In this document: positions 1 to 64,000 of the stretch, piece by piece | Layout: every line of letters starts with the position of its first letter | Position numbering within the stretch: the stretch's first letter is position 1 | Assembly: GCF_028372415.1 (NCBI RefSeq) | Contig: NC_092879.1 | Coordinates: 98,822,623-98,886,622 of the forward strand | Length of the DNA: 64,000 nucleotides | Source of the DNA: Notamacropus eugenii | Lineage: Eukaryota; Chordata; Mammalia; Diprotodontia; Macropodidae | Direction of reading: 5' to 3' | Notes under the pieces: model-generated | What the model was told of the DNA's origin: nothing | Database searches by the model: none | Seen by the model: only the letters and a program-made list of their open reading frames with translations | Position numbers and translations under genes: made by a program

Positions 1-214
1 GTTTACCTCAGTTTCCCTTGTTTTTCCTCTTTGCCTCACTCATGTCAGTTTCTGTTCTTTCCCCCCCTTTTTTCTCCTCACTCTTACCTTAGTTTCCCTT
101 CTTTTCCCCCACTTTTGCCTCCCTTCCGCACTCTCTCCTTTTATCTCACCTCCCCCTTTACCTGCACATTTTCTCCCCTTTGGCTCTTTTTCTGAGACTT
201 CATCCCTCCTTCCC

Positions 215-255
<41 letters not shown>

Positions 256-1370
256 TTTCTCATCAGCTTTCTTTAACTCATTTTTTGTCTGCTCTACCTT
301 TCTCTTTGGGCCATTTTCTCCTTCTTCCTGCTCTGTTTCCCTCCACCTCTCCCTCCTTCCTGCGTGCTCTGCCTCCTTTCACCTCTTTTACCCCAGATTT
401 CCTCCATTTTACTTTTACATCACTCCCTCTTTCGTACTCCTTAGTTACCTCACCCCCATTTTTACCTCAGTTTCCCATGTTTTCTTTATTCCATCTTAAC
501 CTCTGTTCCCCTTTCCTTCATCCCATTTTTAACCCACTTCACTTTTTAACCCCATGTGTGCCACACCTCCGTTTGCTCCATTGTTATATTATTTCCTTAT
601 TTTTACTTTTTCCCACTTTTCCCTCAACTCCCCTTTTTTCTTCACCTCATTTTTACTTCACTTTGCCCTATTTTTCTTTCATCTCCCTTTCTTTTCTTCA
701 GCCGACTTTCACCTCTGCCAATTTTTTTGGGCACTCTGTTTTTTTGTCCTCCTCTCCTCCCTTTACCCTTTCTTGTCCTTACCCTATTTTGACCTCAACT
801 CACCTTTTTTGCACCATTCTGACCTGTACTCTCTCTTCCCTTCCTTCAGCTGCCCTTTCAGGCTCCTCCTTTTTCATGGCAGCTCTCTAGCCCTTCACCC
901 GTGTTTTCCTCACCCCACTTTACCTGAACTCCCTTTCTTTGCTTCCCCTCATTTTTGCCTCACTTCCCCTTCACTTCATGCCATTCTTTCTTAGCTCCCC
1001 ATTTTTCCTAGACCCCCTGCCTCTCTTTATTCCATTTGACCTTAATTCACCTCCATTTGCCCTCTTTTTCCTTTAGTTGTGCTGCCTCTCCCTATCCCAT
1101 TTTCCCTCAACTCTCCTGCCTCTCCTTACCCTGTATTTACCTTAGTTCTGCTTTTCCTCATTTACCCCATCCCTTCTTCTCCCACTTCCTCTATTCAGCC
1201 AGTTCTACTTTTGCTTGTTTACTGCCTTGTCCCTTTTTTCCTCTGCAATTCTTCCCCCTCTTTTCAGTTTTCCTTAGCTTCCCCCCTTTCTTCAACTCTT
1301 TTTCTCTCCACACCCATTTGTGCATCGTGCCATCCCTCCCTGACTCAGTGGCTGGGCACACACTCACCTT
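1..1370. repeat. Degenerate pyrimidine-rich tandem array
   Basis: About 1.37 kb of almost only C and T on the plus strand, with recurring blocks such as ATTTTACCTCA-CTCCCC-TT and CTGCCTCTCCTTACCC. Copies of the last block near 1017, 1082 and 1115 suggest a period of about 33 bases. Long open frames here are Pro/Ser/Phe/Leu-rich composition artefacts. Confidence 0.75.
216..254 (+). repeat. Poly-C run, 39 bases
   Basis: Uninterrupted C from 216 to 254 inside the pyrimidine array. It could form an i-motif or G-quadruplex (G on the other strand); the exact length may be a sequencing or assembly estimate. Confidence 0.9.
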
Positions 1371-2034
1371 GGGGACCTTGGGTGTTCTCTTTGGTGTAAA
1401 GTAGTGGGGTAAAGTAAAGAAAACCCAGCAAAGTTAGGCCCCCTTTCCTTTCACCCCCTCAACCTTTGAACTTATTTCAAAGTTACACTTTACATAATGG
1501 AACCTCATTTTCCTCATCTAAAATGACTGTTGGAATTGGGAGATTTGAAACTCAGTCCAAATGGCTGATCTTTGGTTGTTGTTTTTGATTATTTTTTATT
1601 GGGTTTGTTAATGTTGCCTCCTGTTTTTTCATGTGCTCTTCCTTTGAATTGTGTCTTTGGCATGTGGGCCACTCCTACTTCCCCTCTACAGATGGCTGTT
1701 GAGGGCGAGGGGCCCTGGCTTTTGACCTCTTTTTCTTCTGATCCTTCACTTTTCCTGGACTGGATGATATAACTACCCCAAGCTTGGCCAGGGGAGTCAT
1801 CGTCTGGAGGCCACTGGAATGAACTAGTTAGGATAGTAAAGGAGTAGTGGAATGACCCTAGTTTGGCTAACCTTGTTGTGACCCATGAGGCATTGGCCCA
1901 TGGCCTTTGGGGCTTCATGTGCCATCCCAGCAGAGTTTTCTAGTTCCCTTCATTCCTTTGTCTTGGATTTATGCTGGGTTTTTTTTAAACCTGGTAATAC
2001 TTTGAATCTAATGATTCAAACCCTCAGGATTTGA
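1371..2034. other. Gap without gene between pyrimidine array and L1
   Basis: Mixed-composition sequence. I see no exon, no CpG island and no clear repeat. Upstream CCNB3 non-coding exons could lie here but none can be shown. Confidence 0.4.
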
Positions 2035-5000
2035 AATTGCATTGCTTTTTTATCTTTTGCCAGGGTTTTGCTTTTCCTCCCAAGAGAAAATAGATTTTTG
2101 TTATTTTGTTTTTCCAAATAGTTTGTATGGTATTGAAATTAATTGTTCTTGAAATGATTGGTAGAATCCATCTGGACCTGCGGATTTTTTCTTAGGGAGC
2201 TCATGTATGGCTTATTCAATTTTTTTTTCTAAGATAGAGTCATTTAAGCATTCTATTTCCTCTTCTGTTGATCCATACAATTTTTATGTTTGTAAATATT
2301 CATCCATTGCACTTAGATTATCAGATTTATTGGTACATAATTGGGCAAAATGGGTCCTAATAATTACTTTCATTTTATCTTCATTGGTGGTCAATTCATT
2401 TGATACTGGTAATTTGGTTTTCTTCTTTTAAAAAAATATCAAATTAACCATTGGTTTATCTATTTTTTTTCATAAAACCAGCTCCTAGTGGTTTCCTTTT
2501 ATTTTTATTATTCTTTCCTTTGATTTCCAGGATTCTTCATTTGGTGTTTAATTGGGGATTTTTAATTTATTCTTGTTGTAGTTTTTGTGTTGCATGTTCC
2601 ATTCATTGATCTGTTCTTTTTCTATTTTATTCATGTAAGCATTTTGAGAGATAACTTTTCCCATAAGTATTGCTTTGGATGTATCCCATAAATTTTGATA
2701 TGTTGTCTTGTTCTCTTTAATGGAATTATTGTTTCTTTGATTTGTTCTTTGAGATCATTCTTTAGGATTAGATTATTTAGTTTTCAATTAATTTATAATG
2801 TTTCCATAGCCCTTTGTTGAATGTAATTTTTATTGCATTATGATCTGAAAAGGATGCATTTAGTATTTGTGATTTTCTATATTTGGTTGTGAGGGTTTTA
2901 TGCCTTAATACATAGTCAATTTTTGTGTAGGTGTCATGTACTGCTGAGAAAAAGGTATTTCTTTCCATTCCCATTCAGTTTTCTCCAGAGCTCTATCATA
3001 TCTAATTTTTCTAAAATTCTATTCATCTCCTTGACTTGTTTCTTATTGCTTTTTGGTTACATTTATCTAGTTCTGAGAGGGGAAAGTTGAGGTCCCCCAC
3101 TTAGCATAGTTTTACTATCTCTTTGTTTCCTTCTGCTACTCATTTAACTATTTCTTTTTTTATTTATTTATTTTTTTATTTTTTTATTTTGTAATGTTTA
3201 ACAATCACTGCCATACAATTGCGATTTTCATTTAACTATTTCTATAAGAATTTGAATGCGATACCACTTGGTGCATGTATGTTTAGTATTGATATTACTT
3301 CATTGTCAGTGGTACTTTTTAGCTAAATGTATTTATCCCTGATTATCTCTTTTAATTAGATCTATTTTTGCTTTTGCTTTCTCTGAGATCATGATTGCTA
3401 CCCCTGGTTTTTATTGTTTTTTTTTTTTTACATCCGCTAAGGCATAGTAGATTCTGCTCCATCTTCTTCCTTTTACTCTGTGTGTGTCTCTCTCCTTCAG
3501 GTGTGTTTCTTGTAAACAACATATTGTCATATTCTGGTTTTTAATCTGCTCTGCTCTTTGCTTCTGTTTTATGGGTGCATTCATCCCATTCACATTCACA
3601 GTTATGATTAGTAGCTGTATTTTCCTCTATCCTATTCTTTCCCCTTTCTTTATCCTTCTCTCTCTCTCCTTTTACCCCATCCCTCCTCAAAAACATTTTG
3701 TTTCTCTCCACAGCCTCCTTCAGTGTGCCCTCCCTTCTATTACTACTTCCCCTTCTGTTGTCCTCATCCTCTCCTACTTTCCCTGTAGGACAAGATAGAT
3801 TTCTGTAGCCAGCTGAGTGTGGATATTATTCTGGCTTTGAGCCAATTCCCATGAGAGTAAGTTTCAAGTGTTGCCTACCACCTTCCCCAACTTCCCTCCA
3901 CTGTAAAATCTCTTCCTTTTGAGCCACTTTGATGTGAGATAACTTACCCCATTCTACCTCTCCCTTGCTCCAGTGCATTTCTTTTTCTTACCCCTTAATT
4001 TTTTTGAAATTGTCCAATTATCATTCTTCACTCACACTGGTACCCTCTGCTTAAGTATACTCCTTCTAACTTCCCAAGAGTGAATAAGTATCATCTTCCC
4101 ATACAGGACTGCAAACAGTTTAACCTTTTTGAGTCCCTTATGATTTCTCTTTCATGTTTACCTTTTTATTCTTCTCTTGAGTCTTGTATATGAAAGTCAA
4201 ATTTTCTATTCAGCTCCAAGTCCTCTATTTTGTTAAATGCCCACTTTCCCCCCTGCAAAGCTTATACTCAGTTTTGCTGGGTAGGTTATTTCTGGTTCTT
4301 CATCTTCTGGGATATCATATTCTAGGATCTCTGATCCTTTAATGTAGAAGCTGCTAAATCTTGTGTGATCTTGACTCTTGCTCCATGAATTTGAATTGTT
4401 TCTTTCTGGCTGCTTTGCAATATCTTCTCCTTGACCTGGAAATTCTCTGGAAGCTTTCTGTTTGGGGATCTGTTTCAGAAGGTGATTGGTGGATTCTCTG
4501 AATTTCTGTTTTGCCCTCTGGTTTTATGGCAGTTTCCCTTGATAATTTCTTGAAATATGATGTCTATTTGATCATGGCTTTCAGGTAGTCTAATAATTCT
4601 TAAAATTCTCTCCTGGATCTATTTTCCCAGTAAGTTGTTTTTCCAGTGAAATAGTTCACATTTTCATATATTTTTTCATTCTTTTAATTTTGTTTTGTTT
4701 CATGATATCTCATGGAGTCATTAACTTTCACTTGCCCAGTTCTAATTTTTAAGGAATTATTTTCTTCAGTGAGCTTTTGCACCTTTTTTCTATTTGACCA
4801 ATTCTAAGGAGTTCTTTAGTGAATTTTTGTGCCTCTTTTACCAAGCTGTTGACTCTTTCATGATTTTCTTGCATCATGCTCATTTCTTCTCCAGTCTTTC
4901 CTCTACTGCTCTAATATGATTTTTAAAATCCTTTTGGAGCTCTTCCTGGACTTCTTTTTGGGCCTATGTCCAGTTCATATTTTTCTTTGAGATTTGTAGG

Positions 5001-5812
5001 TAGTTGTTTTGACTTAGTTGTCTTCTGCATTTCTGTCTTGATGTTCCATGTAACCACAGTAATTTTCCATAGTCAGGTTCTTTTTTTGTAGTTTGCTCAT
5101 CTTCCACTCAGTTTCTTGACTTTTAACTTTATGTTAAAGTTGGGTTCTCTGCTCCTAGGGTGGAGAGGGCACTATCCTAAATTTTAGATTTTTTGTGCTG
5201 CTGTTTTCAGAGCTAGTTTGGAAGGTGGTGGGGGAGAAGGGGGAGGGGAGAAAGAGGAAGGAGGATGGTCTATAAGATTTCTGTTCTTCCAAGGTAGTAT
5301 GATCTAAGGAGAGGTGTGGTCACTGCTCTCCTGGCCTGTGCTTTGATCTTTGAGCTACTGCAAGCACTCTTTTCCTCCCTTGAACTGTGACCAGGATCCC
5401 TACTCCCCTGGGGCCACAAATGCTGGTTCACTTAGTGCTACCTCCTCGCCCCCGGGACTGTGACCAGGAATTATACAACAGAGTACTCCACCCAGCACCA
5501 ACAAAGAATTCCCTGTACTCTCCTTCAGAGTAATTGTCTCACTCCCTTACCATTTATGGGTTGAGAGTTCCTAAAACTACCATGCCCATGTCCCCAAGAC
5601 CTGTTGCTGGCTGGCAGGAGCCTGGTCTGGGCTGTACTCCACCCTTTCCTGCTGCCCTCCTAAATTATCTTGGGCTGGAAAATTGTGTCACCCTGACTTT
5701 GTGTTAGTTCTGTTCCACAATTTTTGGGGAGGTGTTGTTTTAAAGATGTTTAGAGGGGAATTTGGGAGAGCTCAGTCAGCCAAGTTCCTAGCTTTACTCC
5801 ACCATCTGGACT
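2035..5812 (-). mobile_element. L1 LINE fragment: 5' UTR, ORF1 region, ORF2 endonuclease and start of RT
   Basis: Reverse-strand L1. ORF2 begins near 3600 with NVNGMNAPIKQKQRAEQIKN and ICCLQETHLKERDTHR; further on are NTFFSAVHDTYTKIDYVL and FSDHNAIKITF, the end of the endonuclease. It then runs through the linker to a PDGF-type RT start near 2170. The right end reads GTCCAGATGGTGGAGTAAAG on the reverse strand, like a marsupial L1 5' UTR. Stops in the frames show it is decayed. The 3' half (most of RT, 3' UTR, tail) is missing, so it is not a simple 5'-truncated insertion. Confidence 0.85.
3141..3243 (-). mobile_element. Small nested retroposed insertion with 15-bp target-site duplication
   Basis: The sequence catttaactatttct occurs at 3141-3155 and identically at 3229-3243, directly flanking a 73-base insert in the L1. 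On the reverse strand the insert ends in an A-rich tail of AAAT-type repeats, as expected for L1-driven retroposition of a heavily 5'-truncated element. The source family was not identified. Confidence 0.75.
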
Positions 5813-7049
5813 CTACTTCTATTTGTTATTTTATAAATAAAATTTAATTTTAAAAAGATAACCAGTAACTTGGATAAATCTCTTCCCCATTTTAAGGGTC
5901 AAGGGTCCTGCCATTTGCTCCTTTCAGCTTGGTAGCTTTGTGGTCCTTTTGCCACGAGGGCATCAGATGTCAGTGCCACCACCCTTAGCAGGGATGGGCA
6001 CCCTGTATTTACTCTATACAAACTTTAACCATTCATACTTTATATAAATGTTCTTGCATTCTCACTGAAATGCTGTTATACATGTGCAACCTAACAGTTC
6101 CTTGCTGTGTGTTGCTGGGGTTCCTAAGCTGAGGTCCATGAACTCTTTGGATAGCTAGACTTGTCTGGCTTTATGGGCTTGACAGGACCAGGACCCAGAG
6201 AGGAGTGTGGCTGTAGCTGTGGGGGCAGATGAGAATGCTGCCCCCTGCAGGTGCAGGTGTAGATTCAAAGCCTAGGGGATGGGGAGCCCAGGTTGAGTCT
6301 GTCCTCCTACCCCCAACAGAGAAACACTTTGTTGGCTGCTTAGTGACTTTAATAAAATTTCCCCTTATCTTCTCTGGAAAAATAATCTGGAGATCTGGCA
6401 GCTGCATCTCCATTATTAAGTGTCTTCTTTGTCATATACATGAGCTTTAGTGAGTGGGAGAAGTTACTTTTACCGCTCTCCGCTGAAGGAAAGGGACCCT
6501 TCCAATGGAACTTGGTATAGTTAACTTTGGGGCTTGGAATAACCTGATCACTCATAAATTTCCAAGAGAGACCAGGGAAGGTAATAGAGGGGAGGACTGG
6601 GAGAAATTCTAAAGCAAAAATAAACCAGGTTCCAAATATTCCAGGCACTGCAAAAGGTCTGAACAAAGCCAAGGTGACAATGCTTTGGTGTCTGTTCAAC
6701 AGTTTGTCTCCTTTACTTTTTGGAATAAAAAGTTTTAAATGTTGTGTTAGCCCATTCAGCATTGCTGTTTGGAAGAAGCAGACTCAGTCTGCGAAAAGTG
6801 ACCCTGGTTGGTCCTAGAGACTATTGGTGTATGTTGCTAATGTGAATTCTTATACAGTCCCTTCAAAATAATTAAATCATCAATCCTGTTTCTAGGGCAG
6901 ATGAAACTGTTTCTGGACTCAGTACTGAAGGCCCTAACTGTGTCTCATAGATACGAATTCCTGGTGTCCAGAGATAATAATACGTTCTCTTTTAACTCAG
7001 TGATGACTGTTCCCAGGGGCCTTTGCAGCTTGTGCCTTTCTGATTGCAG
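5813..7049. other. Region upstream of CCNB3 exon 1
   Basis: A/T-rich beside the L1 end, then unique-looking sequence. A short stretch near 6116-6160 (GGGGTTCCTAAGCTGAGGTC) resembles one end of the hAT-like element at 9655. No CpG island or clear promoter is seen. Confidence 0.4.
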
Positions 7050-7090
7050 CAGGAGTGTGGGGGAGCAAGCCATTGCTGAATCTGTGGGAG

Positions 7091-7198
7091 ATGCCAGTGC
7101 CTCGAAGCTCCAGGCCTGCCCATGGCAAGGGACTCCGATCCAGCCAAACTCAAACGGTGGAGAGTACTAGAGGTGAAGCACTTAGAGACGTGGACAAG
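7091..7198 (+). CDS. CCNB3: CCNB3 coding exon 1 (start codon)
   Basis: 36 codons beginning MPVPRSSRPAHGKG and ending on a codon boundary at AAG|GTTAGC. This ATG was chosen because its first residues resemble remembered placental cyclin B3 N-termini and the donor leads in frame into the destruction-box exon. A pyrimidine-rich acceptor ends at 7049, so the transcribed exon probably starts at 7050 with 41 bases of 5' UTR. The frame is open further upstream, so a longer exon cannot be excluded. Confidence 0.75.
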
Positions 7199-10100
7199 GT
7201 TAGCCAGGAGCTTGGCTTGCTCTCTCCCTTCTCTCCAGTCTGTTCACTGACGCTGTATGCGCACCCCTCCCCCCCCATCTGTATGTGTTTTATTTTTTAA
7301 AAAATTAGATTTTATTCATGCTTTTTGTCTTCTGGTCATGTTCTTTTTAAAAATGTCTTTTTATGAACTTGATGGACATTAAGAAATATTATTTCATATG
7401 TAAAGAAGGACCGAAAAAGAGGTTTATATATAAAACTATGAATCTATTGACATATAAGTATATAATCAATTTAACCTGATAGTTCCAAAATCGTCCTGAT
7501 TGTTTGTATCCCTCTGAACTTCCTTCCCTCTTCTGTGCATTTATTAAATGTTCGTTTGACCTTGCTTAAGTGGCCCAGTAAATACAGCGCTGACCAGAAT
7601 TCAAATCCAACTCCAGACTTTTACTATCTGTGTGACTTGGGCAAGTCACTTCATCGCTGCTTGCCTCAGTTTCCTTATCTGTAAAATGGCACCTACCTCC
7701 TAGGGTTGTTGTGAGGATCAAATGAGATAATAACTGTCAAGCGTTTTAGTGCAGTACTTGGTATACTGTAAGTGCTATATAAATGTTAGCTGTTAACATT
7801 ATTTATTATTATCTTGGCATCATCATCACTACCCAGACAACCCCCTCCCAATAAAAGCTCTCCTTTGTGCACTGCTTTCTAATAACTACACATACCCACA
7901 CACCCCCCTCCCTCCCCACACACATACCCCTCTTTCTTCCAACAAAAAAAACCAATTTAGCAAAAGCCAAACCAATAGTGTTTGTGCGGGATGGCTTTTC
8001 CACCAGTCTACTCCCTGCAATCTGTCACCTTTGTGCTGAAGGGGCTGGTCAGAACTGTGACCTCTTGGGGGTAACCTGAGTTCTGATAATGCAAACATTT
8101 GCATGACTGTAGTCATGCTATCAGTTGGTCTAGATTTATTTTCTTTTTATCAATACGGGTTTTCCCAGGTTTCTCTGAGTTCTCCCGTTTATCATTGGCT
8201 GGCATGCATGGCACCACCATGTGTTTAGCCATCTCCCCATCAGCAGCCCCTCACTTTTCCCTTAGTTCTTTGTGGTTTCCAAGAATGTTCCTATAAATAT
8301 TTGAGGACATATTGGACTTCTCTGTCATCGATCTTGGGCTTTATGCAGTCCCTTCATTAAAGGGCCTGATCTAGATGTACTTTTAACAGTAATAACATCA
8401 TTGTTAATGATAGCCCTACTGTGTGCCAGGCCATTAGCCCAGTCTGCCTCCCATTTAACGTCATCATCAAGTGCACCTGAAGGTTTGTAAAGTGCTCTGT
8501 GTTATGTGTCTCTTGTTGCTTACCCAGGAAGTCTTAGATCTGGACTTATATCTTTCTCTGAATTCTTTTAATCAGGTAATCTACCTGTGGTAGAGTTGTC
8601 AGAATGGGGGAAGGAAGAAAGGAATGGTGGGGGTCAGGGTGGGGTGGGGTGGAGAAGCACGGAATATAGGCCTCGCACAGCATGTGGAAACTTGGTACCA
8701 GGAGGCCGGAAAACGGGGAAGAAAAATAAGTGGGGAGAGACTATCAAACTGAGTGTTTGTGACTAGGGCCGCTGGTTGTCAGATACTTCGTGTTACAGTG
8801 CTCGTGAATCCTGTGTCTGCTTAGCCAGTGATCGCCTCTTTTGGGCGTGGCTGTGTGTGTCTTTGTGTGTCCTTGGCTGTGTGAACCTCACTTTTCCGTT
8901 GTTGTGTTTCTGATGTGTCTCCTGAGACCCTAAGGTGAGCATGGATCTCCATGCTGGTAGGCCCAGATGTTGTTACCCATATATTTTCTTCAACAGGAGG
9001 AAAATAGCCAGGCAAAGAGATCACCATCTTCACCACAGGGAGCACCCAAAAAGCGATCAGCTTTTGGAGATCTCACCAATGTGAGTAGCCTGGTTGTGTC
9101 TTGGCTTGTCAGTGTCTTCTAACCAGGTGATGGCTGATGAACTCTCTGCCTCAAAGCAGCTGGAATTTAGCCCCTTTGCTGTCCTGCTCTTCCTGACTGT
9201 TGGACTAGGCCCTGAGGCTCCCTTTCTGTTTGGAACTAAATGTTAGTGGGGTCTTTCTTTGTGTGCTTATGAAGTCAAATCAGGCTCAGGGCTCTGAGTG
9301 ACCTTTGCTTAGATTTAAGTTTAGGGTACTTTGCAGAGAGGTGGGGCAGGGGTGGGATTGGAGGATTGCTTTCTCTGTTATGAGGTCTTTCCTTTTCCCA
9401 GTGTTGGCTTATCAGGTAGAATAGATACCATGCTGCATTTGGAGACGGTGTACTTATTTTGGAATCTTCCTGTGTTTCTTGTCAACATATCCAACTTGTG
9501 CCAGTTGATGTAAATGTCCAAGTTCAGCAGTCAAGGGAACATGGTCACAAGAAGGAGGCTAGATAACCTTCCGATCGCACTCGAGTTAGTTTCCTTGCCT
9601 CCTGTTAAGTAGAACTGCTAAGGTGATATTATAACATTTGACATCTACCTAAGGCAGGGGTTTTCAACATGGGCTCCGTGAAAGTGTTTTAAAGAAATAT
9701 TCTGATAATCCTATTTTAATTCTGAGAAAGGTCCACAGGCTTTGCCAGACTATCACCAAAGGGGTCTATGCCCCAAGCAAGGTGAAGAAACCTTGCCCTA
9801 GGGAAAGCTCAGGGTACTTTAGCAGGTAGAAGTTTGTACAAAGGGAGCTTGGGGAACATTCCTCCAGAGCAATTACTGGGGTTCTCCTGGGACAGTCCTA
9901 GAAGTGTCTGGTCCCTTTGTGATTTCTAAACAGACATGTAGGACAGGGGAGTCTAAGGGCTTTAGCTGAACCAGATTACATATGGTCTCCTCTTATAAAA
10001 CTAGTTCTCAGAGGCAGGCCTTGCAGTTCTGGGACATAAACAGTGGCACGTCTGTGGATGTCCTTTTGATTCTTGTATGACAGAGAAGGGTAGGGAGGGA

Positions 10101-13100
10101 TAGTTTCGGTCCAGAACTTAGGATTCTACCTTGGCGATGTGCAGGTAGGTAACCGTCCAGCATCGAGGGGTGATGGATGAATCTTTCTTTGGCCCCTTCA
10201 ACTGGTGTTGCATATGAGGCCCCTGCAGTCTAGTGTCCTCTGTTTTTCCTCTAACTTTAACCTTAGCAATTTGGTCACTTCCTGCTCTTGCTACTATAAT
10301 AAGATATTTAATTTAAACCTTAGTGGTTTACAGTTAGCCTAATGTGACCTGCTGAGATTAACAATGCGTTAAGATGACACCTTGAGTGGTAAGTAGACTC
10401 AAGCCAGAAGAGAAGGAACTAGAAGGTATATCTAGATGTACTTGAGTGGTTTAATTAATTAACCTCAGAAGTAGGCCATGGTAGTAGAACTTGATTGTCC
10501 TTTTCATTTTGGGGTGTAAGTAAGGATTTCGTTTCCTCCTGCCTCTTGGCCCATAGATTAAATAGGCAAGTCAAGGATGCAGAATGCTACCCTGAGTCTG
10601 GTAGCTAACCAGGCAATGATTTGAATCAGACACGATAAAGACAAATTTTCTAACTAGTGTTACTCGAACCTTCTTAATTGAACTTTACTTTCCTGAGGAG
10701 TGGTTTTCCTGTTAGAATTGCAATGCTTCTGTCCACTTTCTTTTCCAGGCTCACCAGAATCAGCCTACACAGTCCAAGAAGGAGGTGGTCAAGGGGACTG
10801 CTAAGAAGACACTTAGGAGCACTGTGGCTCATGATCTCTCCAAAAACAATGAGATCAACTTGAAAAAGTAAGAAAAGCCCTCTAGAGCCTGAAGTTTAGG
10901 GGGCGCCATCTATTCTGCAGCAGAGAATTAGTTTAGTAAGCCACGATGGTTTTTGTCATGTTAATCTTAGGGGCTAATATTTTAGGTGAAGTTGTATCTG
11001 TGCCTGAGCTGATTGGGAAACTGGCAAAGGGGCTGTGTGCTTACCTCTTAGGAATTCACTCGCCATTTTCATGGCTGGTTTGTGAGAGTGTAGGCGATGT
11101 TAATTTTTGGGAAACCTTGCAGAAAATAATCAAAAGTTTGCCACCCCTCCTGAGAGCAGTTGGATTTTTGCTGTTCAAAAGTAACCCTTCTTTTACTGGC
11201 CCTACCTATTCCTGTTCTTGGATTATTTCTTGCTCTCTACCTTTGTATGGAGGGGCCTAGAACTGTCCTGATGGCCAGCCAGTCTTCCCCCTCCCTTCAC
11301 CCCTCCAACTTTTATTTAACTTGATCTCTGCTGCTTTATTTTTCTGACCTGGCCATTAACATTTCCCCTGAAGGGACCATATTGCTTTATATCATATCCC
11401 TATAATTATATTCTTGGCCTCCTGCCCCACAATCTGATCTCAATCTACTCGAGTCCATGTTGTCTGCTAGGCAGTGCAGACCAAATTAGCCGTTCAGCTC
11501 TCCACGTGGCTTGGCCATCTTAAGAACTTGATCTGGCATTAGCCTCTAGATTAAGGGTTCCGCCTGGCATTTCAGCTCAACAAACTGTTTTAAGTCTCTA
11601 CCATATGCAAGGCCCTATTAGGAAGGCTGTTTTTCTATGTGATCTAGCAGGGCTTTCTCTGCATATCACAGCTTGAATCTGCCAGGTTCTTTACTCACAT
11701 AGGAAATGAGGCTCCTAGAATCTTTTAGTATCTTCCTTCCTTCTCAATGACTTTTCATGTTGAGATTTCTAAACTTGGGCTCTGTTTGCACCAGCCCTGA
11801 ATTCTGGCTTGACATCCGCTGCTTTGGGTCTAGATATCATCAGCCCCTCTTTATCCTGTAGAACCAGAACCCTTCCCTGGTCCAAGGCGTTTTCCACTGC
11901 CTGTCTTGCCCTTCTTCCCACACACTCCTTAAGCTCAACCATGCGTGCCACCTCCTCCTCTGCCATGGGTAATCATGGACCATGGGGAGAAATAAAGATG
12001 ACAGAGGTTAAAGACCTCTGGCAGAGTCTGCCCATTCTGTTGCCTGGCCTATTTATTGAGCATGGTAACCATGGGAATGGAGGAAGGGTGGGGTGGGGTT
12101 TAGAGAAGATCTGTCTGTGTTTTGAGGCCCTTTTCCCAGTCAGGTTCCCTAAGAAGCAGCATCAGAAATCACCTTTCATGCTCTTTCCCAATGAGACAGT
12201 GGCCAAGGCTCCTAGGACACTTTGGCCTACCTCTGGTTTCTCCCACAGGTCTGGGTCCAAATCTCTTCCAGAGGAGGCCTCTGTCAGCTCTGAGCCCACT
12301 GTCAAGGAAGGGTTGATGCCTATCAAAGAGGAGAAGCCTGTGCTAGTGCAGGAAGGACCCGTTGTTGAAGGGGCCTCAGCTGCAGTACAACCAGGACCAA
12401 GCAAGGTATTCTTCTTTCCCCTTGTCCCCCATTTTTTTTCTTATTCCTTGACTAGCTGAAATGACCTTTGGGGCATCCATGAAAGTCTCAGAAAGGAAAA
12501 CTTGGAGCTCTTGGAGATTTTCCTTCACTCCTAGCCGGAGGATGACAGTGCTTAAGATTATTTCTGAATCTGTCCACAGCCAGATGAACCAAGCACTGAT
12601 TTCTTTTGGGAGGGGCTACTGAAGGTCTGGGCTCAACAGACCATGCTCCTTGGCTTCTGGTACAAATCTGTCCCCAAATGAGGCTGCCCTTAAGTTCTTA
12701 GTTATTGATGAGCATGTTCAGTAGGTATTTAAGCCCCCACTGAATGATGCTAAATAATTCAGGTTTGAGAGGAAGGGCATGCTTCTTTTCCCTAGGGGAA
12801 TACAGAGTCTAATCAGATTTCAGCAATGATCAGATTCATGATCAATTATCAGAAAGACCAAGGAATACTTACCTGTATGACCCCTGGAATACTGGTAGAA
12901 GATGAAGGGAGAAGACTTCGAGGAGGTGGACTTTGAGCTGTGAATTAGAGGGTTATAGTTTGGCAAGGAGGAGAAAGGGAAGTCATCATGTATGTAGACC
13001 AGCCTCAGAGAAGATTTAGAAGGTGGGAGGAGACTTGAGTTGGGAAAGGGAAGAAAGGCAATACATTTGACCCCACCAAAAGGTATAGACTAAACGCTAG

Positions 13101-16100
13101 CAAGCAATGCAGGGAGACAGACGGGGTTCCAGGGTAGGCTGATCTAGCAGTAAGGAGACCTAGCAGCATCAAAGCATCCTGTCCTGGTAGGTTTTCCCCC
13201 AAAGAGATGCCTGGCTTCTGTAGTACTGCAGGCATGTCCAAGGATGGAGTTCTTTCAGCAGTTCAATCATGTATTAAGTATGCAGAGCAGTAGTTACTAG
13301 ACCTTGTGACCTGTTCCACACTTCAGAGGAGTTCAGGTTTGACCCTGCTAAGGGGTTAGACTTTGAAGTACCTTAGTAGGAGGATGGGGAGGGGACAAAG
13401 AATCAAACTTGGTACATTTCTAAGTCTCCCCTGAGAGGTGCCTCTTCCTGATGGAGCCTTCTGGTGACTCCAGCAGATGCCTGGGATGGAGAATACTGAA
13501 AAAGTTGAAGAGGACCTATATGCCAATACAGAATATGCCAAGGACATCTTCAGATACATGAGAAAGAGAGAGGTATGTGACACACAGGTGGCTAAGGAGC
13601 CTGGGGAATAGAATGGGGAATGTGTTAGCTTTTTTTTTTTTTTAAATAATGTTCCAAGTCTCCTCTCAAGCCTGTAAATTGAAGACATTGAAAACCTCTG
13701 AGGACCCATAAAACCATTGTCTTTAGAACCAAGGAGGCAAAACCAGGAAGAGAAACTAGCTAGATAGCTTGAGAACCCAGCCTAGACCTCACTTCTGGGG
13801 CTGTTGTAAGAAATCTGTGCTTTTATAATCTTATTATAATCTATTATACACCCTACATGTGTATAAAATAGTATCCCTTGATTTTTGCCTGATAATTGGA
13901 ATTTTTTTCTTCTTTCTGTATGTTCCAAAATCTTTTCATTAACGGTGTAATTCTTTTATGTGATCATAATCTGTTGTCATTCTACTTCTTCCTCTGCCTT
14001 GCAGCCCCTAACTCTGTTGTCCATCTTCACCATGACTTCCATCCCTCGACCCCTCAGGCCTTTCCCAGGCCATCCCTCCTGCCCTTGCTATGTTCTGCTT
14101 CCTATCCCTTTCTCATCTTGACCCCTTGGTGACCCAGTTCAACTCCATGCTGTCCTCTACTCCTGAGGCTCTTGCTCCCTCCTTCTGTTGCTGATCTTGC
14201 CCTGCCAAGATCTACCCACTGCCCTCTCTGCTCTTTGCATGCTGCTGAACAAAACTGGATAGCATCACAAAGCCACGCTGACTGGGCCCACTAGGAATTT
14301 ATGTTTCATAATCTTAGTTGGGCCCTCACTGTGGCAAGGCAGTCCTTTTACCCTTCTCTAATTGACTGTCCTGTTTGCCACAGTGGCTTTTCCAAATGTT
14401 TTCTTGCTTCATTAAACCTCCTGTGGCTCCCTTTCTCCTACTCTCTTGGCTGAGAATCTTACCTCATATCTTACTGAACAATTTAAGGTTATTTGCTGAG
14501 AGCTCCCTCTTTTCTCCCTCATCTTCCTCCACTCGCTCCTCCTTCATCCCTGTCTCATCTTCTCCTTGCCAGGGAGATTTCCTCTACATACTCAAGTGAT
14601 CATATGCTATCCCATCTTCTCCAGCAGATTTCCCCTTCCCACCCTCATTAACCTACAATCTTTATCTACTGGCTGCATCTCCAACATATCCTTGTCTTCC
14701 CCATCCTCGATCCCTCTGTTGCCACTAGCTGTCATCACAGATCTCACTCCCTTTTGTGACTGAGCTCCTCAGTCTACAACTGGTGCCTCCGCTTCTTTCC
14801 TCTCTCTCCTCAGCTCTCTGCAGCCTGGCTGCCACCTCCAAAGTTCCTGGGGTTTTCTTCATTTTAAACCTAATGCCCTTTCCCCATTTCTCCTCTTGGC
14901 CTCTGGCAGCCTTTGCCACTGTCCCTCACCAACTCCTGTGGAATCCTCTCTTCTCTCTAGGCTCGTTGGACTTTGTTCTCTCCTGGTTCTCTTTCTACCT
15001 TTCTATCTAACAACTCCTCAGTCTCTCTCTTTTTTTTTAAGATTTTAAAATTATTAATTCATTTGAAATAACATTAGCAAATCTATTACATGTTAAAATA
15101 ACATCTTATGGGGGAAAAATTAAATTTCCAAAAGAAAAAAGTTAGTGAGAACAGTAACTTTTTTTTTTCATTTTTGCAAATCTCTTTAATGTCTGGCTTA
15201 GTGAGAAGACAACTGGATTCTCACATCTGCTTCTGCATTTATCTGTTCCTCTGTGTCGTTGTAGCTGAAGCATATATAGAAAATGCCTTTACTGGATCTT
15301 CCCCAGGACTCTAGCTTAGACCTTCGCTTCTCCCTCTTTGCTATTTCATTTAGTGGTCTCATCAGCTGTCATGGATTCTATTATCATATCTGGCAGGTAG
15401 GTGAGAAAGTGGATAGAGTTCCAGGCCTGCAGTCAGGAAGACCTGAATTCAAATTCAACCTCCTTACTAGCCTTGTGACCCTTGGCAAGTCATTTAACTT
15501 CTGTTTGCCTCCATTTCCCCATCTGTAAAATAACAGCGCATACTCCCAGGGTTGTTATGAGGATCAAATGAGATAATCATTGTAAAGTGCTTAACACAGT
15601 GCCTGGCACAGTGTGAGCACTGTGTAAGTGTTAGCCGTCATCATCCTCATCTGTATAGATGATTTACTGATATATTTATCCAGCCTGAACTTGTCTCCTG
15701 ACCTGTAGACTTAGATTTCCAGCTGCCTATTTGACATACGGAATTGAATGTTCCCTCAACATCTTGAATTCACAATGTCCAAAATTGAACTCGTTATCTT
15801 TCCCTGCAAACCCTCTCCTCTTGCTAATTTCCCTCTTACTGCCAAGGGCATCACCTTCCTCCCAGTCACTCAGACTGGAAACCTAGGTGTCTTCCTTGAC
15901 TCCTCCTTCTTACCCTCCATATCCAATCAGTTGCCAAGCTCTTTTGATGCTACCTTTGTAACTAACATATCTGATCTCTCCCCACTGCAGTCCATCTTCT
16001 GCTTAGCATCAGATTTTCCTTAAGTACAGGCCAGGCCACATCACCTCTCTGTCGCTTTCTCATGCAGATGTGAACCACAGATCTAAGGGCCCTTTCAGGT

Positions 16101-19100
16101 AGCATCTGGATCCAGGAAGGACTCAGAGGGAGGGAGGTCACAGCTCTGGTCATGGTAGATTCAATCAGCTTTGTTCCTCTTGACTACCAGGAAATTTTCC
16201 CAGTCTCAAACTACATGGTCAAGCAGCATGACATCAGCAAGGATATGAGAGCCATCTTAGTAGACTGGATGGTGGAGGTGCAGGTGAGTCTGGCAGCCTC
16301 TGACAGGGAGACCTGTGGGAAGAGGTTTCAGAGAGAGTGGTTCCTTGGTGCCCATCTTGGGAGGAACAGGTAGGTAGCAAGGCTGACCCGCCTCTGTAAA
16401 CACATTCTCTGCTCCTGTACCCCACGAAACCTATAGTCAGCGCCTTCCTTTCCAGGTTCCTTTCTTCACAAAAATGTCTGCTTGGGGCTTGGTGTCGTGA
16501 CTCCCCAGAAGATTTACCATTTCAGTAAGGAAGAGTGTTTGGGGGCTGGGGTCTTCCTCAGGCACCTGAAACCCATCTTGTCCAAACAGCGTTTTTGGCA
16601 GAAGGCCTCTGAGCTTTGAGTGATAGCTTTAGAGAATAATCCCTTCTTTTAGTGGAATTTGATGTTTTCTCATACATTCCCATTTGATCCTAGATAGTTT
16701 TGAACTAGAGAGCACAGTAGTTATTTCCAACTATGGATCTGGAAATGGAGGGTTAAAGGCTAACTTGCCCAAGGTTGTAATGATAGAACTAAAACTCCCT
16801 CGGTTCTCCTTGCCTCTGCACAGTGTCTTGTCGGGATTATTTTCCTAGTGCTGTCTTACTCCAATGCCTTATTGTGCCATAAGAGATGACCCTGAGTGCT
16901 TAAGTCTGTGGCAGATTCTCCTAAGCTGGGCCCACTGACAAACAGCCATGGTCTGTTTCTAAACCCAGAGAGCTTATTACTTGGTTGGTTGCATGGTAAT
17001 GAATTTTTTTAGCCACAGCAATTCTTCCTTGGTGTAGAAGACAGTTCTGCCCTCAAGGGACTTAAAATCTAATTAGAGATAAGATAGAAACAGACAAATT
17101 AAATAACAAGGCAACATGTAATTGTTGTAGAATTGGGGTATGTATGTGTGTGGAATTGTTGTGGCCCAAGGTGCCTGAACAAGTTTGGTTGAAGAGGTTA
17201 AGCCTTGAAGGGAAGAGCCTCCCTTAGAAGGCTAATCCTGTGGCCTGCTGGACCATGGCTGTAAATGGTGATATCATTGCCTTGTGGTAGGCCTCTGATG
17301 CTGGCAAGGTTAGGGTAAAATCCAGCATGGAATGTTCAGGGCTTCTTGGAATTGCCAGAAGCTGATGTCCCACACTCTTTTCTTATGGCCTGGAATTGCA
17401 GCTTCTCCCAGAAGGCTAAGGTGCCATTGGACTATGGACTGTGGGTTTTGTGACAGGGAGAAGCTGTGTCTTGTTCTTTCGCGCAACCTTTTCCCTTTTG
17501 TAGCACTGAGGTAAGTAACTATGGCACTTGGCTGAACACCTCCCAGGTACAGGCCTTTATGGAATCTCTTCGCTTGGGCTGGGTTCCTGGGAGGAGTCTC
17601 CTAGGAAAACGGCTGCCAATTTCTGCTCATTTTCCCAGCCTTTTTGTCCGAGAACTGTAGGCCTGTCTGAGTTCTGATTTGTAGCCAATGCCCTCTCTGG
17701 GTCTTATTGATGACATACTTTGAGTGTGTATTTACCAACTGGTAGCAGGAAGCAAAAAGCAGCTAGAAACAGCCTAGATGACAGAAGAGACCGTGTTGGA
17801 CTTAGATATGGAATATGTGTTCTCCTTTTTCAGGAGAACTTTGAGCTGACCCATGAGACCCTGTACTTGGCAGTGAAGTTGGTGGATCACTACTTGATGC
17901 AAGTGGTATGCTTGAGAGACAAGTTACAACTGATTGGATCCACTGCTATCCTGATTGCATCCAAATTTGAGGTGAGTCCCTGGGTGTGATTATACAACCT
18001 TGAGAGAAGCATCATGTGAACTATTTCTTATCTAGAAATAGAGAGGCCTGAATGCCTTCTTCACCTCTACCGAACTCTGTATGTGCCCTGCCCAGGAAAG
18101 GAACCTAGTGTTAAGCTGCTATAACTGAGTGTAGTAAGGGTTGGAATTTTCTCCATTTCCTGGGTATCCAACATCCTTCAAAATTCCCTTTGGTGGAGGT
18201 GCGAGGGGTAAGGGATGTATGTCATGTCACGTACAAGTAGGATGATTCCAATGTAGGCTTGCTGCCATCTCATATCTGTTCCCACATAGGACGTCAGGGG
18301 GTTTTACTACGGCCAGAGAAAATGTGCTTCAATCTGATGTGCTGGAGACTCTGTTTGCCTCTTGTTAACAGTGATGTGAAATAGTATAGATGAAATGAAA
18401 GTGACTTCAAAGAAATGGCATGTTATATTCCCTACCAGGGATAGCTTTTCCTTTCCCTTGGCCCCTTCTTGGTAACCAGAGTTCCCTTTTTCTCTCACGT
18501 TTTTTAGGTGGTCATTGAGTTTCTTGTCTTGTCCTTTTCTGACCTTTTCTTCGGCTAGGCATTAAGAAATTCTAGGGTTTTGGAATAACAACTAAGGCCT
18601 TATTCTGAGACCCTCAAAATGTGTTTGTTTCTAATGAGTCTTTCAGATCAATCAGTGGCTTTCAGAGTTGGCTGTGAAGGCCTGTGCCAAGAATTAGGGA
18701 TTTCTTCTATCCTCCCCCTCTCCTCATTCTTTTGAGCACCCTAGCCTAAGGGGATAGACACTATACTTGCTCCCATGTAACTCTTTTAACTTTGCCTTTA
18801 GGAACGCTGCCCACCCTGCATAGATGATTTCCTATATATCTGTGACGATGCTTATCAGCGAGAGGAGCTTCTCTCCATGGAAATCAGCATCCTCCACACC
18901 CTCAACTTTGACATTAACATTCCTATTGCCTATCGTTTCCTGCGCAGATTTGCCAAGGTGAGAGGAAGTCATTATAGGTCACATCGGCCTCTCTCTACCA
19001 TAGGTGGCTCTTTTAGCATGGGACGAAGCGAGGTTCTAAGATTAGGGGCAGCTTATTCATTCCCAATTCCCTAAGTCAGGACACGACAACATTTCAGGAG

Positions 19101-22100
19101 AGTGTCATAGGGCAGGGGGAGAGCTAGCTAGGTGACGCAGTGGATAGAGTCCAGTACCTGGAGTCAGGAAGACCTGAGTTCAAATGTACCCTCAGACACT
19201 TAGTAGCCATATAGCCCTGGACAAGTCATTTAATCTCTCTCTGGCTCAGTTTCCTTATCTGTTAAATGGAAAGAACACCTATCTCCCAGGGTTCTTGTAA
19301 GGATAAAATGAAAAAGCATTTCATAAACCTTAAAAGTGTTATATAAATACTGTTATTATTCAGAAGGCAGTATGAGTATGAGGAGACTGGAGAGAGGGGT
19401 GCAAGGTAGTACTTCTTTTGGGTAATTTTGCCCAGGGCCATTGCTAATCTGCAAGCCACCCTGTGCACCATGGCCTGGGAGGTACCTTTAGGTGACCAAA
19501 TGCCGATTCTAGGCAAGGAGAACTGACTCATGGGGACGGAATCTCAGCGACGTAAGGGATCTCGGAGGCTCTCCCCCTACAACATCCCTGCCTGTAGACC
19601 CCCCAATGAGGGGGAGCATTCCCCGCCCCTGACGAGGCCCAAGCCACTTTGGGACATTTCGATTGTTAGGGAGTTGCTCCTTTATTGAGCAAAGAGCTTC
19701 CTCTGCAATTTCTATCTCTTTGTCCTTCAGCATTTAAAGTATTTAAGTATTTCAAGACTACAAAAATGGTCTGTGCCACCCCCAGCTCCCTGCATCCCCT
19801 AATCTTGCCTTCTCAGTTTCTTCAAGCTTCCAATATCTTCCTGTGGCATGGTTTTGAGTCACCTCTTCATCATTTTCTTTTGGATATGCTCTATCTGATT
19901 ATTTCCTAAAGTGGGATACTCTCTCATTGACCCCATCTCTAGTGTGCCCACGTCAACATGGAGACTCTGACCTTGGCCAGGTTCATCTGTGAGTTGACTC
20001 TGCAGGAGTATGACTATGTCCAGGAGAGGGCCTCAAAGCTAGCTGCTAGCTGTTTCTTCTTGGCTCTCAAGATGAAGAATGTTGGAAAGTGGGTAAGCAT
20101 TTGGGTGGGAGCACAGGGTGGGCTACAGCCAAACAGACGTAGAGGGAATTACATTCTCAATATCTATCATCAAAAAGTCCACCACAAACCAGGAGCTGAT
20201 TGATGGGAGAAGACTCAGAAGATATTTCAAGTGGTCAGTCGACATGGTAATTGGAATATGTGCTGTTTTCTACAGGAGAGGCCTTTGGGGCACAGATTTA
20301 GGAGACTTGAACGTAGGGTAGGCAGTTTCCCTCAAATTCAGTGTCCCTGGTGTGGCTCAGGAAAGGTCCCATCCACCCCCTTGGGCTCACAAAGACTGCT
20401 CTGCTTCCTTACTCTAGACTCCCGCATTAGAACGTTACAGTGGATACCAGAGCACAGATCTCTTCTCCTTGGTCAAGAGACTCAACTTCCTGCTGACTTA
20501 CCAGCGCTATGACAAACTCAAGGCCGTGCGCACCAAGTACTCTCACAAGTAAGAGGCTGGGCTGTCTGTTGGGAAAAGGCTTTGGAGACCAAAAGGGGTA
20601 ACTTTTCTGGCTCATGTGAGGAGTGCTAATAGCTTCTGGCTTCCACATGTTATTCTTTTTGAACCTCCTTTTCTGATTTTAGCCAGTGGAGTAGACAATG
20701 AAGGGAGCTATGTACCACCCTCAAAGTTTGTCACCTGGGCCATAACTGTCTCCTTAAAAGGAACACAGTAAAAGCCTTCCTCTCTGCAAGTCTACCCGTA
20801 AGGGAAGACAAGGCTCATTGGGACCCCTTTATCCTTTAAAGATAACTTCCCAACGTTAATAAATAATCATTGAATCCTTCAACCAAAACAACTCTAGTTA
20901 ATTTGAGATGAAATGTTCTGTACCCTTAAGTTACCAATCTTTATGGAGAGGAAGGAGGGACATGTATTGTTTTTGGGAGTGGGGATCAAGATGAGTCATT
21001 GTAACTGACCTGTCTAGCAGTATTTTCATTTACATGTGTGTGTGCATGTGTGCTTACCAAGATTTTTTTTCTCCAATCAAGTTTCTCTCCTTATTCTGAT
21101 TACCTTGGTGTTTTTTCTTTGTCTCTGTCCCAAATGTTTGCATGTTGGAGGAGGAGGAGGAAAAGGAGGTGTAGTAGAAGTAGAAATAGTAATAAACAGC
21201 AGCTAACATTGGGCACTTCAAAGCTTTAAGGTTAGGAAGCACTCTTCCGTTATCAGTCATAAACATGAAGTGCCTACCTACCATGTGCTAGGCACTGTGC
21301 TCAGGTGCTTATTTGGTCCTCATAATAGACCTAGCCCCATTTTACAGATGAGGACAAATAAGATATCTCTCTTCTGTTCTTGAATTTTTAAATGATGGGA
21401 CCTTTCGTATGTAGGTTGAGGATCCCTTCGGAGCTTTAGCTCTAAATTAATTCTATTTTCTAGAAAACTTTTCTGGTCCAATAGGATGCTCTTCCCCACC
21501 TAGTCTGTGGTTTGTCATTCATTGAACACTGAGCAGGGGTGGGGGGGGGGAGTTGGGTCTAAATCTAATCTCTGATTGACTTTTTTTTACCCCCCTTTTT
21601 TTCTTTAACCAGAAAAGTCGTTGTGATTATCATTGTTCTTCACAGTCCCGTTTATTGTTTCTGTTGAGATGTGAAATCTTCGCTTCCTCAAAACTGTTTT
21701 TGTCAAGTTTTATACTGTAGCTCCTTGTATGTTGACTTTGGATAATAGGACTAAATCATTAAATTAATTGAGTGTTTTGGACTGGACCCAATTATGACCA
21801 GTCTGATTTCTTGACTCCTTTATTTTTATAACGAGTTTTGTAACTTACATCTCCATGTGTCCTTCATCCTTGGGTTTTTGGCTGGCGGTTCGACAGAAAT
21901 AACTTTATCCATCTGTTTCGTCCTCTGCTACTTCACTATTTGTCTTGATGATTAGTTTCTTTCCTGCCTCTTCTGAGTTTTCTTCTTATAAAACATTCTT
22001 CCCCTTGCCAACAGAGATGCGTTGGTGCTCTTTTTGTCAATGGCATGACCGTGCATTTCTCTCAGGTTGCAGCGAGAGCTAGCATTTTTAGGACTATGTC

Positions 22101-22687
22101 AAGTAATGGTGAGAAAGGGACAATCTTGCTATCTTACTCATATCTGGTGGAAAGTTTGTGTTTATTGATTGCAGAGCTCTTGCTTTTAGAAACTTTGGGT
22201 CATATTAAAGAAGGGCCCTGTTTTATCTCTACATTTTATAGTCTTTCATATAAATGAATTATCCTCTCTAGGATAATTTTGTTTCTGTGATCTAGCCTTG
22301 AACCAGAAGCCCCCATTCACACCTGTATCTTTGATTTCTCTTTCCTTTATTACTATTTTTGTGTTATGGTCTGAAAAGGAGGTTTGTTTCTTCCCTAGTC
22401 CATGATCCCTTTTTGTTAAATGTACCATGTGATGGTGAGAACTAGATATATAAACCATTAAAATATGCCAGAGCCTTTCATATTTGATTTGGGTGTATTT
22501 ATAATGTTAATAAGAAGGAAGCTAAAGCCTGAAAAAATGCTAGAAAAATCAAGTTTGAGATATCTTGGGTGATTTCTGAACTGCCTTTCCTGCCTCCCCT
22601 AATTCTTACAGAATCTTCTTTGAAGTCGCTAAAACTCCTACCTTGGATATGCTGAAGCTGGAGGAGATTCTGAAGAACTCAGACTGA
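7091..22687 (+). CDS. CCNB3: Cyclin B3, complete coding region in 11 exons
   Basis: B-type cyclin that activates CDK1/CDK2, acts in meiosis and is destroyed through the APC/C. The 11 exons total 1311 bases (436 residues plus stop) with every joint in frame. Visible parts: destruction box RSAFGDLTN (about residues 56-64), a short Glu/Pro/Ser-rich linker (104-156), MRAILVDW (208-215, the hydrophobic-patch signature) opening the first cyclin fold, and a second fold to residue 430 ending FFEVAKTPTLDMLKLEEIL, close to placental CCNB3. The start resembles placental CCNB3 starts (MP-x-P, then RSS-K/R-P). Placental CCNB3 is about 1,400 residues because one exon expanded; here that exon has 157 bases, so length matches non-placental vertebrates. 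DGKK lies tail-to-tail downstream, as in human. Promoter and any non-coding first exon were not identified. Confidence in identity is very high; the exact start is somewhat less sure. Confidence 0.95.
7565..7815 (+). mobile_element. tRNA-headed core-SINE (MIR/marsupial type)
   Basis: Contains the order AATTCAAATC, TGTGTGACTTGGGCAAGTCA, CTCAGTTTCCTTATCTGTAA, GTTGTTGTGAGGATCAAATG and AGTGCTATATAAATGTTAGC, the standard layout of this SINE superfamily. Lies in CCNB3 intron 1. Confidence 0.8.
8395..8520 (-). mobile_element. MIR-like fragment
   Basis: CTACTGTGTGCCAGGCCATT and TTTGTAAAGTGCTCTG resemble the tail part of a MIR-type SINE in reverse. Short and diverged. Confidence 0.4.
8997..9080 (+). 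CDS. CCNB3: CCNB3 coding exon 2 (destruction box)
   Basis: 28 codons, phase 0 at both ends, between TTCAACAG and GTGAGT. It encodes EENSQAKRSPSS...APKKRSAFGDLTN. RSAFGDLTN is the D-box recognised by the APC/C and matches the placental cyclin B3 form KKRSAFEDLTN. Confidence 0.93.
9647..9803. mobile_element. hAT-like non-autonomous DNA transposon (MITE) with degenerate 8-bp TSD
   Basis: Element of about 141 bases (9655-9795) starting CAGGGGTTTTCAACATGGG. Read from the other strand, its far end (CAAGGTTTCTTCACCTTG) matches that start imperfectly, giving terminal inverted repeats. Flanks ACCTAAGG (9647-9654) and CCCTAGGG (9796-9803) agree at 6 of 8 bases. An 8-bp duplication and CAGGG-type ends fit the hAT superfamily. 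Old and decayed; lies in CCNB3 intron 2. Confidence 0.65.
9804..12248. other. CCNB3 introns 2 (rest) and 3
   Basis: Apart from coding exon 3 (10749-10867), I see no recognisable repeat or RNA gene. Long open frames here are chance. Confidence 0.5.
10749..10867 (+). CDS. CCNB3: CCNB3 coding exon 3
   Basis: 119 bases between TTTTCCAG and GTAAGA, giving 39 codons plus two bases. It encodes AHQNQPTQSKKEVVKG and, at its end, HDLSKNNEINLKK. This is the basic region just after the D-box and lines up with the placental sequence A-x-Q-x-QP-x-Q-x-KKE. Confidence 0.9.
12249..12405 (+). CDS. CCNB3: CCNB3 coding exon 4 (short counterpart of the placental giant exon)
   Basis: 157 bases between CTCCCACAG and GTATTC. 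It encodes a Glu/Pro/Ser-rich stretch starting SGSKSLPEEASVSSEPTVKE and containing IKEEKPVLVQEGP. In placental mammals the exon at this position is about 3 kb and made of repeats of the type PL-x-LKEEPT-x-E; here there is room for only one or two such units. The frame joins cleanly to both neighbours. Confidence 0.88.
13474..13572 (+). CDS. CCNB3: CCNB3 coding exon 5
   Basis: 33 codons: QMPGMENTEKVEEDLYAN, then YAKDIFRYMRKRE, the start of the cyclin N-terminal helix (placental: YAKEIFSYMKERE). The acceptor is a tandem CAGCAG, so the exon may start at 13474 or 13477, differing by one glutamine. Donor GAG|GTATGT. Confidence 0.9.
15030..15280 (-). mobile_element. Old L1 3'-end fragment inserted in the L2
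   Basis: Begins with a T run on the plus strand (a poly-A tail in reverse), followed by TGCAAATCTCTTTAATGTCT and CAACTGGATTCTCACATCTG, a motif found in 3' ends of old mammalian L1s. It splits the L2 reading. Confidence 0.45.
15395..15660 (+). mobile_element. Marsupial core-SINE
   Basis: AGTGGATAGAGTTCCAGGCC, AGTCAGGAAGACCTGAATTC, GGCAAGTCATTTAACTTCTG, GTTGTTATGAGGATCAAATG and GTGCCTGGCACAGTG in order. The head with gtggatagag is typical of marsupial tRNA-derived SINEs. Nested in the L2. Confidence 0.85.
16191..16283 (+). CDS. CCNB3: CCNB3 coding exon 6 (cyclin box, MRAIL)
   Basis: 31 codons between CTACCAG and GTGAGTC, phase 0 at both ends. It encodes EIFPVSNYMVKQHDISKD followed by MRAILVDWMVEVQ. 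MRAIL is the substrate-docking hydrophobic patch and LVDW is the cyclin signature. Confidence 0.95.
16665..16835 (-). mobile_element. MIR-like SINE fragment
   Basis: CATTTGATCCTAGATAG, then GGCTAACTTGCCCAAGGTTG and a Cys/Pro-like end typical of MIR in reverse. Diverged. Confidence 0.45.
16836..18801. other. CCNB3 introns 6 (rest) and 7
   Basis: Apart from coding exon 7, only weak repeat traces (CTGCCCTCAAGGGACTTAAA near 17050 resembles an old MIR-associated repeat). Nothing else recognised. Confidence 0.4.
17834..17971 (+). CDS. CCNB3: CCNB3 coding exon 7 (cyclin box)
   Basis: 46 codons between CTTTTTCAG and GTGAGTC. It encodes ENFELTHETLYLAVKLVD and later LQLIGSTAILIASKFE, the core helices of the first cyclin fold. 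Nearly identical in pattern to placental cyclin B3 (MTHETLYLAVKLVD). Confidence 0.95.
18802..18957 (+). CDS. CCNB3: CCNB3 coding exon 8 (cyclin box)
   Basis: 52 codons between TTGCCTTTAG and GTGAGA. It encodes DDFLYICDDAYQREELLSME and ends NIPIAYRFLRRFAK, the last helix of the first fold and the linker into the second. Confidence 0.95.
19120..19370 (+). mobile_element. Marsupial core-SINE
   Basis: AGCTAGGTGACGCAGTGGAT, GGAGTCAGGAAGACCTGAGT, GACAAGTCATTTAATCTCTC, CAGTTTCCTTATCTGTTAAA and GTTATATAAATACTGTTATT in order. This is the best-preserved tRNA head in the window and the main sign of a marsupial source. In CCNB3 intron 8. Confidence 0.88.
19943..20092 (+). CDS. CCNB3: CCNB3 coding exon 9 (second cyclin fold)
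   Basis: 50 codons between CCCATCTCTAG and GTAAGC. It encodes CAHVNMETLTLARFICELTL and ERASKLAASCFFLALKMKN, matching the placental pattern of TLTLSRYICEMTLQEY and KLAAASLLLALYMK. Confidence 0.95.
20418..20548 (+). CDS. CCNB3: CCNB3 coding exon 10
   Basis: 131 bases between TACTCTAG and GTAAGAGG. It encodes TPALERYSGYQSTDLFSLVK and ends KLKAVRTKYSHK, with the last lysine codon completed by the next exon. Matches the placental LEHYSGYSISELHPLV and KYSHPVFFEV region. Confidence 0.94.
21190..21355 (-). mobile_element. MIR-like SINE
   Basis: CAGCTAACATTGGGCACTTC, CATGTGCTAGGCACTGTGCT and CCCCATTTTACAGATGAGGA are hallmarks of a MIR read in reverse. In the last CCNB3 intron. Confidence 0.65.
21580..22480 (-). 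mobile_element. Possible decayed L1/HAL1-like LINE remnant
   Basis: A/T-rich stretch with TTGTGTTATGGTCTGAAAAG (near 22350), similar to the reverse-strand L1 endonuclease sequence seen at 2840 (GCATTATGATCTGAAAAGG), and GGTGAGAAAGGGACAATCTT. Too diverged for a firm family call; ends are guesses. Confidence 0.35.
22612..22687 (+). CDS. CCNB3: CCNB3 final coding exon
   Basis: Acceptor TTCTTACAG, then IFFEVAKTPTLDMLKLEEIL, KNSD and TGA at 22685-22687. Placental cyclin B3 has a near-identical tail (FFEVAKIPALDMLKLEEIL) with a few extra residues. Confidence 0.95.
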
Positions 22688-22880
22688 AGACTGAAGGACC
22701 CCTGTGGGGAAGCCCAAGGCTAGCCTTGTAAATAGACTGTAAATATTTTGGCCTGTCTCTGTCTCCTTCTCCTTGTCAAGATGTTTGTCCCTTTCTTTCT
22801 GTCTGTCTGAACTCATGTCATTTTAAGAAAAAACTAAACTTTTTAAGAAGAAACAGTTCCAGTGTTTTGATTAGAAATTA

Positions 22881-22886
22881 AATAAA
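22881..22886 (+). promoter_or_regulatory. CCNB3 proximal poly(A) signal
   Basis: AATAAA about 195 bases after the CCNB3 stop, in an A/T-rich context. The likely main 3' end lies 15-25 bases beyond it. Confidence 0.6.
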
Positions 22887-24384
22887 ATTTTGTGAAGTGC
22901 CTTCCCTCCCCTCTTATTCTCCAGGGGCAGATGAGGTGCCCGAGGGTAGAAAACAACAGCCTCCTACCCTCCTACCCTCCCTGGGGAAGATGCCAAGGCT
23001 TCTTGGCATAAACCATCCCCTTCTGCTGGTCATTGTCCCCACGGCCTGCCCTCTTGTAGCTTCTCTTTTTCTGCCTCCAGCTCTCTTCTGTAATTCTCCA
23101 GTCACTGCTCAAGGAGGGAGGAAGTATTGCTACTCAGCTACTGAGTTCAAGAGTGCCTTCTAGCCCTTACCTGAGAGAGCTTCCCATGCCCAGTAAGTGG
23201 GCTTGAGAGTTGGAGCAGCTGGCAGTGCCCATGATAAATACCCTATGCTCTACCTGAGGCTTTTCTGCATTTGCTTATAGAATATATAGAATAAGGAGTT
23301 ATTCTCCTTTTCGCAGTTTTGCTTTTTAGTACCTAGAAAGAATTCCTGTAGTTGGTAGTTAAGGAAGCTGAGTAATGGGCAGGTTGGGAGGAGGAGTGCA
23401 AAGCACGCTTGCCTAGCCTGCCTGGGAATGGGCAGTTTGTTTTCCCATTCCATTTTATTTGTATGTATGTGATGTCACTAATGTGTTGGTCAGAGAAGGC
23501 CTTTGAGCTGTGCCAGGTGCTGGCTAACACTTTACACTGATCTGTGCCTTCTGAGGGTATTTACTTTGAATAGTTGAAAAAGAAATCAATGCCACGGTCC
23601 CTCCTCGGGACCCATGGGGGGTACAGAATGAAGAGCAAAGTTCAAACTGTGGCTCTGCCTCAAAATCCTGCGGGAGGCAAGGCTGCCCACACCATTTTTC
23701 CATCTTCAAGGAGGAGAAAGCTTGGGAAGAGCAGCTTTGAAGTCGTTGTGATTTTGTGCTAACAGGGAACAAATCTGGCCTGATTTTCCTTCTCTTTCCT
23801 TACCACCCCCTGCTAGAGGTGCTAATGCACAACGAGTGGCTAAAGAATTAGGCTGGGCTTGAGGCCAGAAGCTTGGCAACGGCAAGAGGAAAGCCAAGAC
23901 TCGTTACGGGGCAAGTTAGTTTGGTGTCATTTCTTTCAAGTGGTCTGATACTAACTAACCTCTTGGCTGACAGCTTACGGGCTGTCATTTCTATACAACT
24001 GAAGTACCTGCTTCCCAGCAGCCCTTTGGCCTCAGAAGCCACACTGGAGGGTGTGAGAAAGGCTGTGTTGTAGAGAGGGGTGAAGACCCTCAGAGGTGTT
24101 TTTGTAGGGGTCCACCAAAGCGTCACTGCACCCCTCCTCTCCCAGTTCTATGTTCTAAGGGGGCCTCAGAGACAGTCGCTTGGACACAGTAGCATTTTTC
24201 ATTTTCCCCACTCTTCCGAAGTCCAGTATGGATCTCACCCTTTGTGTCTTCCCCTTCGTCACCCTAGGAATGAGAGAGACGCCTGTACTGTGGCTTTTTT
24301 AGTAGCCCCGTCACACCTGGGCTCTGTGCACTGCTCTTTTATTGTTACTGTGTATGTTTTGGCATAAAAATTTATTTGAAATTT

Positions 24385-24390
24385 AATAAA
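24385..24390 (+). promoter_or_regulatory. Possible distal CCNB3 poly(A) signal
   Basis: A second AATAAA about 1.7 kb after the CCNB3 stop, in an A/T-rich stretch that follows repeat-poor sequence. It could end a long 3' UTR isoform; use is inferred only. Confidence 0.35.
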
Positions 24391-24399
24391 GAAGTTTGA

Positions 24400-25735
24400 A
24401 AAACAACACTCTAGTTCTTTTTACAGTCTTAGGCCCAAATCCCCTTAACTTTTGACTACCTTTTGGCAGTGGGACTTGACAAGTGTAACCTCCATGTAAT
24501 AATATAAAGGAAGAAGGGTAAGTACCCAAAGTAACATCCTGCAGGCTGAGCCCAATCAGGGGAAAAGCTGCATTTTCAACAAAAGAATCTGGAAATAAAT
24601 GAACAAGAAAGCCTCTCCTTGATAACCGTACCCGAGTAACAAAATCAGTTCTCTCAGGCTCATAGGGAACAAGGTTATTGTCTAGGTCTCAGTCAAAAGC
24701 ACTTTTTTAAGAAAGTGGGATTCAGGGGTTAAAGATTTAAGGGAAACTTAAAAGAGGCAAAACTAAGGGAAGGAAGAAGTAAATTATAAATTAATGTGGA
24801 TGGGGAAGGGTGGAGGAAATGAAACAGGAGAAAGTCAGTTGACTTGGGATGGGATCTGAAGTTGGATTCCAACCTGACTTGGGTGTGACTAGAGAAGGGA
24901 TAGAGCATGGTGGGGCTCTGGGGAAGCTGGTTAAGAGCAGTTGGAGGATGTAGAAGGTGAAAGGAAGCTGGTCTTGTTCTACAGAAGGGACACTAATGGC
25001 ATGCCACTGCTCTTGGCATGGACCATGGCAGGAAGTATGTTCTTGGGTAGGGTGCCTTAGAAGGTGACCTCCAAGCAAGGATCCTGGCTTTCTATCACAA
25101 AAAAGGGAGGGGGGGGGTGTTGGTTCCAGGGGCTCCACGGAGATTCAGAGACACGATGATAGGATATACTGTAATGGTAAGGGTAGGAGGTAAAAAGATG
25201 CCAATTTTTAATGATTTCTGTGATCCCATAAAAAAAGTGACATAATGGATAAGAAAACAAAACCCAACAATTCTCCATGTGTAAAAAACAAAACAAAACA
25301 CATCCACAAACTAAAGATGCAATAATGTGAAAGGAAAGAATATGACAAGGAAGCTGAACTGAGTAAGTACAATGGCTATTCTGGACTTAGGAGAATAGAA
25401 GGAGGAGGGGCGGGGGGGGTGTACAGGTGCAAAATGTGACAGACATGGTCACTGTGTCAGGGGTTTTGTCCTTACTGTAAAAAAATGTTCATTAGGCGAT
25501 GTGCAGAAATGGCAGTATCTAAAGCCAAAAGGCATTAAAACAATACTTGTAAGTCATTTTTACAAAGCAGTCCTCAGAGTGATTTTCCCCCACAGTAGCC
25601 CTGGGTACAGCAGCAGTGGGGAGCATGGGGCATCAGACTCACCAGGTCGAGGTGTGGAGAAGAGATAGCTTGCCTTGTTCATCTGTAGGAGCTTGGGATT
25701 CATGATTGGTCACCCCTGAAATAACTCACAAGGAG
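24400..25735. other. Intergenic gap between CCNB3 and DGKK ends
   Basis: About 1.3 kb between the distal CCNB3 poly(A) signal and the putative DGKK 3' end. I see no exon, RNA gene or clear repeat in it beyond short G runs near 25110 and 25412. Confidence 0.5.
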
Positions 25736-25757
25736 CCTGAGACCGTACGTTCAACCA

Positions 25758-25763
25758 TTTATT
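25758..25763 (-). promoter_or_regulatory. Putative DGKK poly(A) signal
   Basis: TTTATT on the plus strand (AATAAA on the DGKK strand). Scanning by eye, it is the first canonical signal on that strand after the DGKK stop at 29851, which would give a 3' UTR of about 4.1 kb ending near 25740. Confidence 0.4.
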
Positions 25764-28324
25764 AGTGGCCTGAAACACAAGCGCAACTTCATTTAAACTG
25801 TGGACTGATGTTACATTGGGGAGGAGGGGCTGGTGCAGATTTGTGGACACATTTTGATTTTGCTTTTGGTATTCTGTTTGCCACTTTACCATCCAGCTTC
25901 CTCCCTCCAGTCCGCACTCTGCTGCTGAACAGGAGCCTTTGCAAACAAACAAGCAGAGAAAGAAAACCCCCCAAACACAACAGAAACCAACGGGAGAATA
26001 CAGGTGAGCAGACAAATACGGAGGAACAACCGCAGTTTCACGAGTACATTAAGCACAGCAGTTCTTAGGGAAGGATGCCGATCGGGGTAAGCAGGTGATT
26101 ACAGTTAGGTTCCATTGTGTTTCATATTTCTCATCACTGCTTTTCCTTAACTCGACCTCCTCCTATATACCATGGGGTAGCCAACAACGACAAGGCTAGC
26201 ACACAGCCATGCCCCTTCTAAGCTTACTGATAAAGGAAGCTGGCAGCTGCCATGGCTCCCATTGTCATCCCTGACCTGGAGATCCTGGTGCTCAGAGATG
26301 CAGCCAGAGATGTTCTGCAGAGGCTTTTCATATCCTTGAGCTGGGAAAGACCAATCCTTTCTCCTTGTCCTTTGCTCCAAGCACTTACTGAGCCCACATC
26401 TAATTACAGAACTTGTAGCAAAACCAAGAGGGAACAATACATGAACCATCGACTCTTCAATCCCTTCCCCATCCCTTTTTTCCCTACGCATGGGGCGCTT
26501 CCGGAACACTATTAGCTTAGAGAAAAGTTGGGCCTTTGCAAGTTTCACTCCTCTGTACGACACCCCTTTCCCCCAATCCCCATCCTACAAGAGAGATCAA
26601 GGCCATCTCCCCTTCCACACTGCTGATTGCAGCTCAAGGAATTACATTTAAGACTACATAGGAACAATCGCCCAAGAAGCAGGCCACCCCTTATTTGCCT
26701 GAAATGATGTCTCTGAAGGTGATAGAGATGGATCATGAGGGCTTGGTCCCTTTGCCTAAGCGATTATATTACAGCACTGCTTCAGCGAGGCCCCTGTGGG
26801 GTTAAATCACTCCTGGGGCCCAAGGGCAGCCCCTGTGAAGGAGGGAGCTGATCTTGCTTTGTTCGAAGCACTAGGCTGGGCCAGGCAGAGCAGGTGCTCA
26901 GCAGGTTCCTTTCCTTGGCACCCTGAGCCTGCCAGGAGGGCTGGCTAGGTATCAGGGCAGGAGGAAAAGGCGGTGGAAAATGAGCTAGCAAGCAGCACCT
27001 GCTCAGACCCTCAGTCCCCCTTCTTCCCCATCAATGGTGATCCCCACTCTATGCTTGGCCTGCAGCCAGGCCAGCTCCATTCTGACTCAGGGAAGAAAGA
27101 GAAGAGAATTCTGGAGGGCCAAGGGTTTGGGGATGTGGACACTGGCCAGATCAACAGCACAGCACAGAGCTAGCATCTATATTAGCAATTGAACAAAACA
27201 AAAAAGGACTACATTCAGTTTGGCCACCACTGGGGGGACAAAGCAACAAAAAAAATCCCAACTCTGCCTAGACTCCCAAGATCAACGGTGGCCTCTCCAT
27301 GGGTGTGCCTGTGCATGCATGGACACATGTCCATGCAGGGGACACAGGGGCAACTTGTCCCTGGAGAGCGGTGCGTTGATAAAGGGAAAGGGCTTTGAGC
27401 CCCAGAGGAGCCTAGGAGGGGGGGGGGCAGTCAAAGCAAAAAAGTCTCCGAGATGGCTCATCCCAGGGACAAATAAATTAACGTTGTAGATGCTTAAATA
27501 AAATTTTAAATATTTTCTTTCACCTATTTACAATACTTTCTTCTTTAGATTTATGGCTAGAGCTATTTTTTGGCATCACAATTAGACAAGACGGCATGAG
27601 GGATTTTTTTTTCCCGTTTGTTTTGAGCTCCCCATGTTTCAGGTTGGCAAAGTGTCCAGGACCGGGATTGATCTGATATACCCCAATGATCCAGCCACAG
27701 GAGAGACCCAGGGAAGAGTTTTGCCTTCGTCTTGAGGTATGGAGAGGCCATCTTTCTAGCTCCCAGCCAAAGGGTTTGATTGATTTGGGGGCAGAGGGGA
27801 GAGAAAATTGTTGGGGGATGTTCTAGGGCTTGGCTCATAGGGCCCTGGGGCATCTCCCCTCTAGATGCTAGGGCCTGGCCAGATTTGCCTGCATTGCAAC
27901 AGGTCTTCTAAACAACAAAATCCCAAGCAAATTTAGGGTTGGGAACAAGTGGGATTTGTGTTTTGGTTGTTTTTCATTAGAAGGTAGAGAGGCGCCCCAC
28001 TCAGGAGGCTCTGAGTCACCTGGTGTTGCTGTGTGACCTCAAAATTCAAGGCAACAGCACCATGGGCTGCAGAGGTATATGCTGAGTATATACTGCTCTG
28101 CCAGCTTCTCTCTGCTGTGAAGACCAGCTCTGCCAACCTAGTACCAGCAAGAGGGAAACTGCCTAGCAACTCTCAGGGGAGTCTGGGACCATCCTGACAG
28201 CTTGTCCAGGAAAGTCAGGACTGGCTGCCCCGGATGGTCCCTGGGCTATTAGCTTAACCTAGCCTTGAAGGTAGAGAGACCCAGGAGAGCTCTTGAATCC
28301 CAGACTTCAGGGCATCTTGGTTGG

Positions 28325-28505
28325 AGAGGGCTTGGGAGGGGAGAAGGAGCAGAGAGGAAGGAAAGGGAAGGAGAGGGAAAGAGGAAGAAGAGAGGGGAGA
28401 AGGGAAGGGACAGGATGGGAGGGGAGAAGGAAGTGGAAGAGGGGGACAGAGAGGAAGAAGGAGGGAGGGAGCAGAGAGGAAGAAGGAAGAGGAGGAAGGG
28501 AGCAG
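28325..28505 (+). repeat. Polypurine low-complexity block
   Basis: About 180 bases of almost only G and A. Long Arg/Glu/Gly-rich frames here are composition artefacts. Confidence 0.8.
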
Positions 28506-29079
28506 GTCCTAACTGATGTACAGTCCAGTACAAATAGATAGCTTTGACCTTTCTGCTCCCCTGTTTAGGGCCTGGCTTCGAATTGGGAGAGTGGAACAGA
28601 AGTAGCCTGGCCATCTGTCCCAGCAGCGGCTTTGAAGGCTCCACAAAGATGGATCAGATACCGCAACTGTGTCAGAAGCAGGAACACTGAGGATGCCCAG
28701 AAGTCTGAGGTTCCTGGGCATGGCAGTAAGTTACAGAAGAACTTTATCAGGAGCCTTAGAAACCGAGTTGTATTTTCAGTTCTTAAAAAAATATATACAT
28801 CTCTCCATCTAGCTATGTCTCTATCTATCTTTTCATAATCTGTACAGCAGCACAAGGGTGAATGACTCTTTTGGCTCAAAAAGCCAGCCAGAATTGCAAG
28901 CCAAGCACTGGCGGACAGCATGCAAGCTTGGGTCAAGGCAGCGGGGGTTCTTACAGTTTGTGGAGACTCCGTCAAGTCACTAGTGATGAGCAGTGTGGGC
29001 AGAGTGGGCCATTCACCTGCAGTCAGGACTGGACTCTGAAATGGTCCATCAGGTACCTGATCAAAGCTATTCACAAGCA

Positions 29080-29110
<31 letters not shown>

Positions 29111-29163
29111 GTATATATATGTGTGTGTGTATATATACATACATACGTACATACGCACACAGG
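29080..29163. repeat. CA/TA/CATA compound microsatellite
   Basis: (CA)n followed by alternating TA/TG and (CATA)n-type sequence. Lies in the putative DGKK 3' UTR. Confidence 0.85.
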
Positions 29164-29850
29164 CAGCATAGACTACTTGCAGAGAGTCTGCAAGCCATAT
29201 CTACAAGAAAGGCAGAGATGACATGCATGATGAGTCTCAGGGGAGGGGGCTGGGTCAAGGTAGCACAATGAAGCTTAGGCCACTGATAGAAGCCCAACTC
29301 AGGGATAATAAAGGATTCGGCCATGTAATTAAGGCTAGGGGAGAAAGCCCCTAGGACCTAGTTCCCATCCTCCATAGCACAAAGCCTCTCCTCCCACCAA
29401 CTCCAAAGGGAAGGCCAAAGACATTCCAGAATCCCAAGTCACAAAATCAGCCAGGTGACCCTGAGCCATCAGGGAAAACACTATCTTCAAAAGCACCCAT
29501 AGAAGGCCATTCTTCTAGATCCTAGGCATATACAGAAGCTTAACTCATTTAGCCAGAGCCAGTCATGGAGCACAGAGAGGGAGAACTGAAGAACAACTCC
29601 ATTCAACCATCTTTGGCCATTGTGGAAATGGAATCCTCTAAGGAAACCTGATAAAGTTAAGAATGTCACATTAGTGGAAAGCAGCGTCTGACTCTCAGCC
29701 CTACCAAGGGGCCGAGTCTTTTCTGGAATAATTGAGTCTGCAGTCATACATAGGTAGGTTTAGAGTCCCTGCTGTTGTCACTGTTGTCAGTGGTGTGGGT
29801 GTCATCAATTCGCCATGAAGTGGTTTCATGTCAGGAGTTCCTTCAGCAAT

Positions 29851-29925
29851 TCATAGGTTGTGGCTAATGTCTTTAATACCCTGAAGGATCTTCTTCACGT
29901 GACCAACCTTTCTGATTCCTAAATC
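29851..29925 (-). CDS. DGKK: DGKK final coding exon: SAM domain end and stop
   Basis: 24 codons plus TGA after acceptor CCCATAAAG. It encodes [20 protein letters not shown] then SHNL and completes the SAM fold (DGK delta: [20 protein letters not shown]). It is shorter after the SAM domain than DGK delta. Confidence 0.93.
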   Translation of the reverse strand, partial: DLGIRKVGHVKKILQGIKDISHNL

Positions 29926-32900
29926 CTTTATGGGGGAAAAGAGAAGAAGTTAGCTTGTTGATAGATACCCAATCACTTGGACCAGAGAAGAGGAAAATGA
30001 GAGAGTTAAGGGCACTGACGAGCTTGTGGCTTCCCCAACATGCCAAAGCCCCGTTGGTAGCAGCTGAGCCATCGGGATGATGATGAAAGTGCCTGGGATA
30101 AAACCTCTTCGGGCTGAGCTCTCTGATGTATGCTAGAAAGGGGTTCTCTACGTCTCACCATGGGTTGCCCAGCGTGCTCTCCACCTACCACCAGTTCTAT
30201 ACCGAAGAGTCAGAGGGAGGTCTGTTGCTTGTGGCAGAGGGAGAGGTAGCTGTTGTCAGTTCTGGGCAAGGGGTGAGGCAAGGAGCTATGAGGAGTCCTT
30301 AGGTGAGCCAGGAGAGGGACAATGGTCTTTGGATCAACAGTCCTTGTCCTTCTTGTCTCTGGTACAAGTCGTTTTTGTACTTTACCTGGAAGGAGGGCTG
30401 GCTCAGCTCAGTCCCAGGCCCCATGGCATCATGGGCTTGAGGCAGGCCTCAGTTCTGTGGAGCCATCTGTGCCAGGCTGCTTGTGAGGCCAGAGTTTGTC
30501 TGCCAGTGGGCACAGAGCAAGTATGCCCTTCAAGCCTCACTTCTGTTTGAGGCTCCACTTCATGTCTGAGTTTTTAAGGCCCAGGCTCCCATTATAATTC
30601 TCATGCCTTTGCCTCATGGGAGGCAAGAGGAGACTCCTGCAGCTCGTAAAAAGGGCTTAGCCTTGCTCACTGACTTGGGGGCTCCACCTGGTCCTTCAGT
30701 TTCCTCATATATATTGCCACTAGAGAGTATGTTTAAGATCCTTGGGTGAGAAATGGTTCATGGACAGAGGGAGGCCAAGAGTGGTTATGAGTGAGGCCAC
30801 CCTGATGAATGTTTAGCAGGTAAAAGCAGACGGAAGTGAAGAGCTCGCTACAAAGCACGGTAAGAACAAGAGGACAAGATTAGGGATCCTTGAGTAGGAG
30901 GTAAAGTTGTTGACAATAAGAATGCGCCCCCCCCCCCCCCCCCCCCCCCCAGGATAAAGGCCTTTGCTTGGGATGCGTCTCTGGGTCCTCTATGCATCGC
31001 TTTTCCCTTTCCCTTTTCCCTTTCCGTGACAGAATCAAGGGGCTGATGCCAAGGAGTCTCAGTGAGGAAGGAAGGGCAAAAGCAAAGTCAGCCTGGTCAG
31101 GGGGTCATGCCAGGGCCATGCCACTTGTGGGCAGTATGGATATCAATGGGGCAGCCATCCATCATTTCTGGAAAATAGGGGCATTTTGAATACCTTCAAG
31201 TCTCGTCTCTCCAGCAGGATCAGCTCTGAGCCCTGGATTTCATGGTGAATAAAAATGTCTTTGTACTCCCCTAAACCAAGTGCGTCCAGCCAAAAAGCCA
31301 CTTCCTCAGTGCCCCATCTGTCCACTAGCAAAAAGGAAAATGACAGATGACCACCTTATTGAGAACAGAGAGGAGGCCAAGAGCAACACGTGCAGAGTTA
31401 CGCAGAGAAAGAGAGAAACTGTAAGCGAAGCGCAGGCAGATTCAAAGGAGGAAATCGGGTCAGGGCCAGTTGGTAAGAGGTGCTGGTGGACAGCAGCGGT
31501 AGTAGCAGCAAGCTGAGAGAGGTTTCTTGAAGCATCGGAAACCAAGTCCTTGGGCCCTAGGATGGCCCGACTGATGGCTTGAGCTTGGTCTCACGGATGA
31601 GGGCATATTCAAAATAACCCCCCAATGACTTGACTCCTCGAGGAGAAAATGAAGCGGCTCTTCTCTTTTCTGCTTTGTGGTCCCTGATCCAGTGGTAAGC
31701 ACAGAGCAGGAGATCAGTATATGCTGATGGAATTGACTTGGACACCATCATCTGGATTTTTTTCTCCCTCTCACACCTTCAAGGTATGGATCCTGTCTCC
31801 CTCATAGGGCTGTCAGGGTTAAGGAGCAAAGCAGCAAACAAAGTGGCTCTAACAGAGGCTGGTGGCCTTGTGGGTGATACCAGAGGTAGGCTAGAGCAGG
31901 GTTCACTGCTTGGCCACTGCCTTGGTGGGATGTCAGGCAAGCTCTTGGGAGTTCAGGGCATGTAGTTCAGTCAGTGACTCCAGAATCCTGGGCCTGGGGA
32001 ATACGGTTGAGGGCCCAAGGCAAAGGAACTTCCTGGGCCCCACTTTCAAGCAGCTGCCCTAAACATGCTAAGGATATAGACTCTGTGATGCTGAAACTGT
32101 CTGGCCATCACTCAGGTGGATGAGTTTCTCCACAGACTTATTCAAAGAAATACTGCACTCCTTACTCTTCTACAGACACAAATCAGGAAGGGCCTGAGAA
32201 AACTGGCAGCCTTCTCCATAGCTGGCCATGCCCTGGAAGTCCCTGGGCCTGAATGTGGTGATCTGAGCACGTGTGTCTGGGGCTCTGGTCATTCTCTGGA
32301 TGACTGTCTGTAGTGTGTACCTTATTGGGAACTTTGCCTTCTAACGGTAATTCGGGGCTTGGCCCCCATCAGAGTCGATAACCTCAGGGTAAGAATATCA
32401 AGGATGACTTGTCCCAAAACCCAAATGCTGGCAGGAGAATGACATGGGTCCAGGCAGTAACAACACTGCCTCTGCTTCTGGGTCACGTCACATTTGCACA
32501 GCTGACGGTGGCTCTGAAGCATAGGGGTGGGGGTGAAGGTGGGAAGGGCAGCAGACAAGCAAATATATTTCAGAAGTGGCCATGCTGGGATTTGGGAACA
32601 GATGGGGAGACCCAGGAAAGGCAAAGAAGCAAGAGAAGTTCCCTCTCTTGTCCCTCCCAGCCTTCCCAGAGTAGGCCCAGGTCTAGAGGAATGCTTGGTC
32701 ATTTTTGTAGGGGGTAGAAAGGGATCCCTGCTGCTCCAGTGCTCAGGGATTCCCTAGCCCTCTCTCCCAACTGCCTGCAGTTAAAAGAACCAGTGGACCA
32801 ACCTTCCCTTGGGATTCCTGGCCAGTGAGCTGTATGAGACTCCATGGCCGTCTCGCCCTTGAATGGTGGGGTCAGAGAGAAAGTGGAGCAGAAGCTAAGG

Positions 32901-35900
32901 GACCCCTGTATTGCAGCCAGGCTTCCTCTGGTCCCCAGTGGCCCTTGGGTTTGTCTATCTTCTGGCCTAGCTTTAAACTATTTTGAAGGGAGACACTTGC
33001 TGAAATCCCAGCCTCCACACTTGCAGGCTGTGATAATCTATCAAAGAAAGCTGACCCAGTCATCGCTGGGTGATGAGCTCTGGGTTTAGTGAGGGGGGCA
33101 CCTCCCCAACCACCCACATCAGGGCTCAGAGAAGGCCTCTTCCTCTCTACACCCTGACCCAACCCCATCTATTTGCTTGGTTCTTGGTCCAGCCCACATG
33201 GCTATCAGTAAGGCAATGAGCACGAAAGCCTGGGAAGAGGAGAGGGGAAGAGAGAGACACAGTCAGACACACCCAATGAGAAAAGAGAGAGAGTAGAGAG
33301 GGAGAGGAGACTGGAAGGGAAGAGAAGGAGTGCCAGAGGGGGTTTCCTTAAAGTTTTAGGTTAGGCAGTCAACACTGTTCCTGTGTCTCACTGTTGCCAA
33401 CTAATGGAATCATACAGAATTGTAAAAAAGGCCCCTCAGGAGACTGGCTGGCCTAGAGGTAACCCCTGACCTCTCCCTTGCCAGGCTGGGCCCCTCAGCT
33501 TCTAGCCTCCTCACTTGATCTTTGCTCTTCCCTGCTCAGAAAACAGTAGCACAGACAAGCTCTGGCAAGACTGGTCCTGGGCTCTTAGCACTTGCCCTTC
33601 TCCACTTCCTGGGCAGTCCCAAAACAGGAAAAAAGGAGCTCAACTGAAGGGCAGCGACATGCTTTGAGTTCCTCGGGACGTGCTCCCTTTTGGGCTTTTT
33701 TGAAAGTAGATGTCTCTGGCAGGACTAGCAGCTCATCTTGCTCCCAGCACAGGAAGGAAGCCAGGCACACCTGGGAGTGGTATCTAAAGAAGGCTCTTGA
33801 GCCATACTTTGGCCTGAGAGGGAACCGCACTGGGTAGAGCAGAGAAATAACTGGTGGCTTTCTGAATAGATTTCTTCCAGTGGGCTGACAAGAATCAGCT
33901 CCAAGGGAAACCTGCCCTCCAGCCTCCGGTCCTCCTGAGGGAGCCAGAGGCAGAGGCAGAGGCTCCATGTTCTCGCCAGGATGGCTCCTTGTTTCATCTT
34001 GTCTCCACATGTTGGAGAAGAGCAAACAGTGACGGTGTCTTTTGGCTCCCTCCCAGCACCATGTGTCTCTGGAGCTCAGCCTGATGGGAAAATTAACTCA
34101 ACCCCTGTGACTGTGGGGAAGGGATTTACCTGAGACGGAGCTGCTCCACTTGACCTTGCGGGGCTTGCTTTTCTTTCCTCTGGAGATGTTTAGACGCAAC
34201 CTGAAGCTGCCTTTGCTAGTGTGTCCCAGGCTCTCCTGGGCCAGAGAAAAACACGTGTTAGCTTTTGTACTTTCCAAAGGGGCTGGCAGAGGCCTGGACC
34301 ACGGCCCACGGCCCCAAATGTGCTTACGTTCTAAGATGTGTTTCAGACGATCCTATAGTATAGATCTACAGATGGCTCAGAGGCCATTATCCAGTCCAAG
34401 TCCCTCATTCTATAGAGAGAGAAACTGAGACAGGCCTATGGAGATGATGTGACTTGCCCAGGGTTATACAAGTAGAGGCAAGACACTGGTCCATATCAGA
34501 GGGGCAGTCATAATCTCTGGCTATACTGCCAGATACACATCCCACCTTTGGCAATTTCTGCTGATCTTCCTACCAAGCGTCTCCCCCCAGCCCCATTTTA
34601 GGGGCTGCCTTTTGGTGGAAGTTGGTGAGAGGCTGCCTCATCCTTGGAGGGCCCTTCGCTGGGTCCTCCTTTAGATGAGGGTAGGCCTCCATGGAAGAAA
34701 CTGTCATGTGAATGAGTGTTGTTTGGGCAGCTTTGCCTCCCCTTTTACTGAGTCCATCTCTATTGGCAGAATAAGCACCAGGATAGTGGCGGGGGGCCGG
34801 GCACTATGGAGGAAAGACCAAGGCTCTTCCCAGGGCCTGCTGCTTTAGAACTAAGAGAAGGGAGCAAATGCTTCATCCAGGGACTCGGCCTGGGTGCCGG
34901 CAGCCACATTTCAGGGAGGATGTTGGCAAGCTGGGGTGCATCCAGAGGAGGCTAGGCATAGACCAGTGATGGTAAGTGGCAGAGCTGAGATTCAGCCTGG
35001 AGGCCTCTGGCCCTGAATGTAGCACTGTCAGCTAAGCCATGGGATAACTGTACCACATACAAGTCACTTGAAGGAACTGGGACATGAAGTCCAGAGCAGG
35101 GTCAGGGCTTGCCAGCAGCAAAGGTATTAGACCTGCTCTGCTTGGCCTTGGAGGGCAGAACCAGGAACAATGTTGGGGGAGGGGGCAGGAATGACAGGAA
35201 GTTGCAAGGAGGCAGATTTAGGCTGTCTGGAAGGAACAACTTCACTAGGAGAGCTTGCCTCGAGTGGGTGAGGGGGGGCTCACCATCAATGGTGGACTCC
35301 AAGTCAGAGCTGGGGGAATTTCCGAGAGGATTTTTGCTTAGGGATGGGTAGGTGACTTGAGAGCCTCAGAGGGAGGGCCACCAAATGAACGAAATGCGAC
35401 TATTTTCCAATTTTGTGACACAATTCTCCAAAAACACCAAGTGCCCATAACTGCCTCTACTCCTGCTACCCACACTTCTGTGCTCAGTACCCCCAGAGCT
35501 TGGATGAGGTCAGAGGACCAGGGTTGGGGCCAAAGAGGGAGTTTAGAAGCAGCTGGGACAGAGTGTGGCCAAAACAGCACCAGTGCTTTTCTCCCTCCTT
35601 TCCCCTCGCATCCAGGGGGCATCAGCCCCCAAGTCACATAGGGCCAGAAGAGCTAGGCTTCCCTCTACCCGAGTCCTTTCATCCAGGAAGGCCCTCTCTG
35701 CACAAGGCAACCCCCAGATCATGAGTGCTTACTGGCACATAGTAGGTGCTTAATCAATGTGGGTTGATTGATGAGAGCTACAGCCCTTGCTCTCCCTCCA
35801 CCCCAGCATCTGATGAATCAAGATAAAGGGAAGCCCCACAGCTTTCAGTCACTCTGTTCCTCCATGGTCCCTTCAAGAAGGCACTCACCTCTTCAGTGAC

Positions 35901-38900
35901 TGCATTGAGGATGGGTGCCATCCAATGGATTTCAGACACCTTCTCCAGCTCCTGGCTGACGTTGGCTAGGGCAACCTGCAGCCCCTCCTCGCGCCGGGGG
36001 CTGTCCAGCTGCTGTAGGGAGGGAAGGCACGCAGAATGAGCTCTGCTGCCATGCATCTCTGTTTCATGGCACACAAGTCCCTCCAGACCCAACTGGTCCC
36101 AGGTCCCTAGCCTGACCCTCTCCCACTAATGGGAGTCGTGGCATATTCTGGCCTCTAAATCCAGATCCGTAATGACTCCTCTGTCTGATCCCTGGGATCA
36201 TCTCATACTGAGAAGAGCCAAACTCTGGATGGCCAGCACAGCTGAGGAGTTTTGTGTTTCTGGAACTAACAAGTAGATAGAACAGATGAGCAGTGATGTC
36301 ACTGGCGTGAAGCCTGCCCACCCAGCCTCTTTCTTCTCCTTGGCATGGGACTCACTTTCAACTGGACCCCCAGGTGGGAAATCTACTGGTGCCACCCGCC
36401 ACAAACAGATGAGAGAGGCTGGCAGACTACTACATGGACGGGGGATTAGGAAAGTCGATAGCATAAGATGTCAGCACCTAAAATAGACTTGCAGGGATAG
36501 GCAGACCTGGAGGAGAGCCTTGGAGTTTTGTAGAAAGATAGTGAACTTAGCAGCCCTGGGGAAAAGATCCCCACGCAAAGCTGGAGGTGAAAGGAATCGA
36601 TCCAGGTGTGTCTGCCCTGGGAGGTGGCCCCCACACCCTCAGTCTCTCCATTTGTCCTGCAGTAGCCATACAGACATGGCAGCTACCCTGAGAGAAGTCC
36701 AGCATGCAGGGGTCAAGGAGGTGATGATAGTGCTCTCCATTGCCCCCACCCTCTTCCAGGTTTGGGGCCCCTGATTTAATGAACACAGATAAAAGCTGGA
36801 GGGCTCCCCACATGAGGAAGAGAAGACTTGGAGGTGGGGGAAGGGAATTGTGCTCATTGTCTTCAAGGGGGTCTTGGGGAGGAGGGACTAGCCTAGATTT
36901 GCTTGGCCCCCCAAGGCAGAACTAGGAGCTCTGAGAAGAAATTGTAGAGAGGCAGGTTCAGGTCAGATGTCAGGAAGAACTTGCTGACAATGTCAACCGC
37001 CCCCACTTCCTGAGCCTGGGCTGCCCCTGTCTGCAGGCTTCTGAGATCCTTCCCACCTTTCCTTCCCTTCTTTTGGATGCCAGGCCAGTCCTCAGCAAAA
37101 CTGGGGGGGGGTGGGGGAAAGCTAAGTTTGTCTGTGGCCCCTACCCCACTGTGGTTCTGCTCTAGGTCACACAATCTCTTTGGGCCTCAGTTTGCTTACC
37201 CTCTTGCCTTCCCATGACCTTTCATAGCTCTCCGCCTCTGATGCTCCCATGTTTTACTGTAGATACTGAATATTCAGACATGTGACTGTACTGCCTGGGG
37301 GCTCTAGGAGGACAGAGGCACATTGGAATGGACTCCAGCTTCCACTCTCCCCTGTGTGGGACTCCAAGAAGGCCCTGTGATGCTGCATTGTAAGAATCCT
37401 ACCAGTCACATGGCTAAGCCCTGGGTTTAGAGTCAGGAACCGTGCTTAAAGCCCAGCTCTGCTGACCTGCATGTCTTTCAGGGATGCTTCAGTTTCCCTT
37501 TTGTAAACGAGGGCCTCTGAGGTCCTTTTCAGCTCTGGAGCTAGGGAACTATAATTGTTGAAGATGGAATTTGAACCGTAACACGCTGGCCCTTGTCCCC
37601 CCTAATTGCTGCAGGTTACCCAATACTTGGGGGTAGATCCTGCTCCCCCCCTCCCCCATCCCTTGTACTCACCAACTTCCCTTCCACGTAAGCTCTGGCT
37701 TCGTTGTACAAGGCTTTCACGCTAATTGAAACTTCCACAGCTGAGTTTCTGCTCAGGCTCTGCAGGATGTAGAAGTGAAGAGAGAAGGAAAAGGGCAGTT
37801 AATATGATGAGTCTGGCTTCTAGATCTCAAGGAACAGAAGCGGCTGGCAGGACAACCAGGAAGTTGGGCCCTGATAGGACCCAATCTGGCCCTCCTCTTT
37901 TACTCCCTCCCAAGAAGGGGCTTTGTCCCGGGGTTACCTTTGGCATCAAGAGCCACATGGGAAGGGGAGCAAATCTGGGACCTAGGTTGCTGGCTCAGCT
38001 GACAAGGTAAGGGCCAATCTAGGCACTTGGGCTAAATGAGTGGAGGCCCAAGCATTCCCTTCCCTCTCCCCACAACAACCAAGCCATTTCTTACAGCTGG
38101 ATCCTCTGGGCTCCACCAGGGCTAGACATTGCTAGCCTATAGCATGGGAGTCGTTGGTTCCAGATGTGGCACTCTCTTTGGCATCATCTGGCCCAGCCCA
38201 GGAGTTATTTTTTTGAGCACTGAGGGCATCATTCAAGGCCTGCAAATGTGTCTCCAGTCCCTTGCAGACTTGGCAGTAGGCAGCGGCCCCAGCTGTTTCT
38301 GAGGCTGATGCTGGGCTCAGATTTTCAATCCTCAACACTTGAGTTGCTTGCCCTCTGCCCCCATCTGTGTGCCTGTGCTTGTGTGTGTACCTTCTTCCTT
38401 GCCCTCAACCAAGCCCCAGCCATTCCTCATCCCCACCTTACCTCAGGGCTGCTGCCACTGCGCTTGCTGGGTAGCACTTCAGTCAGGGCCGAGGCACAGC
38501 TGTTCACTGAGTGGGCCAACTCCTGCTCTATGGCCTTGTGGATCTTGGCTACCTCGCGGATCCTGCAACCAAGTCATGGGGAGGTGAGACAAGGTCTCAG
38601 TTTGGAGGCTAGAGATGACCTTGTCCTTGGGGTACATCATAACATGAGAAAGAAAGCGGGCCATGCTACACTCCTGAGAGAAGCCGTGGACAACTCTCAG
38701 CGACACCACGCTAGGCTAGCCACGCTGGCTGGGGCGGTGCCAGGCATCAGTGAGCTGCGTAAAAGGGCATGAGCTCCGGGGAAGTCACATCCTGAACCTT
38801 CATCACATTCAGAATGGTGTCACTGGGGCCCCCTTGGTCATGGCCGCAGCAGATCCAAGGTCAAGGATGCTGACGAGCAGCTTGGTTCAAGTTGTACAGT

Positions 38901-41900
38901 TCAGTTTTTGAGTAACCTGAGAAGCTTAAACTATAATTTAACACATTTCCCCTGGGATCTCCTTGGTACTGCTTCCTGGCCATGGGCCTGACCTGTAAAG
39001 GTGAAAAGCTATTGGGGTTGCATGGGGCACCCTGCTCTGGGAGGGGAGGGAGGAGGACAAGGCAGTGAGGGAGTCAAGCCCCTAGCCCTCTCCACTGGCC
39101 TGGATGTCCCCAGTTCAAGTAGCTGGACTGCCATCTACTTGACACCACCACTCAGACCTTGGCCACAAAAATTGGACAGGACAATCAGTGAAACCATGGT
39201 CTGGTCAGAAACTTGGATGGTTCCTACTGGGACTTGTTCTCCCAGAAGGTTGTACCTTGCCTTTCAAGGCCTGGACCTCATTGCTGTGCCCTGTGGAGAA
39301 GAGTGGCAAAGGTAGCCTCCTGGAATCTCCTCAGGAGAGAAGATCAGCCCTTGACCAAAGTGTCATAGCCCAGTGGGGAGGGGAAGCATTCAGCCATGCC
39401 CTGAGCTGCCTGCTCACAGGGCTAGCACCATCCCATCTAGGCAGTGGGGACATTTGGCACACACCTGTCCTCAGGGTCCCCCTTTTCTTTTTTTGTCCCA
39501 CATGCTGCCAGTGGGGCTTGAACTAAGAGTCCTACACACTCATCTCAGTGCTTCCCTGTGCTAGGTTCAGCCCAACAGGGGCCCTTCCCTTGTTCTCTTG
39601 GTTGGCGGTGGCTTAATGCTACTCTCCCTGGGTCCCTCAGGTTCTACTGGAGTGGGCACAAGGTTCCCGACTTTGCGGTAAGTCCTAGCCCAAAGGGTCC
39701 CCCGATTTATTATTTCTAAAAAGATCTAATCGAGGTGGGCACGAGGTTCTTGCCAAAGCAATACTCCCAGCCCAAAGGGTCCCCCAGTTTATAAGTCAGT
39801 CACAGGGTTGCTGGATTTTCCCTCTAAGGATGGTGACTATCCCCTAACAGGTGGCAGTCCTCTAGAATCAGACTTACTCAGGCAACTGATAGATGGGGTT
39901 GGGTGATTTTAATTCTAGCATTCTGGATACAGAGGCCAGTGGCTGATGGGCCTGGCCACAACGTTCTCCTTTGGCATCTACCAGTCACTGAGGGTCATCT
40001 CCCAGAAGTCCACTCCTGCTCATGCCCCACCACAGACAACAGCAAGCTTTAGGTGGGAGCCACGCAATTAAAATGCCAACCAAAAGTCAAGGGGGGAGTT
40101 CCCATTACCGAACCCGGGTTTGTCTTTCACTCTGAGGGGCAAGTTACCATAAAACCACCCTGCCATGTCAGATGTTCTGGGTTAGAGGGGACGATTTTCT
40201 GAGGCTGTCCCTTCCCCATCATTTAGTTGTAGCAAATGTTCTCAGAATGGGTGGTTATATGGTAAATCTGCCAGTGCGGCAGAGGAGTGAAAAGACAACC
40301 CACACACAAAACTTACGTATCCTAGTGAAGTTTTTTGAAGGATATAGGTACAGCCGGCCGGGTCTCAGATGCAGAATCGAGAACTAAGGACACAGGTGTT
40401 GTGGTGCTTCTAGGTGCTTCTAGAGGGGAGACTGTGTCCTTGTCCAGGCCTGAAGATCAAGTCTCACACCAACCATCCGTGCCACGCACGCGCCAGTATC
40501 CCAACATCAGGTCGTGACATGCAGCCGCACAAAAGGGGACTTCTGACTTTCCCCCTTGTACAGAGAAAAAGCTCCATCTCTGCCATGTGTTGGTGACACC
40601 TTGTTGGTTTCCCTGTGTCTTAGGGATTCAAGGGTAAGGACTGGCGGTGACGGGAGTGGCTGGACATGGAATTGGAATGCCTGACCCTTAGCTTTACTCC
40701 AAGCTTCTGACAGGGGTCTGGAAGACCCTTGTATCTGCACCTTCCCAGGGACTGAGGGGTAATGGAATGATGCCCCCTCTTGCCCAGATGGCTATGTTCT
40801 GCAGAACGTTTGGACTTTTTTTTGGACACAGAGAGGGGACCCTCTCGGCAGCTCAGGAATGTGAACAACAGCCAGAGAGGTACTGGGGCGCAAGCCAAAC
40901 CTTCGGGGGACAACTCCACAGAAAAGCAGGTAGAGAGAGTAGGGCCACTAAGCAAGAGAGTGCCCACCACAGCCATTCTCCCATCGGAACAGCTGGAATG
41001 ATAGGTGCTGGGTGGCATCTGTGAATGCAGCCCACATCTGGCAAGGGAGAGACTCCCCTGAATGGTGTGCAAATACTGGGCCTACAACAAGGAGCCTGTG
41101 CCTGGGGTTTTATTGATGCCAGGACCTTCCTGGTGTGGAAGTTCCCTCCACCAATGCAGGGTGGGGGGGACGATGACGACGACAGGGGAGCAGCTTTGAG
41201 AGAGTAGCCTACTGATACAGAGACCTGTGTATGTATGCATGTACATATGTATCTTCTAAGACCAAATAAGATGGGCATGTTTATATTCACAAAGACGGGA
41301 TGACAAGAGAGGTTGCCCAAATCCCAGCTAACAAAATATAACCATGTATATAATGGGATGAGGTGAAGCTGTCACAAATTCAGATGGCCAAGAGGGTTTC
41401 TCCAAACAAAGCCTAGTGAGAGTTAGGCTTGGGGGGCTGGAAAGGCCCAGAGAAGGAAGGGAGAGAGAGGAAGGGGGTCCTAATTTTCCACACTAGAAGG
41501 CAAAGAGTCACAGGGTATTCAGGACTGAAAGCAATCTTTGAGGTCCTCTAGGATCATGGGGACCCAGATGTGGAGCCTGCAGGGAGCACTGGCCTCCTCT
41601 TCTCACATACAAGAACATTCAGGCCCAAAGAGGGGGAAGGAACTTTGTTCATAGTTGCTGGGTCAATTAGTGGCCCAGCCAGGACTAGAACCCAGGTCTT
41701 GGGACTCCCAATTGAGTCTAGTTCCCTCCCCCTCAGTCCAGTCATTCATGCTGAGGGATGGCTGGGGCTTCCATGTGAAGACCAGGCTTCCCATGTGGCT
41801 TACCCTGCTCTCTCTCCCTCTCACCCCAGGGACTCTCACAGACTGTCCACTTCACCTGGTGATAAGGATGTCGGCGGAACGGGCAAAGCGCTGCAACAGC

Positions 41901-44126
41901 CTATATTCCTCTTCAGTGAGATATTCCATGGACTGCTGGGAGTTGAGCCGGGGTCGGGCTAATCTGTAGCTTTCTCCCTTCTGCTTATTTTCCCATGACT
42001 TGAGGGTACTCTCAAAGGCCTAGAGATGAGAACAGCAAAGAAGGGCAATCAAGAAAGGAGACGGTCCCTCCCTTGATGTCCGACCCCTCCCTGCCAAGCC
42101 CTGTGCCCTCCCGTCCTCCAGGAGCTACCACACTAACATCCTTGGGGAGGCACAGTGTCTGGCACGTAGTAGGTGCTCGCTAAATGCTAGATGATTGACA
42201 GGACAAAGGAGGCACTTGGTAAGTGCTGGCACTGAGGTAACAGTAGCCTGCTCGCCACTGCCCTTTCCCACACAAACAGGTCAGCAAATGGCTACACGTC
42301 TCCTTCAGCCTTGGAGGGTTTCACAGAAATTGTGATCAAATGTAAAGGTTGTTTTTCCTGTGTTAGAAGGGTGTGTGTGGGAGACCATTAGAAGCCTTTT
42401 GGATCCTTGGGTAGGGCTGAGGCTTGGCCTCTAGGTCTGCATGACAACCTAACTGAAAGTTCTCACCCGGTCTCTGGTCAGCATCTGGGCTCGGTTCTTA
42501 TGCTGAATCCTGATGATACCTGGGGGCTGGACCCAGGCCTCTCCATCCACTTGCACAGGGACCCCCTCATCACCACAGATGGTGATCTTGACCACACGGC
42601 ACTGGCAAAGGAATAAGGAGAGGTGAGAGGGGGACCCCTGGCTCAGAGCCTGTCAGTACTCACCAGCATAGCTCATATCTGAAGCAGGGTTAGGCCCCAA
42701 AAGTGCCACCTGGGTCAAGCTGGGAAACCTACTTCCTATTGGCCATCAGAAGCAAGGATGTCTCACAGGCCAAAGGCCTCCTAGCTCTAGGCTGGCAGGA
42801 AAACACAAATGGGGCCTCCACCTAGTGCCTGGCCCATATTAAGTGCTTACCTAATGCCTTAGCAGCCTAGTCCAGGGAACCCAGAGTTACCAGTCCCTGC
42901 CATTCGCTGCTTCATGCCTCACACCACCCTCATACATGAGTGTATAGGCCCATGGTCTAGTAAGTTCCATGGGGGCCTAGGCCTGGCCGCTAGGCTCCTG
43001 CTCAGCCCACTGCTGTCTACCTGGGCGATGCGGTGATGTTGAAGGTTGATAACTCGGGACACAGCCATCTGGATGCTGCCAAACACCGCCACCACCTCCA
43101 GCTTCTTGTCATCAAAGGAAGGTGCTCCAAAGTTCTGTATGGATACAATGGTGAGGTTGCTCACATCCTCTGACAGCCCGCCCAAAAGATGGGACTGGGA
43201 GCTGAGCCCTTCCGTTGGCCCCCTGCCAACCCCATCTCACTCAGGAGCCTTTGTCCTGTTGCTATCAGAGGCCTCTTCCCTAGGTGCTGCCTGATGGACA
43301 TGGGCTGGATAAGGGGGCTGCAGAGGTCCCTTGAAGTTAAGGAGAATCTAAGGAGTTGATTGAGAGGGATGTGGGGTTGCCATGTTTATCCATTTCCCTG
43401 GTGCCTGGCTGCTTGAGTGTGGTGTGTTCACTGGTGATGGGTGCAAGGTGATGAATTCCCTTTTTTCAAGCAGGTGGTGGGCCAGGCCTGGGCTTAGAAA
43501 GCTCCTAGGCCTCAGGTACTCAGCCTGCTTACTACAGTCCCAGCTCTGTCTGGGCCAATGGTCAGAGCCTACAATAGCCAGACTTTGGGCTTTGGAAGGC
43601 AGGCTTCTGTTCAGGTCAGCTTTCCCATCTGAGGGGCCTCTTTCCTTCTCCCCGTCACGGATGAAAGTCAACTTACATTATCTTCCTTGGTTCCACCCCA
43701 GAAGTTGATGCCTCCTGCATAGCTGGGGATGTTGAGCACAGCAATTCCCTGCAGACTAGGCAAGGTCATGATTTCACCATCACACTGGAAGAGCAAAGAA
43801 AAGACCTGGGGGGTAAATGACTGCTGGGAAGGGAAGCAGAGGATCAGAAGAAATCTATGTTAAAAAGGACCTTGAGGTCAAGGCAAAAACTGGGACCCAG
43901 AAATGGAAAGGGAGGCCATTCATTCTCCAAGGTCCCTGACAGCTCATGGGGCCTGTGTGACCTTAGGCAAGTCTCTCTCCCTCCAGGTTTCCTCTTCTAG
44001 CTATGAAACTTTGGGCAACTCACTTGACCACCCTTGGCTGGTGGTCAAATTTCCTTTTGTGGAAAATGAACAGGCTAGTCTAGGTGTTCACCAAGGTCCC
44101 TTCCAGCTCTTGGTCTAGGATCATCC

Positions 44127-44200
<74 letters not shown>

Positions 44201-47200
44201 ATGTATATCTATAGTCCTAAAGGTGATGGCCACCAGCTCTGTGAGGGTGAATGAGGAGGGTAGTGTGTCATGGTGGGAGAGGGGTTCAAGGAAGACCTGA
44301 AGTCTAGCTTGGGTGTCTAGCCTCAGACACCAGCTGTATGAGCCTCTTTGGACCCTTCACCTCACCTGTAAAATGAGGAGGCTGGACTCAATGGCTCCTA
44401 AGGTCTCTGTCTGCCCTAATGATCTAGGATCCTATGGTCTCCAAGGTTCCTTCTTTTATGTGGAATTCTGAGACAGTGCCAATATTTACCACAAGAGGGA
44501 GCAGTCCGGAAAAAAGAGCAGACTGTCACAGTGGGGCTTGGTAGGGCAAAGACAATGGAGAGAGCCTTGAATGTGGAGCCAAACCCTGGCCTCAGTCTCC
44601 TCCTCTCTAAGATGGCCCTTGTCAGCCTCTTCTGGTCCAGCTCATTCCCAAGGCATTTGGTATCAACAATGGCCAAGGTCTGGTCCAATCGGTACCCTGG
44701 AAGGGGAGGGTGAAGGGTTGATGGGCTGATTCAGAGGGTCTTTCATCTACTTACCTCAAGCTGCACACGCTGCTCCAGGTTCTTGTAGGTGCGTTGCAGA
44801 AGTTCCTTTGTTCCCAGCACCCCGTACCACATCATGTTCTTGGTGCGGCTGCTGTGGGTGGCAGAGGGGAGAGGAAAGGCAATGAGGCCAGAGAACAGAG
44901 GAGGAAGGGTAGCAGTGAGAGAAGGCAGTAGGAGACCAGCAAATCCCTCCTAGGCTCATTCCTGATCACAAGCGGCTGCCACTGCCATTTTTTTTCATCT
45001 CTATGCTGAACTTGTCAAGAGAACGGAGAGATCTGGGGAGTTACTACACAGTCAAGACAGGTTTGCCTAGGTACCAGCCAGATCCCCTCTGGCCCTAACA
45101 TTTCAGGACTTCAGCACATGGGGAAATGAACAAGAAAGGTCCAAGCAGACACACAGGGGCAAGGGTGGGGATAAGCGGCCCCCTAAGATTTGTAGGTGGT
45201 GGAGATATGTGGGGCTGTTACCACTGGTGGCCACTGCACTCATGGCACGTTGGAGCCAATTTCAGAGCCAGGGTGGAATCGGGTTTTTGTTGTGGTTGTT
45301 TAATCTAGCCAGTCCCTGGAACGAGGATCTAGGAGTCCCCCAAAGGTCAGTGAGTGGTTTTCTACAAGCTGCGTGTGACTGGGACAGAAGCAGGCACCTC
45401 AGCCACTGCATTGCAGACACAGTGCTGTCTTTCCCAGCTCTGCTCCCTACATGGCTCTGGGAAAATGGCCTTCCTTGTTTCTGAGCACTGCCCAGGTACT
45501 TGTCTAGAAAGTGGGAGTCTGACATAATCCATGGACACCCAAGCTCGAGCTATATGTTGAGCTATCCTCTGGGAAAGGAAGAGGCAAGATAAGCCAGAGA
45601 GGTGATGGAGTCAGGGCAGACCCCCCAAGACTGACAGCCATGCCTAGAAACCTAGATCTCACTGTCTACAAGACTGGCTGAAGGAACTGGAGGTGCTGTC
45701 GGGAGGAGAGCAGCTTCAGGGGGATGCAGTGATTGTCTTCAGTATGGAAGGGGCATTAGCCTTGTTCTGCTTTGGCCCAGAGAGCAAGAGAACCTAGAAG
45801 ATTCAGAGAATCAGCTGGAGGCTTGGGGGGGGGGGACAAAAAGTTGTGCACAATTAGAGCTTTCCCACAATGGGACATGGCGGGGTGGGGATGGGTGGTT
45901 CCTCTTCAAGGGAGGTCTTCCAGCTGACCGACCATGAACAGGGCACAGTACTATGTGACCAGGAGGGCCCTCCAGGATCCATCTGGGCAAGATGCTAAGC
46001 AACGGGGTGTGGGGTGCCTCTCTTCTTCATACCTGCATTTCTTGGGGTGTTCATCCCTTTTGTTGTTAAACTCCAGAGAAATCTTTGCATCCAGGCCAAT
46101 GCCAAAATAGTTGTTCATGACACATTTTTCAGAGAATTGGCTAAAATCAACAGATGAGAAGAGGGTGGAGATGAGCATGGGGATAGTCGAGTGGGAAGCT
46201 ATCGCCACCATCACCCTCACAACCAGCCCCGGAGATCAGACCCCAAGAACAAGTCAGAGGGAGTACGTAGCTCCAGGCAGTAGCCCTAACCTAAGGCTGG
46301 AGTCCTAACTGGAAATCCTGCTCAAAAGATGCCCTCGTCACCCGAAGGAGGCAATGAGCCTGGGAGAAGCAGAGACAGGTGGGTTTGGAGTCCCAGGCTC
46401 ACCACTTGCTACCCATGGGCCTCTCTAAGATCAGGGGGTTGGAGGAGAGAGCATTTCAGGTGACTCTTGGGTGTGAGGGGCTAGTGTAATCCTCCCCATG
46501 GACTCCAGGCTGGAATTCTTGTTCTCAGATGACAAGGCTGTAGGGAGTGGGGCTCACTGGGCCCACTAGATGGGCAGACTTTCTTCTGAACCCCATGAGG
46601 AAGCCGTAACATATTCAAACATGCATCTGGGGACAATTATGGAGAGGTGGAGTCCTGAAGAAGGCTGTAAAGCAGACAGATCTCTGGGTCCCCAGCCTCG
46701 TACTATACACATATGCATGTGAATCTGCCCACACTACAGCCTGGGTTTCAACTACTGGATGCCTGTGTGGCTTATGGTAAGTCACTTCACCTTTAGGGTA
46801 CTCAGTTTCCCCATTTGTAAAATGAGGGAGCCAGCCTCAAAGAGCTCTAAGGTCCTTTTCCACCTACAAGTCAACGTTCCCCCTGTCAGCATATGCTGAG
46901 AGCAGTATCTTCATTTGGTTTTCTCCTTAGTCCATTCGTTCTACATCTTCTAGGGCAGAATTGGAGGCCTCCCTTGGCCACTGCCCAAACTGACCTCTGT
47001 GATGGCTGGAAAGGCCATGAGAATGGCACAGGAGGGAGGCAAGGGTGGATGAGTGATGGAGTTGGGCATGAAGCCTCCCTGCCCATGGCACCCCGTAGCC
47101 TGTCCAGCCTCTGACAACCACCCTCACTTGTGTGTGATGTCACCGGAGGATGACCAGACCCATACTTACATGGTGACGGGCTCCTCAGCAAAGTTGCTTG

Positions 47201-50200
47201 AGCTTGAGTCATCAGGTTGGTCCAGAAAGACAGATGATGCAGTGGAGGATACAGTGTCTCGGCGGGAATCTGCCCAAAGAGATGCCACAACTCAGAGCTC
47301 AGATCTGCCTGCCCCACCCAGGGCATCCCTTTGGTCATTTGCATCCTCGTTTGGCTTCCCCTACCCACCTTTGGGCCAAGGGGTCAGCAATCCTACAACA
47401 CCATCATGGGTGAAGCGCTCGGGGCACACCCTACACCTGCCCTTCAGCCTGCTCTCACCGGGGGCCACAGGACAGCTCAGAATGGTCAAGTCTGGGCAAA
47501 TTCTGTTTGCAACAGTACCCCCTCTCCTCCCTAGGTGGTTTGCCCAGGACCAAGCCAAAGCAGTCCTCCTCTCTGCTGCTGAATTGTCAGGCGATTGAGA
47601 GAATGATAAACAGACTGACCAAGCAAGTGGTTTATGTCTGGCCCCAAGTCCCTTCTCAGGCCAAGGAAATGGCATCTTATGGCATGATGTCTCCAAGAAA
47701 GGAGAAAGGGAATGGTGAGTGAACACTGAGAAGAATGCTGGATGAGCTTTCACATTCTTCCTCTGGAAGCCTGAGTACTGGGCCCAGGGTGAACCAGAAA
47801 AGAGGAAGGGGGTGGGGATGGGGTGGAGCCCTTATGGAGTCTTTTGGACTCCTGGCTGATTTCCTCTGAGCCGCTGTCCTTGAGAGAAGGCAAGTCTGGG
47901 CTCGGACACGCTTGGGCCGGCTTGTTTTGTTTATCAACCGCTACTCAGAAGGGGAGAGAGGACACTATAGGAACCTGTTGCATTCAGGCCAAATGCTCCT
48001 GGTTTGGGGGTCTCCAGGCCTGGTTGCCGATGCAAGCTGGGCCTCATCCCTTTCATCTACCAGATGGCTGCCTAGCCTTTACTTCCAGTCTCCTTCTCAC
48101 AGAGTCTGGGAGGGTCCTAAGGAACCACCTAGTCCAGATTGAGGTGGGATGGGGACCCCAAAAGCTGAGTCCTGGCCCTGGGCTCTTTTCTCCTTATCTG
48201 CTCACACTCTGTACACAAACCATGCAAGAATCAATAAATTCACAAGTGTTTGTTAAGTGCCTACTATGTGTGAAACACTAACAATCCACTGAGCTGTCCT
48301 GAGCCATGCGCCCCTCTCCACTCTGTGCCCTACCTGCCTCTGACTGCACCTTCCTCCTAAGTAGCTCAGCTGGTACCAAGGAGGCTCAGACCTCCCCAAG
48401 ATCTAGGTGCTCCACTTTTCCAGCCTAGCCACAGGGCCCACACTAACCTTGGCCAGTTGGCTGCTGCTCACAGGCATTGTCTGCTGGGTGCAAGGACAGC
48501 CTGGCTACCATAGGAAAGACCTCTCTGCTGCTGAACACAAAGGCGGCATAATGTATAGAGGGAGCTTGCTCCCCATCCCCCGAGACAGCAGGTAGGTTGG
48601 GGGGGCAGATTAACCCTCTCAGCTATAGTTTTCCCAGAGGGGCCAATGAACAGTCAAAGGGCCTGCTAAGACTTCCTGTTCACACATGGAACCCCTGAGC
48701 CTACTCCATCTTCTGACCTGTTTTCCCTACAGATTCACAGAGATAACACAGGGACCTGAGGAGGTAGCAGCTAGGCAGCTGAGAGACCTTTAGGATGGGC
48801 TGGTGGCTACACTGCATCCCACTGGGTAAGCTACTCCTATAAGCTTCACTGCCCTCCTGGCTGGTCAAACTAGGAAAGGGCTAGACCTGAGTGCCATCTT
48901 CTCTGGGGAGATGAGTCTCATGTTTGATGGTCAGGAGAATAAGATGAGAAAACCCAAATCAATGGCTGGTGGTAGAGGATGACAGTGCCCTGTGCCAGGG
49001 CTCCCAGGCAGTTCTCATGGCTGAGGATGACAATCCAAAAAACTAAAGGTGCTGCAAGGATTTGATGAGTGCCTGGGTGGTGCCCTGGGAAAGGCTTGGG
49101 GCCAGCCTGGCTCTAACGGGATGGGGCAGTGCCTGGCCTCTTTGGGCTCTGGGTCAGTGCTTTTACCCAACAGTGAGGTACAGGAGAGACAGTCTCCCAG
49201 GATACCCTTCTGTCTCTCCCCCACTTCCATCACCTGGGCTTCAATTCTATCCTGGCCCTCTTACCTTGTTCTGCCTGCTCAATGATCTGCCTCAAGGCCT
49301 TTTTGAGGCTGTTAGCTTGCAGCACCATCTGATCCTTGGACCTGAAGCCTGGGGGCACCAAGCGGGAGGGCTGGCACACCTCTGCAGGGATACCACCCAC
49401 GGCTCCTCCTTCAAAGTCATCCTCGTCGCCCTCATCTTCCTCCTCTGCAGCAGGAGCAGCCAGTGGGGTATTCTCCAGGTAGCCCACAGCAGCCTGGGGT
49501 TCCAGCTCTAGCTCCCGAATTAGCATATCTGTCCTGTTGCTCACTGGGGTGCACTGCAACAGACAGGAGTGGGGCCCATCAGAAAACCGCCCAGAGTGCC
49601 ACAGGTCTGGGGAGGCCAGGGGGATGGAAAGGAGCCCTGCAGGGGTCAGGGACGCAGAGATGCGCGTCCATAGAGACGTACTGAGAGACAGAGATGGAGG
49701 AAGATGAAAAGGAAGAGGAGAAGGCAGCAGCCAGAGCGAAGCCAGTCACCCCCGCATACTCTGCCGCATAGTGCTAGCAATGTAGAGGAACACGCTGGCC
49801 TTTACTGCTGTGACCAAAAGCATCAGGCATGTGTTTGGATGAACAGATGGCCTCGGGGACTGATGCCACAGGTATAACTGGCAGAGGGGTACATATGTGT
49901 GCACATGACTGGTATATAGCAAATACATGTATATACTTGCAATGTGTATCTGGACATGTGCACTTGTATGTAGGCCTGTGCATATGATACCCACACACGT
50001 ATGTGTGTACTGGATGTGGCCATACGCATCTGGAATCCGTGTGCATATATATGGAGCACATGTATACAGATAACACCCTCCTGTGACGTCAGCCAGGACA
50101 CTGTGGACCCAAATGTCTGATACTGTGTGTTACTGTGATATAAGCCTGAGACACATGGATGTATACATGCATGTACATACACTTTCAATACAAACACAAG

Positions 50201-53200
50201 TGAATGATATACCTATGTGTTTATGTTGGGCTACATGCCTGGCATGCATTGTTCACTTGAGTATGGCTAGGGGGTAGACAAAGACCTTCTGTCATGTTTA
50301 CAGATACTCTATGTGCATTGTGACACGTGACAGTATAGACAAGTATACACATGTACCATCATCACCACTCTGCAACATTCTCACACGTCCCAGAGCTGGG
50401 AGCCAGATTCCCAGGAGGACTGAGTTTAATCATTGATATCTTGGAGGCCTGCTTCCTGGTTTCTTTTATGCCAGGTCTGGCATTTTTTGGGTCCTGGATT
50501 GGTAGGGACATGCTAATATGCAATAGTTCCACTGCCCCACCCCCACCCCCACCAGAAAAAAAAGAAGAAAAAATAATCCTCGGAAGCTCTTCCTGTGGTG
50601 GCCTTAGAATGAGGAAGGCTCTGGGGCCAGCTCCACTCAGGAGGCAGAGGGTGATCTCCCTCCCTGTGGCCATGGCCATGCTCCCCCAACCTTCCTTCCT
50701 GGGCTCTGTTCTTATTCCCCTCAAATGAAGAGGGGCTGTGGCACTGAAGTCTCACCTGTCCAGCCCTCCGTGTGAGCACTCCTCCAGGGGCTTCCCAGGT
50801 CAGGACACTCCACCTGAAGGGAAGGCAGAAATGCTGCATCTTGGACATGCCTGGGCAGCCCAAGGGCCAGGCTAAATGTGGAAAAAAACTGGTCAAATGG
50901 GCATGGCCCTTTACTTTGTCAATGGGTTAGCTTGCTGGGGGTGGGGTAGGGCCACATGCCTGGGCAGTCTTCTGGATTTTGTCAGGCCCATCTCCCATAA
51001 TTCAGTGGGCCTGAGAGAGACATGAGATATCAGGTCAGCTCTCCGGTCTTGAAGCCCTGGCCACTAATTCCACAAGTGGTGAATGGGGGATAAGTGCGGT
51101 GGAAGGAAGGGGACTCAGCTAGTTGAGTTACCTGTGGCCCCACTAGACAAAAGCTCTGGCCAGGGCTACCTTTGGCTCTTTGTGTTCCCAGAGGAGACAG
51201 GGCACCGCTATTTCAATGGTGATAAATTTGCAGAGGCAGTAGAGGCAAGGAGGCTCCTTTAGCCTCCCCCCATCTCTATCACTGCCTCCTGTGCCCCAGG
51301 ATCCTAGTGAGGATCTTCTCTCTTCCCAGGAACTCAGGAGCAGAGATAAGCTAGAATCCTTCAGGGTCCATGGGATGTGGTTTAGAGGAGAGACTTTGGC
51401 CCAGTTTGGAGGGCATGTGGAAGCCCCTACCTCCCCACAAAGTGGCCTCCCGGCCTGGTCTCTTAAGGAGGCAGGCGGCCTGCTTGCTAGAGAACAGCCC
51501 CTGATGGGAAGGAGAGTGGGCAGCCACCCATGCTCTAAGGAGGGATGGGGCGGGTGCTGCTGCTTACCTGTCCAGCATCTTGGTGGTGGCCCGCTCCATC
51601 TTCTCCAGAATCTGAAGGAGCTGAGTATCGTCATCACACAGGCTGCCCCATCCGAGCACACGGGCTAGGTCATTGCCAGTTCCCAGAGGCAGGACCCCAA
51701 GCTGGCACTGTAGCAGAAGGGAGAGTACAGGGTCTCAAGTGGAAGCTCACTGAAGGGAGGGACATAGGTTTCTGTCTCTGCCTCTCCTACACTCAATGTA
51801 CCATCCCATGTGTGGACGTTACTTAAGTGTTCCTTGCGTAATGAGTGGGTGGGAGGGTGGGAGGATGGGAGGATGGGAGGATGGGAGGATGGGAGGATGG
51901 ATGAATGGATGATGGATGGATAGCAGGCAGGCAGTCTGGACATCTCAGCAGCACATGCCACAACCTGGCTCAGGCTCAGTGAATGGGGTGGGAGGGCAAA
52001 CTTGCTGTCCCTGGGGCCACTTCCTCTGGAACTTCTCTACCTTTTTGTCCCTCAGTTTCCCACCCTGTAGCTCCTTTCCTGGAGGTCAAGATGAGAAGGC
52101 GACTGTTGGGCCTTGAGTTCTCCTGCCCACCCTTCACTGACCAGGCAAGGAACCAGCTGTGGGCCCAAGGTAGGAATGCATACACTTAGGTTAGCATGAG
52201 ATAAAAGGAGGAGGCCAGTTTTATTGGTGAGGAGATAAGCCAGCAGGGTAAAAGCATTCACCTCCTAAATTCAAGCCAATCGGTAGTACTACTGAGCTCC
52301 AAGGGACCTGGGCAGAGGTTCTAACACCCAAGCTCAGTTTTGCCCATCCCTGATTTGGGACAAAGGGCACCAATCCACCAGCCTTTAGCAAACCCCAGTC
52401 CTTTTCAGAAAGCTGTGGTGGGTGCTATGCCCATGCTCACCTGTTTGTGCAATCCAAGAGTGTCGATTTCAGAGAGAACCCAACCCACGCTGCCATCTCC
52501 ACCGCATACCAGAATCCGGAAGGTGGAGAACCTCTGGAACAAACGGAGCCTAGCAGCAGAGACAGAACAAGAAGAGAAGCTCAGATGAGGAGTCAGAAGC
52601 AGAAAGTGCCTAGGGTGGCAGCAGAGGCAGTGCCAGTAGTGAGGGCCAAATCAATACCAGTTTGGGACTGGGGAGTTGGAGGAAGGGGAGGATGGGGGCC
52701 CACACTGACGATGAGCTGCCGTTCCAAGGGCAACCACTCTGGAAGGAGGCACCATTGTTATCCTCATTAAACAGAAGAAATCTTGAGTAACTGACTGTCC
52801 ACTACCCCACACTGACTCCGCTTCACATAAGCTTCGTGGGCCCTCATGGTGGGGAGCATCAGGGAGGAGGCGGTAGATAGTGTGTGAACTTAGGAGCCCC
52901 CTGGCAACCTGTTTAACTCTGGTTTCTAGTTCCTAGCCCCAAAGCCCACCTTTCCCAGGCTTCTGAGTGCCCCAGTGGCCACACCTTGCTTGTTGCCAGT
53001 AAACTGTGACAGTCCCACTCTTTTCCTAACAAGGACATTGATCCCAGGAAGTGGGGCTGAGGGGCCTGGGGACATCACAATCTGGGCTACACTGGGAAGC
53101 CACCCAGAGCACCCTGCGACATTCATCAGAAGTGCCAGGGGCAGGGAGTATGAGCAGGGGGGAGGAGAAAAGAATCCTGGAAATCTGACTGAGGTCCTGG

Positions 53201-56200
53201 GCCTGCCTTGTAGTAAAAGCTTGTGGGTCTTGGGACCAAAGGACCCAGCTCACAATCTGCTTCTGAGTGACCCTGGACAGACTCATTTCCTTCTCTGTCC
53301 AATGGGGCCATTGGACTCAGTGACTTCGAAGGAGTGTGGGCTCTTAAGTGAGAATGCCTGGGTTGGCCTAGATGAATCATTTTATTAGAACTGTGATGCC
53401 ATGAGCAAAGGGTAGAGGAAGGACAGCTCACTTACCCCAGGTGAGGCCCCCCATTCATCAGGTCAAACACTTGTGCTGGGTTCAGGAACTGTTTGAATTT
53501 CCGGAGGAAGCGAACACCTTGGTTGTCACCACTCTTGGAATTGACAAAAGCAAGTAGAGGGCTGGAACAGGCGCCCGGGCAAGAAGCCTTCCAGAACCCT
53601 GGAGAAACCAAAAAACCCTGCTCTAGGGGGGCTGCCAAGAGGAGGTGAGAGGGGAGCGAAGACCTCAGGCTGGGCCATGTCACCTTGAAACATCCCCAAG
53701 CAGGCCCAAGGCCCAGAGAGCCTTTCAAGAAAGCACAGCCCCACCCCAAGGCTTTGGCCCGTGCTTAGACTGACAGGAGCAGAGTGGTGGCATCAGAACC
53801 AAAGCCTGGCTGGTCCTGGTAGCGAAGGAAGTCTCTGAGGGCTGTCATTGTGTCTCTCCCCCTCTGCCTTTCCTTCACTCTCTCCTCTCTCTAACACTCT
53901 GCTCTCTCCTCCCCCCTCCCTTTTTGCCTGCTCTCTGTCCCTGTATCTCTTTTCCCCTCACCTTCTCTCTCGATCCCTCTGTCCTTCCCTCTTGCCTTTC
54001 TTTTGTTTTCTCTCTCCTCTCCCTTCCCTTCCTGTCTCTCTCCCCTTGTCCTCCCTCTCCCTCTTCCCCATCTCTCTGTGTCCCTTCCACTTCTTGTCTC
54101 TTTCCCTCTCCATCTGTATCTCTCCCCCTCCTCTCTCTGTCTCTGTCTCTCTCTCACTCTCCTCCCTTTTCTCTTTCTTTTCCTCACCCCCACCAATCTC
54201 TCTCCCCACCATTTTCTTTATTCCCCCTCCTCTGTCTCTCCATCTCCCTCATTCTGTCATTCTCTCTCTATCCCTCTGCCTTTCCCTCACTTGCTTTCTA
54301 ACACTCTGCTCTCTCCTCCCCTCTCTTTTTTCTATCTCTGTTCCTCTCTCTCTCTTATTCCCCTCTCTCACTCCCCCTCTCTCCTTCACTCTCTTCTCTC
54401 CTGCTCCCCTAGAGAAGGAAGGGAGAAAATGTAGGGAGCAAGAAAAAAGAGCCAAGAGAGACAAGAACAGAGAAAGAGCAAAGGACGAGGAGAGAAGAGT
54501 GTTAGAGGCAGAGGGATAAAGAGAGGAGGACAGAGAGAGACAGAGAAAACCAGACAGAGAGAGAGAAAACCAGACAGAGAGATAAAGAGAGATAGAGAAA
54601 AACAGAGAGAGAGATAGAGAAAAACAGACAGAGACAGAGAAAAACAGACAGAGACAGAGGGACAGGAAGAGGAAAACATTGATGAGGAGGATGAGGAAAA
54701 GAAAGATACAGAAAAGGGAGGCAGAGAGAGATAGAGAAACATGGAAGGAGACTGAGACAGAAAGGAGGGAGAAAGAGGGAGTGGAAGACAAGGGGAGGGA
54801 GAGACAGGCCTGTAAACAGAGATGGGGAGGTGAAGAGACACAGAGAGAAATGGGAAAAAGGGGGAGAAAGAACAAGTGGAGACAGAAGGGAAGATGAGAA
54901 AGAAAAAGGGAGAGAGGAAGGAAAGGGAGAAAGAGAGGAGGAAGGGAGAGAAAATAGGGAGAAAGAGAGAAGAGAGAACAAAGAGGTGAGAGAGGGAAGG
55001 ACAAATGGGTGTAGGGAGAGGGAAAGAGAGGGAGAGAGCAAAAAGGGAGAGGAGAGAGTAGTGTTAGAGTGAAGGAAAGGCAGAGGGATAGACAGAGAGA
55101 AAGAAAGATACACAGAGAGACATAAACACAGACAGGGAGGGGGAGAGATACAGGGAAAGAGAAAGAAAGTGGAAGAGACAGAGAGAGAAGAAGTGGAGAC
55201 AGTGGGGAAGATGAGAGAAAGGAAGAGAAAGGAGAGAATGTAAGGAACAAGAAAAATGAGCTAAGAGAGAGGACAGAGTGGGACGAGAGAGAGGGAAAAA
55301 GAGACAGCAACAGAGCAGAAGGAGGAGAGAGCAAAGTGTTAGAGTGTAAAGAAAAGGCATAGGAATAGAAGGACAGACATAGAAAAACAGATTGAGAGAG
55401 AGAGATACAGGGATGGAGATGAAGAGACAGAGAGAGAGGAAGGGTAAGAAAAAGGTGGGGAGGCAAAGGGAGAGAGAGAAGGAGACACTGGTGGGGGGAT
55501 GAGGGAAAGAAACACTAGGGAGGCAGAGAAAGATAAAGAGAAACCTAGACAGAAAGGAGACAGAGACAGAAGGGAGAAAGAGGGAGTGGAGAGGTGGAGG
55601 AAAGTGAGAGACAACGGGAGAGAGAGAATGTAGGGGGGGCAACAGAGACAGAGGAGAGAGTGAAGGAAAGGCAGAGGGACAGACAACACAGAGAAAGATC
55701 TGGGAGAGGGACAGGAAAATGGAGAGACAGAGGAGGGGGGAATAAAGAAAAAAAGAAAAGAAAGAAGGAGACATCGATGGGGGGTGTGAGGAAAAGAAAG
55801 AGAGACAGAAAAGAGGCAAAGAGAAACAGATGTAAGGAGAGTGATACGTACACAGACAGAGAGACACAGACAGACAGAGATGGAGAGGGAAAGAGAGAGG
55901 AAGTGGAAGAGACAAAGATGGAGAAGAAGGAGGGGGAGGACAAAGGGAGAGAGCATGGAGGATGAGAGAGAAAAAGAGGGAGTTGACAGGATGGAAGAGA
56001 GGAGAGGAGAGAACGTAGGGAGCAAGAGGAGAGAGACGGAAGGACAGAGGGAGGGAGAGGGAAAAGAGAGAGACAGGAACAGAGAAAAGGGAGAAGGGGG
56101 AGGAGAGAGTGAAGGAAGGGCGGAGAGATTGACAGAGAGAGAAGTACAGAAAAATCGAGAGAGATAGAGGGACAGGGAGATGGAGAGAGAGGGAGAGGAG

Positions 56201-56556
56201 GGGGAAGAAAGAAAAAGGTAGAGAGAGAGAGAAGGAGATACTGATGGGTGGAGTGAGGAAAAGAAAGAGAAAAGAGAGTCAAAGAGAGAAACAGTTGGAA
56301 GGAAAATGAGGCAGAGATGGGAGGGACAGAAAGAAAAGGCAGAAGGACAGGAAAAGAGGATGGGGGAGAGAGACAGAGGGAGAGAGAATGTAGAAGAGAA
56401 AAGAGAAGAGTTGAGAGAGGTAAGGACAGAAGGAGGGAGAGGGTAAAAGGGAGAGACAAAAAAGGAGAAGGAGGAAGAGAGAGCAGAGTGTTAGAGACAG
56501 AGTTAAGGAAAGGCAGAGGGATAGACAGAGAGAGAAGGACAGATAGAGAAAACAGT

Positions 56557-56591
<35 letters not shown>

Positions 56592-59500
56592 GGACAGGGA
56601 GACAGAATGAGAAAGATGGGGGGAGGGACAAGAAAGAAAAGGTGAGGATGAAATGAGGGAGGGGAGAGAGAGATTGACGTGGCGTAGGTAAGAAAAAGAA
56701 AGAGACAGAAAAGAGAGGAGGAGTGAGAGAAAGAGAGAAACCTTGATGGAAGGAGAATAAGACAGAGACAGAGGGAGAGGAAAAAGAGGATGGGGGAGAG
56801 AGACAGAAGGGAAGAGAGAAGACAGAGAGACAGACGGAGGAAGAGATCTAAGCACATACCTTGCTTGGCCAGAGTACAGTGGGATCATTACACAGTTCAA
56901 TGATCTGGACAGAACTATTAATTTAAGTTAAAATTACACTGACTTCAAAAAAAAAGCAATTAAATCCTGTAGTTGATTCCTAAGGAGTCTGTGGTCCACT
57001 AAACCCCTCAGATCTTTTTTTCAACCCAAATCTCACCAAGGCTACACTTGTATATTTGATGTTGGTATGTTTGGGGTTGAGTTTTTAAACCAAACTATGG
57101 GACCTGTTGGGCAGAATCAGGAGCTGGAGTTAGCACCATGGAAGCAGAAGTCCTGCAGGAGTGCAGGGTCCGTGCTGCTGTCCCCGTCCACTCTCCCGCT
57201 GCCTCCCTATCGGCAAAAAAATTAACAAGTCGTTCCTTGATTTCTCCCATTCCTGTTGTTTACCTCTTTGCAAAGGCCCCCCATATTGGGTGCCTCTACT
57301 TTCTCTCCTCTCACTCCCTCTTACTTTAACCCTCACGGTCTGACTTCTCATTCCAAGCCTCTTGTCTCCAAAGCTGCCACTCTTCTCTCAACTGCCCAAT
57401 CCAATGTCCTCTTCCCAATCCGCACGTGTCTCGACCTTTCTGCGAGCCTCTGATGCTCTTGGGCACTCTCTTCTTGACATTTTCTCCTGTCTAGGTTCAC
57501 TTTCTGTCAGAATGCTCCTTCTCAGCTTCCTTTGCTAGATCTTCATCCAGGTCACACCCTCTAACCTTGGGTATCCCCCGGGTCTCTACCCTGCGTCCCC
57601 TTCTCTTCTCCCTCTGTTCTCCTTCATGGGGGGGGATTCTCCTCAGCTCCCGAGGATTCAGTTCTCTACGCTGAAGATTGTCAAATCGACCCTTCCTGCC
57701 CTAATCTCTCCAAGTGGAAGTCCAGTAGACATCTGAAACTCAACATGTCCCCAAGAGAACTCATCATCTGTCCCCCAAACTGTCCCCAAATCCAACCTTC
57801 CCTGTTACTGTCCAGAGAACCATCAGCCTTCCAACTCCCACCTCTTACCCAACATATACAATCTGTTGCCTAGCTCTGGTGATTTCACTTTTGCAGTATC
57901 TTTTGAATAGGCCCCCTTATCTCCTCTGACATGGTGCAGACCCTGATCTCCCCAGCCATAGCAATAGCTGCCTCTCTGCCTCAAGTCTCTCCCTGATACA
58001 ATCCATCCTCCATTTAGGTACCAGACAGATTTCCCTAAAGGTCTGACCATATCATCTCCTACTCAGTAGTTCCAGTGGCTCCCTAGTATCTTCAAGATTA
58101 AATCCAAAATCTTTTGTCTGGTATTCTAAGACCTTTCTAACCCTCCCTCCCCTTCCAGGCTTCTTTCATCTACTCCCTTCTCCAAATCCAGGGACACCAG
58201 CTTCCTGGCAGTTCCCCAAACAAGACACCCCAGCTGTCCTCCATGCCTAGAACGCTCTCCCTTATCTCTGCCCACTGGCTTCATGTCCCAGCTAAGATCT
58301 CACCTCCATAGGAAGCCTCTCCCACCTCTTCATTCTCGGGCCTTCCCTCTCCTAATTGTTTCCTATTTACCCTGCACATAACCTGTTTGCACATATTAGA
58401 CTAGGAGCTCCTTGTAGGTAGGGACTGTCGTTGTATCCCCAGAGCTGGCATACAGTGGCTGCTTAACAATGCTTCTTGACTATGTCTTTGTAGCTACTAA
58501 TGCTGAGCATGGGGTCTTTGACAACAGCAGGTATCTAACAAAGACTTGGAAACTTAATCAGAATCAGCAAGTCAAGCAGCCCCTCCCCTCCCCAGGCCCA
58601 GCCCCAGGCCCAGGACATTTCCTGAGAGGGGCCTTCCTGGTACTGACTCTACCTCTTCGAGGGCAGCCTGGGGAAGGGGATCTGGAGGAGAAAACTGGGC
58701 CCAAGAAGGCACAGAGTGGCACAGAGGCTCCCAGAAATCAGGAGCCAGAGCAGTTGCTGACGAGCAACAGGGGTAACAGATGGTGATGCTACTGGGCCCC
58801 AACCACCAAGCACCAGAACAGGAAAGAACAGGAGAAAGAGAAGGTAGCATGAAACAGGGGGCAGGGCCTCTATGGATACAACTGTTGAGGAAAGGTCTGA
58901 CTTGGGGGAATGCAAGGAGCCAGGTTCCCCCACCCCACCTCTATAGGGCCTGGAACCCCGTCATTAGACAGTGGCTCCTTTAGGTCGAGAAGGTTTTCTA
59001 GGCTTCCATAGTCCTCATGTTGAGATGAAGTCCACCAGCTACAGAATGACCCATCCTGTCCAGGATGTAATTCACTGTCAGCTCAGATTTGGGAGTGAGG
59101 CAGAAGCAGGGCCTCATGGTCCTGGGGGTGGCAGAAGTGGGCAAAGGGGCAAGGCAAGGAACCCAGATGTTAGCTTAGGAAAGCTCCCAGGGGTCATCTC
59201 CTCTCTAAAGTTCAAAAGGAGAGAATGAAGACAAGGCCTTTTGGGGGAGGTCAGCAGAAGTCCAGGCATGGGCTGCAGTTACTTAGCTGACTACTCCGAG
59301 TCCCATCCCATTTACGTCCTTTCCCCTTGCCAGCATACCTTTTCTTAGCTATCTACCCTCACATGCTCTCTCCTGTCCACCCTTCTACCCATTTAGCCAC
59401 CTAGTCTTAGCAGCTGTCTTGCCTACTTCCCAGACTGAAGGGTGGAGGACCTTCCCTGGTCTGGGACAGTCACCACAGGAAGGGCTCTGCATCTTGCTGC

Positions 59501-62500
59501 AGCTGCTTGGGCTCCAGTACCATGGACAGCTGAGCAGGCCCTTGGACGAGTGGAGTGGAGCCAGATACACAACAGCCAGTTTCCCTGTGTCTGTGTGGGT
59601 GTGGAGAATTGTGAGGAGTGTTTTGTTGATGCATTTTTGTATCCATCCATCCGTGCGTTACTACATCTGTGTATGTACGTGCCTCTGTGTGCTCAGGGCT
59701 GTGGGGGTGTTTCTGGGGCTGTGTGTATTATGTGAGGAGGTAGCTCTGCATTTGGACACATCCAGGTGGTTTAGAGCAGGTGTGAGGAGGATGTGAGAGG
59801 GGGCCTGACTGCCAGGGAATGTGTGGGTGTTCGAAAGTGGATGTGTGTGTTCTCTGTGCTAATGGTCCTCATGCTGGGTTCTAGGATCTGCTGGAATCCC
59901 TGCTCCTTTCCAGCCTCTGATATAAGAGTATTTCTCCCTTCTCTGTCCTCTGCCATGGACCATTATTGTGGGGAGGAGATGCACTTGGGTCCGAGCTAGG
60001 CATCGAGTTTCGCTGGGCAGGGGGTGACTTCTGAGTCAATGAGCTAGGCTGTTTCCGGTGGGAATCTTGTGTGGCAGAGCTGACTAGAATAGAATATTGG
60101 AAAATAGGGAAATGTGTGGGCAGAGAAAGCGAAACTGACCACACACAGAATGAAATTCACTAGGGCCTGGGATTCTGGCTTCAGCTTGGTCCTAGTATGC
60201 CAGTGGTCAGTGGATGGCTTTAAAAGAATAAAAATAATAAACCACTGTTTTTAGGGGGCTTAAACAGGTACTTCTGCTCTGGTTAGCCATGTTCCCGCCC
60301 TCCCCAAGTAATGGGGAACTTCGGGGAGGAGAGAAACAGCGAGATCTCGAAGAGCAAAGGAAGCAGACAGGAGCACAAGGAGATCAGCAAGGCCAGATGG
60401 AGCCAGAGAGCATGGGGAGGCGGGGCAGCCTCCAGGAGGGAGGGGCCCCGGGGACTGCTGGCACCTGCCTCCTGAGCCTGGGCATCTCCCATCCTGGCCC
60501 CCAACTCCTCATCCCCTGAAGGCTTCCTTTCTCATCCATCTCCAAACATGCTCACCTATCATAGAATATAAAAAATAAAGGAAGATGTCTTCCCTGGTCC
60601 TTGGTCTCTCTCCCCGTCCCTCTCTGTCTCCTTCCTCCTTCCCTTTCCCCGTTTCTCTCTGTCACTCTACTTCTTCTCCGTCTGTCTCTCTCCCCCTCTC
60701 TTCTTTCTTGATCTGTTCCCCCTCCCCTCCATCTCTGTTTCTCTCTCCTTTTTGTTGCCTCTACCCTCTCCTTCATTCCTAGTGGTCTGGCTTCTCTCCT
60801 CACCATGTAAACTATCAGCTATTTCTGACAGCTTCCTAAAGGCCAGATCTGCTGGCCTTGCATCAGGCCCCAGCCTCCTTAGCTTCCAGCTGGGTTAGAG
60901 GCTGTGGTCCATTCCTTTGCTCCTCCAAATTCTCTCCCCCTGGAATTTTTGGACATTCTGACTAGGCTACCCTTAGATTTCTTCTTCTGTGTTGCACAGT
61001 CTTCCAAGGGCCAAAGCTTCGATAAAGTATCTCCCTCATAGATCCCAAGCAGCCTGTCTACAAGGCTCTCCCCCTGGCCTCTAAGCTACATGCCTAAAAC
61101 CAGACTTCTAATCTTTAGCTCCCCCTAAGGACTTCCTTGTCTGTTAAAAAGAGTACCCAAGCACCAAACCTTGGTCCCATAGGCCCCCTAGGCCCCAAGC
61201 TCTTTTCTACCATTTTCTGTCTCTCAAATGTACCCCTTTTTTTCTATTTCTGTTGCCCTTTAGGCTAGACCCTGATGTTCTCACTTACAGCTCTGCTTCT
61301 GTCTCCAGGCTCTTCCCTTTCTAATCTAGCAGAGAATCCCAGCATCCTGCCTAGGCCCACCCAGGCCTGCTCTATCTAGAGTCTCTACTATGAATGAATG
61401 AATGAATGAGCCTCCTTTCCAGATTGGTCACCTCCCCCGTGGCCTTCCCCACCAAGGCTCTAGAAGTCAACACAGCCAAGTCTGGCGCTCTCCCTAGCCT
61501 TCTTCCTGCCTCCCTGGGTTTGCTGCTGCCTCACTTCCCCTCTTGCTTCAGAGCATTAGGGTCAGGGTTGTGATTTCCCTCCCTGGCTTCCTTCCAGCCT
61601 CAGCTAAAATCTTCCCTTCTCTGTGGACTATCACCAACGACCCTATCGATGGTTCGTTTGTGCCTAGTTGTTTGCGTGTCATCTCCCCACCCCCCACCTC
61701 CACACCTCAGACTGGGAGCTCCTTGAGGGCAGGGATGGTCATTTGCCTTTCTTTGCATCAGTGCTTAGCTCAATGCTGGACACATAGTAGGAACTGAAGA
61801 AAATCTCATTGAGTTGACCAAACTGTTCTCCAGGACTAACCCAGATGTTTTTCACAGGAATCACTGCCAAGCTACTCAGTTCCTATCCTATCTCTGGGAA
61901 GGGAAAGGTTGGCTTCCAAGTGGCAGCCTCTGAGCTGATCCCTGCTTCATGGCCCTGCCAGGTTTGTCTCACCCAAGCAGACCTTGTTGAAGATAGGCCC
62001 TTGTGCTCAGAAGGCTCCGATTCGGTAGAGTTCACTTGACACAGCCTAACCTCATTCAGGTGGGCACCTTTCTGGATCTGAGTTTTCTCCCGATAAGGCA
62101 TGGCCTTGGGCTTGGCACATCTTGGCATCCCCAGGACCCAGCACACAACAGCTGCTCAATAAACATTTGTGGATGAGGCTGTTAATGAACTAACACCTTG
62201 GGAAATAGTTGGGCAACTGCTTGGAGTTGGGCTGGCTTTTGCCACTGGTGCCAGTTTTAGGCCTTAAGGCAAGTCACTTGTGCATTCTCGATCTTTACCT
62301 AGTCAGGCCAAACAGATCTTTCTTAAACAAGGGAAAGAACTGACTGGAAAGAATCAATCACTGTGGATTCTGGAAGGACGCCCTAGACACAGTGAATTAG
62401 CCTGTGGATTAGCCCACGTTTAGCAGAAAGTCATTAATATGCTCTTCTGTCTGGGAACAGGGAAAGCGAGAGCCAAGTCAGCTAAGTGAGAAACAGTGCT

Positions 62501-63891
62501 CCAGGGATTGCCAAGAAGAGAGCAGAGAGAACGATAAGAGAGCAGAGAGAACGGGGCTCTGGCTCTGCCAGGCAACAAATAGCACCAAGAGTTCTGCTGG
62601 GGGTAATACCAAATTCACCCTCTTCCTTTGCCTGTTAGTGGTAGGTCAAGAACCTCCGAATAAGGGAGGGAGGACTACAGCTTCAGGAATCACTCTGGTT
62701 TCTCTTGTATTTTTGAAGTTTCCAGTCAGACTTACAGAAGTGCCCACAGCCCTCTAAATCAAGACTTATGGGGAAACTGAGGCAATTCCTCAACATCAAC
62801 ACCCATCTTGGGGGTTCTTGGTACTTACTCCATGCTTTAACTAGAAGGTCAGAGAAGCCACCTGCCTCTCATCCAAGCATCTCCCTCCCCATATTGCAGG
62901 CAGTCAGTTCCTTCTTGTTTAGAGGGGAAACCCTGTTAGTTACTTACCATCTGAGTCCATGCAGTTCAGAACTGTAGGTGGGAGGATGGATACTTTGTAC
63001 TGTCCCAGGGGGCATTTCTTGGAAAACTGATCTCTGCAGGTACCATGAATCTGAAATGATGGGGCGGGGGGACACAAGGGGAATGGGTAAGGGATATCTG
63101 CCTGGGGAAGGTTCCCCTATGGCTGAGTCTTCAAGTTGGATTCAAGAGTCTTTGGGCCTAGGCTCCAGCCTCTCCTCCAGGGACATCCTCACTATTCACT
63201 TTACTGTTATGTCCACTGACAGTGACTCTGGGAGGTAGGTGCTATTATGATCCCCATTTTACAGATGAGAAAACTGAGCCTCAGCGAGACCACCCAGGAA
63301 GGGTTAAAGTTTAAAGTCTATCTAGTAAACAATACTGCCCGCTCTGGAAGTTGCTGAAAGCCTCCAAGTCCAAGGGGGGAAAGGAATATCTGACCAAAGT
63401 GGGAGGTTCCAGGTGGTAGCTGATGGAGGACCATGGTTTACCAAGAGGACTCTGGGGAAGAGGCCACCACCTTCATCTGCCATTTGTCTAGAAATGTCTG
63501 ATCCAGCTGTAGGGCAGTGAAAACACTATTGGCTTTATGGCCTTGAATCATGGCTTGGACTCTGGTGAACAGTCAACTTCTCTGGGCCTCAGTTTCTCCC
63601 CTCGTAAAATGAGAAGGTTGAGCCAGAAGGCCTCAAACATCAAGTCCAGCTCTTGTGCTCAACCTCTGACCCTAAGCCTGACAACTCCACTGAGATGGGG
63701 GGGAGGGGTTTGTACAAAGAGCCCACCCCAATCAGTGACCCCAGGAGGATCAAACTGAGCCTTACAATGGCCTTGCACCAGAGGCATTTGTAGTCTTGTA
63801 GCCTCCGGACACTGCCACACATGCGGTCACATGAGGCACAGCGGGCACTGACAGGCAAGTTCCCTTCCAGCCACTGATGGGGCATTGCCAC
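29851..63891 (-). CDS. DGKK: Diacylglycerol kinase kappa (type II DGK), C-terminal 843 residues, 21 exons
   Basis: ATP-dependent lipid kinase turning diacylglycerol into phosphatidic acid at membranes. The 21 exons total 2532 bases in continuous frame. Parts by residue of the visible protein: second C1 zinc finger (about 5-55; spacing H-x12-C-x2-C-x14-C-x2-C-x4-H-x2-C-x7-C, complete), catalytic half with [10 protein letters not shown], the glycine-rich CGGDGSVGW and [12 protein letters not shown] (about 77-214), a variable acidic linker ([14 protein letters not shown], 235-388), the accessory half with [14 protein letters not shown] and [18 protein letters not shown] (388-580), a helical linker (580-775) and a SAM domain (776-843). 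Almost every exon lines up with DGK delta. DGKK rather than DGKD/DGKH is called from position: human DGKK lies tail-to-tail with CCNB3. The PH domain, first C1 and start lie beyond the right edge. Human kappa is usually described without a SAM domain; this copy has a clear one. Confidence 0.9.
30927..30950 (+). repeat. Poly-C run, 24 bases
   Basis: Uninterrupted C in the last DGKK intron, between the two SAM exons (a G run in the DGKK transcript). Confidence 0.9.
31194..31324 (-). CDS. DGKK: DGKK exon: SAM domain, first part
   Basis: 131 bases between TTTTGCTAG and GTATTC. It encodes [20 protein letters not shown] then [20 protein letters not shown] and DLK. DGK delta SAM reads [20 protein letters not shown] and so on. 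Confidence 0.94.
31325..34129. other. DGKK intron before the SAM exons
   Basis: Mostly unique-looking. A GA-rich patch lies at about 33230-33340. No exon or clear repeat seen. Confidence 0.45.
34130..34235 (-). CDS. DGKK: DGKK exon: basic stretch before SAM
   Basis: 106 bases between CTGGCCCAG and GTAAAT. It encodes [20 protein letters not shown] then [15 protein letters not shown], equivalent to the basic pre-SAM segment of DGK delta (SGKFRLVTKFKKEKNNKN). Confidence 0.87.
34370..34560 (-). mobile_element. MIR-like SINE fragment
   Basis: GAGAGAAACTGAGACAGGCC and TGACTTGCCCAGGGTTATAC, a MIR-type sequence in reverse orientation, in a DGKK intron. Confidence 0.5.
35722..35775 (+). mobile_element. 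L2/MIR 3'-tail fragment
   Basis: GGCACATAGTAGGTGCTTAA followed by TCAATGTGGGTTGATTGATG, the shared 3' tail of L2 and its dependent SINEs. Confidence 0.6.
35889..36011 (-). CDS. DGKK: DGKK exon: helical linker
   Basis: 41 codons encoding [20 protein letters not shown] then [20 protein letters not shown] plus E, donor GTGAGT. Comparable to DGK delta [20 protein letters not shown]. The acceptor is a tandem CAGCAG (36011 or 36008). Confidence 0.9.
37415..37560 (+). mobile_element. Marsupial SINE, diverged
   Basis: TTTAGAGTCAGGAACCGTGC, CTTCAGTTTCCCTTTTGTAA and GAGGTCCTTTTCAGCTCTGG follow the order of the SINE type ending in 'ctaaggtcccttccagctct'. Confidence 0.6.
37673..37759 (-). CDS. DGKK: DGKK exon: helical linker
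   Basis: 29 codons between TCCTGCAG and GTGAGT, encoding [20 protein letters not shown] then ARAYVEGKL. It has the same length and phase as the DGK delta exon at this position. Confidence 0.88.
38442..38562 (-). CDS. DGKK: DGKK exon: helical linker
   Basis: 121 bases between GGTTGCAG and GTAAGG. It encodes [20 protein letters not shown] then [23 protein letters not shown] delta has [20 protein letters not shown]. Confidence 0.92.
39640..40610 (-). mobile_element. Possible fossil LTR (solo) in a DGKK intron
   Basis: About 1 kb block unlike its surroundings. Near its lower end a segment is present twice, about 85 bases apart (39650-39715 and 39735-39800), sharing GCCCAAAGGGTCCCCC and GGGCAC-A/G-AGGTTC. 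On the reverse strand this reads as an AATAAA followed by GGGGGACCCTTTGGGC, reminiscent of the poly(A)/U5 end of a retroviral LTR. No internal viral genes are seen. It looks old and broken; family and exact ends are uncertain. Confidence 0.35.
41520..41750 (-). mobile_element. MIR-like SINE
   Basis: GAACATTCAGGCCCAAAGAG, TTAGTGGCCCAGCCAGGACT and AGAACCCAGGTCTTGGGACT match a MIR-type SINE in reverse, next to a DGKK exon. Confidence 0.6.
41856..42019 (-). CDS. DGKK: DGKK exon: helical linker
   Basis: 164 bases between CATCTCTAG and GTGAAG. It begins [20 protein letters not shown] and ends [14 protein letters not shown]; the start matches DGK delta [14 protein letters not shown]. Confidence 0.93.
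42140..42205 (+). mobile_element. L2/MIR 3'-tail fragment
   Basis: GTGTCTGGCACGTAGTAGGT then GCTCGCTAAATGCTAGATGA, the tail of an L2/SINE. Confidence 0.55.
42467..42601 (-). CDS. DGKK: DGKK exon: end of accessory domain
   Basis: 45 codons between TTTGCCAG and GTGAGA. It encodes [20 protein letters not shown] then [20 protein letters not shown] and LTRDR. Confidence 0.95.
43021..43134 (-). CDS. DGKK: DGKK exon: accessory domain
   Basis: 38 codons between CCATACAG and GTAGAC. It encodes [20 protein letters not shown] then [18 protein letters not shown], near-identical to DGK delta. The donor GTAGAC is weaker than its neighbours. Confidence 0.94.
43677..43784 (-). CDS. DGKK: DGKK exon: accessory domain
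   Basis: 36 codons between CTCTTCCAG and GTAAGT. It encodes [20 protein letters not shown] then [16 protein letters not shown], a highly conserved DGK segment. Confidence 0.95.
43930..44123 (+). mobile_element. Marsupial SINE followed by ATCT repeat
   Basis: TGTGACCTTAGGCAAGTCTC and later CAAGGTCCCTTCCAGCTCTT, the usual 3' end of this SINE type, running into the tetranucleotide repeat. Confidence 0.6.
44124..44201 (+). repeat. (ATCT)n microsatellite
   Basis: About 18-19 near-perfect ATCT units, probably grown from the SINE tail. Confidence 0.95.
44240..44445 (+). mobile_element. Marsupial SINE, second copy downstream of ATCT repeat
   Basis: GGAAGACCTGAAGTCTAGCT, CTCACCTGTAAAATGAGGAG, GACTCAATGGCTCCTAAGGT and ATCTAGGATCCTATGGTC in order. 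Confidence 0.65.
44755..44851 (-). CDS. DGKK: DGKK exon: accessory domain
   Basis: 97 bases encoding [20 protein letters not shown] then [12 protein letters not shown], donor GTAAGT. The acceptor is a tandem CAGCAG; the upstream choice (44851) gives the spacing of DGK delta (C-R-S-RTKN), the other (44848) removes one serine. Confidence 0.93.
46033..46140 (-). CDS. DGKK: DGKK exon: accessory domain start
   Basis: 108 bases between GATTTTAG and GTATGA. It encodes [20 protein letters not shown], then [15 protein letters not shown], virtually identical to DGK delta. Confidence 0.95.
46735..46870 (+). mobile_element. Marsupial SINE, diverged
   Basis: GGTAAGTCACTTCACCTTTA, CAGTTTCCCCATTTGTAAAA and GCTCTAAGGTCCTTTTCCAC in order. 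Confidence 0.65.
47170..47269 (-). CDS. DGKK: DGKK exon: Ser-rich linker
   Basis: 100 bases between TTTGGGCAG and GTAAGT. It encodes [20 protein letters not shown], then a serine run and NFAEEPVT, with codons split at both ends. The position corresponds to the phospho-rich linker of DGK delta/eta. Confidence 0.85.
48230..48290 (-). mobile_element. MIR fragment
   Basis: ACAAGTGTTTGTTAAGTGCC then TACTATGTGTGAAACAC, the tail of a MIR in reverse. Confidence 0.55.
48448..48522 (-). CDS. DGKK: DGKK exon in variable linker (5' edge uncertain)
   Basis: Reading [20 protein letters not shown] then PTGQ, ending CAAG|GTTAGT. This is the only frame without a stop and it joins in phase to the next exon. 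To join the previous exon in phase it must begin at the last of several closely spaced AGs (CAGCAGAG|AG); either that site is used or an upstream acceptor was missed. The region is poorly conserved among type II DGKs. Confidence 0.6.
49265..49553 (-). CDS. DGKK: DGKK exon: acidic linker
   Basis: 289 bases between TGTTGCAG and GTAAGA. It begins [15 protein letters not shown], holds the acidic run [14 protein letters not shown], and ends with [18 protein letters not shown], which matches DGK delta RANSLKKAIRQIIEHTEK. It separates the two catalytic halves. Confidence 0.92.
49840..50370. repeat. Degenerate TG/CA/ATGT-rich low-complexity region
   Basis: Recurring ACATGTAT, GTGTGCAC and TATGTGTG with no fixed unit: a decayed microsatellite field in a DGKK intron. 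Confidence 0.6.
50756..50813 (-). CDS. DGKK: DGKK exon: end of catalytic half
   Basis: 58 bases between CCCTTCAG and GTGAGA, encoding [22 protein letters not shown] delta has WSVMAYEAKLPRQ here, so the WSV start is conserved and the rest diverged. Confidence 0.85.
51568..51707 (-). CDS. DGKK: DGKK exon: catalytic domain, GTGNDLAR
   Basis: 140 bases between TGCTACAG and GTAAGC. It encodes [20 protein letters not shown], then [28 protein letters not shown] is the second conserved kinase motif. Confidence 0.95.
51849..51923 (+). repeat. GGATGGGA minisatellite
   Basis: Tandem GGATGGGA units passing into GGATGAAT/GGATGATG variants, in a DGKK intron close to the GTGNDLAR exon. Confidence 0.85.
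52441..52549 (-). CDS. DGKK: DGKK exon: glycine-rich kinase motif
   Basis: 109 bases between CTGCTAG and GTGAGC. It encodes [20 protein letters not shown] then [24 protein letters not shown] is the nucleotide-binding motif of DGKs. Confidence 0.95.
53195..53350 (+). mobile_element. Diverged marsupial SINE
   Basis: GTGACCCTGGACAGACTCAT and TTCCTTCTCTGTCCAATGGG followed by GGACTCAGTGACTTC keep the SINE order with much decay. Confidence 0.45.
53436..53598 (-). CDS. DGKK: DGKK exon: start of catalytic domain
   Basis: 163 bases between TTTCTCCAG and GTAAGT. It encodes [20 protein letters not shown] and [15 protein letters not shown], ending [15 protein letters not shown], nearly the same as DGK delta. 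It lies about 250 bases from the large pyrimidine/purine block. Confidence 0.95.
53850..54414 (+). repeat. Pyrimidine arm of large inverted low-complexity block
   Basis: About 560 bases of almost only C and T. A motif containing TCTGCCTTTCC, TCACT and CTAACACTCTGCTCTCTCC occurs twice (near 53862 and 54272). Its reverse complement recurs in the adjoining purine arm. Confidence 0.85.
54415..56845 (+). repeat. Purine arm of large inverted low-complexity block
   Basis: About 2.4 kb of almost only G and A. Versions of GTGTTAGAG...GGAAAGGCAGAGGGATAGACAGA appear near 54500, 55070, 55340, 55670, 56110 and 56490, so it is an irregular array with spacing of 270-575 bases. The longest frames here (over 400 Ser/Leu/Phe residues on the other strand) are composition artefacts. 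Confidence 0.85.
57230..58490 (+). mobile_element. L2 LINE, RT region to 3' end
   Basis: Plus-strand L2 with TTTGCAAAGGCCCCCCATAT at the start, AGATCTTCATCCAGGTCACA, CTGAAACTCAACATGTCCCC and AGTTCCAGTGGCTCCCTAGT in the middle, and the 3' tail CTAGGAGCTCCTTGTAGGTA to CTGCTTAACAATGCTTCTTG. Decayed; lies in the 9.3-kb DGKK intron. Confidence 0.8.
58491..60589. other. Middle of the large DGKK intron
   Basis: No exon or firm repeat. A loose TG-rich stretch lies at about 59580-59850. Confidence 0.4.
60590..60790 (+). repeat. CT-rich low-complexity block
   Basis: About 200 bases mostly C and T, similar in kind to the pyrimidine arm at 53.85 kb. Confidence 0.7.
61560..61815 (+). mobile_element. L2 LINE 3' end
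   Basis: CTTCCAGCCTCAGCTAAAAT, CTGGGAGCTCCTTGAGGGCA and TGGACACATAGTAGGAACTG in order, the 3' part of L2. Confidence 0.75.
62120..62175 (+). mobile_element. L2/MIR 3'-tail fragment
   Basis: CAACAGCTGCTCAATAAACA followed by TTTGTGGATGAGG. Confidence 0.5.
62948..63050 (-). CDS. DGKK: DGKK exon: end of second C1 finger
   Basis: 103 bases between CATTTCAG and GTAAGT. It encodes [20 protein letters not shown] and ends NCMDSD plus one base, supplying the last His and two Cys of the C1 finger. Confidence 0.9.
63220..63310 (-). mobile_element. MIR fragment
   Basis: GGGAGGTAGGTGCTATTATG, then CCCCATTTTACAGATGAGAA and ACTGAGCCTCAGCG, a MIR core in reverse. Confidence 0.7.
63530..63680 (+). mobile_element. 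Marsupial SINE, diverged
   Basis: CAACTTCTCTGGGCCTCAGT, CTCGTAAAATGAGAAGGTTG and CAAGTCCAGCTCTTGTGCTC in SINE order. Confidence 0.6.
63766..63891 (-). CDS. DGKK: DGKK exon: first part of second C1 finger
   Basis: 42 codons between CCTGTGCAG and GTAAGG on the reverse strand, encoding [18 protein letters not shown], then five more zinc-ligand-rich segments ending LWCKAI. DGK delta has [17 protein letters not shown]. This is the most upstream DGKK exon in the window. Confidence 0.93.
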
Positions 63892-64000
63892 CTGCACAGG
63901 AAAAACAATATAGAACTGAAGATGTGAGGTAAGGAAGGAGGCACAAGACCCACTTCACCAAGGTGTTGGGCCTCTGTCAAGGCCCTGCTCCCCCAGAGTC

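What the first reader, a model, noticed from the sequence alone, without database searches (positions are those of the whole stretch)
29851..31324. Marsupial DGKK ends in a clear SAM domain
Two exons (31194-31324, 29851-29925) encode a C-terminal SAM domain very close to that of DGK delta ([33 protein letters not shown]). Human DGK kappa is usually described as the type II isozyme without a SAM domain, with a C-terminal segment of about 70 residues that targets it to the plasma membrane. If this is DGKK, the SAM is ancestral. The human membrane-targeting tail could then be a derived SAM at the same position, or the SAM was lost in placentals. DGK delta SAM polymerises, so the ancestral kappa may have oligomerised too.
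Basis: partly seen in the sequence, partly recalled or inferred. Interest (0 to 1): 0.75.

Follow-up and report, generated by a model that had tools for sequence, protein, structure and literature searches.

The report
Marsupial DGK-kappa keeps its SAM domain
A marsupial copy of the lipid-signalling enzyme DGK kappa still carries an oligomerising domain (SAM) at its tail that the human enzyme is described as lacking, which suggests that the domain was lost on the way to placental mammals and may explain why human DGK kappa sits permanently at the cell membrane.

Summary
Two exons (31324-31194, 131 nt; 29925-29851, ending in TGA) encode a complete SAM domain (Pfam SAM_2 E=1.2e-17; 43 of 65 residues identical to the solved DGK delta SAM). 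They end a type II diacylglycerol kinase gene, of which 19 exons were placed.

The gene is DGKK by descent: it lies tail to tail with CCNB3, and a four-sequence tree, using human sequences recalled from memory, groups it with human kappa (AU p about 0.0014 against each alternative). A short CCNB3 and SINEs fit a marsupial.

The 131-nt SAM exon has the size of the DGKH exon whose skipping makes SAM-less eta1. So the therian kappa ancestor probably had this SAM, and placentals lost it.

The human tail (recalled) shows no trace of a degenerate or frame-shifted SAM, so that alternative is unsupported. Best mechanism: as in DGK delta, the SAM oligomerises and holds the enzyme off the plasma membrane; its loss could explain why human kappa is constitutively membrane-bound. 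That step is inferred. A modest, testable variant of a known enzyme.

The parts
31194..31324 (-). SAM-1 exon, 131 nt: first 43 residues of the SAM domain (DRWGTEEVA...RRDLK)
   Evidence: Pfam SAM_2 E=6.8e-10 on the exon reading frame; AG/GT borders and phase
29851..29925 (-). SAM-2 exon with stop TGA: end of the SAM domain ([24 protein letters not shown])
   Evidence: spliced model; alignment to 3bq7 through query position 66
34130..34232 (-). C-4 exon: strongly basic linker before the SAM (10 K/R, 1 D/E in 35 residues counted with the optional leading E); tandem acceptor CAGGAG, start 34232 or 34235
35889..36011 (-). C-3 exon, region between kinase and SAM (ends ...[16 protein letters not shown])
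   Evidence: within or next to the DGKD_4H Pfam match
37673..37759 (-). C-2 exon ([29 protein letters not shown])
38442..38562 (-). C-1 exon
41856..42019 (-). acc-6 exon
42467..42601 (-). acc-5 exon, DAGK accessory domain
43021..43134 (-). acc-4 exon, DAGK accessory domain
43677..43784 (-). acc-3 exon, DAGK accessory domain
44755..44851 (-). acc-2 exon, DAGK accessory domain
46033..46140 (-). acc-1 exon, start of DAGK accessory domain
49265..49553 (-). variable linker exon between the two halves of the kinase domain
   Evidence: neighbouring linker exons not located
50756..50813 (-). linker exon beginning (R)WSV
51568..51707 (-). cat-3 exon, DAGK catalytic domain ([14 protein letters not shown])
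52441..52549 (-). cat-2 exon, DAGK catalytic domain (GGDGSVGW)
53436..53598 (-). cat-1 exon, start of DAGK catalytic domain
62948..63050 (-). second exon of the C1 domain nearest the kinase domain
63766..63891 (-). first exon of that C1 domain; upstream exons (PH domain, other C1, N-terminus) would lie beyond the window end
8961..20546 (+). CCNB3 (cyclin B3) exons, tail to tail with the kinase gene; synteny evidence
   Evidence: Cyclin_N/Cyclin_C; 138/204 identical to recalled human CCNB3 against 79/194 to recalled CCNB1; N-terminal pieces matched to recalled CCNB3 by eye

Best explanation
The window holds the marsupial orthologue of DGKK, and it keeps the C-terminal SAM domain that type II diacylglycerol kinases inherited from their common ancestor. 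Shown: the two SAM exons are intact, in phase, bounded by AG/GT, in a gene next to a cyclin B3 gene, and closest in the PDB to DGK delta SAM. Inferred: the kappa gene of the common ancestor of marsupials and placentals had this SAM exon pair, and the placental lineage lost it and acquired an unrelated tail. Inferred by homology: the SAM makes head-to-tail oligomers like DGK delta SAM, sequestering the kinase in the cytosol until stimulation. Without the SAM, the basic segment just before it (kept in both lineages) and a new C-terminal PDZ motif would leave human kappa constitutively at the plasma membrane.
For: SAM: Pfam 1.2e-17; 3bq7 E=1.1e-24. Gene identity: CCNB3 tail to tail (that human DGKK neighbours CCNB3 is recalled); quartet tree window+kappa against delta+eta, alternatives AU p 0.00144 and 0.00145; informative sites 10 for window+kappa, 3 and 3 for the other splits. 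Human kappa is the longest branch (0.97) and the window gene the shortest (0.19), so long-branch attraction would not be expected to join them. Exon homology: SAM-1 is 131 nt; the DGKH exon 29 that makes eta2 is 1094-963 = 131 bp in mouse RT-PCR (PMC5028035 passages). Interface: SMSr residues L62, G63, K66, chosen because the matching residues are critical in DGK delta (PMC5264588 section 5), fall by the alignment end-points on V, G, K of KVGHVK in the window (position match inferred). Literature: SAM polymers keep DGK delta off the plasma membrane, and interface substitutions make it constitutively membrane-bound (PMC5264588 passages). [quoted passage not shown] Basic exon C-4: 10 K/R, 1 D/E in 35.
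Against: Human DGKD, DGKH, DGKK and CCNB3 sequences were recalled, not fetched; no vertebrate sequence collection was on hand apart from the PDB. Only one non-placental gene was seen, so loss in placentals is judged by parsimony with delta and eta. [quoted passage not shown]). The SAM-1 donor (AAG|GTATTC, 6 of 9 consensus positions) is one of the three weakest of 18 scored, so the exon could be skipped often. Identity of the window gene to human kappa is low (206/379), lower than to eta (250/372) or delta (235/375); only the fast human branch reconciles this. PH domain and N-terminal repeats lie outside the window. Oligomerisation is untested.
Confidence: 0.72

Rival explanations
1. The SAM-1 exon is an alternatively spliced cassette in marsupial kappa, as in DGK eta, so the gene makes both a SAM form and a SAM-less form ending in [17 protein letters not shown]. 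The placental state is then fixation of a SAM-less form rather than a wholly new state.
For: SAM-1 has the exact 131-nt size of the eta cassette. Skipping it reads 17 residues to a stop, the length of the eta1 tail I recall; that recalled tail is a perfect frame-shifted reading of the recalled eta SAM end (50 of 50 positions; 0 of 2000 shuffles, best shuffle 46). Weak donor.
Against: No RNA evidence. The recalled human kappa tail is not such a frame-shifted reading (38 to 40 of 60 positions for three assumed starts, below the shuffle means of 41.5 to 41.8).
Confidence: 0.35
2. The human kappa tail is a degenerate SAM at the same position.
For: The tail follows the same basic exon, by alignment of the recalled sequence.
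Against: Recalled tail against window SAM: 4108 of 5000 shuffles score as well, 4054 without the shared start. In-frame codon compatibility with the last SAM exon: 1655 and 1715 of 2000 shuffles as good for two assumed starts, 205 of 2000 for the third. The tail after the basic exon is only some 30 residues, half a SAM (recalled).
Confidence: 0.05
3. The gene is DGKH or DGKD, or a fourth type II paralogue, that happens to lie beside CCNB3.
For: Raw identity is higher to eta (250/372) and delta (235/375) than to kappa (206/379).
Against: Tree and informative sites group it with kappa. CCNB3 neighbour. Human DGKD and DGKH lie on autosomes beside other genes (recalled).
Confidence: 0.05
4. The SAM exons are relics: present but no longer spliced in.
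For: Weak donor at SAM-1. The neutral simulation leaves 17% intact at 0.05 substitutions per site, so a recent loss of use would not show.
Against: Open frame, kept AG/GT borders, 43/65 identity to DGK delta SAM with the KVGH.K motif kept; 5 of 4000 runs intact at 0.2 and 0 of 4000 at 0.3.
Confidence: 0.06

Closest known systems
DGK eta2 (DGKH) and its SAM cassette exon 29
   Same: Type II kinase, C-terminal SAM from a 131-nt exon plus a last exon; 49/68 SAM residues identical to the recalled human sequence
   Different: Different gene by synteny and tree; the window C-terminus ISHNL has no S/T at the class I PDZ position -2
DGK delta SAM (PDB 3bq7)
   Same: Best match among solved structures, E=1.1e-24, 43/65 identical; KVGH.K motif kept
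   Different: Paralogue; polymerisation shown there, not here
Human/mouse DGK kappa (DGKK)
   Same: CCNB3 neighbour (human order recalled), tree position, residues shared with recalled human kappa such as GGINFW, SLEFN, LSRN.AV
   Different: Placental kappa is described as SAM-less with a C-terminal PDZ motif (passages); the marsupial gene ends in a SAM
SMSr SAM domain
   Same: Same kind of oligomerising SAM, residues L62/G63/K66 matched
   Different: N-terminal SAM of a membrane enzyme; weaker sequence match (8ijr E=0.0002)

Membership tests
Type II diacylglycerol kinase | split catalytic domain (DAGK_cat + DAGK_acc) | tested here: met
   PF00781 6.2e-27, PF00609 1.3e-51
Type II diacylglycerol kinase | helical domain after the kinase (Pfam DGKD_4H) | tested here: met
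   PF22944 6.6e-35
Type II diacylglycerol kinase | N-terminal PH domain | not testable with these tools
   upstream of 64000, outside the window; own-genome search unreachable
DGKK gene by descent | position tail to tail with CCNB3 | tested here: met
   cyclin domains, B3 type (recalled references); human gene order recalled
DGKK gene by descent | groups with human kappa in a tree | tested here: met
   with recalled human sequences, four sequences only
DGK kappa isozyme as described from human and mouse | no SAM domain | tested here: not met
   SAM present; hence filed as DGKK by descent, not as the SAM-less isozyme
DGK kappa isozyme as described from human and mouse | N-terminal EPAP repeats | not testable with these tools
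   outside the window
DGK kappa isozyme as described from human and mouse | C-terminal type I PDZ-binding motif | tested here: not met
   SAM form ends ISHNL, H at position -2; motif rule recalled
SAM domain | profile match over the whole domain | tested here: met
   SAM_2 positions 1-65 of 66
DGK delta-type polymerising SAM | interface residues (V/L, G, K of the .GH.K stretch) | tested here: met
   KVGHVK present; residue match inferred from alignment end-points
DGK delta-type polymerising SAM | head-to-tail polymer in solution | not testable with these tools
   needs protein
DGK eta-type SAM cassette | 131-nt exon, frame-changing when skipped | tested here: met
   131 nt against 1094-963 bp in DGKH; skip frame ends after 17 residues
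DGK eta-type SAM cassette | alternative splicing of that exon | not testable with these tools
   no RNA data

The most novel reading that the evidence does not exclude
Placental DGK kappa became a constitutively membrane-bound isozyme by losing a SAM exon pair that marsupials keep. Losing the oligomerising domain removed cytosolic sequestration, unmasked the ancestral basic segment before it, and a newly acquired tail added a PDZ motif. The change parallels, in evolution, what interface mutations do to DGK delta in the laboratory and what exon 29 skipping does in DGK eta.
Probability: 0.35. Interest if true: 0.6.

Novelty: new variant of a known kind. Interest (0 to 1): 0.43.

Why it matters
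Reviews describe DGK kappa as the type II isozyme without a SAM and with constitutive plasma-membrane location (passages). If its marsupial orthologue has the SAM, that description is of a derived placental state. DGKK mRNA is a main FMRP target, and the enzyme has been tried in gene therapy of a fragile X mouse model (PMC9081908 passages), so how its location came to be unregulated is of practical interest. The comparison gives a natural experiment, one gene with and without SAM, that can be tested in cultured cells.

Tried and rejected
Degenerate-SAM origin of the human tail: recalled tail against the window SAM and against the skip frame by local alignment, no better than shuffles (4108 and 2176 of 5000 as good; 4054 and 1957 without the shared start; a global alignment to the skip frame, 700 of 3000). 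Frame-shifted SAM exon as origin of the kappa tail: 38 to 40 of 60 positions in the skip frame, below the shuffle means (no indels allowed).

Tail as an alternative exon still present in the marsupial gene: protein-level search of 34300-26000 on the gene strand had a best score of 35 at 31966-31805, between C-4 and SAM-1, then 30 and 30. It is chance: 107 of 400 shuffled tails do as well over the same region, and 3 of 6 other equal-length minus-strand stretches reach 38. A search with the tail back-translated into degenerate DNA found nothing that stands out (best 17.0 against 16.7 for the next; 20.2 for a longer piece at an unrelated place). In that search the eta SAM end, as positive control, found the right exon at 53.5, but the recalled eta1 tail did NOT find it (best 19.5 elsewhere), so the DNA test has low power for such short tails.

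A recalled 13-base marsupial SINE head, with 2 mismatches, gave 3 matches, not above chance (16 of 100 shuffles had as many); the longer SINE fragments were used instead. Relic or pseudogene reading: not favoured. Solved type II kinase accessory domains as references: none (0 hits at E 0.001). PDB match of the recalled kappa tail: none (0 hits at E 1). Rfam on the window: 0 hits.

Full report
What is there. On the minus strand a type II diacylglycerol kinase gene runs from beyond the window end (64000) down to a stop codon at 29853-29851. I placed 19 exons. They cover one C1 domain (E=9.1e-10), the catalytic domain (6.2e-27), the accessory domain (1.3e-51), the DGKD_4H helical domain (6.6e-35) and, last, a SAM domain (SAM_2 1.2e-17). 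All 19 acceptors end in AG and all 18 donors begin with GT, the twelve exons from 46140 to 29851 join in one open frame, and the kinase motifs GGDGSVGW and [14 protein letters not shown] are intact, so this does not look like a pseudogene. One or more linker exons between 50756 and 46140 were not found. The first AATAAA on the gene strand after the stop is at 25763, about 4.1 kb downstream; the DGKk 3'UTR is given as 3.8 kb in a figure legend (PMC9081908 passage).

Which gene. Downstream, tail to tail on the plus strand, lie exons of a cyclin (Cyclin_N and Cyclin_C). It is of B3 type: 138 of 204 residues identical to human CCNB3 as I recall it, against 79 of 194 to CCNB1. Among solved structures cyclin B1 and A2 are nearest, and none of the 60 shown of 64 is named B3. 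Human DGKK lies tail to tail with CCNB3 at Xp11.22 (recalled). A four-sequence comparison over the 408 alignment columns before the SAM, with human DGKD, DGKH and DGKK recalled from memory, gives 10 sites for window+kappa, 3 for window+delta and 3 for window+eta. The two other trees are rejected by AU tests, p 0.00144 and 0.00145. The accessory half alone rejects both (0.0096, 0.0063); the C-terminal half only weakly (AU 0.035 each, KH and SH 0.0508). The raw identities run the other way (eta 250/372, delta 235/375, kappa 206/379) because human kappa sits on a very long branch (0.97 against 0.19 for the window gene). The recall was spot-checked: my DGKD SAM agrees with 3bq7 at 64 of 65 positions, and my eta1 tail fits the recalled eta SAM end in the shifted frame at 50 of 50 positions. 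The recalled DGKK sequence itself could not be checked.

Which animal. The CCNB3 here shows no giant exon: the longest stop-free stretch touching 8900-21000 on its strand is 228 codons. Placental mammals are reported to have an abrupt three-fold enlargement of one exon (Lozano 2012, seen only as a cited title, and as a sentence in PMC11811201 that contrasts mammals with non-mammals). SINE copies at 7.6, 15.4 and 19.1 kb match a recalled MIR at 72-76% and a recalled marsupial SINE fragment at 74-77%; the head of the latter is matched only at 15.4 and 19.1 kb. A short SINE-head motif on its own was not above chance. The window gene also lacks 62 changes that are unique to recalled human kappa among the four. 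Together this fits a marsupial; no tool named the species.

The SAM exon and eta. In DGKH, inclusion of exon 29 gives eta2 with SAM and skipping gives eta1 without; the two RT-PCR products in mouse testis work differ by 1094-963 = 131 bp (PMC5028035 passages). SAM-1 here is 131 nt. Skipping it in the window gene would shift the frame of the last exon and read [17 protein letters not shown] before a stop: 17 residues, the same length as the eta1 tail I recall. So kappa has, in this animal, the same SAM exon arrangement as eta. The SAM-1 donor scores 6 of 9 against the consensus, level with two other donors as the weakest of 18. That leaves room for skipping; RNA data are needed.

The human tail. 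Passages in PMC12673472, PMC4308931, PMC5028035 and PMC11643042 say kappa lacks a SAM; PMC7554708 loosely gives all type II enzymes one. [quoted passage not shown] The tail as I recall it does not resemble the SAM or the skip frame and does not fit the last SAM exon in any frame without indels (best case 205 of 2000 shuffles as good). It was not found between 34300 and 26000: the best protein-level match, score 35 at 31966-31805, is chance (107 of 400 shuffles as good), and the DNA-level test was shown by one of its own controls to have low power. The recalled 70-residue membrane-targeting segment spans two parts: one homologous to exon C-4, which in the marsupial is strongly basic (10 K/R, 1 D/E in 35), and about 30 residues of unknown origin. 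Hence the targeting segment is not simply a SAM at the same position.

How it probably works. DGK delta SAM forms head-to-tail helical oligomers that keep the enzyme in the cytosol; interface substitutions put it constitutively at the plasma membrane (PMC5264588 passages and section 5). The residues named there as critical, through the SMSr alignment, match V, G and K of KVGHVK in the window SAM (position match inferred from the end-points). I therefore expect marsupial kappa to oligomerise, perhaps also with delta and eta2, and to be released to the membrane on stimulation. Losing the SAM would leave a basic segment free to hold the kinase at the membrane, which is how human kappa is described. 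The first half (SAM present and delta-like in sequence) is shown; oligomerisation, regulation and the causal link to the human location are inference.

What is new. Searches for DGKK or DGK kappa with SAM, marsupial, opossum, CCNB3, PDZ, evolution or other terms (20, 20, 11, 20, 0, 5, 8 and 10 papers listed) showed me no paper that reports a SAM in a kappa orthologue, apart from the loose sentence of PMC7554708. I saw listings, and passages of seven papers on DGKs. In the listings every listed paper had zero occurrences of DGKK. The library holds only part of the literature, and automatic genome annotation may well already show the domain. The presence of SAM in delta and eta2 made an ancestral SAM likely, so a specialist would be interested rather than astonished. 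Rated a new variant of a known kind, interest 0.43.

Noticed in passing
8961-20546 (+): CCNB3 with a short middle exon (coding stretch at about 12.25-12.41 kb) and no sign of the giant placental exon; a useful non-placental comparison for cyclin B3.
   Followed up: partly
54400-56900: About 2.5 kb of almost pure pyrimidine (on the minus strand) low-complexity sequence in the intron between the C1 and catalytic exons, giving spurious frames of up to 460 codons; the adjoining 53.9-54.4 kb is purine-rich on that strand. A pyrimidine-rich tract also fills about 1-900 on the plus strand.
   Followed up: no
30927-30950: Run of 24 G (minus strand) in the intron between the two SAM exons.
   Followed up: no
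34233-34238: Tandem acceptor CAGGAG at exon C-4, which could add or drop one residue (TEE[E]SLGH).
   Followed up: no
29925-29873 in the shifted frame: If SAM-1 is skipped the last exon reads a 17-residue tail; the recalled DGK eta1 tail is a perfect frame-shifted reading of the recalled eta SAM end (50 of 50 positions), so one exon may encode two tails of conserved length in two frames.
   Followed up: partly
49265-46140 and 50756-49553: Linker exons between the two halves of the kinase domain could not be found; the phases require at least one between 49265 and 46140.
   Followed up: partly
7592-7795, 15392-15632, 19126-19311: MIR-type SINE copies; those at 15.4 and 19.1 kb carry a marsupial-like head (CTAGGTGACGCAGTGGATAGAG at 19.1 kb), used as a lead to the animal group.
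   Followed up: partly
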